From positions 12,565,037 through 12,629,036 of the forward strand of contig NC_063050.1 of the NCBI RefSeq assembly GCF_018812025.1: a stretch of DNA of 64,000 nt, given 5' to 3'. This DNA is from Megalobrama amblycephala (taxonomy: Eukaryota > Chordata > Actinopteri > Cypriniformes > Xenocyprididae). The notes below the pieces were generated by a model, which saw nothing but the letters and a program-made list of their open reading frames with translations, searched no databases and was not told the DNA's origin. Positions 1-64,000 of this stretch are shown one piece after another (position 1 is the stretch's first letter; each line of letters opens with the position of its first letter). The translations under genes and the position numbers were made by a program.

Positions 1-3000
1 GGGTTATTGAGTGAGATGCAGATGTTGATGCAGATTTTGTTAATGGAGATGTTTCTGATTGAGATGTTGTTTCAGTTGTTGTTACTGTAGTTGATGTAGA
101 TGTTGGTTCAGGTGTTACTGAGTTAGATGCAGTTGTTGATGCAGATGCTGATACTGGAGTTGTTTGAGATTGAAATGTTGTGGTTTCAGATGTTGTTACT
201 GTAGTTGATGTAGATGTTGGTTCAGGGGTTATTGAGTGAGATGCAGATGTTGATGCAGATGTTGTTACTGGAGTTGTTTCTGATTGAGATGTTGTGGTTT
301 CATAGGTTGTGACTGTAGTTGATGTAGATGTTGGTTCAGGGATTGTTGAATGAGATGCAGATGTTGATGCAGATGTTGTTATTGGAGTTGTTTCTGATTG
401 AGATGTTGTGGTTTCATAGGTTGTTACTGTAGTTGATGCAGATGTTGGTACTGGAGTTGTTTCTGATTGAGATGTTGTGGTTTCATAGGTTGTGACTGTA
501 GTTGATGTAGATGTTGGTTCAGGGATTGTTGAATGAGATGCAGATGTTGATGCAGATGTTGTTATTGGAGTTGTTTCTGATTGAGATGTTGTGGTTTCAT
601 AGGTTGTTACTGTAGTTGATGCAGATGTTGGTACTGGAGTTGTTTCTGATTGAGATGTTGTGGTTTCATAGGTTGTGACTGTAGTTGATGTAGATGTTGG
701 TTCAGGGATTGTTGAATGAGATGCAGATATTGATGCAGATGTTGTTATTGGAGTTGTTTCTGATTGAGATGTTGTGGTTTCATAGGTTGTTACTGGAGTT
801 GATGTAGATGTTGGTTCAGGGGTTATTGAGTGAGATGCAGATGTTGATGCAGATTTTGTTAATGGGGATGTTTCTGATTGAGATGTTGTTTCAGTTGTTG
901 TTAATGTAGTTGATGTAGATGTTGGTTCAGGGGTTACTGAGTGAGATGCAGATGTTGATGCAGATGTTGGTACTGGAGTTGTTTCTGATTGAGATGTTGT
1001 GGTTTCATAGGTTGTTGACTGTAGTTGATGTAGATGTTGGTTCAGGGATTGTTGAATGAGATGCAGATGTTGATGCAGATGTTGTTATTGGAGTTGTTTC
1101 TGATTGAGATGTTGTGGTTTCATAGGTTGTTACTGTAGTTGATGTAGATGTTGGTTCAGGGGTTGTCGAGTGAGATGCAGATGTTGATGCAGATGTTGTT
1201 ACTGCAGTTGTTTCTGATTGAGATGTTGTGGTTTCAGATGTTGTTAATGAAGTTGATATAGATGTTGGCTCAGGAATTATCGAGTGAGATGCAGATATTG
1301 ATGCAGATGTTGTTATTGGAGATGTTTCTGATTGAGATGTTGTGGTTTCATCGGTTGTTACTGGAGTTGATGTAGATGTTGGTTCAGGGGTTATTGAGTG
1401 AGATGCAGATGTTGATGCAGATTTTGTTAATGGGGATGTTTCTGATTGAGATGTTGTGGTTTCATAGGTTGTTACTGTAGTTGATGCAGATGTTGGTACT
1501 GGAGTTGTTTCTGATTGAGATGTTGTGGTTTCATAGGTTGTGACTGTAGTTGATGTAGATGTTGGTTCAGGGATTGTTGAATGAGATGCAGATGTTGATG
1601 CAGATGTTGTTATTGGAGTTGTTTCTGATTGAGATGTTGTGGTTTCATAGGTTGTTACTGTAGTTGATGCAGATGTTGGTACTGGAGTTGTTTCTGATTG
1701 AGATGTTGTGGTTTCATAGGTTGTTGACTGTAGTTGATGTAGATGTTGGTTCAGGGATTGTTGAATGAGATGCAGATATTGATGCAGATGTTGTTATTGG
1801 AGTTGTTTCTGATTGAGATGTTGTGGTTTCATAGGTTGTTACTGGAGTTGATGTAGATGTTGGTTCAGGGGTTATTGAGTGAGATGCAGATGTTGATGCA
1901 GATTTTGTTAATGGGGATGTTTCTGATTGAGATGTTGTTTCAGTTGTTGTTAATGTAGTTGATGTAGATGTTGGTTCAGGGGTTACTGAGTGAGATGCAG
2001 ATGTTGATGCAGATGTTGGTACTGGAGTTGTTTCTGATTGAGATGTTGTGGTTTCATAGGTTGTGACTGTAGTTGATGTAGATGTTGGTTCAGGGATTGT
2101 TGAAGTGAGATGCAGATGTTGATGCAGATGTTGTTACTGGAGTTGTTTCTGATTGAGATGTTGTGGTTTCATATGTTGTTACTGTAGTTGATGTAGATGT
2201 TGGTTCAGGGGTTGTCGAGTGAGATGCAGATGTTGATGCAGATGTTGTTACTGCAGTTGTTTCTGATTGAGATGTTGTGGTTTCAGATGTTGTTAATGAA
2301 GTTGATATAGATGTTGGCTCAGGGGTTATCGAGTGAGATGCAGATATTGATGCAGATGTTGTTACTGGAGTTGTTTCTGATTGAGATGTTATGGTTTCAG
2401 ATGTTGTTACTGGAGTTGATGTAGATGTTGGTTCAGGGGTTATTGAGTGAGATGCAGATGTTGATGCAGATTTTGTTAATGGGGATGTTTCTGATTGAGA
2501 TGTTGTTTCAGTTGTTGTTAATGTAGTTGATGTAGATGTTGGTTCAGGGGTTACTGAGTGAGATGCAGATGTTGATGCAGATGTTGGTACTGGAGTTGTT
2601 TCTGATTGAGATGTTGTTTCAGTTGTTGTTAATGTAGTTGATGTAGATGTTGGTTCAGGGGTTACTGAGTGAGATGCAGATGTTGATGCAGATGTTGGTA
2701 CTGGAGTTGTTTCTGATTGAGATGTTATGGTTTCAGATGTTGTTACTGGAGTTGATGTAGATGTTGGTTCAGGGGTTACTGAGTGAGATGCAGATGTTGA
2801 TGCAGATGTTGGTACTGGAGTTGTTTCTGATTGAGATGTTGTTTCAGATGTTGTTACTGTAGTTGATGTAGATGTTGGTTCAGGGGTTACTGAGTGAGAT
2901 GCAGATGTTGATACTGGAGTTGTTTGTGATTGAAATGCTGTTGTTTCAGATGTTGTTACTGTAGTTGATGTAGACGTTGGTTCAGGGGTTATTGAGTGAG

Positions 3001-6000
3001 ATGCAGATGTTGATGCAGATGTTGGTACTGGAGTTGTTTCTGATTGAGATGTTGTGGTTTCAGATGTTGTTACTGTAGTTGATGTAGATGTTGGTTCAGG
3101 GGTTACTGAGTGAGATGCAGATGTTGATGCAGATGTTGGTACTGGAGTTGTTTCTGATTGAGATGTTGTTTCAGATGTTGTTACTGTAGTTGATGTAGAT
3201 GTTGGTTCAGGGGTTACTGAGTGAGATGCAGATGTGATGCAGATACTGGAGTTGTTTGTGATTGAAGATGCTGTTGTTTCAGATGTTGTTACTGTAGTTG
3301 ATGTAGATGTTGGTTCAGGGGTTATTGAGTGAGATGCAGATGTTGATGCAGATGTTGGTACTGGAGTTGTTTCTGATTGAGATGTTGTGGTTTCAGATGT
3401 TGTTACTGTAGTTGATGTAGATGTTGGTTCAGGGGTTACTGAGTGAGATGCAGATGTTGATGCAGATATTGGTAATGGAGTTGTTTGTGATTGAGATGTT
3501 GTGGTTTCAGATGTTGTTACTGTAGTTGATGTAGATGTTGGTTTAGGGGTTACTGAGTGAGATGCAGATGTTGATGCAGATATTGGTAATGGAGTTGTTT
3601 CTGATTGAGATGTTGTTTCAGATGTTGTTACTGTAGTTGATGTAGATGTTGGTTCAGGGGTTACTGAGTGAGATGCAGATGTTGATGCAGATGTTGGTAC
3701 TGGAGTTGTTTCTGATTGAGATGTTGTTTCAGATGTTGTTACTGTAGTTGATGTAGATGTTGGTTCAGGGGTTACTGAGTGAGATGCAGATGTTGATGCA
3801 GATGTTGGTACTGGAGTTGTTTCTGATTGAGATGTTGTTTCAGATGTTGTTACTGTAGTTGATGTAGATGTTGGTTCAGGGGTTACTGAGTGAGATGCAG
3901 ATGTTGATGCAGATGTTGGTACTGGAGTTGTTTCTGATTGAGATGTTGTTTCAGATGTTGTTACTGTAGTTGATGTAGATGTTGGTTCAGGGGTTACTGA
4001 GTGAGATGCAGATGTTGATGCAGATGTTGGTACTGGAGTTGTTTCTGATTGAGATGTTGTTTCAGATGTTGTTACTGTAGTTGATGTAGATGTTGGTTCA
4101 GGGGTTACTGAGTGAGATGCAGATGTTGATGCAGATGTTGGTACTGGAGTTGTTTCTGATTGAGATGTTGTTTCAGATGTTGTTACTGTAGTTGATGTAG
4201 ATGTTGGTTCAGGGGTTACTGAGTGAGATGCAGATGTTGATGCAGATGTTGGTACTGGAGTTGTTTCTGATTGAGATGTTGTTTCAGATGTTGTTACTGT
4301 AGTTGATGTAGATGTTGGTTCAGGGGTTACTGAGTGAGATGCAGATGTTGATGCAGATGTTGGTACTGGAGTTGTTTCTGATTGAGATGTTGTTTCAGAT
4401 GTTGTTACTGTAGTTGATGTAGATGTTGGTTCAGGGGTTACTGAGTGAGATGCAGATGTTGATGCAGATGTTGGTACTGGAGTTGTTTCTGATTGAGATG
4501 TTGTTTCAGATGTTGTTACTGTAGTTGATGTAGATGTTGGTTCAGGGGTTACTGAGTGAGATGCAGATGTTGATGCAGATGTTGGTACTGGAGTTGTTTC
4601 TGATTGAGATGTTGTTTCAGTTGTTGTTAATGTAGTTGATGTAGATGTTGGTTCAGGGGTTACTGAGTGAGATGCAGATGTTGATGCAGATGTTGGTACT
4701 GGAGTTGTTTCTGATTGAGATGTTGTTTCAGATGTTGTTACTGTAGTTGATGTAGATGTTGGTTCAGGGGTTACTGAGTGAGATGCAGATGTTGATGCAG
4801 ATGTTGGTACTGGAGTTGTTTCTGATTGAGATGTTGTTTCAGATGTTGTTACTGTAGTTGATGTAGATGTTGGTTCAGGGGTTACTGAGTGAGATGCAGA
4901 TGTTGATGCAGATGTTGGTACTGGAGTTGTTTCTGATTGAGATGTTGTTTCAGATGTTGTTACTGTAGTTGATGTAGATGTTGGTTCAGGGGTTACTGAG
5001 TGAGATGCAGATGTTGATGCAGATGTTGGTACTGGAGTTGTTTCTGATTGAGATGTTGTTTCAGATGTTGTTACTGTAGTTGATGTAGATGTTGGTTCAG
5101 GGGTTACTGAGTGAGATGCAGATGTTGATGCAGATGTTGGTACTGGAGTTGTTTCTGATTGAGATGTTGTTTCAGATGTTGTTACTGTAGTTGATGTAGA
5201 TGTTGGTTCAGGGGTTACTGAGTGAGATGCAGATGTTGATGCAGATGTTGGTACTGGAGTTGTTTCTGATTGAGATGTTGTTTCAGATGTTGTTACTGTA
5301 GTTGATGTAGATGTTGGTTCAGGGGTTACTGAGTGAGATGCAGATGTTGATGCAGATGTTGGTACTGGAGTTGTTTCTGATTGAGATGTTGTTTCAGATG
5401 TTGTTACTGTAGTTGATGTAGATGTTGGTTCAGGGGTTACTGAGTGAGATGCAGATGTTGATGCAGATGTTGGTACTGGAGTTGTTTCTGATTGAGATGT
5501 TGTTTCAGATGTTGTTACTGTAGTTGATGTAGATGTTGGTTCAGGGGTTACTGAGTGAGATGCAGATGTTGATGCAGATGTTGGTACTGGAGTTGTTTCT
5601 GATTGAGATGTTGTTTCAGATGTTGTTACTGTAGTTGATGTAGATGTTGGTTCAGGGGTTACTGAGTGAGATGCAGATGTTGATGCAGATGTTGGTACTG
5701 GAGTTGTTTCTGATTGAGATGTTGTTTCAGATGTTGTTACTGTAGTTGATGTAGATGTTGGTTCAGGGGTTACTGAGTGAGATGCAGATGTTGATGCAGA
5801 TGTTGGTACTGGAGTTGTTTCTGATTGAGATGTGGTTTCAGATGTTGTTACTGTAGTTGATGTAGATGTTGGTTCAGGGGTTACTGAGTGAGATGCAGAT
5901 GTTGATGCAGATGTTGGTACTGGAGTTGTTTCTGATTGAGATGTTGTTTCAGATGTTGTTACTGTAGTTGATGTAGATGTTGGTTCAGGGGTTACTGAGT

Positions 6001-9000
6001 GAGATGCAGATGTTGATGCAGATGTTGGTACTGGAGTTGTTTCTGATTGAGATGTTGTTTCAGATGTTGTTACTGTAGTTGATGTAGATGTTGGTTCAGG
6101 GGTTACTGAGTGAGATGCAGATGTTGATGCAGATGTTGATACTGGAGTTTTTTGTGATTGAGATGTTGTGGTTTCAGATGTTGTTACTGTAGTTGATGTA
6201 GATGTTGGCCCAGGGGTTACTGAGTGAGATGCAGATGATGATGCAGATGTTGGTACTGGAGTTGTTTCTGATTGAGATGTTGTTTTCAGATGTTGTTACT
6301 GGAGTTGATGTAGATGTTGGTTCAGGGGTTACTGAGTGAGATGCAGATGTTGATGCAGATGTTGGTACTGGAGTTGTTTCTGATTGAGATGTTATGGTTT
6401 CAGATGTTGTTACTGGAGTTGATGTAGATGTTGGTTCAGGGGTTACTGAGTGTGATGCAGATGTTGATGCAGATGTTGGTACTGGAGTTGTTTCTGATTG
6501 AGATGTTGTTTCAGATGTTGTTACTGTAGTTGATGTAGATGTTGGTTCAGGGGTTACTGAGTGAGATGCAGATGTTGATGCAGATGTTGATACTGGAGTT
6601 GTTTGTGATTGAAATGTTGTGGTTTCAGATGTTGTTACTGGAGTTGATGTAGATGTTGGTTCAGGGGTTATTGAGTGAGATGCAAATGTTGATGCAGATG
6701 TTGGTACTGGAGTTGTTTCTGATTGAGATGTTGTTTCAGATGTTGTTACTGAGTGAGATGCAGATGTTGATGCAGATGTTGGTACTGGAGGTGTTTCTGA
6801 TTGAGATGTTTCAGATGTTGTTACTGTAGTTGATGTAGATGTTGGTTCAGGGGTTATTGAGTGAGATGCAGATGTTGATGCAGATGTTGTTACTGGAGTT
6901 GTTTCTGATTGAGATGTTGTTTCAGATGTTGTTACTGTAGTTGATGTAGATGTTGGTTCAGGGGTTACTGAGTGAGATGCAGATGTTGATGCAGATGTTG
7001 ATACTGGAGTTGTTTGTGATTGAAATGTTGTGGTTTCAGATGTTGTTACTGGAGATGATGTAGATGTTGGTTCAGGGGTTACTGAGTGAGATGCAGATGT
7101 TGGTACTGGAGTTGTTTCTGATTGAGATGTTATGGTTTCAGATGTTGTTACTAGAGTTGATGTAGATGTTGGTTCAGGGGTTATTGAGTGAGATGCAGAT
7201 GTTGATGCAGATTTTGTTAATGGAGATGTTTCTGATTGAGATGTTGTTTCAGTTGTTATTAATGTAGTTGATGTAGATGTTGGTTCAGGGGTTACTGAGT
7301 GAGATGCAGATGTTGACGCAGATGTTGGTACTGGAGTTGTTTCTGATTGAGATGTTGTTTCAGTTGTTGTTAATGTAGTTGATGTAGATGTTGGTTCAGG
7401 GGTTACTAAGTGAGATGCAGATGTTGATGCAGATGTTGGTACTGGAGTTGTTTCTGATTGAGATGTTGTTTCAGATGTTGTTACTGTAGTTGATGTAGAT
7501 GTTGGTTCAGGGGTTATTGAGTGAGATGCAGATGTTGATGCAGATGCTGGTACTGGAGTCGTTTCTGATTGAGATATTATGGTTTTAGATGTTGTTATTG
7601 GAGTTGATGTAGATGTTGGTTCAGGGGTTACTGAGTGAGATGCAAATGTTGATGCAGATGTTGGTACTGGAGTTGTTTCTGATTGAGATGTTGTTTCAGA
7701 TGGTGTTACTGTAGTTGATGTAGATGTTGGTTCAGGGGTTACTGAGTGAGATGCAGATGTTGATGCAGATGTTGGTATTGGAGTTGTTTCTGATTGAGAT
7801 GTTGTTTCAGATGCTGTTACTGTAGTTGATGTAGATGTTGGTTCAGGGGTTACTGAGTGAGATGCAGATGTTGATGCAGATGTTGATACTGGAGTTGTTT
7901 GTGATTGAAATGTTGTTTCAGATGTTGTTACTGAGTGAGATGCAGATGTTGATGCAGATATTGGTACTGGAGGTGTTTCTAAATGAGATGTTTCAGATGT
8001 TGTTACTGTAGTTGATGTAGATGTTGGTTCAGGGGTTATTGAGTGAGATGCAGATGTTGATGCAGATGTTGTTAATGGACTTGTTTCTGATTGAGATGTT
8101 ATGGTTTCAGATGTTGTTACTGTAGTTGATGTAGATGTTGGTTCAGGGGTTACTGACTGAGATGCAGATGTTGGTACTGGAGTTGTTTCTGATTGAGATG
8201 TTGTTTCAGATGTTGTTACTGTAGTTGATGTAGATGTTGGTTCAGGGGTTATTGAGTGAGATGCAGATGTTGATGCAGATGTTGTTACTGGTGTTTTTTC
8301 TGATTGAGATGTTATGGTTTCAGATGTTGTTACTGGAGTTGATGTAGATGTTGGTTCAGGGGTTATTGAGTGAGATGCAGATGTTGATGCAGATATTGGT
8401 ACTGGAGTTGTTTCTGATTGAGATGTTGTTTCAGATGTTGTTACTGTAGTTGATGTAGATGTTGGTTCAGGGGTTACTGAGTGAGATGCAGATGTTGATG
8501 CAGATGTTGATACTGGAGTTGTTTGTGATTGAAATGTTGTGGTTTCAGATGTTGTTACTGGAGATGATGTAGATGTTGGTTCAGGGGTTACTGAGTGAGA
8601 TGCAGATGTTGGTACTGGAGTTGTTTCTGATTGAGATGTTATGGTTTCAGATGTTGTTACTAGAGTTGATGTAGATGTTGGTTCAGGGGTTATTGAGTGA
8701 GATGCAGATGTTGATGCAGATTTTGTTAATGGAGATGTTTCTGATTGAGATGTTGTTTCAGTTGTTGTTAATGTAGTTGATGTAGATGTTGGTTCAGGGG
8801 TTACTGAGTGAGATGCAGATGTTGACGCAGATGTTGGTACTGGAGTTGTTTCTGATTGAGATGTTGTTTCAGATGTTGTTACTGTAGTTGATGTAGATGT
8901 TGGTTCAGGGGTTATTGAGTGAGATGCAGATGTTGATGCAGATGCTGGTACTGGAGTTGTTTCTGATTGAGATGTTGTTTCAGATGTTGTTACTGTAGTT

Positions 9001-10400
9001 GATGTAGATGTTGGTTCAGGGGTTACTGAGTGAGATGCAGATGTTGATGCAGATATTGGTACTGGAGTTGTTTCTGATTGAGATGTTGTTTCAGATGTTG
9101 TTACTGTAGTTGATGTAGATGTTGGTTCAGGGGTTACTGAGTGAGATGCAGATGTTGATGCAGATGTTGATACTGGAGTTGTTTGTGATTGAAATGTTGT
9201 GGTTTCAGATGTTGTTACTGGAGATGATGTAGATGTTGGTTCAGGGGTTACTGAGTGAGATGCAGATGTTGGTACTGGAGTTGTTTCTGATTGAGATGTT
9301 ATGGTTTCAGATGTTGTTACTAGAGTTGATGTAGATGTTGGTTCAGGGGTTATTGAGTGAGATGCAGATGTTGATGCAGATTTTGTTAATGGAGATGTTT
9401 CTGATTGAGATGTTGTTTCAGTTGTTGTTAATGTAGTTGATGTAGATGTTGGTTCAGGGGTTACTGAGTGAGATGCAGATGTTGACGCAGATGTTGGTAC
9501 TGGAGTTGTTTCTGATTGAGATGTTGTTTCAGATGTTGTTACTGTAGTTGATGTAGATGTTGGTTCAGGGGTTATTGAGTGAGATGCAGATGTTGATGCA
9601 GATGCTGGTACTGGAGTTGTTTCCGATTGAGATGTTGTTTCAGATGTTGTTACTGCAGTTGATGTAGATGTTGGTTCAGGGGTTACTGAGTGAGATGCAG
9701 ATGTTGACGCAGATGTTGGTACTGGAGTTGTTTCTGATTGAGATGTTGTTTCAGATGTTGTTACTGTAGTTGATGTAGATGTTGGTTCAGGGGTTATTGA
9801 GTGAGATGCAGATGTTGATGCAGATGCTGGTACTGGAGTTGTTTCTGATTGAGATGTTGTTTCAGATGTTGTTACTGTAGTTGATGTAGATGTTGGTTCA
9901 GGGGTTATTGAGTGAGATGCAGATGTTGATGCAGATGTTGTTACTGGAGTTGTTTCTGATTGAGATATTATGGTTTCAGATGTTGTTACTGTAGTTGATG
10001 TAGATTTTGGTTCAGGGGTTATTGAGTGAGATGCAGATGTTGATGCAGATGTTGGTACTGGAGTTGTTTCTGATTGAGATGTTGTTTCAGATGGTGTTAC
10101 TGTAGTTGATGTAGATGTTGGTTCAGGGGTTACTGAGTAAGATGCAGATGTTGATGCAGATGTTGGTATTGGAGTTGTTTCTGATTGAGATGTTGTTTCA
10201 GATGCTGTTACTGTAGTTGATGTAGATGTTGGTTCAGGGGTTACTGAGTGAGATGCAGATGTTGATGCAGATGTTGATACTGGAGTTGTTTCTGATTGAG
10301 GTGTTGTGTTTTCAGATGTTGTTACTGCAGTTGATGTAGATGTTGTTTCAGGGATTGTCGAGTGAGATGCTGATGTTGATGCAGATGTTGTTACTGGAGT
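1..10400. repeat. 111-bp minisatellite array, about 89 units
   Basis: I used the motif gttggttcagg (and close variants) as an anchor and placed 89 copies from 102 to 10342. Spacings are 99, 102, 108, 111, 114, 183 or 186 bp, all multiples of three, except four: 115 (921-1036), 184 (1561-1745), 115 (2084-2199) and 112 (6204-6316). From 3537 to 6090 there are 23 consecutive 111-bp spacings of nearly identical sequence. The flanks are more diverged and contain higher-order units (183 bp near 330-696; about 660 bp near 8461/9121; about 1,050 bp near 696/1745). The 3-bp step between the 111 and 114 forms is gttgtttcag versus gttgtggtttcag. Confidence 0.97.
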
Positions 10401-10411
10401 TAATGTATACC
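1..10411 (-). CDS. giant mucin-like PTS-repeat exon (partial, runs off left edge)
   Basis: Seen: reading the minus strand from 10409 leftwards gives an uninterrupted Ser/Thr/Pro-rich frame made of 37- or 38-residue repeats. The pieces are TVTTSETTSQSETTPVP followed by TSASTSASHSVTPEPTSTST. In the consensus unit 23 of 37 residues are Ser or Thr and 4 are Pro, with no Met, Cys, Lys, Arg or aromatic residue, so there is no ATG in frame and ATG-based ORF calling misses it. The exon starts after a long pyrimidine tract and TAG (10413-10412); its first two bases complete a codon (phase 1). By eye I found no in-frame stop down to a +1 insertion near 6283, after which TGA occurs at 6176-6174; as assembled this is about 1,410 codons. 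Known: mucins carry such O-glycosylated tandem repeats in single giant exons. Inferred: a secreted or membrane mucin-like glycoprotein. The C-terminal exons lie outside the window. Confidence 0.72.
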
Positions 10412-11016
10412 CTAGTGAAAAAAAAAAACTATGCTAAGTATACTTGCAGTCAGACTAATTATCACCATATTTCCAGTGTGTTAATGATTAGTTAACTTAA
10501 AGTGTGCTATTATGAAACAACTAATTTTGTACCAAGTATATTTTAGTTGTAATTAAGTTGTATAAATACTGTATAAGTACAGTAAACTGTATACTGTATA
10601 AAAATTTACTATTGTATATAATATATACTATACTAGTATATATACTATGTACTATAGTGGAGCTACATACTATTAGTGGAGCTATATACAACTATTACAT
10701 TTATGTTATGCTGTTAGCAACAGCATAACATAAATGTAAGTGTAAACGTCAAATGAGACCGGACAACAAGCACAGAAAACACAGGAACTTAAATACAGAG
10801 GTAAATAAGGAGTTAAACGGAAACAGCTGAGTGTGATTGCAAATCATATTAATAACCATGGTAACACAGGAAAAGTGGGAAAACTAAACAAAGGAACACA
10901 TGTGAGCAAAAGTGACAAAATAAGAGTCCATGAAAATGAAACTAAATAAACAGAACTGTAACAGGAACAAATGAGTAGTGCAATATTAGCACTCCACTAT
11001 TAACAAGCAAGAAAAC
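10412..11016. other. intronic AT-rich stretch with a perfect hairpin
   Basis: On the minus strand this is the 3' end of the intron before the mucin-like exon: the T-rich tract and TAG acceptor are at about 10412-10432. Positions 10560-10680 are TA-rich (tatactgta-type repeats). Positions 10740-11010 are an A-rich stretch of the kind common in dispersed fish repeats (many 'aaca', 'ggaac' words). No coding potential was recognised. Confidence 0.6.
10695..10739. repeat. perfect 21-bp inverted repeat with 3-nt loop
   Basis: Arms 10695-10715 and 10719-10739 are exact reverse complements around the loop agc; the arm contains acatttatgttatgctgtt. It lies about 280 bp upstream (minus sense) of the mucin exon acceptor. 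It may be the tip of an old palindromic element or a structured intron segment; nothing in the sequence decides between these. Confidence 0.85.
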
Positions 11017-11234
11017 GTCTCGGTTACGTATGTAACCCTCGTTCCCTGAAGGAGGGAATGGAGACGTACGTCAGTAGTGACCGACGAATTGGGATATTGC
11101 TAGAGAGCCCTATCAGCTTCGAGTGAACTAAAACAAGCCAATTGAGTTGGTGTGCGATATTTGCATGATGCGCACCGCCCCCGACAGGTGTACATAAATA
11201 GGAAGTAGATGCAATCGCACTCTGTTTTTCGCTG
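11017..11234. repeat. DIRS left inverted terminal repeat
   Basis: The core acgtacgtcagtagtgacc through to cgcactctgtttttcgct (11064-11234) is the reverse complement of 16279-16448 with few mismatches. The outer about 47 bp (11017-11063) has no partner in the right terminal repeat but is matched by the internal complementary region. Confidence 0.85.
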
Positions 11235-11300
11235 AGGAGACAACTGGTGTCCGCGCAGCAGCGAGGGTACAGAAACTGTGGCGACGGGACGTACGTTTCC

Positions 11301-11400
11301 GTTCCCTCCTTCAGGGAACGAGAGTTACATACGTAACCGAGACGTTCCCTTTCAGTCGGTCACGTTCGACGTACGTCAGTAGTGACCGACGAATTGGGAT
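11301..11400. repeat. DIRS internal complementary region
   Basis: Bases 11301-11344 are the reverse complement of the left extremity (gttccctccttcagggaac ... accgagac). Bases 11344-11400 are the reverse complement of the right extremity (ttccctttcag ... gaattgggat). It thus joins both element ends in one block, as expected for the template that lets DIRS elements form a closed circle. Confidence 0.85.
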
Positions 11401-12027
11401 CCCAACTAAAGCGCCACAGTTACGAAACCCCTTCCAGTGCCCAGCGCAAGCTCGGCCGCCCATTGCACTAGCTGGGACGGTGAAGGGGGCGAGCTTACGC
11501 CGAGAGCGTCTACTGCTGTTCCACAACTACCCACTAAGTAAACTAGACTACACTGGGAAGCGAACCCGTAGGGGACGCTGCGGAGGCCACTACCTACCCA
11601 CGGGGGAGGAATTTACGTGGAAAGTACACATATGGACTGGCCCGAGGGGCAGTACGCATATGGAAGTCCCTGGGATGGCTCCACCTGGGTAAGGGGAGAC
11701 TCATCTGACAGGTGACAGCAGAGCTGGCTCTGCTAAGGGAAAGACACGGACTCGCCCGTAAGGAGTTTTAAACTGTGGAAGATTACACATATGGGACCGC
11801 TCACATAGAGGAGTCACGACATATGGACCCCAGCCAACAGACAGCGTCAGCGACGGATGTAGGCCTGGCATCAGACACTCCGCAATGTCCGAGCCGAAGG
11901 GGGAGGCGGAGGAACTCGACAGGGTTCGCCAAGCGGGGAACACGACTGGAGTCAAAAGTATGCACGCATCCGGCCCAGGGGGCGGGAATGGCATTGCAAG
12001 CCGACACTTAGAGCGGGTTCAACGTGT

Positions 12028-12770
12028 CTACCGGCTAGTGGAAGCGAGTACACGGGAAGATACCGGCTCTACACGTAGGCTATAGAATCTAGCGAATGTG
12101 TTAGGTGTCGCCCAGCCCGCAGCTCTACAGATATCTGTCAGCGAGGCGCCATGAGCCAACGCCCAGGAAGAGGCCACTCCTCTGGTGGAGTGGGCTCTCA
12201 ACCCAAGCGGGCAAGGCACGCCCTGGGAATCATACGCCAAGGCGATGGCATCCACTATCCAGTGGGCCATCCTCTGCTTGGAGACAGCCTTTCCCTTCTG
12301 CTGGCCTCCGTAACAGACAAAGAGCTGATCTGAGGTCCTGAAGCTTCGTGTTCTGTCCACGTACACACGCAGAGCGTGGACGGGACAGAGCAAAGCTAGG
12401 GCTGGGTCTGCCTCCTCCAAAGGCAGCGCTTGCAGGTTCACTACCTGATCTCTGAAGGGAGTGGTAGGAACCTTGGGCACATATCCGGGCCGGGGTCTCA
12501 GGATGATTTGAGAGTCACCGGGCCCGAACTCTAGGCACGATTCGTCGACCGAAAATGCGTGCAGATCCCCTACCCTCTTCAGAGAAGCCAATGCAACCAG
12601 GAGGACGGTTTTGAGAGACAGTGCTTTTAACTCGACTGATTGCAAAGGTTCGAAGGGCTGACCCTGGAGAGATGTAAGAACCAGGGTCAGATCCCAAGAG
12701 GGTATGGAGGAAGGGCGAGGAGGATTTAGTCTCCTCGCCCCCCTCAGGAACCTGACGATCAGTGCTGTCC
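12028..12770 (-). pseudogene. DIRS tyrosine recombinase (N-terminally truncated)
   Basis: About 245 residues of recombinase sequence are open to the stop at 12028. Family residues are visible in order: an Arg in KRVGDL, the HxxR box in AHSTRGVASS, and the nucleophile Tyr in FARFYSL near the C-terminus. Known: tyrosine recombinases use R...HxxR...Y to cut and rejoin DNA, here for circle integration. The N-terminal part is missing. At about 12770 the frame runs directly into RNase H sequence (HVLVRSDST in a different frame), so an internal deletion removed the end of RNase H and the start of the recombinase. The catalytic core looks complete, but it has no start codon of its own that I would trust. 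Confidence 0.82.
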
Positions 12771-14096
12771 GAGCGGACCAGTACGTGCTTGTCTGACAGC
12801 AGCCCCTTGAAGCGGCCCAGTGCAAGACGTACTGCTAGCAACTCGAGGCAATTGATATGCCAATGCAGTTGAGGCCCCGTCCACGATCCGACGCTGCATG
12901 CCCGTTGTACATGGCCCCCCATCCGGTAGCGGAGGCATCTGTGGAGACCACAGCGTGCCTGGACACCTGTTCCAGGGGCACTCCCGCCCGCAGGAACGAG
13001 GGGTCCGACCACCGGATGAGGGTGCGATGGCAGCTCGGTGTCACGGGGACACAGAGCGTACCACGCTGCCACGCCCATCTCGGGACCCGGCCGCGAAGCC
13101 AGTGTTGAAGCGGCCTCATATGGAGCAATCCGAGAGGCGTTACCGCGGCTGCAGATGCCATATGCCCCAGGAACCTTTGAAATAGTTTCAGTGGGGCCGC
13201 TGTCCTGCGCTTGAGCGTGCTCAGGCAGGTCAACACTGACTGGATGCGTTCCTCGGTGAGGCGCGCAGTCCGGGCGACCGAGTCTAGCTCGAGACCGAGA
13301 TCCTCTGCCCGGGGGAGAGTTTGCTCTTGTCCCAGTTGACCCGAAGCCCCAACCGGCTGAGGTGAGCTAAAACCATATCCCTGTGTTCGCACAACTGCGC
13401 TCGCGAGCTGGCCAGGATCAACCAGTCGTCGAGGTAGTTGAGAATACGAACGCCTTGTTCCTTGAGGGGAACAATGGCCGCCTCCGCAACCTTCGTGAAG
13501 ACGCGGGGCGACAGGGCCAGCCCGAAGGGTAGGACTTTGTACTGATATGCTCGACCCTCGAATGCAAACCGTAGGAAGGGTCTGTGGCGAGGCAGAATCG
13601 AGACATGAAATGACCCGTCCTTCAGGTCGATCGCTGCAAACCAATCCTGGGGACGGATGCATTAGAAAATGCGCTTCTGCGTGAGCATCTTGAACGGCAA
13701 CTTGTGAAGGTACCGGTTCAAGACGCGCAGATCCAGGATTGGCCGTAACCCACCGCCCTTTTTCGGTACAATGAAGTCGGGGCTGTAAAACCCCGACCTC
13801 ATCTCGGCTGGAGGGACCGGCTCGATTGCATCCTTCGCCAGGAGGACAGCAATCTCCGCCCGGAGAACAGGTGCATTGTCCAACGACACCTGAGTGAAGT
13901 GGACACCCCTGAAAACCGGGGGACGCCGGGCGAACTGAATCGCATAGCCGAGTCTGATGGTGCGAATGAGCCAGCGGGACGGGCTGGAAAGCGCAGTCCA
14001 TTCTTCCAGACACCGAGCCAACGGGACCAAAGGCACCACAGACGCACCGGGGGTGGGGCAGCGAGGCAGAGTACGGGGACCCGACTCGGACGACAT
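12770..14096 (-). pseudogene. DIRS reverse transcriptase / RNase H, broken
   Basis: The upstream part (from 14096) has the RT N-terminal fingers motif (FYSPDFIVPKKGGG) and ends at an in-frame TAA at 13664-13662. The same frame resumes immediately and carries the polymerase motif YLDDW near 13430. A frameshift near 13310 moves the RT connection region (SLSTLKRR-type, near 13200) to another frame. RNase H follows (VVSTDASATGWG, 12940s), shifts frame again near 12870 and stops abruptly at about 12770 with most of its catalytic core deleted. Known role: cDNA synthesis and RNA removal during retrotransposition. Lesions seen: one stop, at least two frameshifts and one deletion, so it is inactive as assembled. 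Confidence 0.82.
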
Positions 14097-14418
14097 GGGA
14101 GCGGCCCGGAGTGTGGTCGGACTCTAGGAGGCAGCAGTGCGTATGGGAGACGGCGCACGGGGCGCGGCCTGCACCATCACACTGCCACCTGCTGGCGAAG
14201 TAAGAGGGGGCTGCGAGTGGCAAGGCTTTTGAGGGGCGTCGCACACTGACAGGCGTGCCCTCTTGTGACCTGGAGGTTGGAGAAACTGCTCTTTTTGTGA
14301 AAAAGTGGGTACCGGACAGACAACATTCACAAATTCCCCCCGGCCCTCCTCCGGGGGTGGAAGAGAAGATGGAACTCTCTCCCAAAGAGCTGGATCCTTC
14401 CCCTCCAGGTTGCCCGTC

Positions 14419-15929
14419 TCAGGATCGTGACTTCCTCGATCGCTTACCACCTGGCTTGGCTGAGATGGGCTGGGCGCCATGACCGCGACCGGCACTCTGC
14501 TGTTTGGCAGGTGTAGGCTGCTGCTTCGCCGGTTTAGCAGAGGCAGAGGACGGCGCAGGCGGGCGCCCTCGGCGATGAGCGGGCTGAGGCTGAGCCGCCG
14601 GCAGCAGGGTGGAGGCAGCAGCGGACCGCCGGGGCATGACATGTTTAATAGCCTCAGCCTGCTTCTGTGCGGCGGAGAACTGTTGGGCGAAGCTCTCCAC
14701 TGCGTCGCCGAAAAGGCCGACCGGGGACATGGGGGAGTCCGGGAATCGATGTTTATCGGTTTCCCTCATGTCCGCCAGGGTCAGCCAGAGGTGGCGCTGC
14801 TGGACTACGAGCGTAGACATCGCATGACCAACAGAACGTGCTGTCACCTTCGTCGCTCGGAGGGCGAGGTCGGTGGCAGTGCGCAGCTCCCCCAGCAGCT
14901 GTTGGTCAAGCCCTCCCTGGGGCATTTCCGATAGCGCCTTTGCTTGGTACACACCTGCAAAAGGGCCATGGCATGCAGGGCGGAGGCAGCTTGTCCACAG
15001 GCTCTGTAAGCTTTCTCCATCAGTCCTGAGGAGAATTTGCAGGCCCGGGACGGGAGACGTGGTTCACCGCACCAGCCGGTGGCCGTTGGACACAGCTGCG
15101 TCGCAACGGACCGCTCGACTGGGGGAATCCGATCGTATCCCCTAGCCTCTCCGCCATCCAGGGCGGTGAAGGCGGACGAGGGACCAGTTCTAGCACGAGT
15201 GCTATACGGCGTTCGCCAGAATCTGGTCACCTCGTCGTGCACCTCCGGGAAGAATGGCATCGGGGCGGGGCGCTGGGGTTGACCAGCGCGACCGGCCCCG
15301 GGGTACCAATCATCGAGCCGAGAGGGCCCGGGACAGGGTGGACGGTTCCACACGAGCCCAACACTCTCGGTCGCCCGGGAAAGCACAGCCATCAACTCGG
15401 GATCGGCCTCGGGCGACGCTACCGTCCCGGAGAGCGGCAACGGAGCCGAGTCTTCATCTCCCGAGGAATCGGGCTCACCTTCCGATGCTGAGATCGACAT
15501 CTGATCCGCAGCAGGCGCACCAAAGGTAACGGCTGGACAGTCCGTAAAGGGCCCAGTGGAAACCGATGGCGGCACGACGGGTTGCAGTGCTGCTGAGGCG
15601 GCAGGGGCCCGAGGAGCAGAGCTCGGCGGGGAAGCCCTGACGGTGATCCTCAGGTCACCCTGCCTACACACCATCGAACCGTCATTCCGGCCGGAGCCGG
15701 AAAAAACGGCCGAACGGGGCATAGGGGAGGGGACCCCCGCTACCTGAGACTTCAGGAATGAGAGTCTAGACCTCAGCACTGCGATAGTCATGTTCCCGAA
15801 ATGGGAACATGAGCTATCCACAAAAGTTGCTTCAGCGTGCTGAACGCCCAAACACGTGATGCAGCGATTGTGCCCATCAGCAGGGACCAGGGAACGACCG
15901 CACCCAGTAACGCACAGACGAAATGACAT
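14419..15929 (-). pseudogene. DIRS gag-like protein, frameshifted
   Basis: It starts at ATG 15929-15927 (MSFRLCVTGCGRSL) with an N-terminal Cys/His-rich stretch (C-x3-C, C-x2-C and a later CSHF), a Pro/Ser/acidic middle, and a Gln/Ala-rich helical region. The frame breaks near 14955: homologous sequence continues in another frame as VYQAKALSEMPQGG and runs to a basic Lys/Arg/Ser tail stopping at 14419. Known: DIRS gag-like proteins package element RNA. The basic tail and Cys-rich head fit nucleic-acid binding. One frameshift is seen. Confidence 0.72.
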
Positions 15930-16278
15930 CTTTGTAAAGACGCAGGGTTCGTTTGTGAAGCTCTTTCAGAAGGGGAATTACAGCTTTCTCGTGCTGAAGC
16001 ACGCAGGGAGTGTCACGATGTGTTCGGGTACACCACTCCCCGAACACAACGCAGGAACCGGCCCAAATCGCAACCGCTCTTTCTATAGCGCGCTTAACGG
16101 GCAGACGGTTGTTGTGAAAACAGCAGTTTAGAGCTCAATGCTTAGGCTCCTGGAGAAACTTGCGACCTCGCTGCTGTGCTGTAACGCCAACAGAAAGTGC
16201 TGCACCACTTCAAAGGCTGAAGAACACTCTGACTTCAAACAGTCTTGAAAGCTGAAGAGACCAACCGGTTGGCTCCGA

Positions 16279-16470
16279 AGCGAAAGACAGAGTGCGATTG
16301 CATCTGCTTCCTATTTATATACACCTGTCGGGGGCGGTGCGCATTATGCAAATATCGCACGCCAATTCCATTGGCTTGTTTTAGTTCACTCGAAGCTGAT
16401 AGGGCTCTCTAGCGATATCCCAATTCGTCGGTCACTACTGACGTACGTTGAACGGGAACTGAAAGGGAAC
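16279..16470. repeat. DIRS right inverted terminal repeat
   Basis: Reverse complement of the left repeat; bases 16279-16448 pair with 11064-11234. The outer end (gaacgggaactgaaagggaac) matches the internal complementary region at 11344-11365. Confidence 0.85.
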
Positions 16471-17090
16471 TCTGATTAATGAATTAATAAGTATCAGTGC
16501 TTGGCAAAATGTGATATTTCACTATTAGCTAACTAATATTTTTTCATACCTCCCAGAGGACTGCTCACTGGGGGGAGTGAATAAACAGTTACACTCTCTT
16601 TACCCACAACATAGGTGTCCTTAAGCAAGGCACCTATCCCCGAATCGCTCTGCGGGCAACATACTGGCCACACATCATGCCACTTTCATTTTCACTCCCT
16701 AGTGATGACTGAAGTCATTATAACCTCTTTGAGGTTGTAAGGTTTTGGATAGTAATTCCTATGTATTTGGTAACACTTGAGTCATTACTAGTTGGTTACC
16801 ATGATCTTCACTTTACAATAGTGATCCAAATAATTAGTAATTCCTTTAGAAGGTTGTAGTAACACATGTCATCCAAAACCTTACAAAAACCTCAAACATT
16901 TACAGTGACCCAAGTTATCATCAGAGTTGGAAAGTAGGAAATTACAAATACTTTCGGTACAGTACTTCATTGTTTTTTCTACTTTCTTGAGTATAATTAA
17001 GTTATGGTACATTTACTTGAGTTGAATAAACTGCCTATGGAGCAACAGGATGGAGCTGGTCAGGTTTTGGTGAGGGGGAAGGAGCGAGGA
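16471..17090. repeat. non-coding stretch with SINE-like fragment
   Basis: Bases 16600-16660 (ccttaagcaaggcacctatcccc) resemble the body of the fish V-SINE that is complete at 43020-43300, so this looks like a short SINE fragment. The remainder to 17090 is unremarkable AT-rich DNA. No gene was recognised. Confidence 0.5.
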
Positions 17091-17099
17091 CTCAATGAT

Positions 17100-18030
17100 T
17101 CAGGTTGATGAGCTCTTTCTTTATTAATAAAAATAAAACAAAAACAAACAAAAACTACCCCATGGGGGAAAACAAGACAAGGCAGCAAGACTGGCATCAA
17201 GGCTTGACAGGGTCAGGACACATGAGGGTACCTTAGACAACGAACACGCACAAGACTGCAAACACAAGGAGAATAAATAGGAGAGCAAACAAGGCAGGTA
17301 ACGAGGGAGGACAGGTGGGGCAAATGAACCAATAATGAGGTAACAAGGTGGGCATGGTCACGACAATAGACATGAGAGCACATGGCACAAAGAAACACAT
17401 GACAAGCTCACACCAAACAAAAAAAAAAATGGGCTCACACCAAACAAAAAACACAAACTCTAAATGAGACATGAACACGCAGCTAATAAGAGAACCCATA
17501 AGCCACGTGTTCACACAAAACAAGACAACATGAGAGCACACAGCCCGAGAAACACAGACAGCACAAGACAAAAACATGAAAGTATGCGGCAGGTGTAAAC
17601 AAACTGCATGATACACAAAACATGACAATACAAGAGCGCCTGGCTGGTAAGAACCGACCAGGCAATTCACAAACACGAGACAAGAATGAACGGCAAGTGA
17701 AAGTACACTCAACCGTGCGATCACAATAAAGACAGGACAGGGAGGGCAAGTGTCCTAATCCCGACACAAAACCGAAACTGAACTAGACATGAGTGCCGGG
17801 ATCCAAACAGCATGCTCCCAACATGAAACAAGACATGCAGACAAGAGAGCGCATGGCTCGAGAACACTCAAGGCCGTACACTCACACAAAGACAGGACAA
17901 GAACGGGAGTGTCAGAGCTCTGTCACAAAACCAAGAAATAAACTAGACAGAAGTGACAGAACCCTGACAGAGCTGGCATTTGATAGGCATAGAACCCTGC
18001 GCTTCAGCCAAAATGGTCAAGGTCTGATTT
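17100..18030. repeat. A/C-rich dispersed repeat with imperfect internal copies
   Basis: Words such as acatgagagcacacag, acaagac, acacaaagacaggacaag and ctagacagaagtgaca recur at irregular 60-250 bp steps (for example 17870-17960 echoes 17700-17800). The long minus-strand open frames here are Cys/Val/Leu-rich by-products of this composition. I could not assign a family; a transposon-derived 3' region is likely. Confidence 0.55.
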
Positions 18031-19148
18031 GAGTGCAAAACCAATCATAACTTCCAGTTCAGCTGGGAGGGCAGGGTGTTCAAACCATGCTTTTGACATT
18101 GACTCAATGAATTGGTATCACTACTGTTTTAATATTTTAGTGAATGTAAGTGAGCTGTGCTCATATTCTGATTTTAAATTGTAATCTTGGCATCTCCTGA
18201 AATGGGTCATACCATTGATATTACTAGAGCACTGAGCAGTTGAAGTAAATAGAAAAGTCTGCTCATACATGGTTATACATGGCATTTATTGCATGGACAC
18301 AGGGGCGGGTTTAAACAAAGTCAGGATCTCAGGCCCCCCACACCTCACTCCCCAACATTATGTAATATTTTACTCTGATTTGCACATAATAGTAATATTG
18401 AATAGAATTAAATGAGACATTAAAAAAAAAAAAAATTATTTTACTTTGAACTGCTTAACAAAAAAATGTATACACTTTGGCACTTGCTCCCTTCAGCTTT
18501 AAGATATAAACTTTCTTGGTTTTGGATTAATCAAGAATAATTTTGTCAATTTTCTTAGTCCTCCGAGTCCCCTGTTGTTTTAGCTATGAGAAAATAAACC
18601 TCTTGGTTTTAGCTTGAAAAATTGTCTTCTTTAACTATGTTGTGAAATAGGCTATCTGATATTCTGATTCTCAGATATGTGTTAGTGATTGTAATTTGTC
18701 TTTCAAACACCTTTATAATGATCATGTTAGATGATAACGGGTGATAGGTGCCAAAATCCTAATAGTTTGCTCTTCAGCACAGGGAATTAGAGTTTTTGGA
18801 TTTAACACGCATATTCATACACTTCTCTCGAAAGACATGAAAGTAATTGGCAGATGATCTGGGAGAATAATATAGTAAACCATTATCTACACAATGTATT
18901 TCTGACGTGAATAAAACACAGTTTTATTTGCTGCTTCCATAGACATCAGTGTGAATTATACTAACTAAATATGATTTTTTTTTGCTAGTATTATGTGTAT
19001 TTAAATGAAACCTAAAATAAACATGTTGTTGAGGAAAACAGACAAATCTTGTCTTTTCTTTCACTTCTAAATCTTTATACAAGAAATCCTGCAGGTCATA
19101 AAGAACTTTTGTTTTTCCACCTCCACGAAGAGACGTGTCCTATCCATT
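18031..19148. other. AT-rich intergenic/intronic DNA, nothing recognised
   Basis: Homopolymer runs and short AT tracts; no splice-flanked coding exon, RNA gene or clear repeat boundary was seen. Confidence 0.6.
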
Positions 19149-19740
19149 ATGCCCAGACAGCACAGCCATGTGGGGCCCAGATGGGTTTCACCTGGGTTAT
19201 CTAACTGGGGCACAGCCAGTTTTGCCCATAGTTTCCATGTAGGCTCCACATGGTTTAGCCCAGATGAAATTAACACTACTCAGTGTGCACACTACAGGCT
19301 GTTAAATGTAACATTGAATCAATTTTGGAGTAAATAAGATAATAAAGTGATAAGCAGAATCACCAAAGGACAGAGGAACAATAAGAACAGAAAGCAAAGC
19401 ACAAGAACTACAGTTGATTTCAGCTGAATGATTCAGCTGAGAATGATTATGAACTCCATAAACAGCATTAATAATAATAGTTTATTTAAAAATAATAGCT
19501 TAATTTGTAGTTACTATGATGGTGATCAGTGTTTGCTTTAGTTGAGCTCTTGACGCTTGACATTTTATCTTTTTTTTTTTTTTTCTTTTTTTGATCCGAT
19601 GTTGACTATTTGTTGATGATACAGATGTAATCATCATGAAGTGGCATTATGTGCACTCATGACAATCATTGCTTATACAATCCCTGTAACTCTACAGCAT
19701 GGAATCCAGCAGTACTTTAATCAGAAAAAACTGAAAGACA
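19149..19740. repeat. fold-back repeat, left half (interrupted by LINE)
   Basis: Positions 19155-19320 (catgtggggcccagatggg..., tgcacactacaggctgtt...) match both arms of the large palindrome at 54751-56431, in the same order. Downstream similarity continues in the word tgatcagtgtttgctttag (near 19525). The matching other half resumes after the LINE at 23366, so the LINE appears to have inserted into this element. Confidence 0.7.
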
Positions 19741-22700
19741 ATGCAAGAGACTTGAGCAAGATGGCGCCAGTGTGTCGGTCGGCTTGCCGTCAGCTCCGTC
19801 AGCTCCGATGTTTGATTGTGTTGTCACTTGCGCTATTTTGGTACTGTTCTGTTGCTGCTACAAGGTCCAATGATCGGAATACTTTGCTGGATCTCAGATA
19901 TGCGCTGGTGAGCCCTGCTTTCTATGACGGATGTCACTCTCCGTTTACCTGCCCTATTGCTGAGTGCGTCATTCGGTTACCTTGCTGTATCTCCGACCGG
20001 AGGAAGCGTTGGTGGCGCCGGGGCAAACGTGGAGGCGTGCGGGTGAGGATTAGGAGAGGAGCGGGTGCTTCTTCTGTACAGTTGGGTCCCTGCCAGCGCT
20101 CTAAAGACATTCTAGGTCGGATTGATCTTTACCTGGCTCGACGTTCGTGGGATTTGAGGTACTCTTGCCATGTACACATTGCCCTGCATCAACCCCAAAT
20201 GCCCGTTAGCCCTGCTCAGCCTAGACTGCGTGTCCGTAGTGGTGGGGTAAACTTGCGGAACATCCGCGCTTTACAATATTCTCGCTGCCCCCAGGCTGCG
20301 GGCTATTCAAATGCAAAAGTGGCCTTGGTCAACAGTAGGTCAGTGTCTAACAAGACTTTTATTTTGAATGACTTTTTTTCTCGTCACAACTTGGATTTTC
20401 TGTTTTTAACCGACACATGGATTAGTGCTGGAGTTGGCCAGTCGTCTGTTTTCGATGAACTTTGCCCAACTAACTGTTCATTTATAAGCACGCCAAGGAG
20501 TGTCGGAAGAGGAGGCGGCGTAGCTCTTGTTTTTAGGAACAATTTTAAATTACGGACACTCCCTGCAGGGAGTTTTTCCACCTTTGAACTGCAATGTGTA
20601 ATTATAGAATCTGTTATGTCACCATTGGTTTGTGTACTGATCTATAGGCCTCCTAAGCCTGACAAAGACTTTATAACAGAATTCTCTGATTTTATTTCTC
20701 ATTTTGTGTCACTGTATGATCGTCTACTTATACTTGGTGACTTTAATATACATGTTTGCTGTCCGGATAGACCCATGGTTAATGAATTCTGTGGTGTAAT
20801 AGATGCCTTTGGCCTTACGCAACATATAGATAAAGCTACGCATAAACTGGGACATACACTTGATTTAATTTTATCGTATGGTTTTAAAGTTGATAATATT
20901 GTCTTTGAGGAGGCCACTTTTTCTGATCATAAGCCCATTACATTTGACATCACCCTTTTCAGTCACCTGCAAATTGTTAGAGTTCAGGAACATTACTCTC
21001 GTCAGATAAATTCTCTTACTGCAACTCAGTTTTCTGATAGTTTTTTGAGTGGAAATGTTGCATCTATTATTGCAACAGCGGCATCGTTCTCCTCTAGTCC
21101 AGATGAATTAGTTACCCTTTTTCACTCATCTTGTTCTACCATACTTGACTCTGTAGCACCTTTAACATACACTCGCTCTAAATTAAAATCTCATTATTGG
21201 TTAGATGAGGATACGCGCTCTCTTAGGCAGGCATGTCGTAAAGCTGAAAGGAAATGGAAAAAGGATCATCTCAATGTTTCTTTTCAAATTTTTAAATCTG
21301 CATTAGCTTCTTTTCAGGCAGCAGCTAAAATAGCCAGAGCAAAACATCTCTCAGATTTGATCAGTAAACACTCAAATAGACCAAAAATTTTATTTAGTAC
21401 GATAAACTCTGTTATCAATCCCGTAAATTCTCCAGTTGTTGATGTATCTACTGATACCTGTGAGAGATTTCTTAGGTTTTTTATTAATAAAATTGAGAAT
21501 CTTAGATCAGTGTTTACACCTACTTCATCTGCTATTTCGTTTGTTAGCTCAGGGGTACTGGTTACCTTTAACCAATTTCAGCCCATCTCTCTCACTGAAT
21601 TGAGGGATTTAGTGTCACATATGAAACTTACCACCTCATCTTATGATTCTATCCCTTCATCTATTATAAAGGATGTTTTTGATGTAGTTAGCCCCTCCAT
21701 TCAGGTCATTTTAAATTCATGTCTTGCGTCTGGCACTGTCCCTTCATGTTTTAAACATGCGGTTGTCCAACCCTTGCTTAAAAAACATGATCTCGATGTT
21801 AAATGCCTAAATAATTATCGTCCCATTTCTAAGCTTCCTTTTATCTCTAAAGTACTGGAAAAAGCGGTATTGTCACAGTTGCTCCCCTTTTTGACTACTC
21901 ACAATATATTAGAACCTTTTCAGTCAGGTTTTAGATCACTGCATAGTACTGAAACTGCTTTGCTTAAAGTAACCAATGATCTTCTCCTTACACTAGATTC
22001 AGGTGATAATGCCATCCTGATATTATTGGATCTTAGTGCTGCCTTCGACACTGTCGATCATAACATCCTTCTTACTCGCCTTGATCAGCAGGTGGGCATT
22101 AGGGAGACTGCGTTACTTTGGTTTCGGTCCTATCTTAATGAAAGGACTTTCTCTGTCTCTATTGGCAATTTCTCCTCATCCTCTGCTTCTGTCTCATATG
22201 GGGTCCCTCAGTGATCCATCTTGGGTCCTATTCTTTTTAGTCTATATATGCTCCCACTGGGCGACATCATAAGGAAGCATAACATCTCGTTTCATCTTTA
22301 TGCGGATGATTCACAATTGTACCTGCCTCTAAAATCTAGCGATTCCATACAGTCTCTTCTGGCCTGTCTCGAAGACATCAAAACTTGGATGGTTAACAAC
22401 TTTCTCAGGTTAAATAGTGATAAAACGGAAGTGATTGTGTTTGGTTCTCCCAAGGCAAGATGCACTGTGGTAGAAAATTTAGGTCACTTCTCCACATTTA
22501 TCAAACCTTATGCCAGAAATTTGGGTGTCATTCTTGACTCAGAACTCTGCCTTGAAAAACAGATTAGTTCTGTTGTTAAAAACAGTTTTTATCAGCTCAG
22601 AATGATTTCACGCCTGAAGCCATTCTTATCTTTTAACGATCTTGAAAAAGTTATCCATGCCTTCATTACATCGCGGCTGGATTATTGTAATTCTCTCTAT

Positions 22701-23198
22701 CTTGGCCTCCCACAATCATCACTTAGACGTCTGCAGTTAGTACAAAACGCAGCAGCACGTTTTTTAACCGGCACTAGGAGGCGCGAGCATATAACCCCTA
22801 TTCTGGCTTCCTTGCATTGGCTCCCAGTTCCTTTTAGGATCCAGTTTAAAGTTTTATTGTTTGTTTTTAAAGCACTTAATGGGCTTTCCCCAACTTATAT
22901 CACTGACCTTGTACAGCCATATTCAATTCAAAGGTCACTGAGATCCTCAAACAATGGGCTCCTGTTTGTGCCGCGCTCACGGCTTAAACAGAGAGGTGAT
23001 AGAGCATTCGCAGTTGCTGCTCCACGTTTGTGGAACCAGCTGCCCCAGCATATTAGATCTGCCCCTTCCATTGATGCATTTAAATCCAGGTTAAAAACTT
23101 ATTTTTATTCTCTGGCCTTCCCTGCTTCTTAAACTGGTATTTCTGCTGTTATGTATTTTTGTGTTGTGTGCCCTGATTTTGAAGATTTCATTTCATTT

Positions 23199-23233
<35 letters not shown>

Positions 23234-23366
23234 ATTACTTATTATTCTTTATTTATTGATTTTATATGTGTGTTTTTCATTGTACAGCACTTTGGGCAGT
23301 TTGCGCTGTGTGTAAATGTGCTTTATAAATTAAAATTACTTACTTACTTACTTACTTACTTACTTT
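19740..23366 (+). mobile_element. L2/CR1-group LINE, near full length
   Basis: The 5' end begins near agcaagatggcgccag, a typical start of fish LINEs. A single ORF encodes endonuclease then reverse transcriptase. The 3' UTR ends with agcactttggg...gtgctttataaatt and a tandem (actt)n tail at about 23337-23365 rather than poly(A), which is characteristic of the L2/CR1 group. One nonsense codon is present. It lies inside a fold-back element within the proposed intron of the mucin-like gene. Confidence 0.85.
19761..23132 (+). pseudogene. LINE ORF2: endonuclease-reverse transcriptase with one stop codon
   Basis: The ATG at 19761 (MAPVCRSACR) fits the usual start in the ATGGCGCC context; an in-frame ATG at 19641 lies in host repeat DNA. 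Apurinic-type endonuclease motifs follow: TDTWI, GRGGGVALVF, LIYRPP, LGDFNIH and SDHKPI (roughly residues 190-400). The RT domain has a finger region, LDLSAAFDTVDHN, the GVPQ box, the catalytic YADDSQLY at about 22300, and a C-terminal domain ending at 23132. The GVPQ box is followed by TGA at 22212-22214 where family members have Gly, and the frame continues cleanly afterwards, so this is a single G-to-T type nonsense change. Known role: target-primed reverse transcription. It is not functional as assembled, but otherwise open for about 1,120 codons, suggesting a young copy. Confidence 0.86.
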
Positions 23367-23900
23367 TAAAATGTGTACAAAAGTTTCATGTTCCTGTTTA
23401 AAAATGCATTGTACATTAAACACTTGCAAACTTAAACTCCTGCAAGATTTATTCACACACAGACATCAAGAATCAGCGTATGAATCTCAACAATGGTGAC
23501 ATGCTTCATGCAGCAATGCATTCTGGGTACATCATACAAAATTCATCCATGGCTGATCATCATCTGATCACATTTTATTTTGCCTTTCTTGCCATAACAA
23601 ACAGTTACAGCAGCCAGAGAAAAACTAACATTAAAAAAAGTCAAGAGTCAAACTGCATAACAAAAGCAAACACTGATCTTGATAATGGTGACATCAAACA
23701 AAACTATTATTTTCAACAAATCATCAACATTTAAACCTCTGCTAATTCTCAGTAAGAACTTCTGTAGATGTGTGTCAGAAATAAAGTCAGTCTGGTTAGT
23801 AATAAGTGAAGCTGGTAATGCTGTTTGTGGAGTTGTTTAATCCTCTGCTGAGATTTTGAGAGATTTAATTATGAGCTGTAATGAATCTATTGTAGAATTG
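23367..23900. repeat. fold-back repeat, right half
   Basis: The words cagacatcaagaatcagcg, aacaatggtgacatgcttca, gccataacaaacag and aataaagtcagtctggttag are shared with 55570-56070. It is the complementary half of the element that the LINE interrupted at 19740. Confidence 0.7.
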
Positions 23901-24002
23901 TTTATTTTTGGCATTATTTATATATAAGATTGGTGGGGGTAGCATTTTGAGTCATTTCAGTGAACTGGGACCAGTGTGTGCTTCTTTTTTTATGTTTATG
24001 AC

Positions 24003-24687
24003 ATTAAAGCTGCCCTAGAACGTCTTTTTAAAAGATGTAATATAAGTCTAAGGTGTCCCCTGAATGTGTCTGTGAAGTTTCAGCTCAAAATACCCCATAG
24101 ATTTTTTTTTTTTATTCATTTTTTTAACTGCCTATTTTGGGGCATCATTAACTATGCACCGATATATAGGTTGCGGCCCCTTTAATTGCTCGTGCTCCCC
24201 GCCCCCGGAGCTCGCGCTTGCCTTGAACAGCATAAACAAAGTTCACACAGCTAATATAACCCTCAAAATGGATCTTTACAAAGTGTTCGTCATGCAGCAT
24301 GTCTAATCGCGTAAGTATTGTATTTATTTGGATGTTTACATTTGATTCTGAATGAGTTTGATGGTGCTCTGTGGCTAAAGTTAACATTACACACTGTTGG
24401 AGAGATCCAGACGTTAATACTGCCTGCCCTTGTCTAATGCCTTGAACATGGGCTGGCATATGCAAATATTGGGGGCGTACATATTAATGATCCTGACTGT
24501 TACATAACAGTCGGTGTTATGTTGAGATTCGCCTGTTCTTCGGAGGTCTTTTAAACAAATGAGATTTATATAAGAAGGAGGAAACAATGGAGTTTGAGAC
24601 TCAGTGTATGTCTTTTACATTTACTGAACTCTTGTTATTTAACTATGCCAAGGTAAATTCAATATTTAATTCTAGGGCACCTTTAAT
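24003..24687. mobile_element. non-autonomous DNA transposon with 19-bp TIRs
   Basis: The left end attaaagctgccctagaac (24003-24021) is the near-perfect inverse of the right end attctagggcacctttaat (24669-24687). The interior has no coding capacity. A related, partly deleted copy lies in inverted orientation at about 36040-36515, sharing words such as accccatagattttt and gtgtcccctgaatgtgtctg in reverse complement. Confidence 0.78.
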
Positions 24688-24904
24688 GTTTTGGGTAAAT
24701 GATTTACTTGTCAGGCAAATAGCTGCATAGTAAGCGGGATAATTTTTACAGTGGTCTTGTATCACCCTGAAGAGGTTTCTTTGGCATAACAATCTACTGA
24801 CTGTACACTACCCCTTAGTCTCCCCCTTTTTTATAACTCTGGGCATCCCCTAGAACCCCTCGATATCACTGTAAATAAAGATGATTTGACTTGCATTTAT
24901 TACA

Positions 24905-25207
24905 TGTCAAAGTTAAAAATTATAGAGTATAATATAGGTGCCTGCAGGTGGCACTTTGACTATAACTGAATATTGCCATGTAGATGACTTCAGGTCAGGA
25001 CTATTATCAAATATGTGAAGTTTGGGGCAGATTGGACATTGTATGCCTGAGTTACAACAACGTCCTGTTTTATGGCTTTAATCGCATACTTTAGCATTTA
25101 GCAAAGTTTTGCATGATTTAACGTGTTTCTAGCATGTTTGGTTATGGCATATTTAAATGTGTTAATTATATAAACTAGATAAGAGTAGTAATTTAAAATT
25201 CAAAGCC

Positions 25208-25238
<31 letters not shown>

Positions 25239-25670
25239 TCCACATTCAAACCAAAATAGCTGACTTCCTGTTGGTCGGAGCTAATCACTGTAAAATAGAA
25301 ATTTGTCCGGCTTGGTGAGAGCAATATGTGTACTGAGTTTGGTGACTGTTGACTGTCTACATCTGCCATGTTTTGAAAAAAAAAAAAAAAAGGAAAAATA
25401 AAATGGTGATTGTAAAGTATGTTTGAAAGTGACACACTTCCTACTGCCAGTTGGTGACGCTATGACTTTGACTCACAATAGTCACATCAATGTGATCGTA
25501 CTCCGACAACAAACACGCAGCTGAAGTTTCATCCAAATCAGTCAATGTATGAAGAGGTTATAACACGCTTCCTGTTTCCCATTTCTCGCCATAAATTAAT
25601 TTTAATGCCATGGCCAAACCATTCAAGATACCAAAGGTCCTCACACCACTGGTGCTCGGGCCCTAAATAC
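24905..25670. repeat. dispersed fish repeat ending in ctcgggccctaa
   Basis: The segment includes phrases (acttcctgttggtcgg, cttcctactgccagttgg, ggtgctcgggccctaa) that I recognise as typical of an abundant cyprinid interspersed repeat. It contains poly(A) tracts at 25212-25238 and 25376-25391. No open coding frame; boundaries are approximate. Confidence 0.55.
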
Positions 25671-26130
25671 ACAACCAAACCTATCCACAAAATATACAAC
25701 GAGTGCAACTGATAACACGATAGTGAAACACCAAAACAACTAAAACACAGGAAACTTAACTAAAACATAAGAAAAAAACAACAACTCAAAACCAGAAACA
25801 AATACAGATCACCCATAACAAAAGTATAATATGTAATATAATAAATTAATATAATAAGATGTATAAACGGTAATCAATTGTTTTAGAAAACAGATATTTA
25901 TATTCCCAAATAAATCTTATCATATTTGGATGTCTCCCAATATGTTCCCATTTTTTTCTAATCTTTTTGTCACCTAGATATAATTCACTTATATGCAGTA
26001 TATTATATGCATACATACTTATTAATAAGTGAGTAATATACACATACATATTTATAGTTTTTTTTTTTTAGTCATGATAGCACTTCCATTTACATCACAT
26101 ATACTCACATGTTTAGATTTAAATAAACCT
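25671..26130. other. A/T-rich intronic sequence
   Basis: Immediately downstream (minus sense) of the signal-peptide exon donor. Low-complexity A-rich and TA-rich sequence; nothing coding was seen. Confidence 0.55.
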
Positions 26131-26135
26131 CTTAC

Positions 26136-26196
26136 CTGTTGATTTTGATGTACTAAGCAGTAAAGTCAATCCAGCATATAAAATAAATCGGTACAT
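26136..26196 (-). CDS. signal-peptide exon, proposed exon 1 of the mucin-like gene
   Basis: Minus-strand ATG at 26196-26194 in good context (gaaagATG) opens a 61-bp coding exon: MYRFILYAGL then TLLLSTSKST plus one base. It ends exactly at a consensus donor, CAG|gtaag (26136/26135). The peptide has a short basic start, a hydrophobic core (FILYAGLTLLL) and small polar residues after it, a classic secretory signal. The exon ends in phase 1. The giant repeat exon begins in phase 1 with GG, so joining gives a Gly codon and keeps the Ser/Thr frame. No other acceptor-led coding exon on this strand was recognised between them. Inferred: these are exons 1 and 2 of one gene, separated by a 15.7-kb intron; further small exons cannot be excluded. 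Confidence 0.55.
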
Positions 26197-26334
26197 CTTT
26201 CAAGAGTTTGCTACCGACCCTAATGCAAGAAAGATAACCTCAGAAAAGCAACCTAACATAAATAATGCTTCTTTAATGACTGATCATGCTTAAATGGAAA
26301 CTGACTGATATGTTTTGACATCAGACTATTACTG

Positions 26335-26350
26335 TATTTAAACTCCACCC
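26335..26350 (-). promoter_or_regulatory. possible TATA-like and CACCC-like elements
   Basis: On the minus strand, gggtggag followed by tttaaata lies about 140 bp upstream of the signal-peptide ATG, a plausible core-promoter spacing for a short 5' leader. Weak evidence: the region is AT-rich, so the match could be chance. Confidence 0.25.
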
Positions 26351-26876
26351 ACACATTATTTTATACTAATATAACAGGTTCTCAGTGTGGGTCTCCAGAG
26401 TTCAGTAAGATTTTTTCTTTATCAAAATATCAAATATTATATGGATTCACCCTGTTAAATACTTAAAAATTGTAAAGAACTGATGTAATATTGTTATGTT
26501 ATATTTGTAACGATACAGCTGAACACTTTCACATTGTAAATGAATGTTGTTGTTTTTTTGTTTTTTTTTATGAAAGCCTACACTCTTTAAAAAACATATT
26601 TGGTTCCACAAAGAATGTTTTAACATCCATGGAAACTTTCTATCCCACAAAATGTTCCTTATAGTGGAAAAAGGTTATTTTTGGAACTAAAAATGGTTGT
26701 GGTTACATTGTGTACCCTCTTGGAACCTTTATTTTTAAAAGTGTGTCTTTATCTTGTAAGATTCAATAAAAAAATAAAATAAAATTATTATTAAGGAAAA
26801 CCTCATTAGTCAAGCCAATTTAATAATGATTTTACCTGGACTGACCTTTTAATGTTAACAAATTAAATTAAATTAA

Positions 26877-27102
26877 CCCTCTGGGGTTTTGTGTGTACAA
26901 ATCAGCCATGATGCAGAAAAAAAGTACAAAGCAATGAAGGGGTGACACTCTAAAATGTCTAAATATCTAAAATAGACACATGCCACCCATCGACCACAGA
27001 CACACATATGAACGGGTGTGGCTGAAACAATATGGTAAAATTGAGCCAGGAGGCTCAAATAACAGACTGAAATCAGGTTAGCTCTGATAAAGCATTCATG
27101 TT

Positions 27103-27137
<35 letters not shown>

Positions 27138-28124
27138 ATGTTATGTGCATTATGTCTTTCTCTGTGTTCAGGTTTGAGCCATATGGCACAAGCACAACTG
27201 GCTTTTAAAGGGAATGAGAGACACGACTCTGGTTGGTTTAATAGGGACAACCCTTTCAGACAATGCACCAGGCGCACCGACCATTTTTCCCGTCCTTAAA
27301 CTAGCAAAACTAGTAAACTTGTGCACCGTCCGCATGACGTAATTTTCGTCACGCGGAGGGCTCGCGGCTGGCCACACACTCCGTCAGCGTACGCGTGCAA
27401 CAGCGCATGCACAAGCAGGACAGAAGAGTCTAGTAGGTGGAAATGTGCACAGTACTGAGCACAATGTGCAGTCGTCGAAGAAGAGTGTGTATAGAGCGAT
27501 TCAAAAACAAGACGTGTAAACTCAGAAGCATGCCTTCTCCATCGTTTTTGTTTCTTGTTCTCTTGGTGTATCTTCTAAGTTGCAATGGTGGATGCACTAT
27601 TTTTCTTCTCCAATCCTGCCCAGCGAATGTCCCGTTGATGACAATGTCTGGAGTATAGAAAAATGTTTACTGCGCATGTGTTGAACTCGGTCATCCGCGC
27701 ACATCCGTGGTTTAGTATACTTTAAAGGATGCTCGTACACGTCTTGCGCGGAAAGTGAAGGGGTAAAGTGCACTTGCTTTAGACCATGTGCTTAGATCTT
27801 TAAAATAGGGCCAATTGTCTCTATTTTAACATAAAATGCAGCTTTAATTGAAAATTAATTCAAAAATAGAACAAACATGTTTGTATTATTTTCAATAAAG
27901 AAAAAAAATGTATCATAATTATTGATAATTATTGCAAAAATATTAATTAGTACCATGACATTTTCTCAAAATAAAAAAGAAAATAAGAAAAAAAAATATA
28001 TTATTGAACAAAAAAATGTTGCATTGATTTTACTGAAAATAAAACAAATGTTACATGTCAGGTATTCGGTCACTTTTGACCTTGAGCAACACCATGTAAC
28101 CCCCAAATAAACAGTACCAGAGGG
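26877..28124. mobile_element. piggyBac-like non-autonomous element (TTAA sites)
   Basis: It begins TTAA-ccctctgg (26873-26884) and ends ccagaggg-TTAA (28117-28128). The 8-bp terminal inverted repeat and the TTAA duplication on each side are the signature of piggyBac-type insertion. The interior (about 1.25 kb) has long T and A tracts and no transposase frame I can recognise. Confidence 0.68.
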
Positions 28125-28871
28125 TTAAAAAAAATCATTAATGTGTTATAAATATTAACATTAACTATGTTGTTGTTGATAGTTTACAGTAGTTATTATT
28201 GCATTAACCAATGTTAACAAATGTAACCTTATTGTAAAGTGTTAATAAACTTCAGATTTCCTGAATCTGATTGTCCGGTTGTCTAGTTTAAGTAATGTGG
28301 AGAAACCTGAATTTCTCCTGTTTATTTCCTGCATGGTTTTGTTTGAATAACAAATATGAATTCTATTGATAGAGTTCTGGGTCCTTGCATTCCAGAAGCA
28401 TAGGTCACCTTTGCAATTCAGAGGCCCGTTGGTTCATTGTAAGGTATGCAATGAAACTGCAATTACTTTATTATCTTTGTTATATTTAATATAAAAGCAG
28501 ACCCCTTCTGATGTGAGGCTCGTTTCAAGTAAAACAGCTGAAACATAGCAAAGGCTTCTACTGTCCAGAAAATATCCTGAAAGCATAAAAATTTTCTTTG
28601 GCTCAAACAATGCTGTCAGACTATTGTTTTCTGTTAGTGAATGTGTTTGATTCTAAACAAGTTCTTCATGGTTACAGATTCCCTGTAAGTAAAGCATTGT
28701 TCTTAGTAGAAGGAGTTTGCATATTATGAACTATTTAGCTGATGCAGTGCCTAAACGCTCCTTACTAACATATACCCTAGTAAAAAAAAAAATTAAGTTA
28801 TACTTAAGCACAATTTATTTGTATGTACTGAAAAAAATGTTTTCAATCATCCAGTTAAAAAAATAAAAATA

Positions 28872-28919
<48 letters not shown>
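28872..28919. repeat. (AAT)n microsatellite
   Basis: About 16 perfect aat/taa units. Confidence 0.95.
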
Positions 28920-29091
28920 CTGACACTTAAAAGAATATCCTTGCTCTCCAAAGATTTATATTGGTAATGAATGGGGGGCATGTTTTGAAGACAAAAATCC
29001 ATTATAAAAAATAAAAAAAAAACAAACAAAAAAAAATCCATACTGCTCCAGTGGGTTAATAAAGGCATTCTGAAATGAAATGAGTTTTTGT

Positions 29092-29095
<4 letters not shown>

Positions 29096-29149
<54 letters not shown>
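29096..29149. repeat. (AT)n microsatellite
   Basis: About 27 uninterrupted AT units; the Tyr/Ile-rich open frames here are artefacts of it. Confidence 0.95.
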
Positions 29150-29150
<1 letters not shown>

Positions 29151-30373
29151 CAGCCTGCTGCTCCTACACATGAAGTCATTAACATTACATGGAAGTATGA
29201 GCTATTTCTCAAATTCCCAAAAAAATTATAAAAAAAAAAAATCCAAACGGGTTAACACATAAAGTTGTCATGTAAAACATCTGCAATTGCTGATAAAGAA
29301 GCAACTCTGTAATAATCAAGGGTCAAGAGCTCAACTAAAGCAACCTATAACCTGAAATAAAGTCAGTCTGGTTAGTAATAAGTGAAGCTGGTAATGCCGT
29401 TTGTGGAGTTGTAGTTTCTTATTTCTCTTTCTTTCAGTGTTTGTTCACAGCAGGTGTTTGAATGATTGAAAGAATGTTTCAGGAACATCATACTAACCTT
29501 CAAATAACATTCCACTAACATTAAGGAAACTGGACAATTTATGTTCTTGGAATGTTACAAATCAACGTTACTACAATGTTGAATTTTAAATCAAAATTAA
29601 GTTGAAAGAACGTTTGAGGAATGTTATACCTTATAAAAACGTTCCTGTAACATCAAGAAAACTGGATGATTTTATTGTTCCCAGAACCAACACTGAATAT
29701 TTAGAGAACGTTCTTATAACAAAAGGCTATCAAAGTTTGACCTAAAATCTGTATTTGATAAAAAAACTTTGAAGTTGACATAACATCAAGTGTATGTTTA
29801 TGTATAAAGAGAAGAACTCATCACGTGGAATATTGTTATAAGACAGAGAACTTGGTTCTTTCTGTTTCACTTTAGCAAGAAAACAAAAGAGTCTATGGTT
29901 CTTTCTTACTGATGAAACCTGAGGTAACATGAAGGCAAAACCAAGTTCTATGGCATTTCCAGCTCAACACTGTCCCCTAGCGGCCAGGAGCATTTCTGTT
30001 GCATAGTGATTATAACCGTCTGATCATATTTGTTTTGTAAAATTGTGCTGATCAGATGAAATCAAAATATGTCAACTAAGAAAGGATGGATAAGAATGCA
30101 TACTGTATAAATATATGTTGTGTTTAACATCTCTGTCGCTTGTGCAGTCTAACAAAGTTTGAAGGTAAACTTTACTAAAAAATTAATAGCACAAATTGCA
30201 CCAAAAGCACAAATAGTTTGGACACGTCCATGTTTATTCATTTTATTTATTAATTTATTTTCTCTCTGAAATGGTGGATAATCACACAGCATCAGAATAT
30301 TATGCATGCAAGCAAAATATATTTGCATATGAGCACACAATGCTGTTTCTCTTGAACCTGGATGAAATCTTTG

Positions 30374-30520
30374 TCAGGGCTGCACAAAGGTCAGCTGCAC
30401 ATCTCCACTAACTTCCAAAACATCAATCTCTTCCATGTTGTTGTAGCGACGGCTGAAAGTGTGAGTTTTTTTACCACTGACAAACACCTCGTAATTATCA
30501 GGACAGCAACAAATGGTGAC
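30374..30520 (-). CDS. galectin carbohydrate-recognition domain, last exon
   Basis: The acceptor tgcatttcag lies just before 30520, then 48 codons and a TGA at 30376-30374. The product starts VTICCCPDNYEVFVSG and ends EIDVLEVSGDVQLTFVQP. Known: galectin domains end with a strand-rich segment of the form YxVxVNG...hRh..l..I..L.V.GDV.L, which this follows closely. It joins in phase 0 to the exon at 30633-30796. The gene lies on the same strand as the mucin-like gene, upstream of its first exon. A plus-strand frame over the same bases (30362-30781) is a shadow. Confidence 0.85.
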   Translation of the reverse strand, partial: VTICCCPDNYEVFVSGKKTHTFSRRYNNMEEIDVLEVSGDVQLTFVQP

Positions 30521-30617
30521 CTGAAATGCACAAAGACAAGACCACACCCAGATGCGTGGATATTGATACAATATTATGAAGCAAATATCACAACCTCTAT
30601 TGTACAGTCAGGGATCA

Positions 30618-30827
<210 letters not shown>

Positions 30828-30944
30828 TCAATGACCAGGTAGATGTCATTACAACATTCCAGCAGTATAGTAGGATTTTTAAAAGCATTTTTAAAACAGA
30901 ATATATTTGATATTATATCTGTGTCAGAAACAACCCACATAGCA

Positions 30945-32822
30945 AGAAACCATCTAAACGATATTAAATCAATGTTAATTTGCCAATTTTAACTGCATTG
31001 AATTAATGTCACTTTTGCAAAACCCAATTAATGTTGAAAAAAAAAATCTATTCAAAAATTTCATCCAAAAATCAATGGCAATGTCACTGAATCAATGTTA
31101 AAATGTGATGTTGGTTCAACATCATGTTTGCACTCTCAGAAATTAAAACAACAACTACAACTGACTTACAGGGATAGTTCATCCAAAAATGAAAATTTGA
31201 TGTTCATCTGCTTACCCGCAGGGCATCCAAGATGTAGGTGACTTTGTTTCTTCAGTAGAACACAAATGATGATTTTGAACTCCATCCGTTGCCGTCTATC
31301 AGTCGTATAATGCATGTCAATGGGAACTTTGTCTATGAGAGTCAAAAAACATGTACAGACAAATCCAAATTAAACCCTGCGGCTCGTGACGACACATTGA
31401 TGTCCTAAGACACAAAAAGATCAGTTTGTGTGAGAAACCGAACATTATTTATATAATTTTTTACCTCTAATACACCACTATGTCCAACTGCCTTGAGCAT
31501 CCGGTTAGTGAGGTCTGAACATGCTCTGACAACGGAAGTGATGTCTCGCATACATTGAGGCAAAGCATGAGACATCACTTCCGTCATCAGAACGCGTTTT
31601 CTGACCTCAACAACAGGGTTTAATTTGGATTTGTCTGTGCGTGATGTTTTTTACTCTTATAGATGGAGTTCCCATTGACATGCATTATACGACTGATAGA
31701 CGGCAACGGTTGGAGTTAAAAATCATCATTTGTGTTCTACTGAAGAAAGAAAGTCACCTACATCTTGAATGCCCTGCGGGTAAGCAGATAAACATCAAAT
31801 TTTATTTTTGGGTGAACTATCCCTTTAAAGCCACACAGTCTGAAATAAACTGCAAATAAAAGAAATTAAATCTCTCAATATTTCAACAGAAGTTTTTTTT
31901 TTTTTTTTTCCACTGTTAACCAGGGATAAAATTAATGAATTATTTTACTTTGTGATGCAGAAAACTTTCAACTTTTGATCATCTTTACTTCTGGGTCTCC
32001 TTACAACATATTGTGTTTCCGTAAACACAATTACAAACTCACATAAAAAGCCAAGAGTCAAACTGTCCAACTAAAGGAAACACTGACCACCATAATGGTG
32101 ACCAACATTTTCAATAAAACATCAACATGTTAATTCTCAAAAAGAACTTCTGCTGAGATCTTGAGAGATTTAATGTCTTCTTTTGTCTTCAGTTGATTTC
32201 AGGCTGTGTGGTTTTAAGTCAGTTGTAGTTTGTGTCTTGAGAGATTTAAAGCTGCTGCGGCACACTGGTAATCTTGAATTTGAACGCCTGTACACTGTGC
32301 ATGAGAGGGGTGTGATCAGCGCGCACGCGAGCTTGATTGATTGACACTGCCAAGACACTCCTTCTGGCTCTGATTGGTTGTTTCTTACCGGGAGCGGTGC
32401 ATTTCTGCAAATGGCAATAGGGCCACTGGGAGGAGCCAGAGGAGCTTGATTTTTTCACAGATTATCTGTCTCATATTCTACTGTCAGGACATAATGTCAG
32501 GTTTAACAAATATGTAAAAAATATTTTTTTTACAAAAGTTACCTACAGCAGCTTTAATGTCTTCTTTTATCTTCAGTTGATTTCAGGCTGTGTGGCTTTA
32601 AGTCAGTTGTAGTTGTGTTTCATTTTCTGAGAGTGCAAGAATGATGTTGAACCAACATCACATTGTAACATTGGTTCAATGCCATTACCATTGATTTTTT
32701 GTTGAAATTTCAACATTTTTTCAAAATTAATTATGGGTACAAAAGTGATGTTTATTTAATGCAGTTAACATTGACACATTAACATTGATTTAACATTGTT
32801 TGATGGTTGCTTGCTATCTGGG
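30945..32822. repeat. long fold-back element with nested insertions
   Basis: The left arm (30948-31160: catagcaagaaacc..., caacatcatg..., ctgagagtgc in complement) is the inverse of the right arm (about 32610-32815, ending ggttgcttgctatc). Between the arms lies a second, independent palindrome (31170-31824) and a fragment of the 54.7-kb fold-back family (about 32000-32170). Confidence 0.7.
31170..31824. mobile_element. palindromic MITE, arms about 200 bp
   Basis: The left end agggatagttcatccaaaaa is the inverse of the right end tttttgggtgaactatccct. The internal words gcattatacgactgatag and catttgtgttctactgaaga also mirror each other. This resembles an abundant cyprinid palindromic MITE; no coding content. 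Confidence 0.82.
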
Positions 32823-34019
32823 AAATGATACTGCCAAACCTTTTTGCTTGGGGATTGATGACTCCCTGGATGACAATGCATTTTCCAGGCTGTACTCCAC
32901 CATATATGATGCTTTTGTATGGGACCATCTGTTTGTTGGTCAAAATAATTAAAGATATTCATCATATACTGCAATATGACACATTGCATATTAACAATTA
33001 AGTTAATGTACTTAGAGAAAACATTGCATAATAAGTTATTTAATAAAATAATCTTAAAATGATAAATACTGAAAATGTGACATTTGTTTCATGATAATAT
33101 TCAACAACATTTAGAGATCTGCAGAAAGTCTTCATCAAAATGTTCTCTTAAAGCACCAGAATCACCAGAAAGTGTGAGAGAAATCCAGTCCAGAAAATTA
33201 AATAACACAATTTTGCAAAATGTGTGCAAACCACACATTTGTTGTATTGTTACTGGATATAAACATTTTAGAGCACCAAATAGAGGGTTTCCACACATTT
33301 AAACCTTTAGGTCATTCTTATTCTTCAAGTGACCCAGAGATTTAGATTATTTGTCTATCAAACATCTGTGCAAAATGCCATTGCCTTCAGGCAGGGCTGT
33401 TGCCATAGAGTTCAATTTTTACCATGCAGAGTAGACAAAGTACAATACGCTTACAATAACTGTTTCACAATGACAAGTTCTGATTTTGGCTCTGCATCTC
33501 TGTTAAAAAGAGTAAGTACAAAGACTGGGTGCAGATAATATGGAGAAAGCGTACACTTTGCTAATTTACATGTACTAGCCAAATTTTAACAATACAGTGC
33601 TGATCAGCAAACTTTTCCTTTAAAATAACTCACCAGAGATCCTGGAAGAGCAGGAAGGTGGGACTGTAAGGAAATGCAGATATTTAGGATGGGAACACAT
33701 TTAGCAGAACTCAAGAACAAAAACAACCAAAAACAACCAAATGTTAACACAAAACAAAACACTGGAAGAAATAAGGGCTTAAATAACAACCAATTAAACT
33801 ATCTAGAAAACACAGGGAACAGGCAAAACGCAGGGAACAGAAAGAAAATGAAATCAAAACAGAACAAGGCCGTTACAATATGGTGCGAATCTTATTCCCT
33901 CATTTCACAACAACTTGTCAAAAATACATCTGTACACACTGATACATCAGATTAGAATTAACACAGAATATGCTATACATACTGTATAATGCTGTCATCT
34001 GACTGTTAATGTACCCCAG
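32823..34019. other. non-coding, no gene recognised
   Basis: AT-rich. Small open frames at 33084-33300 on both strands lack splice sites, homology or codon signal that I can recognise. Bases 33700-33870 are an A-rich dispersed-repeat tail similar in style to 10750-10980. Confidence 0.5.
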
Positions 34020-34915
34020 TTTCCCTTACATAGCAAAATGCCCAGTGTTAAATGAACACCCAAAGTGTACATATGAGTCCATCTTGCCGGGTGTTAAAAA
34101 GTAACACTGAAGCAGTGTTAAAGTTAATGAGATAATTGATTGATGATTGAGTGATGATTGACAATTAGTGGAGACACCTGATGATAATAAGCAGAATCAT
34201 TGAAAAAAAGAGAGAAAAAAGGTGTTAATTAATGTTTTATGAATGTTTCATTTCAAGTCACCATGAAAGAGGTCAGCGTTTGCTTTAGTTGGGCTCTTGA
34301 CTCTTTACCTTTCATTATTAATTGTTCTCTGGCTGCTCCAGCTTTGTGTTTGTAAAGCACATTTGTTATGGTCACAATATAATTTGATGATGTAATCATC
34401 ATGTGATGGCCTGATGTCATTTAGAGACTAAATCTCTGACTGTGTGCTTGATGTGCAGCTTTAGTATTAGTGATTGTAGGCCTGTGATTTTACAGCTTGA
34501 GATCAAGAATGACTTTGTTTTTCCTTTTTTTTTTTTTTTTTAAGAATAATATATCATGCACTGCAGCTTCAGTGTTTAAACACACAAAGACATCAAGAAT
34601 CAGCATCTGATTCTCAAGAACGGTGACGATAAATAAATACAAAATACTGACAAACAGATCAACTCTGAACATCACAAAACAAGCTACTGTCACAACAAAA
34701 CAACAGAAAAATAAAAGCAAACATGAACAATCTACGAAAATTACAGGACAATTCAGCTGCATAATTTATTCATGCAGCAATGCATGATGGGAGCCTTGGA
34801 TGAGTTTTGATTGGTGGCTCCCATCATGCACTGCAACATGAAGCACTTTGTTTGATTGTCACCATTGTTGAGGGTCATATGCTGATTCTTGATGTCTGTG
34901 TGTGTTTAAAAAAAA
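34020..34915. repeat. fold-back family copy
   Basis: It shares tttgctttagttgggctcttgac, gcacatttgttatgg and cacaaagacatcaagaatcagc with the palindrome at 54751-56431. The centre at 34775-34840 (gcaatgcatgatgggagcc ... ggctcccatcatgcactgc) is a hairpin. The right arm is short and ends near 34915. Confidence 0.65.
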
Positions 34916-34924
34916 AAAAATAGC

Positions 34925-35012
34925 AACAGAATGTGGCCCAGATCCGGCCCACATCTGGTACATGTGGATTATATGCGGACCAGATGTGGGCCAGATCTGG
35001 GCCGACACTATG
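34925..35012. repeat. ggcccagatctgg-type short palindromic repeat
   Basis: The words gtggcccagatccggcccac and gtgggccagatctgggcc form interleaved short inverted repeats. It abuts the truncated end of the Rho-family pseudogene. Confidence 0.6.
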
Positions 35013-35025
35013 TTGCTATCAGGGT

Positions 35026-35379
35026 TGTCTTTTGTCAGATCAAATTTAGTCCCAACTAGAATTGTCAGAGTGTTGGAGCAATAATGCCTGGGCTCCAGAT
35101 GCCATTTTTCACAGATAGAGTCTAGAAGGAGAAACATATCAAGAACACAACCATCTGAGGGTAGGAAAGTGGGCAAAGCCTGTCAAATTCCTCCACCCCT
35201 AATGAATCCCACAGTGCCAGTTTGACTGGATTCCCATCAACAATCTCAATGGCAGAATAATTATTATACACAGTGGGGACAAACTCCCCTGTAAAACGAT
35301 TGGAGGCGTAGCTGATCATAATACATGTTTTTTTTCCTACAGTCCTGCCCTCAACAATCACACACTTTATGGTCTCTAT
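35026..35379 (-). pseudogene. Rac/RhoG-like small GTPase retro-pseudogene, truncated
   Basis: An intron-less match to the first two-thirds of a Rho-family GTPase: ETIKCVIV, a P-loop region [24 protein letters not shown] (effector loop), [21 protein letters not shown], then in a second frame EKWHLEPRHYC and LVGTKFDL. Lesions: the expected start Met is Ile (ATA), the P-loop has an extra Lys and lacks the usual GDGAVGKT form, there is a frameshift near 35130-35160, and sequence after LVGTKFDL is lost at a repeat. Intact Rac genes have introns, so a processed copy is inferred. Confidence 0.75.
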
Positions 35380-36653
35380 CTGTGCTGACTTAGTTTTCCA
35401 TCCCATTAGAGCTTTATCTGTGAATGAATCAACAAAATCTGGATAATCTGCCCTCATAAATGTTAAATCCACACAGAAAAGGGCTGCAGAGTTAATAAAA
35501 GCCAAATGAAAATGTGAAATGTCATACTTGACAGATTTGAGCTATAGATGGCCGACAGTATAGTTTTGCTCTCACAGTACTTTGATGGCACATGTGATTG
35601 CAAGCCGGCTGCAGTTCTGATCAAGTTGGACAAATTTTCTAAGCAGAATGCATTGCTTTTGTCAGGCGGCAGCCAATCTTTGCGGCGCGCATAAAGTCGA
35701 ACAAGCCAAATGAGAGAACAGGGCTGCCTTAGCTCTGACAAAACGTTTTTTAAACGGCGCATTGAACACCCTGTTCTGATGACGCAAGAGTTGAAACTAT
35801 GGCAGCTGAGAAGGCCATTCTTTGTGTTCTTTTTGAAGATTTTTTTAAGTCTGATGAAGTCGCTATTGTGTAAGCATACAAGAAAATGGCAGATGTATGC
35901 ATAATAACATGATATTTTTAGTGATATTTGTAGATATTTTTAGTGATATTTGTAAATTGTCTTTCTAAATGTTTCGTTAGCATGTTGCTAATGTACTGTT
36001 AAATGTGGTTAAAGTTACCATCGTTTATTACTGTATTCACGGAGACAAGAGCCATGTCATTGTTTTCATTTTTAAACGCTTGCAGTCTGTATAATTCATA
36101 AACACAACTTCATTCTTTATAAATCTCTCCAACAGCTTTAGCCACATAGCACTATCAAACTCATTCAGAATCAAATGTAAACATCCATAAAAATGATTAC
36201 CATACTTACATGATCTGATATGCTGCATCACAAACACTTTGTAAAGATCCATTTTGAGAGTTATATTAGCTGTGTGAACTTATTATATTGTTTATGCAAT
36301 GTATTATAGAGTTGCGACTCTTGCGAGCTTTGGGGCAGGGAGCATGAGCATTTAAAAGGGACACGCATTTTTAATTACACCCCAAAATAGGCAGATAAAA
36401 CATTGTATAATAAAAAATCTATGGGGTATTTTGAACTGAAACTTCACAGACACATTCAGGGGACACCTTAGACTTATATTACATCTTGTAAAATAGTGTT
36501 CTAGGGCACCTTTAAATTACACAATAGTCATGAAAACAGATCTTACATTTTATTATAGGTCCTTTCAAAAGAAGGGAAAGTATAGAAGGAAATTGTGAAT
36601 AAAGGCATTACACTATTTGAAAAAAAAAAAACAAGATAACAAATTACAAAATA

Positions 36654-36694
<41 letters not shown>

Positions 36695-36869
36695 CAAAAA
36701 AAACTCCATTTTGAATTGTATATATGTGTATATCCATTTTGAAGCATTGGTTGTAATGAAGTCGTTGTGACAGTAAATGTGTTTTCAAATGTTTTTGTTC
36801 TATTAATATTATATACAAGAGTTATTTTAGTTATGCTGAGGGTCTTTTAATCCACTTTTTTTTTTTTTT
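35380..36869. other. non-coding with MITE remnant and (TA)n
   Basis: Contains a partial, inverted copy of the 24003-24687 transposon (about 36040-36515, ending ttctagggcacctttaaa) and a (TA)n tract at 36656-36693. No gene was recognised in 35380-36030. Confidence 0.6.
36656..36693. repeat. (TA)n microsatellite
   Basis: About 19 TA units. Confidence 0.95.
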
Positions 36870-37802
36870 TTACCTCTGAATACATTTTCTTGCAAAAAAA
36901 TACACTCCAGCACCAGCTGCTGCTGCTGCCAGAACTGCACCTCCTGCTGCTCCTATTACTGCTGCTTTTCCTACAGTTAATGCAACTGCTCCTGCTTTAG
37001 CAGCTACTGCACATCCTGCTCCTCCCAATACACCTCCTACTCCTCCACCTTTTACTGTTCCAGTGAGACATTTCTTGCGCACAATTTTATCCTGAGTCTC
37101 CTTATAGTCCTGCTCAGTGTATCTCCTTGTATCCAGGAGTTTTCCTCAGTTTGTTGACGTCTTTCAGAAGCTCAGTGACCTGAGATCGATCTTTATCTTT
37201 GTTGTTAAAAACATGATAAGCGTCCTGAATGCTGATCAACAACCTGACTGCAGTTTTTCAGATTTTATTCAGGTATCTCTCCACTGACATGTGTAACTGG
37301 TCTCCATGAGTAAAGAGCAATATTGTGTGATTTAAGGCCTTTGCTCCAAAATTATCCTTGATCCACTGCACTATTTTACTGTCCTTCTCTGTGAATGTCT
37401 GACCCAGTTTGATCACCAGCAGAAACACATCAATACCATTATTTGTACTCTGTAATATCTTCTCCTATTTCAATTTTGAACATCTGTAATTTTCTTCGAT
37501 GTATCATAGAGTCCTGCAGTGTCGATCACTGTGATTGTTTGTCCATCCACCTCTGTATCTTCTGAATCACAGAATCTGGTTACAGACTCAGGAGAAAAAT
37601 CTTCTTCAAATAGTTTTCTATCTCCACCTATGATGGTGTTTCCTGTCGCACTCTTTCCTGATCCAGTCGAGCCCAACAGCATAATATTCACACCTGACAC
37701 TGTAAATAAGACAGATGGATGTATTGATGGATGGATGGATCAATGGATGCATGAAGAAATGATGGCTTGAAATTTTCAATACTTACTTAGAGGAAGTTCC
37801 AT
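36870..37802 (-). pseudogene. GIMAP (AIG1-type) GTPase, disrupted
   Basis: Exon 1 is 16 bp (37802-37787, MELPL) with donor gtaagt. Exon 2 starts at 37699 after ttatttacag and gives SGVNIMLLGSTG then SGKSATGNTI, the GxxxxGKS P-loop of AIG1 GTPases, followed by VIDTAGLYDTS (G3). After DVQN the frame meets TGA (37472-37470). Homologous sequence resumes in another frame (VFLLVIKLG, FTEKDSKIVQWI, LLFTHGDQL, the conserved box region), meets another stop (LNKI then TGA), and continues to a Gly/Ala-rich hydrophobic C-terminus (36870-37082). Known: GIMAPs regulate lymphocyte survival on membranes. At least one frameshift and two stops are seen, so a decayed gene is most likely. Confidence 0.8.
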
Positions 37803-38623
37803 GCTGTTCCTCAGCTTTTTGCCTGTGAATTTAATTAGATTTAAAAAAAAAACAAAATAAAAAAAACAAGGTTTGTTTAAGTACAGTACATAAGTACAGT
37901 AATATATCTTCTAATAATGCATTTCTCTATGTAGTTCATGTTGGTCTCTGTCGAGTCTACACAGCACAATAAATGGATCCACAAACGTGGTTAGGTATAT
38001 GTGAGTAGAGATCATATTACTGCCTGGGCTGACACACATTCATGCTTGCTTATGTCGGCTGGGCTTTTTAAACTGGTCACACTAGAAAAACAGCATCCTC
38101 TGAACAAACAGACAGGCCTCAAAGCATTCTGACTGGCTAAGCAAAGACAAACTACATCTGTGCTTGTGATAAAAACTAAAAAATAACCAAGAAAAGGCAA
38201 TGAATTAAATTATGTAATAAAACAGATTTTTAATTATATTTGAAAACCATTGGTCAAACTATATGACTAATTATGAGTAAATTATCACTGCCATTGCTTC
38301 CTTAAAAAAAACATATTCTGATATCAAGGACTAGATTTAATCTTTGACCAGGAAATCCATACTTACTTATTTAGTTGAAGAATGTTGACAGTTCAGCTGA
38401 ACTTGAACACAAAACGTGTTAGTATTTTGATAAGATTAAACCAACACAGAACATGAGGAAAAGAAAAGTTAATAACAAGTACCTTACTAATGTACGGGTG
38501 TAGCTCTTTATGTTAAGCCTGGTCACAGTTTAGGATGTTTCACCTTCCTTAAAATGACAAATTGTGTTAAACATTGTCTTAAACTTAAATTGTCTTGTCA
38601 CATTTCTACATATATTATTCATA

Positions 38624-38624
<1 letters not shown>

Positions 38625-38681
<57 letters not shown>
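38625..38681. repeat. (TA)n(TG)n compound microsatellite
   Basis: About 21 TA units passing directly into about 7 TG units. Confidence 0.93.
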
Positions 38682-40288
38682 ACAGAAATGTACTGTTTCA
38701 ACTGTACAGATCAATCAGTTATTGTCTCAATAATACTTTGGTGAACTACAGTCTTGCAGAGTTTTGTTTCAACCCGGTGCTATTTTTCTTGTATTCCTAT
38801 GAAGGATCCATTATTTTGGCAAGACCTAACGCATAAAACCTTGATTAGATGATTCAGATGTGTTTAATTAAGGCTGAACCTAAACTCTCCAGGACTGTAG
38901 CTTTAAGGGCTGTTTACACAACACCGTTTTCAACTCAAACTGGAAAACTTTTTATGCAATTTGGCCGTTCATTTACATGACAACAGTGTTTCGGGGCTTG
39001 AAAACGAAACGTTTTGAAGATGGGTTTCAAAGTGCAAGTTTTGAAAACAATATTGTTATCTTTACAAAGTGACATTGCCAACTACTGGCCAGGCATGAGT
39101 AATACAGCGTTTTTAGTTGCTTTCGTGGATCCGCGTGAATGAGGATCATTTTGACAACATCGTTGTGTGTACATGAAAAACGCAAAAGAAAAACTTTTCC
39201 ATTTTTAGCACATCCTTGTCGAGTGAGCAAGAAAGAATACAGAATAGACACAATACAATCAACAGCAAAATGTATCTAGACAAAAGTTTGCATGCTTCTT
39301 AGTTACAGTCTTTCCCATTAGAGGAGCTCTAATGACTCAATAGGAATGACTTGGGTAAAGTTGGTTTTATATTTGCACATTCGGACATCCGTATTCAATA
39401 GTCTTGTTAATCACACTACATTGGACATTCAGTGGACATTCACAAGTAAATATGCCATTAAAACAATACTTGCCTATTTTGATCGACTGTGAAAAATGTT
39501 GTAAGTTGACAATCGTTGGTTGTCAATATCATGTCGCTGCTTAAAATTCGCAAACATTAATTTATTGCACATTTATTGGAAAGTCTGAATTTATCAGAAG
39601 TACGAATGTGCAAATATAAAACCAACTTTACCCAAGTAGAGGAATGTTGTATTGAGAAACAACCCTGACTATGTTTCTCATTGTCACCCTTAAGACACCA
39701 ACTGACTAGTTATTGTGTAGGATAGTTAGGACAGTTAAAAAACAAACGAACAAACAAAAATATAATTTATTCTTTTTGTTTTATTTATTGTACTTGTGAC
39801 TGTTGCATGTGCTAATAATTTTCCATTGCCAATTTAGCTTCAAATGCAGTAAGATGACTTAATGATAATAAAAGCAAGTAACTAAAATAACAATAACCAT
39901 TATCATCAAACTGAAGCTTAGGTTATCTGAATCTGTGTGTTCTGATTGTGTCCTGAAGCTTGAATACAATGGATCCCTTTAAGCCATAACCCTGCTCAAA
40001 CACACCTGCCCGTGATTTTCAAATAACCTTTATATAATAATCGCAGCATATAGTTGCAGTTTTTTCAAATATGTACAGAGCTGTGAATCAAATGTTTAAC
40101 TGCTTACTTTTTTTTTTTTTTTTATGGGTGTGTATTCAGATTCAGGCAAACAGAAAAAAATGACAACAGTTTTTGGTTTGGCCAATTTTGATCATATTTG
40201 CCATTGTTTAGAATGTTTATTATATATCAGGACATGCAGTACATAAATCTTTTCATTTTTCTAACAAGAACGATCACTATTTCTGATC

Positions 40289-40314
40289 ATATATATATAT
40301 ATATATATATATAT
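40289..40314. repeat. (AT)n microsatellite
   Basis: About 13 AT units. Confidence 0.9.
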
Positions 40315-40569
40315 CGTATATATAAAAATCAGGAAGCCATAAAAATTCTGTGCCTTTGAAATATTGTGGTTTTAGAAAATATTCAGCAGTGACATCACAC
40401 ATTTTTGTCTCCATAACTTTATAGCAAAATGAGTCAGACTAAATAATTTTAATGAATAAAATCATTCAAATGCATTTATCTGCAAAGCTTTCAAATTCAC
40501 AGTTAATTTGTAAGCATGCACATGTCATACATATAATTCAATACAAGCATGTTTTTACTTTAAGAAGTA

Positions 40570-40571
<2 letters not shown>

Positions 40572-40601
<30 letters not shown>

Positions 40602-40602
40602 C
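40572..40602. repeat. (AAT)n microsatellite
   Basis: About 10 aat units. Confidence 0.9.
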
Positions 40603-41465
40603 TTACTTGATATGGTTGGATTATTGTGTAAAATGTTGCCTGAATGTGAAGTTCAGCTCAATGGAGAGGAGAGGACATACGTATGAGTCGAAAAGGAAAG
40701 AAAGAAACACATTTACTCCTCCTACTGACCTGATTTGAATAATGAACAAACATGTCTGCATATACACATTCCCCACAGTAAAAAAAAAAAAAATTGTGCT
40801 TAGTGCAAACAGGGCATAACTTAAATATCTTCCTACTGTCTGCTATTTATACACATGGCAACTTTTAGTAAAACATGGAAACAATTCATTGCTCTCTTTT
40901 AAAATAGTTTGAATATCAGTTCCCTGGTTTCCTGTTCTTGTGTTTGTTTTGTTGTATGTTTTAATAAAACCTTGCACTTAGATCTGTGTCTCTGCCTCCC
41001 AGCTAACAGAAACGTTTTTTTTTTTTTCAATTTAAAAATCACAAAAGGTGCGAGTTTGGTCTTTTATATCACTGTACCAGTCCATTAAGCTGTGTTAAGC
41101 GTTTTATATGTCCTGAACAGGGGAATCCTATGAAGTATGAGGGAAACCTTAGTATTACAACACAGCGCTGCGATATAAAGTTAAGGAAACTAAACAACAG
41201 AGAGAAATATATGTCTACCTCAGATTTAACATTTGATCTGTACATCAGCATCAGGCAATAACGTTATAATCTCGTTCAACGTAGAGAAAGCTGTAGCCTA
41301 CACAGGAAAAGTAACCGTAAAGACACTGAATTAACCATAAATGCAGCTTTTGTGTCTTTATCAGCTTTTCTGCATTTATACTGGCCCTGATAATCATCAC
41401 ACATTCACTTACGCTTGCTCCATTTCTGTAAATCCGTTTTTATGAATGAATGAATGATGACTTAA

Positions 41466-42195
41466 GCCGAGTTCAGACTGCACGATTTTAGCCCCGATTT
41501 TGGCTCGCCAACAGGTTTTGAGAAATCGCCGACAAATGCCGAAATTACACATAAACATTACAATTCTATCAAACAGAACCAAAGCACAAACATTTGCTTG
41601 ACCATCCGCAACAGCTGCACATTGAAAAGTTATTTATTTTGCTCCAACTGTCGTTGCAGAACACACAATCCTTGTTCTTCACGTCTCCCCAAACATTTCC
41701 TTCTCCATATTCTTATTTTCTTTATGTTGTTTTTGCTGCAAAACAGCGCACAGGCAATTCGTATTTCAAGCTTCTTGCGGGCTACTATTTTTAATAATAA
41801 TCCCACCGTGTGTCTCAATCAGCTCCCTAGTTCAGTAGTCAGGACACTGATCAGGGTATCAGCCACATTCACTTTCATTATATGCTGATTCACGACCTAG
41901 GGAGCTGATTGAGACGCAGGGCCAGTCTCATGTGAGAACTCCAGTCTTGAACGCGTGATATTGCGTTGTTTCCTTGTCACGTCTCGCGCGTGTTTGGTTG
42001 TGAAACGTAGTTTGCGTGCCAGACAGAGTTGTCGGCCATTCTTCCTATTGTAAAGTCATGCAATGTGAAACCTTCTGTCGCCGATCCATTGTGCAGTTTG
42101 AACACAGCAGCGACTGAATGCTGGCCAAGATAGTCATGCAGTGTGAAAAGAACAGTGACCCGACTACTTTGAAAATCGTGCAGTCTGAACTCGGC
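41466..42195. mobile_element. TIR DNA transposon carrying a nested element
   Basis: Ends gccgagttcagactgcacg (41466-41484) and cgtgcagtctgaactcggc (42177-42195) are perfect inverses over 19 bp. The 730-bp interior has recurring 'catgcagtgtgaa'-like words and no transposase. A second small inverted-repeat element lies inside it. Confidence 0.82.
41812..41915. repeat. nested 104-bp inverted-repeat element
   Basis: The end gtctcaatcagctccctag is the exact inverse of ctagggagctgattgagac at the other end. It sits within the 41466-42195 transposon, so it inserted later. Confidence 0.75.
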
Positions 42196-43019
42196 ATTAC
42201 TAGCCATTGCTCTGGTCTTCGTAAACAGCCGCTAGCAACACCTTCTGGTGAAGAAGGCTAACAGCAGATGGAGATCATGCGTTGGTACTCGACTGCTTTT
42301 CCTGCAGTTCCCGGATGTGAAATGTTGAATTTTCTGCCGAATTTGAACCACTGAATTTGTGGAAGCAAATTTGTAAAGTGAAATAAAATGGACTGAAAAC
42401 TGCTAGTCAAATTTTATAGGTTGTATTTTTAAACAGAATAAATATTTTGGAAGTGAAATATGAAAGGTGAATATAAATTATTGAATATTTAATAATGAAA
42501 ATGTGTGTGAAATATTTTTAAAATATTCACAGCTGTGAAATATTCACAGCTTAAATATAGGACCATGTTGAATTTCAGCCCATAAAAATGCAAGCCTTAA
42601 AAATACAATGCATCTAAATGCAAGCACTATTTTTTATTTTTTTTTTCAATTAGTGCAATTCAAAAAGCTTTTTATTTCAAAAACATTTGGCATTAATTTA
42701 CTTCCATAATGTTGCTACAAATATGCTTCCATAAGAAATTGTAACTGTCCCTTTAAATGAACAGTTTTATTTGTGATCGTCTCATATGTGGTTGTTCAAT
42801 CCCTCAAACTACCACCAGAGGTCACCATCTCCTGCTACTGACATCAACCTTGATGAGCCTCACCTGTAAATCACATTTTTCAGCTTCATGTGTTTTTAGA
42901 TCCTGTACTGTTTTCAAAGTCCTTAATATGTTTGTATTACAATTCTTTAGTCTGTTCGCTTTAATAGCAGCTCTTTACAGCATTATTTGAAGGTTTTCTC
43001 TTGTATTTCCCACTTTAGT

Positions 43020-43300
43020 GGGCAGTTGTGGCCTAATAATTAGAGAGTCTGACTTGTAATGAGAAGGTTGCGGGTTCGAGTCTCAGTATCGGCAGGCAAT
43101 GTAGGTGAGGGAGTAGCTAAATGAATAGCGCTCTTTTCCACTCTCATTACCCACAGCTGAGGTGCCCTTGAGCAAGACACCGAACCCCCAATCACTCCCT
43201 GGGCTCTGCAGCAAAAACTGCTGCCCACTGCGCTGGGTGTGTGTTCAATACTCACTGCTGTGTGAGTGCACTTTGATGGGTGAAATGCAGAGCACAGTTT
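43020..43300 (+). mobile_element. V-SINE-type tRNA-derived SINE
   Basis: The tRNA-like head has an A-box region (tggcctaataat, about 43029) and a B box ggttcgagtc (43073-43082). It is followed by the conserved fish SINE body (cccttgagcaagacaccgaac, gctgcccactgc, tgggtgtgtgttc). It lies upstream of CD22-like gene 1. The duplicated upstream region of gene 2 (about 51750) lacks it, so it inserted after the duplication or was lost from copy 2. Confidence 0.8.
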
Positions 43301-43771
43301 CCAAGGACATGTTGCATTATTTGAATATCAATTCTGATTGGTCAGTTTTGAAATGAGAGGAGTTTATGCTCTCAGCCTCCTCTGACATTTGTTAAGTAAT
43401 TAACTGTGCTTCAAAATAATAATAAAATAAAAAACATCTTTAAGAAAATATGTGTCTGAGTTCTGCACTTTAGTAAGTAAATCATCTATCTGATGTCCTG
43501 CCTGTCTGTAATGGGCATCACTGCTGTGTGAAGCATTATATCACGTGACACAGTAATAAGAGATGTCCAGTAGGGGGCGACAGACAAAAGAGGACATCAT
43601 TATTTTTCTTTAATTAGGTTTAGTTCAGTGATGTTGTTCTCATGTTTAGGGAGGGACACTGATATTCCCAGCACTGGTCATTCATAAACAGTGTTAACCA
43701 CAGAAAGTCCTTCACTGTGAAGCTAAAGTGCTTGTGTTAAAACAGTCAGTCATTTGGTTGCTGTTGATCTG

Positions 43772-46700
43772 ATGAGCTTCAACACGGTAAGACAAACACA
43801 TTCATACTTCAATAAAAACTGATGATTATTTCTATAGATGAAGCTCATATAACACATGATTCCTGACATGAGAAATATCTTCTGAACATCTAATGATCAG
43901 TTCATTTACACACACTGATGTTGAGCATTAATAATCTTCAGATGAGCAAAGATCTTACTAACACTAAGAGCTGTTTAGAGTGATGAACAGACACTGTTTA
44001 TGAGTATATGAGTGATGATTTATGCTGTATTATAGATATATTTGATGCTGATGTTGGTCAGAATGGCTCCTGCTCTTCCTCTGATCTTTCTGCTCATGAT
44101 TCACAGTGAGTCTCTGTTTCATTCACATTAGAAACACTGTTTTTATTTTATTTGATTTCAAAGACACCATAATGAGTGATTAATGAGCGGTTTTCTGTTT
44201 TGTTGATGTATTTCCTTTTGAAACAGGAAGTTGGGCTGTGTAGCAGCAGATCATCAATATTTTTTGGGCCATAAATGAATTAACATGAACTAAAAGCTGC
44301 AAAACTCACATTTATTTGTCATTTGTTGCATTATTTGATAGAGCAGCGTGTTGTTTGTCGCTCATTTCTTTACTCTGTTTTCACACGTCTGTCTCTTTTA
44401 ATTTCTGCTTTTCTGCAACACCTTCCTTCAAAGCTGATGAAGTCTTTCACACTGAGATCCTTTATTAGATTTTAAGATTAGCCTGTATTTTCTTCTGTAA
44501 CGAGGCATCGTTTTCATTTAATAAAAGTATTCATATGCTTTCCTAAGTTTTCAGGGTCTGATATATCTGATAAAACAACATGTTCATCTTGATGAATTCT
44601 GTGTTTCAGGGGTTTCTAGTGCTTATTGGGGTGTGAGTTACAGTCCTTCACACATCTGTGCACTAAAGGACTCATCAGTGATAATGAACTGCACTTATAA
44701 ATACCCTACTGGACATCAGATCTAGAAAGTGTTCTGGACAAAAGGCCCTTTAGAAAAGGATGTAGATCCTCCAGATCTGTCTAATGACACTGAATACAGT
44801 CAGAGGCTTCAGTATCTGGGAGATAAACAGCAGAACTGCACCATCAGACTGAGTCATGTGACACTGAAGGATTCACACGAGTACTATTTCAGATTCATCA
44901 CTAATATAACAGGAGGAAAATGGACTGGTGATCCAGGAGTGACTCTTAATGTCACAGGTGACTTTCATGAGGTTTCTCTCTTCTTCTGTGCATTATGTTG
45001 AATAATAATCAGTGTATGACGGCAGCACTAGATATAATGTGTGTGTTGTGTTCAGATCTTCAGGTGGAGTCTCCTGAGAGAGTGACAGAGGGAGATTCAG
45101 TCCGTCTGACATGTAAAAGCAGCTGCACTCTGACTGACAGAGCAACATTCATCTGGTACAGAAACTCACAGCCATTAACTGAGAGAAGAGACAGAAACAA
45201 TGAACTCCTGCTGCAGTCAGTCAGAAGAGAGGATGCAGGCAGATATAGCTGTGCTGTACACGGACACAATCACATCTCTCCTGCTGTTCAGCTCAATGTC
45301 ACGTGTGAGTACAGATTCGTTAGTTTTTTTTAAAAAACTGGATATTATATTTGAATGAGATGATTTAAGGATGCAATTTTTTTCCCTTTTAGGTCCTCCA
45401 AAGAGCGTCTCAGTGTCCATCAGTCCATCTAGTGAAATAGTGTCAGGAGATTCAGTGACTCTGATCTGCAGCAGTGATTCAAACCCTCCTGCAGAAATCA
45501 GCTGGTTTAAAGGAGGAACGTTTGTAGGATCTGGAAGAATCTACAGCATCTCAAAGATCAGCTCTGATGACAGTGGAGAATACAAGTGCAGATCCATCAA
45601 TGAACATGGAGAGAAATACTCTGATAATGTGACTTTAAACATCATGTGTGAGTTAAAAATGGTTCAGTAACTGTAGTAACCAAATAAACAAATTAATAGA
45701 TTAACAATCGCAAAACATTAATTTACATATTGTTTTAGATCCTCCCAGGAACGTCTCAGTGTTGATAACTGGATCTGGTGAAACAGTGTCAGGAGATTCA
45801 GTGACTCTGATCTGCAGCAGTGATTCAAACCCTCCTGCTCTGAACTTCAGCTGGTTTAAGGAGAATGAAAGCTCAAGCTGTTGGATCTGGACAGAGTTTC
45901 AGTGCACTACAGAGTGGACGCTTCTACTGTCAGGCTCACAATCAACATGGATCTCAGAGATCAGACGCTGTAACTGTCACAGGTGAAGCTTTTATTAACA
46001 CACTCCTGTATCTTCACATCATTCATCAGTTTGGAGAGTTAATCATGATGATCTTCCTCTTTCAGTTCATCATGGTGCTGGTAGGAATGTGATTGTGATC
46101 GCAGCGACATCTGGAGGATTATTCTTCATCTTCATCATCATCATCATCATCATCACCATCATCCTGTTTATAATGTGAGCACAATTTACAAAAAACCCTG
46201 CAGTGATTGTATAAGTTCACTTTTGGTCTAATGTATCTAATGGCTCAGTTGTGTTTTTAATTATTAGTAATCTTTAAAATCAACATTCATATTTTCTCTT
46301 AATTTAATAGAGTCCATATTGCTGTTAATGTCTGTCATTATAACAGGAGGAAACGAAGGGATGGTCAAACTGAAGATCTCACAGTGAAACAGGTAAATCA
46401 TCTCAACATGATTCACATCAGCTGTTGTCTGTTTCAGACTGTAACTGTACAGACCGACAGGATTCAAACCTTCTCAGTCACAATCCAGTCAGTAACCAGT
46501 TTGTACTATAATATAAAAATCAAAAAACAAACCTGATTTTATTGGGCAGTTGTGAGTGGGAGTTTTTAGTCAATTTATCCAATCTGGTTGAGTTTTTAAT
46601 GATAATTTACTGTCAGATTTATGATGACTCAGGCCCCATTAAGGGTTTTGTACAAGATACATGTCTGCCACGACACTGACCAATCAGAGATGACTTCATT

Positions 46701-47359
46701 CACGTACAATCATTTATCATTTATTTGTTTTATGTGGTCAAAAACATGGTCTAATCTGTCCTGTGACTTGAATTTGAAGCCATGAAAAGCGTACGGCGTC
46801 CCATTTATTTTGAACATTGTCAGGGATCTTTTTTCCTGTATTTTTTTACAGTGTTTCTGTAAAACATGTATATTCCTAAATTTATTATTGACCATATTTT
46901 TAATATTATATATTTATTATTGTGATATTTTGTGATGTGTGTCCTTCTGTCTCTCCTGTAGATCTCTGATCCCAATGAAGACACATATACAGCTCTTGAG
47001 CTCAAGTCCACGACCTCTGACCTGTACGACACACTCACAGTAAGTGAGACGTCACAGTCACATGATCCATCACAGATGATCACATGACCGATCTCTCTCT
47101 CTTTCACACAGACGGCTCATCCCAGAGCTCCTGAAGACTCCTGCAGGACTCTTGATCCTCAGAGCTTTTCTAAACATGAGAATCCATCAGTGAGTGTCTG
47201 AACCTGCAGCTCTTCTCAATATCATCAATCAAACTCTCTTCAGCTCTAGTGTGATTGATTTGTGGATCTTGTGAAAGGTTTATAATGTTGTTGATGAACT
47301 TCAGTCAGTCTTTCTTCATCTTATTGTTTGTTCAGATCAACAGGAAGATGCTGCAGTAA
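43772..47359 (+). pseudogene. CD22/SIGLEC-like Ig receptor, copy 1 (two disabling lesions)
   Basis: Exons seen: 43772-43786 and 44036-44105 (signal peptide, ending APALPLIFLLMIH), V-type Ig 44610-44957, Ig 45056-45304, C2-type Ig 45393-45647 and 45739-45982, transmembrane 46066-46174, then cytoplasmic 46347-46392, 46962-47039, 47112-47189 and 47336-47359 (TAA). All junctions are GT-AG. Lesions: TAG at 44723-44725 in the V exon (Lys AAG in copy 2), and one extra base at about 45875 that shifts the last Ig exon (244 bp versus 243 in copy 2). The tail has EDTYTAL and DLYDTL, two YxxL motifs nine residues apart. All Ig exons are phase 1-1, so skipping the two damaged ones would keep the frame. 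Known: SIGLEC-like proteins are lymphocyte cell-surface receptors; sialic-acid binding here is unproven, though the YYFR strand-F Arg is present. Confidence 0.8.
46066..46174 (+). other. transmembrane exon with microsatellite-coded poly-Ile (copy 1)
   Basis: The exon begins after tctttcag; it encodes VHHGAGRNVIVIAATSGG then a hydrophobic run built from an (ATC)n repeat, giving seven consecutive Ile. It is 35 codons long. The equivalent exon in copy 2 (63265-63355) has 29 codons, the difference lying in the ATC repeat, so membrane-helix length differs between the paralogs. Confidence 0.85.
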
Positions 47360-47541
47360 GAGGCGGAGCATAAAGGAACCAATCCTGAGCTCTGTGGGCG
47401 GAGCCACATATGATTGACAGGATCATCAGTGATGAGTCACTAAAGATGTTTATTTCTGTATAGTTGAAGAAACAAGATGAAACATGATGAAAGTAAAAAA
47501 GCTGGTGAATTGTCATTGTGTAAAAAAAAAAGGAAAATTAA

Positions 47542-48496
47542 GGGGCCGTTTACACGACACAACTAAACTTTTTATGAGTTTTGGCTGTTCATTTACACCA
47601 CAATGACATTTTGGGGTACTGAAAATGCAAACTTTTGAAAAAAGGGGTTTCAAAGTGCAAGTTTGAAAACAATACTGTTATCATATTTGTGTAAAATACA
47701 AAAACAGGAATTTGTTAAAAAGGTGACGTCATGCACGTGTGAATAATGTTCAGTCTAAAGGAGCGTAATGTTTCTTTACAAACTGACATCGCCACCTACT
47801 GGCCAGGCATGAGTAATACAGTGTTTGAGTTTGGGTTCAATCTTCAACTGGCTGGCGGGAGCAGCCACTGACAGGTCACATGACCTGGTGGCAGCTGCCA
47901 GTCTGATTCTGGCAGGTCTGTCAGTGGTGGGCTGGTGGCTGGCAGAGTGTAACATGTTCCCTATCACTCTTGCTGCACAGAAATACACAATTTTATTATT
48001 ATGAATATAATATTATGACTCTGTTCTTTTGTATGATTGATGTTTTATAGGTTTCATCTCAATTAAAGTAGTCACATGACCCTGATCTCAACTGGTTGCT
48101 TACTGATGCTTCGCTGGACCTAAACCAGCCAGCCACTGTCTGAATATATATTGGTTTGACTGTATATAAATCATAGCCTATATAATCATACAATTATTCT
48201 AATTATCATTAAAAGCTAGACAATTTCATCAAACAGAATCAGAGTCATAAGAATATTTTTGTAATAGTAAAATAATGTATTTCAATGCAGCGAGAGTGAT
48301 AGGGAACGCGTTATACTCGCATCTCAGCAGTGGCTGGCTGGACAGAGCGTCAGTTTCAGCATTTTTTAATCGTTTTCACGGATCCATGTAAACAGGAATC
48401 GTTTTAATAACATAGTTTTCTTTATGCAAAAAAAAAAAAAACAAAAGAAAAACGTATCAGTTTTTAAGACACATCGTTGTCGTGTAACCGTACCCT
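47542..48496. mobile_element. non-autonomous DNA transposon (gtttacacgacaac TIR)
   Basis: The left end ggggccgtttacacgacac and the right end gttgtcgtgtaaccgtaccct are imperfect inverses. The interior includes two 'ttcagcatttttta/ggatccatgtaaacagg'-type remnants, and a related partial copy occurs at 38908-39190. No coding content. Confidence 0.65.
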
Positions 48497-49910
48497 GAGT
48501 CAGAGATGTTCAGCGGTGGATACTAGATGTCTTCACGGGTCGATTTGGATCTGAAAACCAGAGATCTGACCAGAGACTCGAGAGGATTCGGTGTCCAAAA
48601 CTTTGACGAGGGCCTCGGATACGGTTCGGGTCTGATATAAGTAGCTTCAGGTCTTCGGGTAATTTAAAACAAATGGACCCAAGAAGACCTGAATTATTTA
48701 AAAATATGCCATAACCATGTCAGGTGTTTAACCAATATTTTATTATTTAAGACAAATACATATTAAATCATTCTAGGACAACGTTATTATCCCCGTTCTT
48801 CTGTCAATATGTGCTTCTATGTGTAAATGACCAAGATCCTCCAGGATACGGCCACGCTCTAGACTGGGTAAACCCAGCCTGATCTGCCGGCGATTTGATT
48901 TCACCTCGGCAACTCAGTCTGGAAACCCGTACATTCATTTCTACTGCTTCTGTTACACTTTTGCGGGAACCAATCACAGACTGGCTTATCCACCTCGCTC
49001 TCTATTGGTGGGTATAACACGACAAGCACGACCGTCAATCCAATTCCAATTTCTTTTAACCTCTCGACGATGCTGAATGACTTCTTTAGTTTAGCAAACA
49101 AATCGTTCGAGTGGGTGTAAATATCACTCACTTTCATGTTTTTTTGCACAACCTGCAAAAATCGCTCGATGCCATTACTGCTTCTGCAAACCGCGGATCA
49201 ATACAAACCAATACAAACTAAACCTGTCTGGAGTTATTCGCTCTGCAAAGTACGTCACCCGGATCGTTGATCTGATTGGTTAAAGGACTATCCAATTGCG
49301 TGAATAATGCTGGTTGATCACGCCTCTTGTGCAGTAGAAAACTATAGCAAACTCCCCAGACCAATGTTCAATTTTAAATTGAGCTTGGTCTGGTGATAGC
49401 CTGACAAGCCGCGCTCCACATAAACTGTAGGAATACCAGAGCCGTTCACGAGGATGAGTGTGGGGATTTGCTTCCTAATATTAACATAAATATTAATTTC
49501 CTTGTCATTTGAGGAGAAACATAACACTTGTGAGCAGTTTATCTACTTGGAAGTGCTCATCCAAGAAAAACAAGGCCAATTGTTGCCAGATAGATTACCA
49601 TCTAAATGCTGATCAACTAAATCAAATTAACAAAAATTAAACCACAACTGTATATTTCATGTTTTTCCTAAAAAAAAATTGTTGTGCACATTCACAAAGG
49701 ACAAGGTTTCATTGATGGTCTCAAAGTGATCAATCAGCTTCTGTTATTCTGTCTTTTGTGTTTCTGTAACTTGATCAGTTTTATTTCTCATTTGTTCAAA
49801 CCCTCAAACCCTCCATCTCCTGCTACTGACATCAACCTTGATGAGAGTCACCTGTAAATCACAATCATTCATTCATGACTGGGCACTTAATCTGGACCAA
49901 AGACTATACA
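48497..49910. other. repeat-derived intergenic DNA
   Basis: Bases 48850-49400 contain phrases (ctgggtaaacccagcctg ... gcttggtctggtgatagcctgac) suggesting an old transposon; the open frame at 48901-49158 is part of it and has no recognisable domain. Bases 49800-49870 (ccatctcctgctactgacatc...) match 42820-42880, marking the upstream limit of the CD22-like tandem duplication. Confidence 0.5.
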
Positions 49911-49916
49911 CTAACA

Positions 49917-50149
49917 TATGGAAGCCCGTTTCCATATGTTAGAAAAAGCCACTTAAAAAAAAAAGGCCACTAAAAAAAAAAAAAAGATTAATTGTGACTT
50001 TTTATCTTAGAATTAGTTTTTTTTTACTCGCAATTGCGCCTTTATATCTCACAATTGCGTGATATAAAGTCAGAATTCTGAGTTAAAAAGTCACAATTAA
50101 TCTTTTTTTTTTTTTTTTTTTTTTTTAGTTGCGGAAACGGGCTTCCATA
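49917..50149. mobile_element. palindromic MITE with 6-bp target duplication
   Basis: Ends tatggaagcccgtttcc and ggaaacgggcttccata are exact inverses; inside, agattaattgtgactttt mirrors aaaagtcacaattaatct. It is flanked by ctaaca on both sides (49911-49916 and 50150-50155). Confidence 0.78.
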
Positions 50150-50155
50150 CTAACA

Positions 50156-52337
50156 AGAAGCGACACTCAATAAAACGATCCATTGCAACACTGGCGCCCA
50201 GCAGCAGCCCTGCGTTTCCACCATTTGTGAAAGCGACTCGTCGGTCCACTAGTTTCTATGGCAATATCAGCTGCTTTGTTAAAACAAAACGTACATTAAA
50301 GCTGAAATCCATCCTGAACGATGACAACACAGAATAAAATACTATCACTAGTGATCATCAAATCCTTTTAACAGTTTATTTTACACACTTTGTGTTTAAG
50401 TCTTCCACTTTTTCACAAAACCTTTGCTCTCTAGAAACCCAGTCAGTTTGGGTTATATTAAGTATTAGCATTATAAACACTGAATTAATAACATATGAAA
50501 CTAAATTAAGGACATGAATCAGAAAAATTGGGAATGTTGGACAATAAATATATGAATGTAACAGCTTGATTTTGCAGTGTTGTCTAATGTCTGTAAAAGC
50601 AAAAGTGTCCAAAAGTTGGAATTATTATGGGATAACGGACACAGCAATGCATTAAAACGTACAATATTAACATTTCAATTCAGACCTAGATATTATTACT
50701 ATTACTACACTAGGTCTGAAATATATTGTTTGCTGCAAAAGATGACCTTACATTTATTAATTATTAATTTACTATTAATAAATGTGTGAAGTTGCATAAA
50801 ATGGAAATACTCAATAAAGTAGGCTAACTACGTTACCTCAGATGGTTTAATGGTTGGATTCCACAACTGGTAAAATAAAACATATATAAGACAATACAGC
50901 ATTTACTGTAGGAGCCATACAATTTACTGGTGACTTAATTTAAAAGCTGTTCTATTGCGCTTCTGATTTGGCAGTGAAATTTGCTGATTTTGGGTGCGTA
51001 AGATGTGAAGGATTCAATGGTCCAGTTAGTATTTTTACCCTTTTTGTTACCCAAAAAGTATCAAAGTGTCGCCTCTTGGGTTCTACACTCTCTGGACTGA
51101 AAGACTGTCGGACTCTGGCGTACTGTGTTATTGTTATTATATGACAATGATGACAATTGTTATTGTTCTTTCAAGCATTTAATAATAATAATAATAATAA
51201 AAAAAAATCACAATCATTTATCTTCAAGTGTTGTTTTATCCTGTTGTTCAAACTCCTTTATATGTTTGTATTATATTCTCACAACGTCCCCACTGGTGTC
51301 AAGGAAGTTGTCTAATAATGTTCCCAGAACGTTCAGAGACGGTCACGATGTGGAGTTCTTTTAAGGTTTGGGGAACGTTATTTGGTGGACCTTCAGGGAA
51401 CATTCAGGAGGAATAGTTTAGGGGACTATTACTATAGGACGTTCTGATAACTTCCCAAATGTCCTCTCTGTAATGTTCTTTTTTGACCATAAAATAACCA
51501 AAAGAGAACGTCCCCCTAAAGTCATATTAGGAAGCTTGAACTGCAGCACTTTCATTACCAAAAGAGGATGTTTTAGGAACGTCCCGAATGTTCTGTAAAG
51601 GTTTGGAATTTTCGTCACTTTAGGGAACGTTGCGCAAGGACACGATCGTCGCCTTCTATGTAGGTCTCTAGTTTCTTCAGTCTGTTTGCTTTTTATAGCG
51701 GAATCTTTACATCATTTTTTGAATGTTTTCTCTTGTATTTCTCGCTTCAGGCTGCATTACAAACGGAAGTGAAGGATGTGGCGTCATTTGAATATCAATT
51801 CTGATTGGTCAGTTTGGTGATGAGAGGAGTTTATGCTGTCAGCCTCCTCTGGCATTTAAGTAATTAAAACTCGTCTGGGCTTCAAAATATGTGCCTAAGT
51901 TCTGCACTTTAGTAAGTAAATCATCTATCTGATCTCCTGCTTGTCTGTAATGGGCATCACTGCTGTGCAGACGCATTAATCACGTGACACAGTAATGAAA
52001 CGATGTCCAGTAGGGGGCGACAGACAAAAGAGGACAAAGAGTTTCCTCTTTCTGAGTGCAAAAACATCAAATAAGCTTCACAATAATAGGTGTGAAATAT
52101 CTAGCAGAACATCTCAATCCTGTTCTCTAAACGTCTTCATAGTGAATGTAAGAAGAAAAAGATCATTATTTTTCTTTAATTAGGTTTAGTTCAGTGATGT
52201 TGTTCTCTTGTTGAGGGAGGGACACTGATATTTCCAGCACTGGTCATTAATAAACAGTGTTAACCACAGAAAGTCCTTCAATGTGAAGCTAAAGTGCTTG
52301 AGTTAAAACAGTCAGTCATTTGGTTGCTGTTGATCTG
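50156..52337. other. upstream region of CD22-like copy 2
   Basis: Bases 51290-51620 are a diverged repeat with recurring aacgttc/ggaacgtt words. Bases 51660-52337 are the duplicated upstream flank, matching 42945-43770 without the SINE. A short extra segment (about 52036-52165) is present here and missing from copy 1. No additional gene was recognised. Confidence 0.6.
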
Positions 52338-55300
52338 ATGAGCTTCAACACGGTAAGACAAACACATTCATACTTCAATAAAAACTGATGATTATTTCTA
52401 TAGATGAAGCTCATATAACACATGATTCCTGACATGAGAAATATCTTCTGAACATCTAATGATCAGTTCATTTACACACACTGATGTTGAGCATTAATAA
52501 TCTTCAGATGAGCAAAGATCTTACTAACACTAAGAGCTGTTTAGAGTGATGAACAGACACTGTTTATGAGTATATGAGTGATGATTTATGCTGTATTATA
52601 GATATATTTGATGCTGATGTTGGTCAGAATGGCTCCTGCTCTTCCTCTGATCTTTCTGCTCATGATTCACGGTGAGTCTCTGTTTCATTCACATTTTTAA
52701 ATGTCATTTTATTTTCAAAAACAAAACAAACAAACAAAACATAATGAGCAAATAAATGAACAGTTTTCTGTGCTATATTGATGTATTTCCTTTTGAAACA
52801 GGAAGTTTGGGTGAGGCGTGTCAGTGGGCTTGTTCATTTTATAAATATCCAATAGTGTTTAGTTACGTCACAGTCTTGAACATGAATTGCTAATTTTGTA
52901 CTGTCTAGTCAGTGTCAGGTGGTTTAGGGGAGGGACTTTCTCACTCATCAGAGCATTTGATTGGACAAACATCAGCGTATCACCAGATCATCAAAATGTT
53001 TAGAAGATCTCAGAGCTGATAGACATGAACAAACAAACTTCCATTTATGATATCATTAATCTTTTTTTTAAAATCAACACTGATTATTTATTAACGTGTT
53101 TGATTATTTGATAATGGAGCATGTTCTTGATTAACTTCCTTATTTTGTTTTCACTTGTAATTTTGGGAGTTCATTCCTGCAACTTCCTTCATCTTTTATC
53201 ACACTCACTATTCTGAGAAGATTAGTTTATACTATTTCCTGCAGTGACTGTTTTCAAGAAGTAAAAAAAAAAATTATTTAGTAGATGTTTTGATGGTCCA
53301 GTGTAACTGACAATGAAAAACAAAACATGAAAACTGCTTCACATTGTGCCTATCAACGCCACTACCTTTATCTGTTCTAAATTCACTGTAAACCACGACT
53401 TCACAGGGATTATTGCTTTTTATAAAACGTTAGTCCTCAAAAAAACTATATTTAAAAAGAAAACAAATAACAGGTGTATGTTTGTATTTACAAGAATCAA
53501 GGACTGGAATAATCTGTTTTATGTCAGCATTTTCATCTTGATGAATTCTGTGTTTCAGGGGTTTCTAGTGCTGGTTGGGGTGTGAGTTACAGTCCTTCAC
53601 ACATCTGTGCACTAAAGGACTCATCAGTGATAATGAACTGCACTTATACATACCCTACTGGATATCAGATCAAGAAAGTGTTCTGGACAAAAGTCTATAA
53701 AACAGGTGTTGAGTCTCCTCTCTCTGAGGACCCTGAATACAGTCAGAGGCTTCAGTATCTGGGAGATAAACAGCAGAACTGCACCATCAGACTGAGTCAT
53801 GTGACACTGAAGGATTCACACGAGTACTATTTCAGAATCATCACTGATAAAGACAGATGGATTGGTGTTCCAGGAGTAAATCTTACTGTCACAGGTGACT
53901 TTGGTGAGTTTTCTCTCTTCTCCTGTGCATTATGTTGAATAATAATCAGTGTATGACAGCAGCACTAGATATAATGTGTGTGTTGTGTTCAGATCTTCAG
54001 GTGGAGTCTCCTGAGAGAGTGACAGAGGGAGATTCAGTCCGTCTGACATGTAAAAGCAGCTGCACTCTGACTGACAGAGCAACATTCATCTGGTACAGAA
54101 ACTCACAGCCATTAACTGAGAGAAGAGACAGAAACAATGAACTCCTGCTGCAGTCAGTCAGAAGAGAGGATGCAGGCAGATATAGCTGTGCTGTACACGG
54201 ACACAATCACATCTCTCCTGCTGTTCAGCTCAATGTCATGTGTGAGTATTTGGTTTTGTAAGTTGAAAAGCTAGCAGAGTTTAGGACTGGGATGGGCAAC
54301 ATCAGTCCTGCAGAGTTTAGCTCCAAACACACCTGAACCATCTAAAGGTCTACAACATGACTAAAACTACAGACAGGTGAGTTTTGATCAAGGTTGGAGC
54401 TAAACTGTTGGACAGTGACTCTCCAGGACTGAAGTTGCTCATCCCTGGTTTAGGACTATATTTTTCAACATCAGATATTTCCAAGTTTAAAAAGCATTAG
54501 AGTCTATTTACACTAAGTGACAATAGCAGCATTTTCTTAGTGATATGATCTTTACAATAAGTGAAAATAGCAATAGATTTTATTTACATAATGTAAAACT
54601 AGCAGAATTTTCTATGCAATAAATACACTGTTAGACCTTGCTGTAGAAAAATGGCCAAATTCTGACAGTAACAAACCATTTTCCATTAAAACAGTAATAT
54701 ACTGTAGAAAACAATGCATTATGGGTAATATTTGTCATTTTCGAGAAAATACCCAGCCAGCAGAGCCATGTGGGGCCCAAATGGGTTTGACCTGGGCTAT
54801 CTAACTGGGACCCAGCCAGTTTTGCACCCAGTTTCCATGTAGGCCCCACATGGATTTGCCCAGATGAAATGAACACTGCTTAGTGTGCACACTACAGGCT
54901 GTTTAATGTAACACTTAATCAGTGTTGGAGGTAATGAGATAATTAAGTGATTGAATAATGATTTTGTATTAGTGAAGAACACCTGCTGTTAACAAGCATA
55001 ATCACTGAAGGAAAGAGAAACACAAGAACTACTTCCAGCCACAGCCTTGGATGAAATCAGCTGAAGATAAAATACATTACATCTCTCAAGATCTGATTAA
55101 ACAACTCCACAAACAACATTAGCTTCACTTATTACTAACCAGACTGACTTTATTTCTGTCAGACATCTACAGAAGTTCGTATTAAGAATTAAGAAGAGGC
55201 TTAGATGTTGATTACTTATTTGAAAGTAATAGTTTGATTTGATGTTACCATTGTGGCGATCAGTGTGTGCTTTAGTCAGGCTCTTGACTTTTTAACATTA

Positions 55301-58300
55301 GTTTTTCTCTTGACAGCTGTGTCTGTTTGTTATGGCGAGAACAGCAAAAGAAAATATAATCAGATGCTGTAAGCTGATTGATGATAAGAATATAATCATC
55401 ATATATTGGCTTAACTCATTGATATTATGTGGGAGGTTTATACGGGTAGTATGTTATTAATTCTGTTTTATTGTTATGATTCTACAGCAAGAGAATAATA
55501 GAATTTAATCAGAACATCAAACGATTTATAACACACCATTTACATATTTTGGGCTCCTGTGAGTTTTACTCGCACACAGACATCAAGAATCAGCGTATGA
55601 ATCTCAACAATGGTGACATGCTTCAATGGTGCAATGCATTCTGGTGCCTCATACGAAACTCATCCATGGCTCCCAGAATGCATCGTTTCAATCGTTTGAT
55701 GTTCTGATTAAATTCTATTATTCTCTTGCTGTAGAATCATAACAATAAAACAGAATTAATAACGTACTACCCGTATAATACCTCCCACATAATATCAATG
55801 AGTTAAGCCAATATATGATGATTATATTTTCTTTTGCTGTTCTCGCCATAACAAACAGACACAGCTGTCAAGAGAAAAACTAATGTTAAAAAGTCAAGAG
55901 CCTGACTAAAGCACACACTGATCGCCACAATGGTAACATCAAATCAAACTATTACTTTCAAATAAGTAATCAACATCTAAGCCTCTTCTTAATTCTTAAT
56001 ACGAACTTCTGTAGATGTCTGACAGAAATAAAGTCAGTCTGGTTAGTAATAAGTGAAGCTAATGTTGTTTGTGGAGTTGTTTAATCAGATCTTGAGAGAT
56101 GTAATGTATTTTATCTTCAGCTGATTTCATCCAAGGCTGTGGCTGGAAGTAGTTCTTGTGTTTCTCTTTCCTTCAGTGATTATGCTTGTTAACAGCAGGT
56201 GTTCTTCACTAATACAAAATCATTATTCAATCACTTAATTATCTCATTACCTCCAACACTGATTAAGTGTTACATTAAACAGCCTGTAGTGTGCACACTA
56301 AGCAGTGTTCATTTCATCTGGGCAAATCCATGTGGGGCCTACATGGAAACTGGGTGCAAAACTGGCTGGGTCCCAGTTAGATAGCCCAGGTCAAACCCAT
56401 TTGGGCCCCACATGGCTCTGCTGGCTGGGTAGCCTACAGGAATATACTGTGAGTTCACTAATATAGTCCACTTGACAGAGTGAATGAAAAGAAGTGAGTG
56501 AATTCAGACACTGATGAACACCTGATAAGCAGAATCACTGAAGGACAGAGAAACAAGAGAAGAGACGAGCAGAAACACAAGAACTACAACTGAATTCAGC
56601 CACACTGAGTGTGAAACCAGTTCACAAACCAGTTTGACATTATTTCTTTCATACATGTACAGAAGTTCTTGTTGAGAATTAACAGATATGGATGTTGATG
56701 TTTTATTGAAAATAAAAAAAAAATATTGAAGTTTGTAGTCACCATTGTGGTGAACAGTGTCTGCTTTAGTTGGCCTCTTGACTCTTTTACATTAGTTTTT
56801 CTCTGGCTGCTGTAACTGAGTGTTTATAAAACATGTTTGTTATGGCAGGAAAAAAACAACATAAAGTTGATCAGGTTTTTTGGCTGTTGTGATGATGCTA
56901 TAATCATCTTGGACTTGTTTAATTCACTGATCTCTTTCTGTGTTTAGTCTTTTAATGGGTATTTTATCTTTATTAATTATACTATATCTGTGGTTCAACA
57001 GCATAAAAACCAGCAACGAGAATATATAAGTCTTACAATGCATAAAATATTTTGAGCTCCTGCATAATTTGGACAGCAGAGACATCAACAATCAGAATAT
57101 GAATCTCAACAATGGTGACATCCAAAAGTTTAATGTTGCAATGCATGCTGGGTGCCAGCATAGTACAAAACTCCCAGCATGCACTGCAGCATGAATACTG
57201 TAAGGCCTGCCCAATCGGCCCAACAGCGGTTTCCCACAGGACGGGGAAGGTTTCTTGCGCGTTCCGTCTTTTCAGCGTGGCAAAGTAGTTTCATTCCAAA
57301 TAATCTTTTATCTGACTCCATGTTATTATGACCTCGAATTTAGTATAGAATGTCAATTGATTATTGGTCATTTGTATAATAATTTGGCTCTACATTTGAA
57401 TATTCTATTTAACTCTTTACTCTTACTGTACTCGTTCATTCGGTTCTCAGTGTCGCACAGGGTCCTCGCACTGGCCATTCATTAATATGCGGGCCCACGA
57501 TCACAAACTCGCCAGTCTTGGTCACTAGACAGAGGTAATTGACTATACTAATAGAGTGCCGCTCTCATGCTTGCTTTCTCTAAAAGTATTTTGTTTAGTC
57601 CCCATAGAACTGTATACACTTGAATTAGAGTAACACTAACTCTAGTCAGAGGTCACAACCACTACTACATACAAGCCAACCAATATTACTTCTCTTATAG
57701 TAGCTTTGGTTTGGTTATGCCATGGTTTCCCATGTACACTTAGCTAGAGTACATTACAATAAACAGAGGTAAGGCTCACCCTATTTAGGTTGGTCGATCA
57801 ACATTTTGTTGTCCTAAACGGAAATTCCCTTTTAGCCTTTACAGTCTAAGTACACTTGAACTAATGCCAAGCGTTAGTCGGAGCTCTAAAATCACAGTTG
57901 GTGTGTCCTATGCTCCACTCAACTGGACTTTAGTCCGTTACTAACCTGACGCAGATTTGCGGTAACAATGGATACATCGTAATCTACTGAAGTCAATAAT
58001 TTCAGAGTAAGTCAGAATAAAATCAAATGTGACAATTTATTAGTCAGGTAAATGTATCATGCCAATTACATAATCAATTCAAAGGTGATCAATACAAAAC
58101 ATCAAATGCTCAGAAATAGAGTAAGATGCATACCTGACATGAAAAATCTGTCTTGGACACTCAGCAATGTGGGCTTCATCTGAATACAGAGTCGCCCCGA
58201 GCCTTTTGCAACATTTCTTTAAATACTCAGACCAACCCCCAATGTGGGGCATGAACTTACAATCAGAATTTACATTTACTAGGGCCACAGACCTCGGGGG

Positions 58301-61300
58301 TTCGCACCTTGCTGTGGAACAGGAGGTAGTTTGGATGAAAGACCCTGGGAAAGGGGCACACCCACAGTTGCAACCAAAGTATCTGTAAACTCTTAAAACC
58401 TTTAATACCTTTGGTTTACTTCAATGTAGACGAGACCATTGTACCAGTTGCATTGAGACATTTCAAACAATACCAAACATTGTATAGCATTCTTTGATGA
58501 TTGTTCACATTAAACCAGATAGATTTTGGGTGAATTTTAGGTCATCTCTGCATGTAGAGAGAAGAGATGGGGGAAGAGGGTGAAGGAAGTGAAATGTAGA
58601 TTAAGGCAGATGCTGAGGTGTGATTGACTCAGTGTGATTGCATCTCGGAAGGGGATGCTAATTTTGCAAGAGAGAGTTCAAATGTTGATTTACTTTGTTT
58701 TCTCAAAGAGTAGACCTTTCTTGATCCAGGCAGTCTGGCATCAGTCTTACAATACATTATGCAGCATTATTGCCACCATTGTTGAGATTGATGTGCTGAT
58801 TTTTTATATCTGTGTGTGTCTAAATAATGCTGCAGCTGTTTTTTGTCCATGGTGTTTAAAAAGTTAGTTTCACAGTGGTGATAATGTAAAATATTAGTCT
58901 GTCAATAGTGTAATAATGGATGAAATATAAATTCAGCGAATCAAGAGACTGTGTGTGGTTAGGTCTTCATCAACACATAACTACCAGCACTCAACAATTT
59001 TTTTTCTCCACATTTGTTTTCACCATAACAAATGTGACTTGCAAAAACAGATTAAGCAGCCAAAGGAAAAAAAAAAAAAAAAAGATGTATAAAAAGTCAT
59101 GGGTAAAGAGCTCAACTAAATCAAACCCTGATCTCCTCAATGGTGACATAAAACCAAACATTTTCAACAAAACATCAACATCTAATCTTTTGTTAATTCT
59201 CAATAAGATCTTCTGTAGAAATAAAGTTAAACTGGTCAGTAATAAGTGTAATAATGTGTAATGGCTGGAAGACAGTTGTAGTTTCTGCTTGTATTTATTC
59301 TGTTCTTGTTCCTCTTTTCAGTGGTTCTGCTTGTTAACAGCAGGTGTTTATCATTAATGCTCAATCACCACTTAAATATTAACTTAATTATCTCACTGCA
59401 ACAGCATCAATGTTACTTTTACTCTGTAGTGTGGACACTAGAGGATGTTCCTGTGGGGTTGAAAGGATTAAAGGTGTAAGATAAAAAGACACACCCACAA
59501 AATGTATTTTAACAGTTACAAACTGTAAGTTAAAAAACAGTTTTATACTGGCAACACTGTTGCCAGTAGTTTACTGTAAAATTGAGTTTTGTGTGTCACC
59601 ATCGTGCTGAAGAGTAGAGCCTTAAGTTCAGGAGAAGATCAAGAGACATTGATGATATGCTGCATGTTGTTTTATTTAACAGATGGTGACTGTGTAGTTG
59701 CTGATACAGTGAAAATCTCTTTATTTAAAATGTTTTAGTGAAATCTAAATAAATAAGTTCATAGTAATAATATGCTCATATTATTAGCATATGATAAAAA
59801 TTAGTTTGTAAATTCAAATGGCAGTCTGACAATTTAAGGCAGTTGGTTTCTGCGAATGAAATAAGGGTAACAGAAGTTTTCATTTAGTGCATGGTATCTT
59901 TACAGTAATATACTGTAGATTACAGTAACTAACTGTACAATCAATAGTAAATCACTGGCAACAGTGTTGCCAGTATTATACTGTAAAAAAGCCCGGCAAG
60001 GTCTAACAGTGTAGTTAGATACTATTATGCTATAAATAGTGGTGGATACTATTTGCACCTCAGTATTGTTGTACATTTCAGGATGCAAAGGTACGTAAAT
60101 GATTATATTTGGTTACACTTTATTTTGATGGTTCACTTTAGACATTCTACTAACTATAAGTAACTTTGCAAATACATGTCAACTTATTCAACCCAAACCC
60201 TACTAACACCTAACCTACTAATACTCTACTAATACTCTAATGGGAGTTAGTTGACATGTAGTTGCAAAGTTACTTATAGTTAGTATAATGTCTAAAGCGA
60301 ACCATCAAAATAAAGTGTTTCCTTATATTTATTAAAATTATTACATGGATGCCGCCTTATTGCGACAACCTGATGAATACTTTACTATTAAATGCTCATT
60401 AGGCACTATATTTCCTTTTTTTAAATATATTTTCTGATAATAAATGCCTTTCCAATCTAATATGTGATGGGAAAAGGGAGAAGAGTGAGCAAAAGGTGGG
60501 TCAATTGCATCAGAAATCACTTCCACGTGTCTTACTCTCTCTAACGCACTGTGACTGTTGTGTAGCGGGCGTCTTTTTTAATTTTGTCTAGCCAAACCAG
60601 ACATTGGTGGGGGGAGTTAATGTAAATAGCCTATGCCAACAACATGGGCTATTTCCACTTAGTATATGTCACAGTTCCAGTCATTCCCGGACTACATTTC
60701 CCATAATCCTCCCTGCCAATCACCTGCACTCACTCCACTAATCAGTAATCACCACACCCAGCTGCAGCTCATTACCTGGATTATTTAAGCCACTCACATC
60801 CTCACACACTTTGTGAGGTCTTGTATTGCCATGGTGAACATTTCTGAGCGTTTTCATTGTGTTTGTCTGCCTGTTACTGATCCTGTCTGTTTCCTGTGTA
60901 CGATTCTCTGCTGCCTGCCCTTTGGATTATTTGCTTTGTCTTGGACTTGTGTTTGATATCTGCTAGTTCTGTTAATAAAAGCCTGCAGATGGATCCCATG
61001 TCGTGTCCCGTCTCGTTACAGTATAAACAGACACTGTTTTGTTTGTTTGTTTGTTTCTGATAAATGATCAGTAAATTTTAATTTGAATCAATGTTAATCA
61101 ATGTTAATCAATCAGGATATTAACATCCAATTACATTGGATAAATAAATGTATACTGATTATACATCACATTCTTTTATCTGGTACTTGGAGGCTTTCAG
61201 CAGGAATAGAGTCATATTTAATTTCAAACAGCCTTCGCATACAAGACTTGGCTACTTTTCCTATGTTTTCCATGTGAACACACACACACACATAAAAGAA

Positions 61301-64000
61301 AATGTTAAGTGGTTGGGGAAAAAACTCTTTAATTTGGCCTTTGTGGACAGAAATGGGAACTGCATAGGAAATGAAATTATTCCATCACAGATCATAAATC
61401 ATTGGAGCATGATTAATAATATACCTTAAAGGCGCTCTAAGCGATTTGACGCGTTTTTAGGCCCAATTTTTTTTTTTGTCACATACCGCAAACATCTCCT
61501 CACTTATGCGCTAGCTGCCTGTCCCCTGAACACACTGTAAAAAAACGCGGTCTCTGTAGTCGCCACAAGCTCCGAAAACTGCAATAAAAACAAACTGGTG
61601 CAGCCTGGAGCACTTAACATAATAAACACGCTCCAGTCAATAACCGACAAGCAGCGTCAATACGCAAACTACTTACATTTTAAATGCGCGTTCATGACTG
61701 TTTCAGGAAGCACGGAGGGGAGGGCCAGGAGGAGTAGGAGGGAGGGTCTAGCTAGCCTCTGTTTTGTTTGACAACACTTCGAACGTCAACAGGAAGTTAC
61801 TCCGCTCAGAATCGCTTAGAGCGCCTTTAATATACCTCAATATACTGTGATTGTTAGTGTTTTTGTATTTTTCTGTGCTAGACCCTCCAAAGAGTGTCTC
61901 AGTGTCCATCAGTCCATCTGGTGAAATAGTGTCAGGAGATTCAGTGACTCTGATCTGCAGCAGTGATTCAAACCCTCCTGCTCTGAACTTCAGCTGGTTT
62001 AAAGGAGGAACGTTTGTAGGATCTGGAAGAATCTACAGCATCTCAAAGATCAGCTCTGATGACAGTGGAGAATACAAGTGCAGATCCATCAATGAACATG
62101 GAGAGAAATACTCTGATGCTGTGACTTTAAATGTCAAGTGTGAGTTAATATGATTAAGTAACTGTGTTACCATCAAATTAATGGATTAACAATCACAAAA
62201 CACTAATATGCACTTTCTTTCATCTATTTTAGACCCACCCAGGAGTGTCTCAGTGTCCATCAGTCCATCTGGTGAAATAGTGTCAGGAGATTCAGTGACT
62301 CTGATCTGCAGCAGTGATTCAAACCCTCCTGCAGAAATCAGCTGGTTTAAAGGAGGAACGTTTGTAGGATCTGGAAGAATCTTCAACATCTCAAAGATCA
62401 GCTCTGATGACAGTGGAGAATACAAGTGCAGATCCATCAATGAACATGGAGAGAAATACTCTGATAATGTGACTTTAAACGTCATGTGTGAGTTAATGAC
62501 CATTAATAATTGGCTAATTTCATCTGATCACACAGCTTTTTTGCTACAACAGATGTTACAAAGACACTGTTACAGCTACAACTAATTTTCACGAATCAAG
62601 GTGTTCATCAGTGTCTGAATTCACACATTTGTTTTCATTCATTGTCCAGTGGACTATGTTAGTGAACTAATGTAGGGAATAGTGAATGAGGGTATAGGGT
62701 GTGATTTAGAACACAGCCTCTGAGTGTCGACTTTGAGCGATGATAACTCACAGTATATTACTGTAGGCTACTTTTTCGAAAACGTCAAATATTACCCAGA
62801 ATGCATTGATTTCTACGGTATATTACTGTTTTAATGGAAAACAGAATTTTACTGACAAAATTTTACAGATTTTTTTTAACAGTGTAGTGGATTAACAATC
62901 CCAAAATATGAATATAGAGTTTCTTTTGTCTGTTTTAGACTCTCCCAGGAACGTCTCAGTGTTGATAACTGGATCTGGTGAAATAGTGTCAGGAGATTCA
63001 GTGACTCTGATCTGCAGCAGTGATTCAAACCCTCCTGCTCTGAACTTCAGCTGGTTTAAGGAGAATGAAAGCTCAGCTGTTGGATCTGGACAGAGTTTCA
63101 GTGCACTACAGAGTGGACGCTTCTACTGTCAGGCTCACAATCAACATGGATCTCAGAGATCAGACGCTGTAACTGTCACAGGTGAAGCTTTTATTAACAC
63201 ACTCCTGTATCTTCACATCATTCATCAGTTTGGAGAGTTAATCATGATGATCTTCCTCTTTCAGTTCATCATGGTGCTGGTAGGAATGTGATTGTGATTG
63301 CAGCGACATCTGGAGGATTATTCTTCATCATCATCATCATCATCTTTTTTATAATGTGAGCTCAATAACAAAAAACCCTGCAGTGATTTGATTATTTGAT
63401 TTTTTTTTTTAATAGATTCATCCATATACTGTTAATGTCTGTCATTATAACAGAAAGAAACGAAGGAGTGATCAAACTGAAGATCTCACAGTGAAACAGG
63501 TAAATCATTCAGACACGACTTTACAGAAGCAGAAAATCAATCAATCATATCTGTGTTTCAGACTGTGACTGTACAGACTGATGGCAAAGTAACATTATCA
63601 GTGTCTTTATTAATACAATCCAGAAAAGAAAAAAAAATCATAAACTGATATTTCTCTCTCTTTAGATCAGTGATTCTCAAACTGTATGTGCAGTTTGAAA
63701 AAAAAAATTCTGTTTAAAATGTGAATTGATGAAATATTGATCTGAAAAGTTTGAGACAAACTGCTCTAGACTGAGAATCTACACTTCAGATCAAACTGAT
63801 TTACATCTTAATGAATAATGACTTTATTTTCTTGTATTTCAGAATGATCTCTATTCTGACGCGTCACAGAGAGCTTCAGTCCATGACGAGCCTCTTTCTG
63901 AACCGGATTCAGCCAATGACGCTCCGTATGCCAGTGTGAAACCAAAGAGATTCAGAGGAAAAACTCCTGAATGCAGAGAGACTGAGGAGATCCAGTACGC
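52338..64000 (+). CDS. CD22/SIGLEC-like Ig receptor, copy 2 (3' end cut by window)
   Basis: Exons: 52338-52352 and 52602-52671 (signal peptide), V-type Ig 53559-53894, Ig 53993-54241, three C2-type Ig exons 61882-62139, 62233-62487 and 62939-63181, transmembrane 63265-63355, cytoplasmic 63454-63499 and 63843 to the edge. All junctions are GT-AG with phase 1-1 Ig exons, and I see no stop or frameshift. The C2 domains carry GDSVTLICSSDSNPP, SWFKGGTFV and DDSGEYKCRS. The tail holds DAPYASV and ends EEIQYA, the start of a classic (I/V/L)xYxx(L/V) ITIM. Known: ITIMs recruit SHP phosphatases and dampen B-cell signalling. Compared with copy 1 it has one more C2 domain and an unrelated tail. The 7.6-kb intron after the second Ig exon is filled with palindromic and LTR repeats. 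Confidence 0.85.
54627..54750. repeat. terminal segment of fold-back family (acactgttagacc end)
   Basis: Positions 54627-54750 (acactgttagaccttgctg ... aaaacagtaatatactgtag ... attatgggtaat) are mirrored by 62755-62888 (attactgttttaatgg ... ttaacagtgtag) and by 59930-60015, suggesting these are outer ends of related fold-back copies. Confidence 0.6.
54751..56431. repeat. 1.7-kb near-perfect palindrome (fold-back element)
   Basis: Left arm 54751-55526 and right arm 55690-56431 are inverse copies around a 163-bp spacer. The only large difference I see is a 34-bp segment present in the left arm (near 55345-55385, between two aatataatc copies) and missing from the right. The same 61-residue shadow frame appears on opposite strands at 54797-54982 and 56199-56384, confirming arm identity. 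It resembles zebrafish Angel-type fold-back elements; no transposase. Confidence 0.88.
56432..57198. repeat. second fold-back family copy, left part
   Basis: Diverged from 54751-55690 but with the same order of words (cagaatcactgaaggacagag, tctcaacaatggtgacat, gcaatgcatgctggg). It has its own central hairpin at about 57140-57190 and is interrupted at 57199 by an LTR-like insertion. Confidence 0.65.
57199..58751. mobile_element. 1,553-bp LTR-like insertion, ATAC target duplication
   Basis: It starts TGTAAG and ends CTTACA (TG...CA with 6-bp inverted ends), flanked by atac at 57195-57198 and 58752-58755. It precisely interrupts the fold-back repeat. An AATAAA lies at about 58015. There is no retroviral coding sequence. 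Best read as a solo LTR of a large-LTR retroelement, but without an internal region or a second LTR this is inference. Confidence 0.55.
58752..59600. repeat. second fold-back family copy, right part
   Basis: Continuation of the copy interrupted at 57199: ccaccattgttgagattgatg, gtgtgtgtctaaataatgc, ccataacaaatgtgact and tggtgacataaaaccaaa appear as reverse complements or equivalents of arm words. The end near 59450-59580 contains caacactgttgccagtag. Confidence 0.6.
59601..60661. repeat. repeat-derived intron sequence
   Basis: Bases 60107-60325 form an inverted pair (ggttacactttattttgatggtt ... aaccatcaaaataaagtg) with mirrored inner words (actataagtaactttgcaa), a MITE-like palindrome. Bases 59930-60015 carry the fold-back terminal words. 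No coding exon was recognised. Confidence 0.6.
60667..61020 (+). mobile_element. solo LTR, 354 bp, with perfect 5-bp target duplication
   Basis: It begins TGTCACAG and ends CGTTACA, flanked by gtata on both sides (60662-60666 and 61021-61025). Inside are a TATA-like tatttaag (near 60783) and a polyadenylation signal aataaa (near 60975) in the plus sense. The sequence resembles fish Gypsy-type LTRs. The internal region was lost by LTR-LTR recombination (inferred from the single LTR with intact duplication). Confidence 0.82.
61430..61830. repeat. TIR element, ggcgctctaagcga ends
   Basis: The left end ttaaaggcgctctaagcgatt (61428-61448) is the inverse of the right end aatcgcttagagcgcctttaa (61810-61830). 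About 400 bp, non-coding, directly upstream of the first C2-type Ig exon of copy 2 (61882). Confidence 0.8.
62590..62890. repeat. fold-back family terminal fragment
   Basis: ggtgttcatcagtgtctgaattcac is the inverse of the words at 56495-56525, and 62755-62888 mirrors 54627-54750. It lies in the intron between the second and third C2 exons of copy 2. Confidence 0.65.

Follow-up and report, generated by a model that had tools for sequence, protein, structure and literature searches.

The tandem array at the left end of the 64,000-nt stretch of DNA analysed here (the window) is probably the large PTS exon of an unrecognised gene on the minus strand, which would encode a secreted or membrane-tethered mucin-like glycoprotein. 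The gene is possibly lineage-specific. This reading was favoured because the repeats have the PTS composition of a mucin, a splice acceptor adjoins the first repeat, and an exon 15.7 kb upstream is signal-like and matches in phase. A giant mucin-like exon had been proposed in the initial annotation, and it is retained as the best explanation with two reservations: the frame was broken four times in the assembly, and the parsed units carried no mark of purifying selection.

Organization of the tandem array

One tandem array was found to span positions 1-10411, and the left edge of the window cuts through it. The TRF arrays extended to 10401, and similarity to other array copies continued as far as 10407-10410. 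A frame-blind split of the array gave 95 anchors and 94 spacings. The spacings were 111 bp (48 times), 114 bp (27), 102, 115 and 69 bp (four each), 108 and 78 bp (two each), and 112, 104 and 99 bp (one each). Division by three was possible for 88 of the 94, with seven in-frame lengths (111, 114, 108, 102, 99, 78 and 69 bp), close to the earlier count of 84 out of 88 spacings in seven lengths. Parsing of the minus strand yielded 87 in-frame units, of which 50 had 37 residues, 26 had 38 and 11 were shorter. The commonest repeat unit, SETTSQSETTPVPTSASTSASHSVTPEPTSTSTTVTT, accounted for 21 of these copies. The codon tests described below were carried out on these 87 in-frame units, which exclude units running across a shift, as against the 94 frame-blind spacings. 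Exact self-matches of 1.0-1.1 kb were observed at shifts of 111, 1110 and 1221 bp between approximately 5.8 and 3.6 kb. Because of these matches, the very homogeneous part of the array appears to be a sign of recent expansion. The coordinates of the array and of the features connected with it are given in Table 1.

Table 1. Features of the array, its acceptor and the predicted upstream gene structure
Feature	Position	Strand	Remarks
Tandem array, read as large PTS-repeat exon (exon 2)	1..10411	-	3' end beyond window
First open frame from the acceptor, 1411 codons	6174..10409	-	Last ~37 codons are an out-of-frame tail behind the shift near 6286
Second open PTS segment, 1389 codons	2107..6274	-	Holds the most homogeneous 111-bp run
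+1 frameshift	6280..6290	-	A run longer by one base
+1 frameshift	2100..2108	-	Copies differ C/T; both bases present in series
+1 frameshift	1720..1732	-	Copies differ A/C; both bases in series
+1 frameshift	1012..1024	-	A/C variant as at 1720..1732
Compensated pair of 1-bp shifts	3235..3270	-	Near 3266/3235
3' splice acceptor, T11-CACTAG, phase 1	10412..10432	-	Score 8.65
Candidate exon 1	26196-26136	-	ATG, hydrophobic signal-like peptide MYRFILYAGLTLLLSTSKST, then phase-1 donor G/GTAAGA
Predicted phase-1 intron, 15,724 bp	10412..26135	-	Contains transposable elements
LINE-like element within the predicted intron	19620-23132	+	

Reading frame and 1-bp shifts

The frame entered at the acceptor begins TAT ACA TTA ACT CCA and stayed open for 1411 codons. 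The array had been described as a continuous S/T/P frame without stops, and as one frame this description failed: the first stop was located at 6176, after a +1 shift near 6286, and 97 stops occurred among the 3469 codons read from the acceptor over the whole array. Piecewise, the description held. The repeat frame persists via four net +1 shifts (near 6286, 2105, 1728 and 1020), and the five in-frame segments of 1374, 1389, 125, 236 and 339 codons contained zero stops and zero Met codons. Similarly, the unit had been said to lack ATG. None occurs within the repeat frame in any of the five segments, but the minus strand of the array as a whole holds 16. Coding on the plus strand of the array was ruled out by the 214, 296 and 311 stops in the three frames of 1-11000.

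All of the frameshifts amount to a net change of one base and fall either in short runs or at sites where copies vary. The four shifts look mostly like assembly (consensus) errors: one extends an A run, and at the C/T and A/C sites the shifted copies carry both bases in series. The A/C shift was found at two places (~1728 and ~1020), and both times a near-identical block 1049 bp away lacked it. If the shifts were real instead, the array would be a mucin exon that once coded and has since become a pseudogene or truncated allele, and the first shift would end the protein about 1430 residues in. This reading accommodates the four net frameshifts and the 97 stops in the acceptor frame, together with residues that showed no sign of selection and a nearby GIMAP-like sequence likewise split over two frames. 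We consider it quite improbable, given that each frame-shifting event was confined to one or two copies at sites that would fit consensus error and that the doublet is missing from the near-identical blocks; moreover, 1411 codons stay open even with real shifts.

Residue composition and homologue searches

The first 1374 codons had an S+T content of 59.5% and a P content of 10.6% and contained no Cys. Each 100-residue window of this segment had 54-64% S+T and 8-14% P. A PTS domain was defined by S+T of at least 40% and P of at least 5% over 100 residues, and by this definition the first 1374 codons encode a mucin-type PTS domain. All six frames of the window were scanned, and stop-free PTS stretches of 100 residues turned up nowhere but in the array, on its minus strand.

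Three protein searches, one with the 1411-residue frame and two with the conceptual N-terminus, returned no homologue; such searches detect only proteins whose length is 0.55-1.75 times that of the query and which have exact five-residue words in common with it. Of the candidates for the 1411-residue query, 7998 were scored, and among these two Saimiri MDC1 records were returned (38% of the query aligned, at 32% identity); they were rejected as homologues, the similarity being one of low complexity. For the conceptual N-terminus, 30 and 201 candidates were scored with residues 1-46 and 1-60, respectively, and none reached E<=10. Pfam and solved-structure searches with the repeat gave no match. 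The Pfam scan of the window covered three frames each of minus 10412-40413 and plus 34000-64000 as well as ten long ORFs, through which plus 10412-33999 was covered. VWD, SEA, EGF and transmembrane domains were absent from the Pfam matches in the three minus frames of 10412-40413. An RNA gene was rejected for the window, in which Rfam gave no match at the gathering score. Three repeat peptides had no match in the PMC literature searched, and keyword searches showed no report of the array gene in the titles and abstract openings listed.

Splice acceptor and candidate signal exon

The acceptor adjoins the first repeat directly, and the frame there requires an upstream phase-1 donor. A strong acceptor had been noted at 10411 from the outset, and scoring bore this out: with splice-site matrices of approximate values, only four of the 3251 AGs on the minus strand from 10411 to the right reached its score, the acceptor itself being one of them. 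On the plus strand, six of 3196 AGs did so. The six other AGs within 60 nt of the acceptor had scores below -3.

A filter for signal exons (ATG, hydrophobic stretch and phase-1 donor) was applied to the 53.6 kb of minus 10412-64000 and returned one candidate, at 26196-26136. An earlier, differently filtered scan of minus 10412-43000 returned in addition two overlapping ORFs at a weaker donor near 31216. With the identical filter, the plus strand yielded one donor, behind MAPALPLIFLLMIH (52629-52671), which precedes CD22-like Ig exons. When the candidate exon 1 was joined to the array, the phases agreed and the product was in frame, reading MYRFILYAGLTLLLSTSKST-GYTLTPVTTSAST; the conceptual product across the predicted junction begins MYRFILYAGLTLLLSTSKSTGYTLTPVTTSASTSASHSTIPETT. 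The signal-like exon could have arisen by chance, because the initial looser thresholds gave 0.47 candidates per resampled scan, 34 of 100 such scans producing one or more. At a donor of at least 7 bits and a hydrophobicity of at least 2.2, thresholds that were chosen after the candidate had been seen, this value decreased to 0.01 candidates per scan in 100 resampled sequences.

Two further observations were made in the sequence upstream of the array. At 11064-16448, in the predicted intron, a 5.4-kb region with a GC-rich middle (about 60%) is flanked by 185-nt inverted repeats (94%), and a reverse-transcriptase match lies inside it on the minus strand, near 13314-13769. This region is perhaps nested or composite, the inverted ends suggesting a DNA element despite the reverse-transcriptase match. 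At 28729-28792 (minus strand), 40 nt resemble the acceptor context of the array exon (AAGTAT, ACTTA, T11, ACTAGGGTATA). The similarity score near 28.79 kb was 42, whereas none of the 19 remaining minus-strand T10+ tracts right of 10600 exceeded 34, and the segment is possibly a decayed paralogous or duplicate exon boundary.

Tests of coding constraint

The frame-keeping unit lengths had been put forward as a sign of coding constraint. Distinct indel events were counted here instead of copies, the 88 of 94 in-frame spacings being a repeated count of few events. Nine in-frame and five frame-shifting indels were distinguished (n = 14, p = 0.017 against one third). With neighbouring in-frame gaps of the same length merged, the numbers were six and five (n = 11, p = 0.12). 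All indels of at least 3 bp were in frame, except for one 4-bp gain that reads as 3+1. In the consensus unit, all 160 of 160 ordered 5-mer direct-repeat matches were in phase. Because the direct repeats of at least five bases are all in phase, slippage in a unit composed of a few S/T codons would keep the frame mechanically and without selection. Hence, in-frame length changes are confounded as a sign of coding constraint by the internal in-phase repeats.

The same property lends itself to a rival reading, in which the array is a non-coding minisatellite or satellite that seems coding since its unit consists of a few in-phase trinucleotide words and its lengths fall mechanically into threes. 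We regard this as unlikely. The in-phase direct repeats make selection unnecessary; however, codon-shuffled units kept the in-phase matches (95%), whereas base-shuffled units lost them (32%), which points to a codon-like vocabulary. An open frame alone is weak proof of coding, because, of 20000 base-shuffled units, 57.5% had one or more open frames among the six cyclic ones, and the satellite reading benefits from this. It also agrees with the four breaks of the repeat frame in the assembly and with the three protein searches that returned no homologue, but the strong acceptor beside the first repeat speaks against it, as does the signal-like exon with its matching phase.

Substitutions within the 87 parsed units were evaluated as well. 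Among 59 distinct single-base variants, 15 were synonymous, compared with 32% expected (ratio 1.38, two-sided p = 0.33); codon variants that differed at two or more bases, 14 in number, did not enter this test. A synonymous excess indicative of purifying selection was therefore not found among the 87 units, as a satellite would have it. Retention of Ser/Thr was not significant (6 of 29; p = 0.82, 0.43 and 0.055 at transition weights of 1, 2 and 4, respectively). Stop variants were absent from the 87 units against 1.7 expected, a difference that speaks against a satellite and is not significant.

The spread of the events among copies was also compared. In-frame events reached 27, 10, 4, 4, 2, 2, 1, 1 and 1 copies, whereas frame-shifting events reached 2, 1, 1, 1 and 1 (one-sided p = 0.043). 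With placements merged, in-frame events were again more widely spread than frame-shifting ones (p = 0.021). This wider spread is a better signal than the counts, yet a weak one, as assembly errors would mimic it. The mucin-like exon remains the favoured reading, by virtue of its composition, acceptor and signal-like exon.

Neighbouring loci

Two galectin exon matches (Gal-bind_lectin) were located at 30383-30770 on the minus strand, which is also that of the array. The galectin exons were rejected as part of the array gene on account of a stop after the galectin match, near 30375. CD22-like Ig receptor genes are repeated on the plus strand at 43309-46401, 51776-54261 and 61870-63508; V-set/Ig_CD22 matches occurred in two places, together with several further Ig domains. 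By eye, an in-frame stop interrupts the CD22-like V-set exon near 44.6 kb; its copy near 53.5 kb keeps an open frame. CD22 is a Siglec. At 37135-37688 and 35125-35367 on the minus strand, a GIMAP-like (AIG1) sequence divided over two frames and a Ras-like fragment were observed. Together, the CD22-like Ig genes, the galectin exons and the GIMAP-like and Ras-like sequences suggest a vertebrate genome, probably that of a fish. An inverted repeat of 613 nt, whose arms are 100% complementary and separated by a 456-nt spacer, occupies 54750-56431.

Since galectin exons share the strand of the array and CD22-like Ig receptors lie on the other, the array gene might be imagined as a lineage-specific mucin within a glycan-binding immune cluster. 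Its product could then serve as a rapidly changing sialoglycan ligand or decoy that is inherited together with the receptors, and the repeat number would tune their engagement. We hold this to be a highly speculative and very improbable extension.

Proposed mechanism and comparison with known mucins

According to the favoured reading, exon 1 (26196-26136) would supply the signal peptide, and a phase-1 splice over the 15.7-kb, transposon-bearing intron would join it to the acceptor at 10411. The repeats of 37-38 residues, judged by their composition, would be densely O-glycosylated in the Golgi and would then form a long, stiff and hydrated stalk, the length of which may drift through gain and loss of units. 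We infer transcription, splicing, secretion and a downstream C-terminal exon. On this sequence evidence, the array would be of ordinary mucin design and would work like a mucin domain. Large exons of S/T repeats without a nearby start codon are easily mistaken for satellite, and mucin inventories outside mammals may consequently be incomplete. Moreover, claims based on missing frameshifts in coding VNTRs require a null model, because slippage in units built from a few S/T codons preserves the frame of its own accord. A 2025 paper describes formal tests of missing frameshifts as lacking (PMC12776774).

A large VNTR exon is stated to be present in all canonical mucins (PMC13345508), and the VNTR of MUC1 is located in exon 2 (PMC1552070, PMC13345508, PMC12776774). 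The array resembles the single-VNTR-exon mucins (MUC1, MUC7 and others, as outlined in these sources) in its S/T/P tandem repeats, which would lie in one large exon, and in turnover of copy number. It differs from the MUC1/MUC7 type in its unit of 37-38 residues, which had no relative in the searches done, and in that no VWD, SEA or other mucin domain was seen, the downstream sequence being outside the window. According to the account of chicken Muc13, every mucin characterised earlier carries its PTS domain on one large exon, and chicken Muc13 is the exception; the zebrafish Muc13 PTS domain is split as well (PMC1552070). In both Muc13 genes the PTS region extends over several exons, unlike the array (PMC1552070).

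Frame breaks are also reported for MUC1. A 2026 preprint on human mucins gives a frame maintenance of 84.8% for MUC1 in long-read assemblies, and its authors regard sequencing errors in GC-rich homopolymer VNTRs as the probable source of the breaks (PMC13345508). The parallel between the array shifts and these assembly errors would be a loose one, because the runs at the array shifts are shorter and AT-rich, unlike those blamed in MUC1. A frameshifting insertion in the MUC1 VNTR is described as a disease allele (PMC12776774), whereas its counterpart in the array may be an assembly error.

Mucins that arise anew through gain of S/T-rich repeats are discussed in the 2025 paper (PMC12776774). No proline-rich precursor gene was identified for the array, in which respect it differs from these newly formed mucins. 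The predicted array protein shares with them the lack of a recognisable homologue (PMC12776774). Furthermore, a figure legend of that paper depicts newly formed mucins with a signal-peptide exon before an S/T-rich repeat exon (PMC12776774), which is the arrangement proposed here for the candidate exon 1 and the array.
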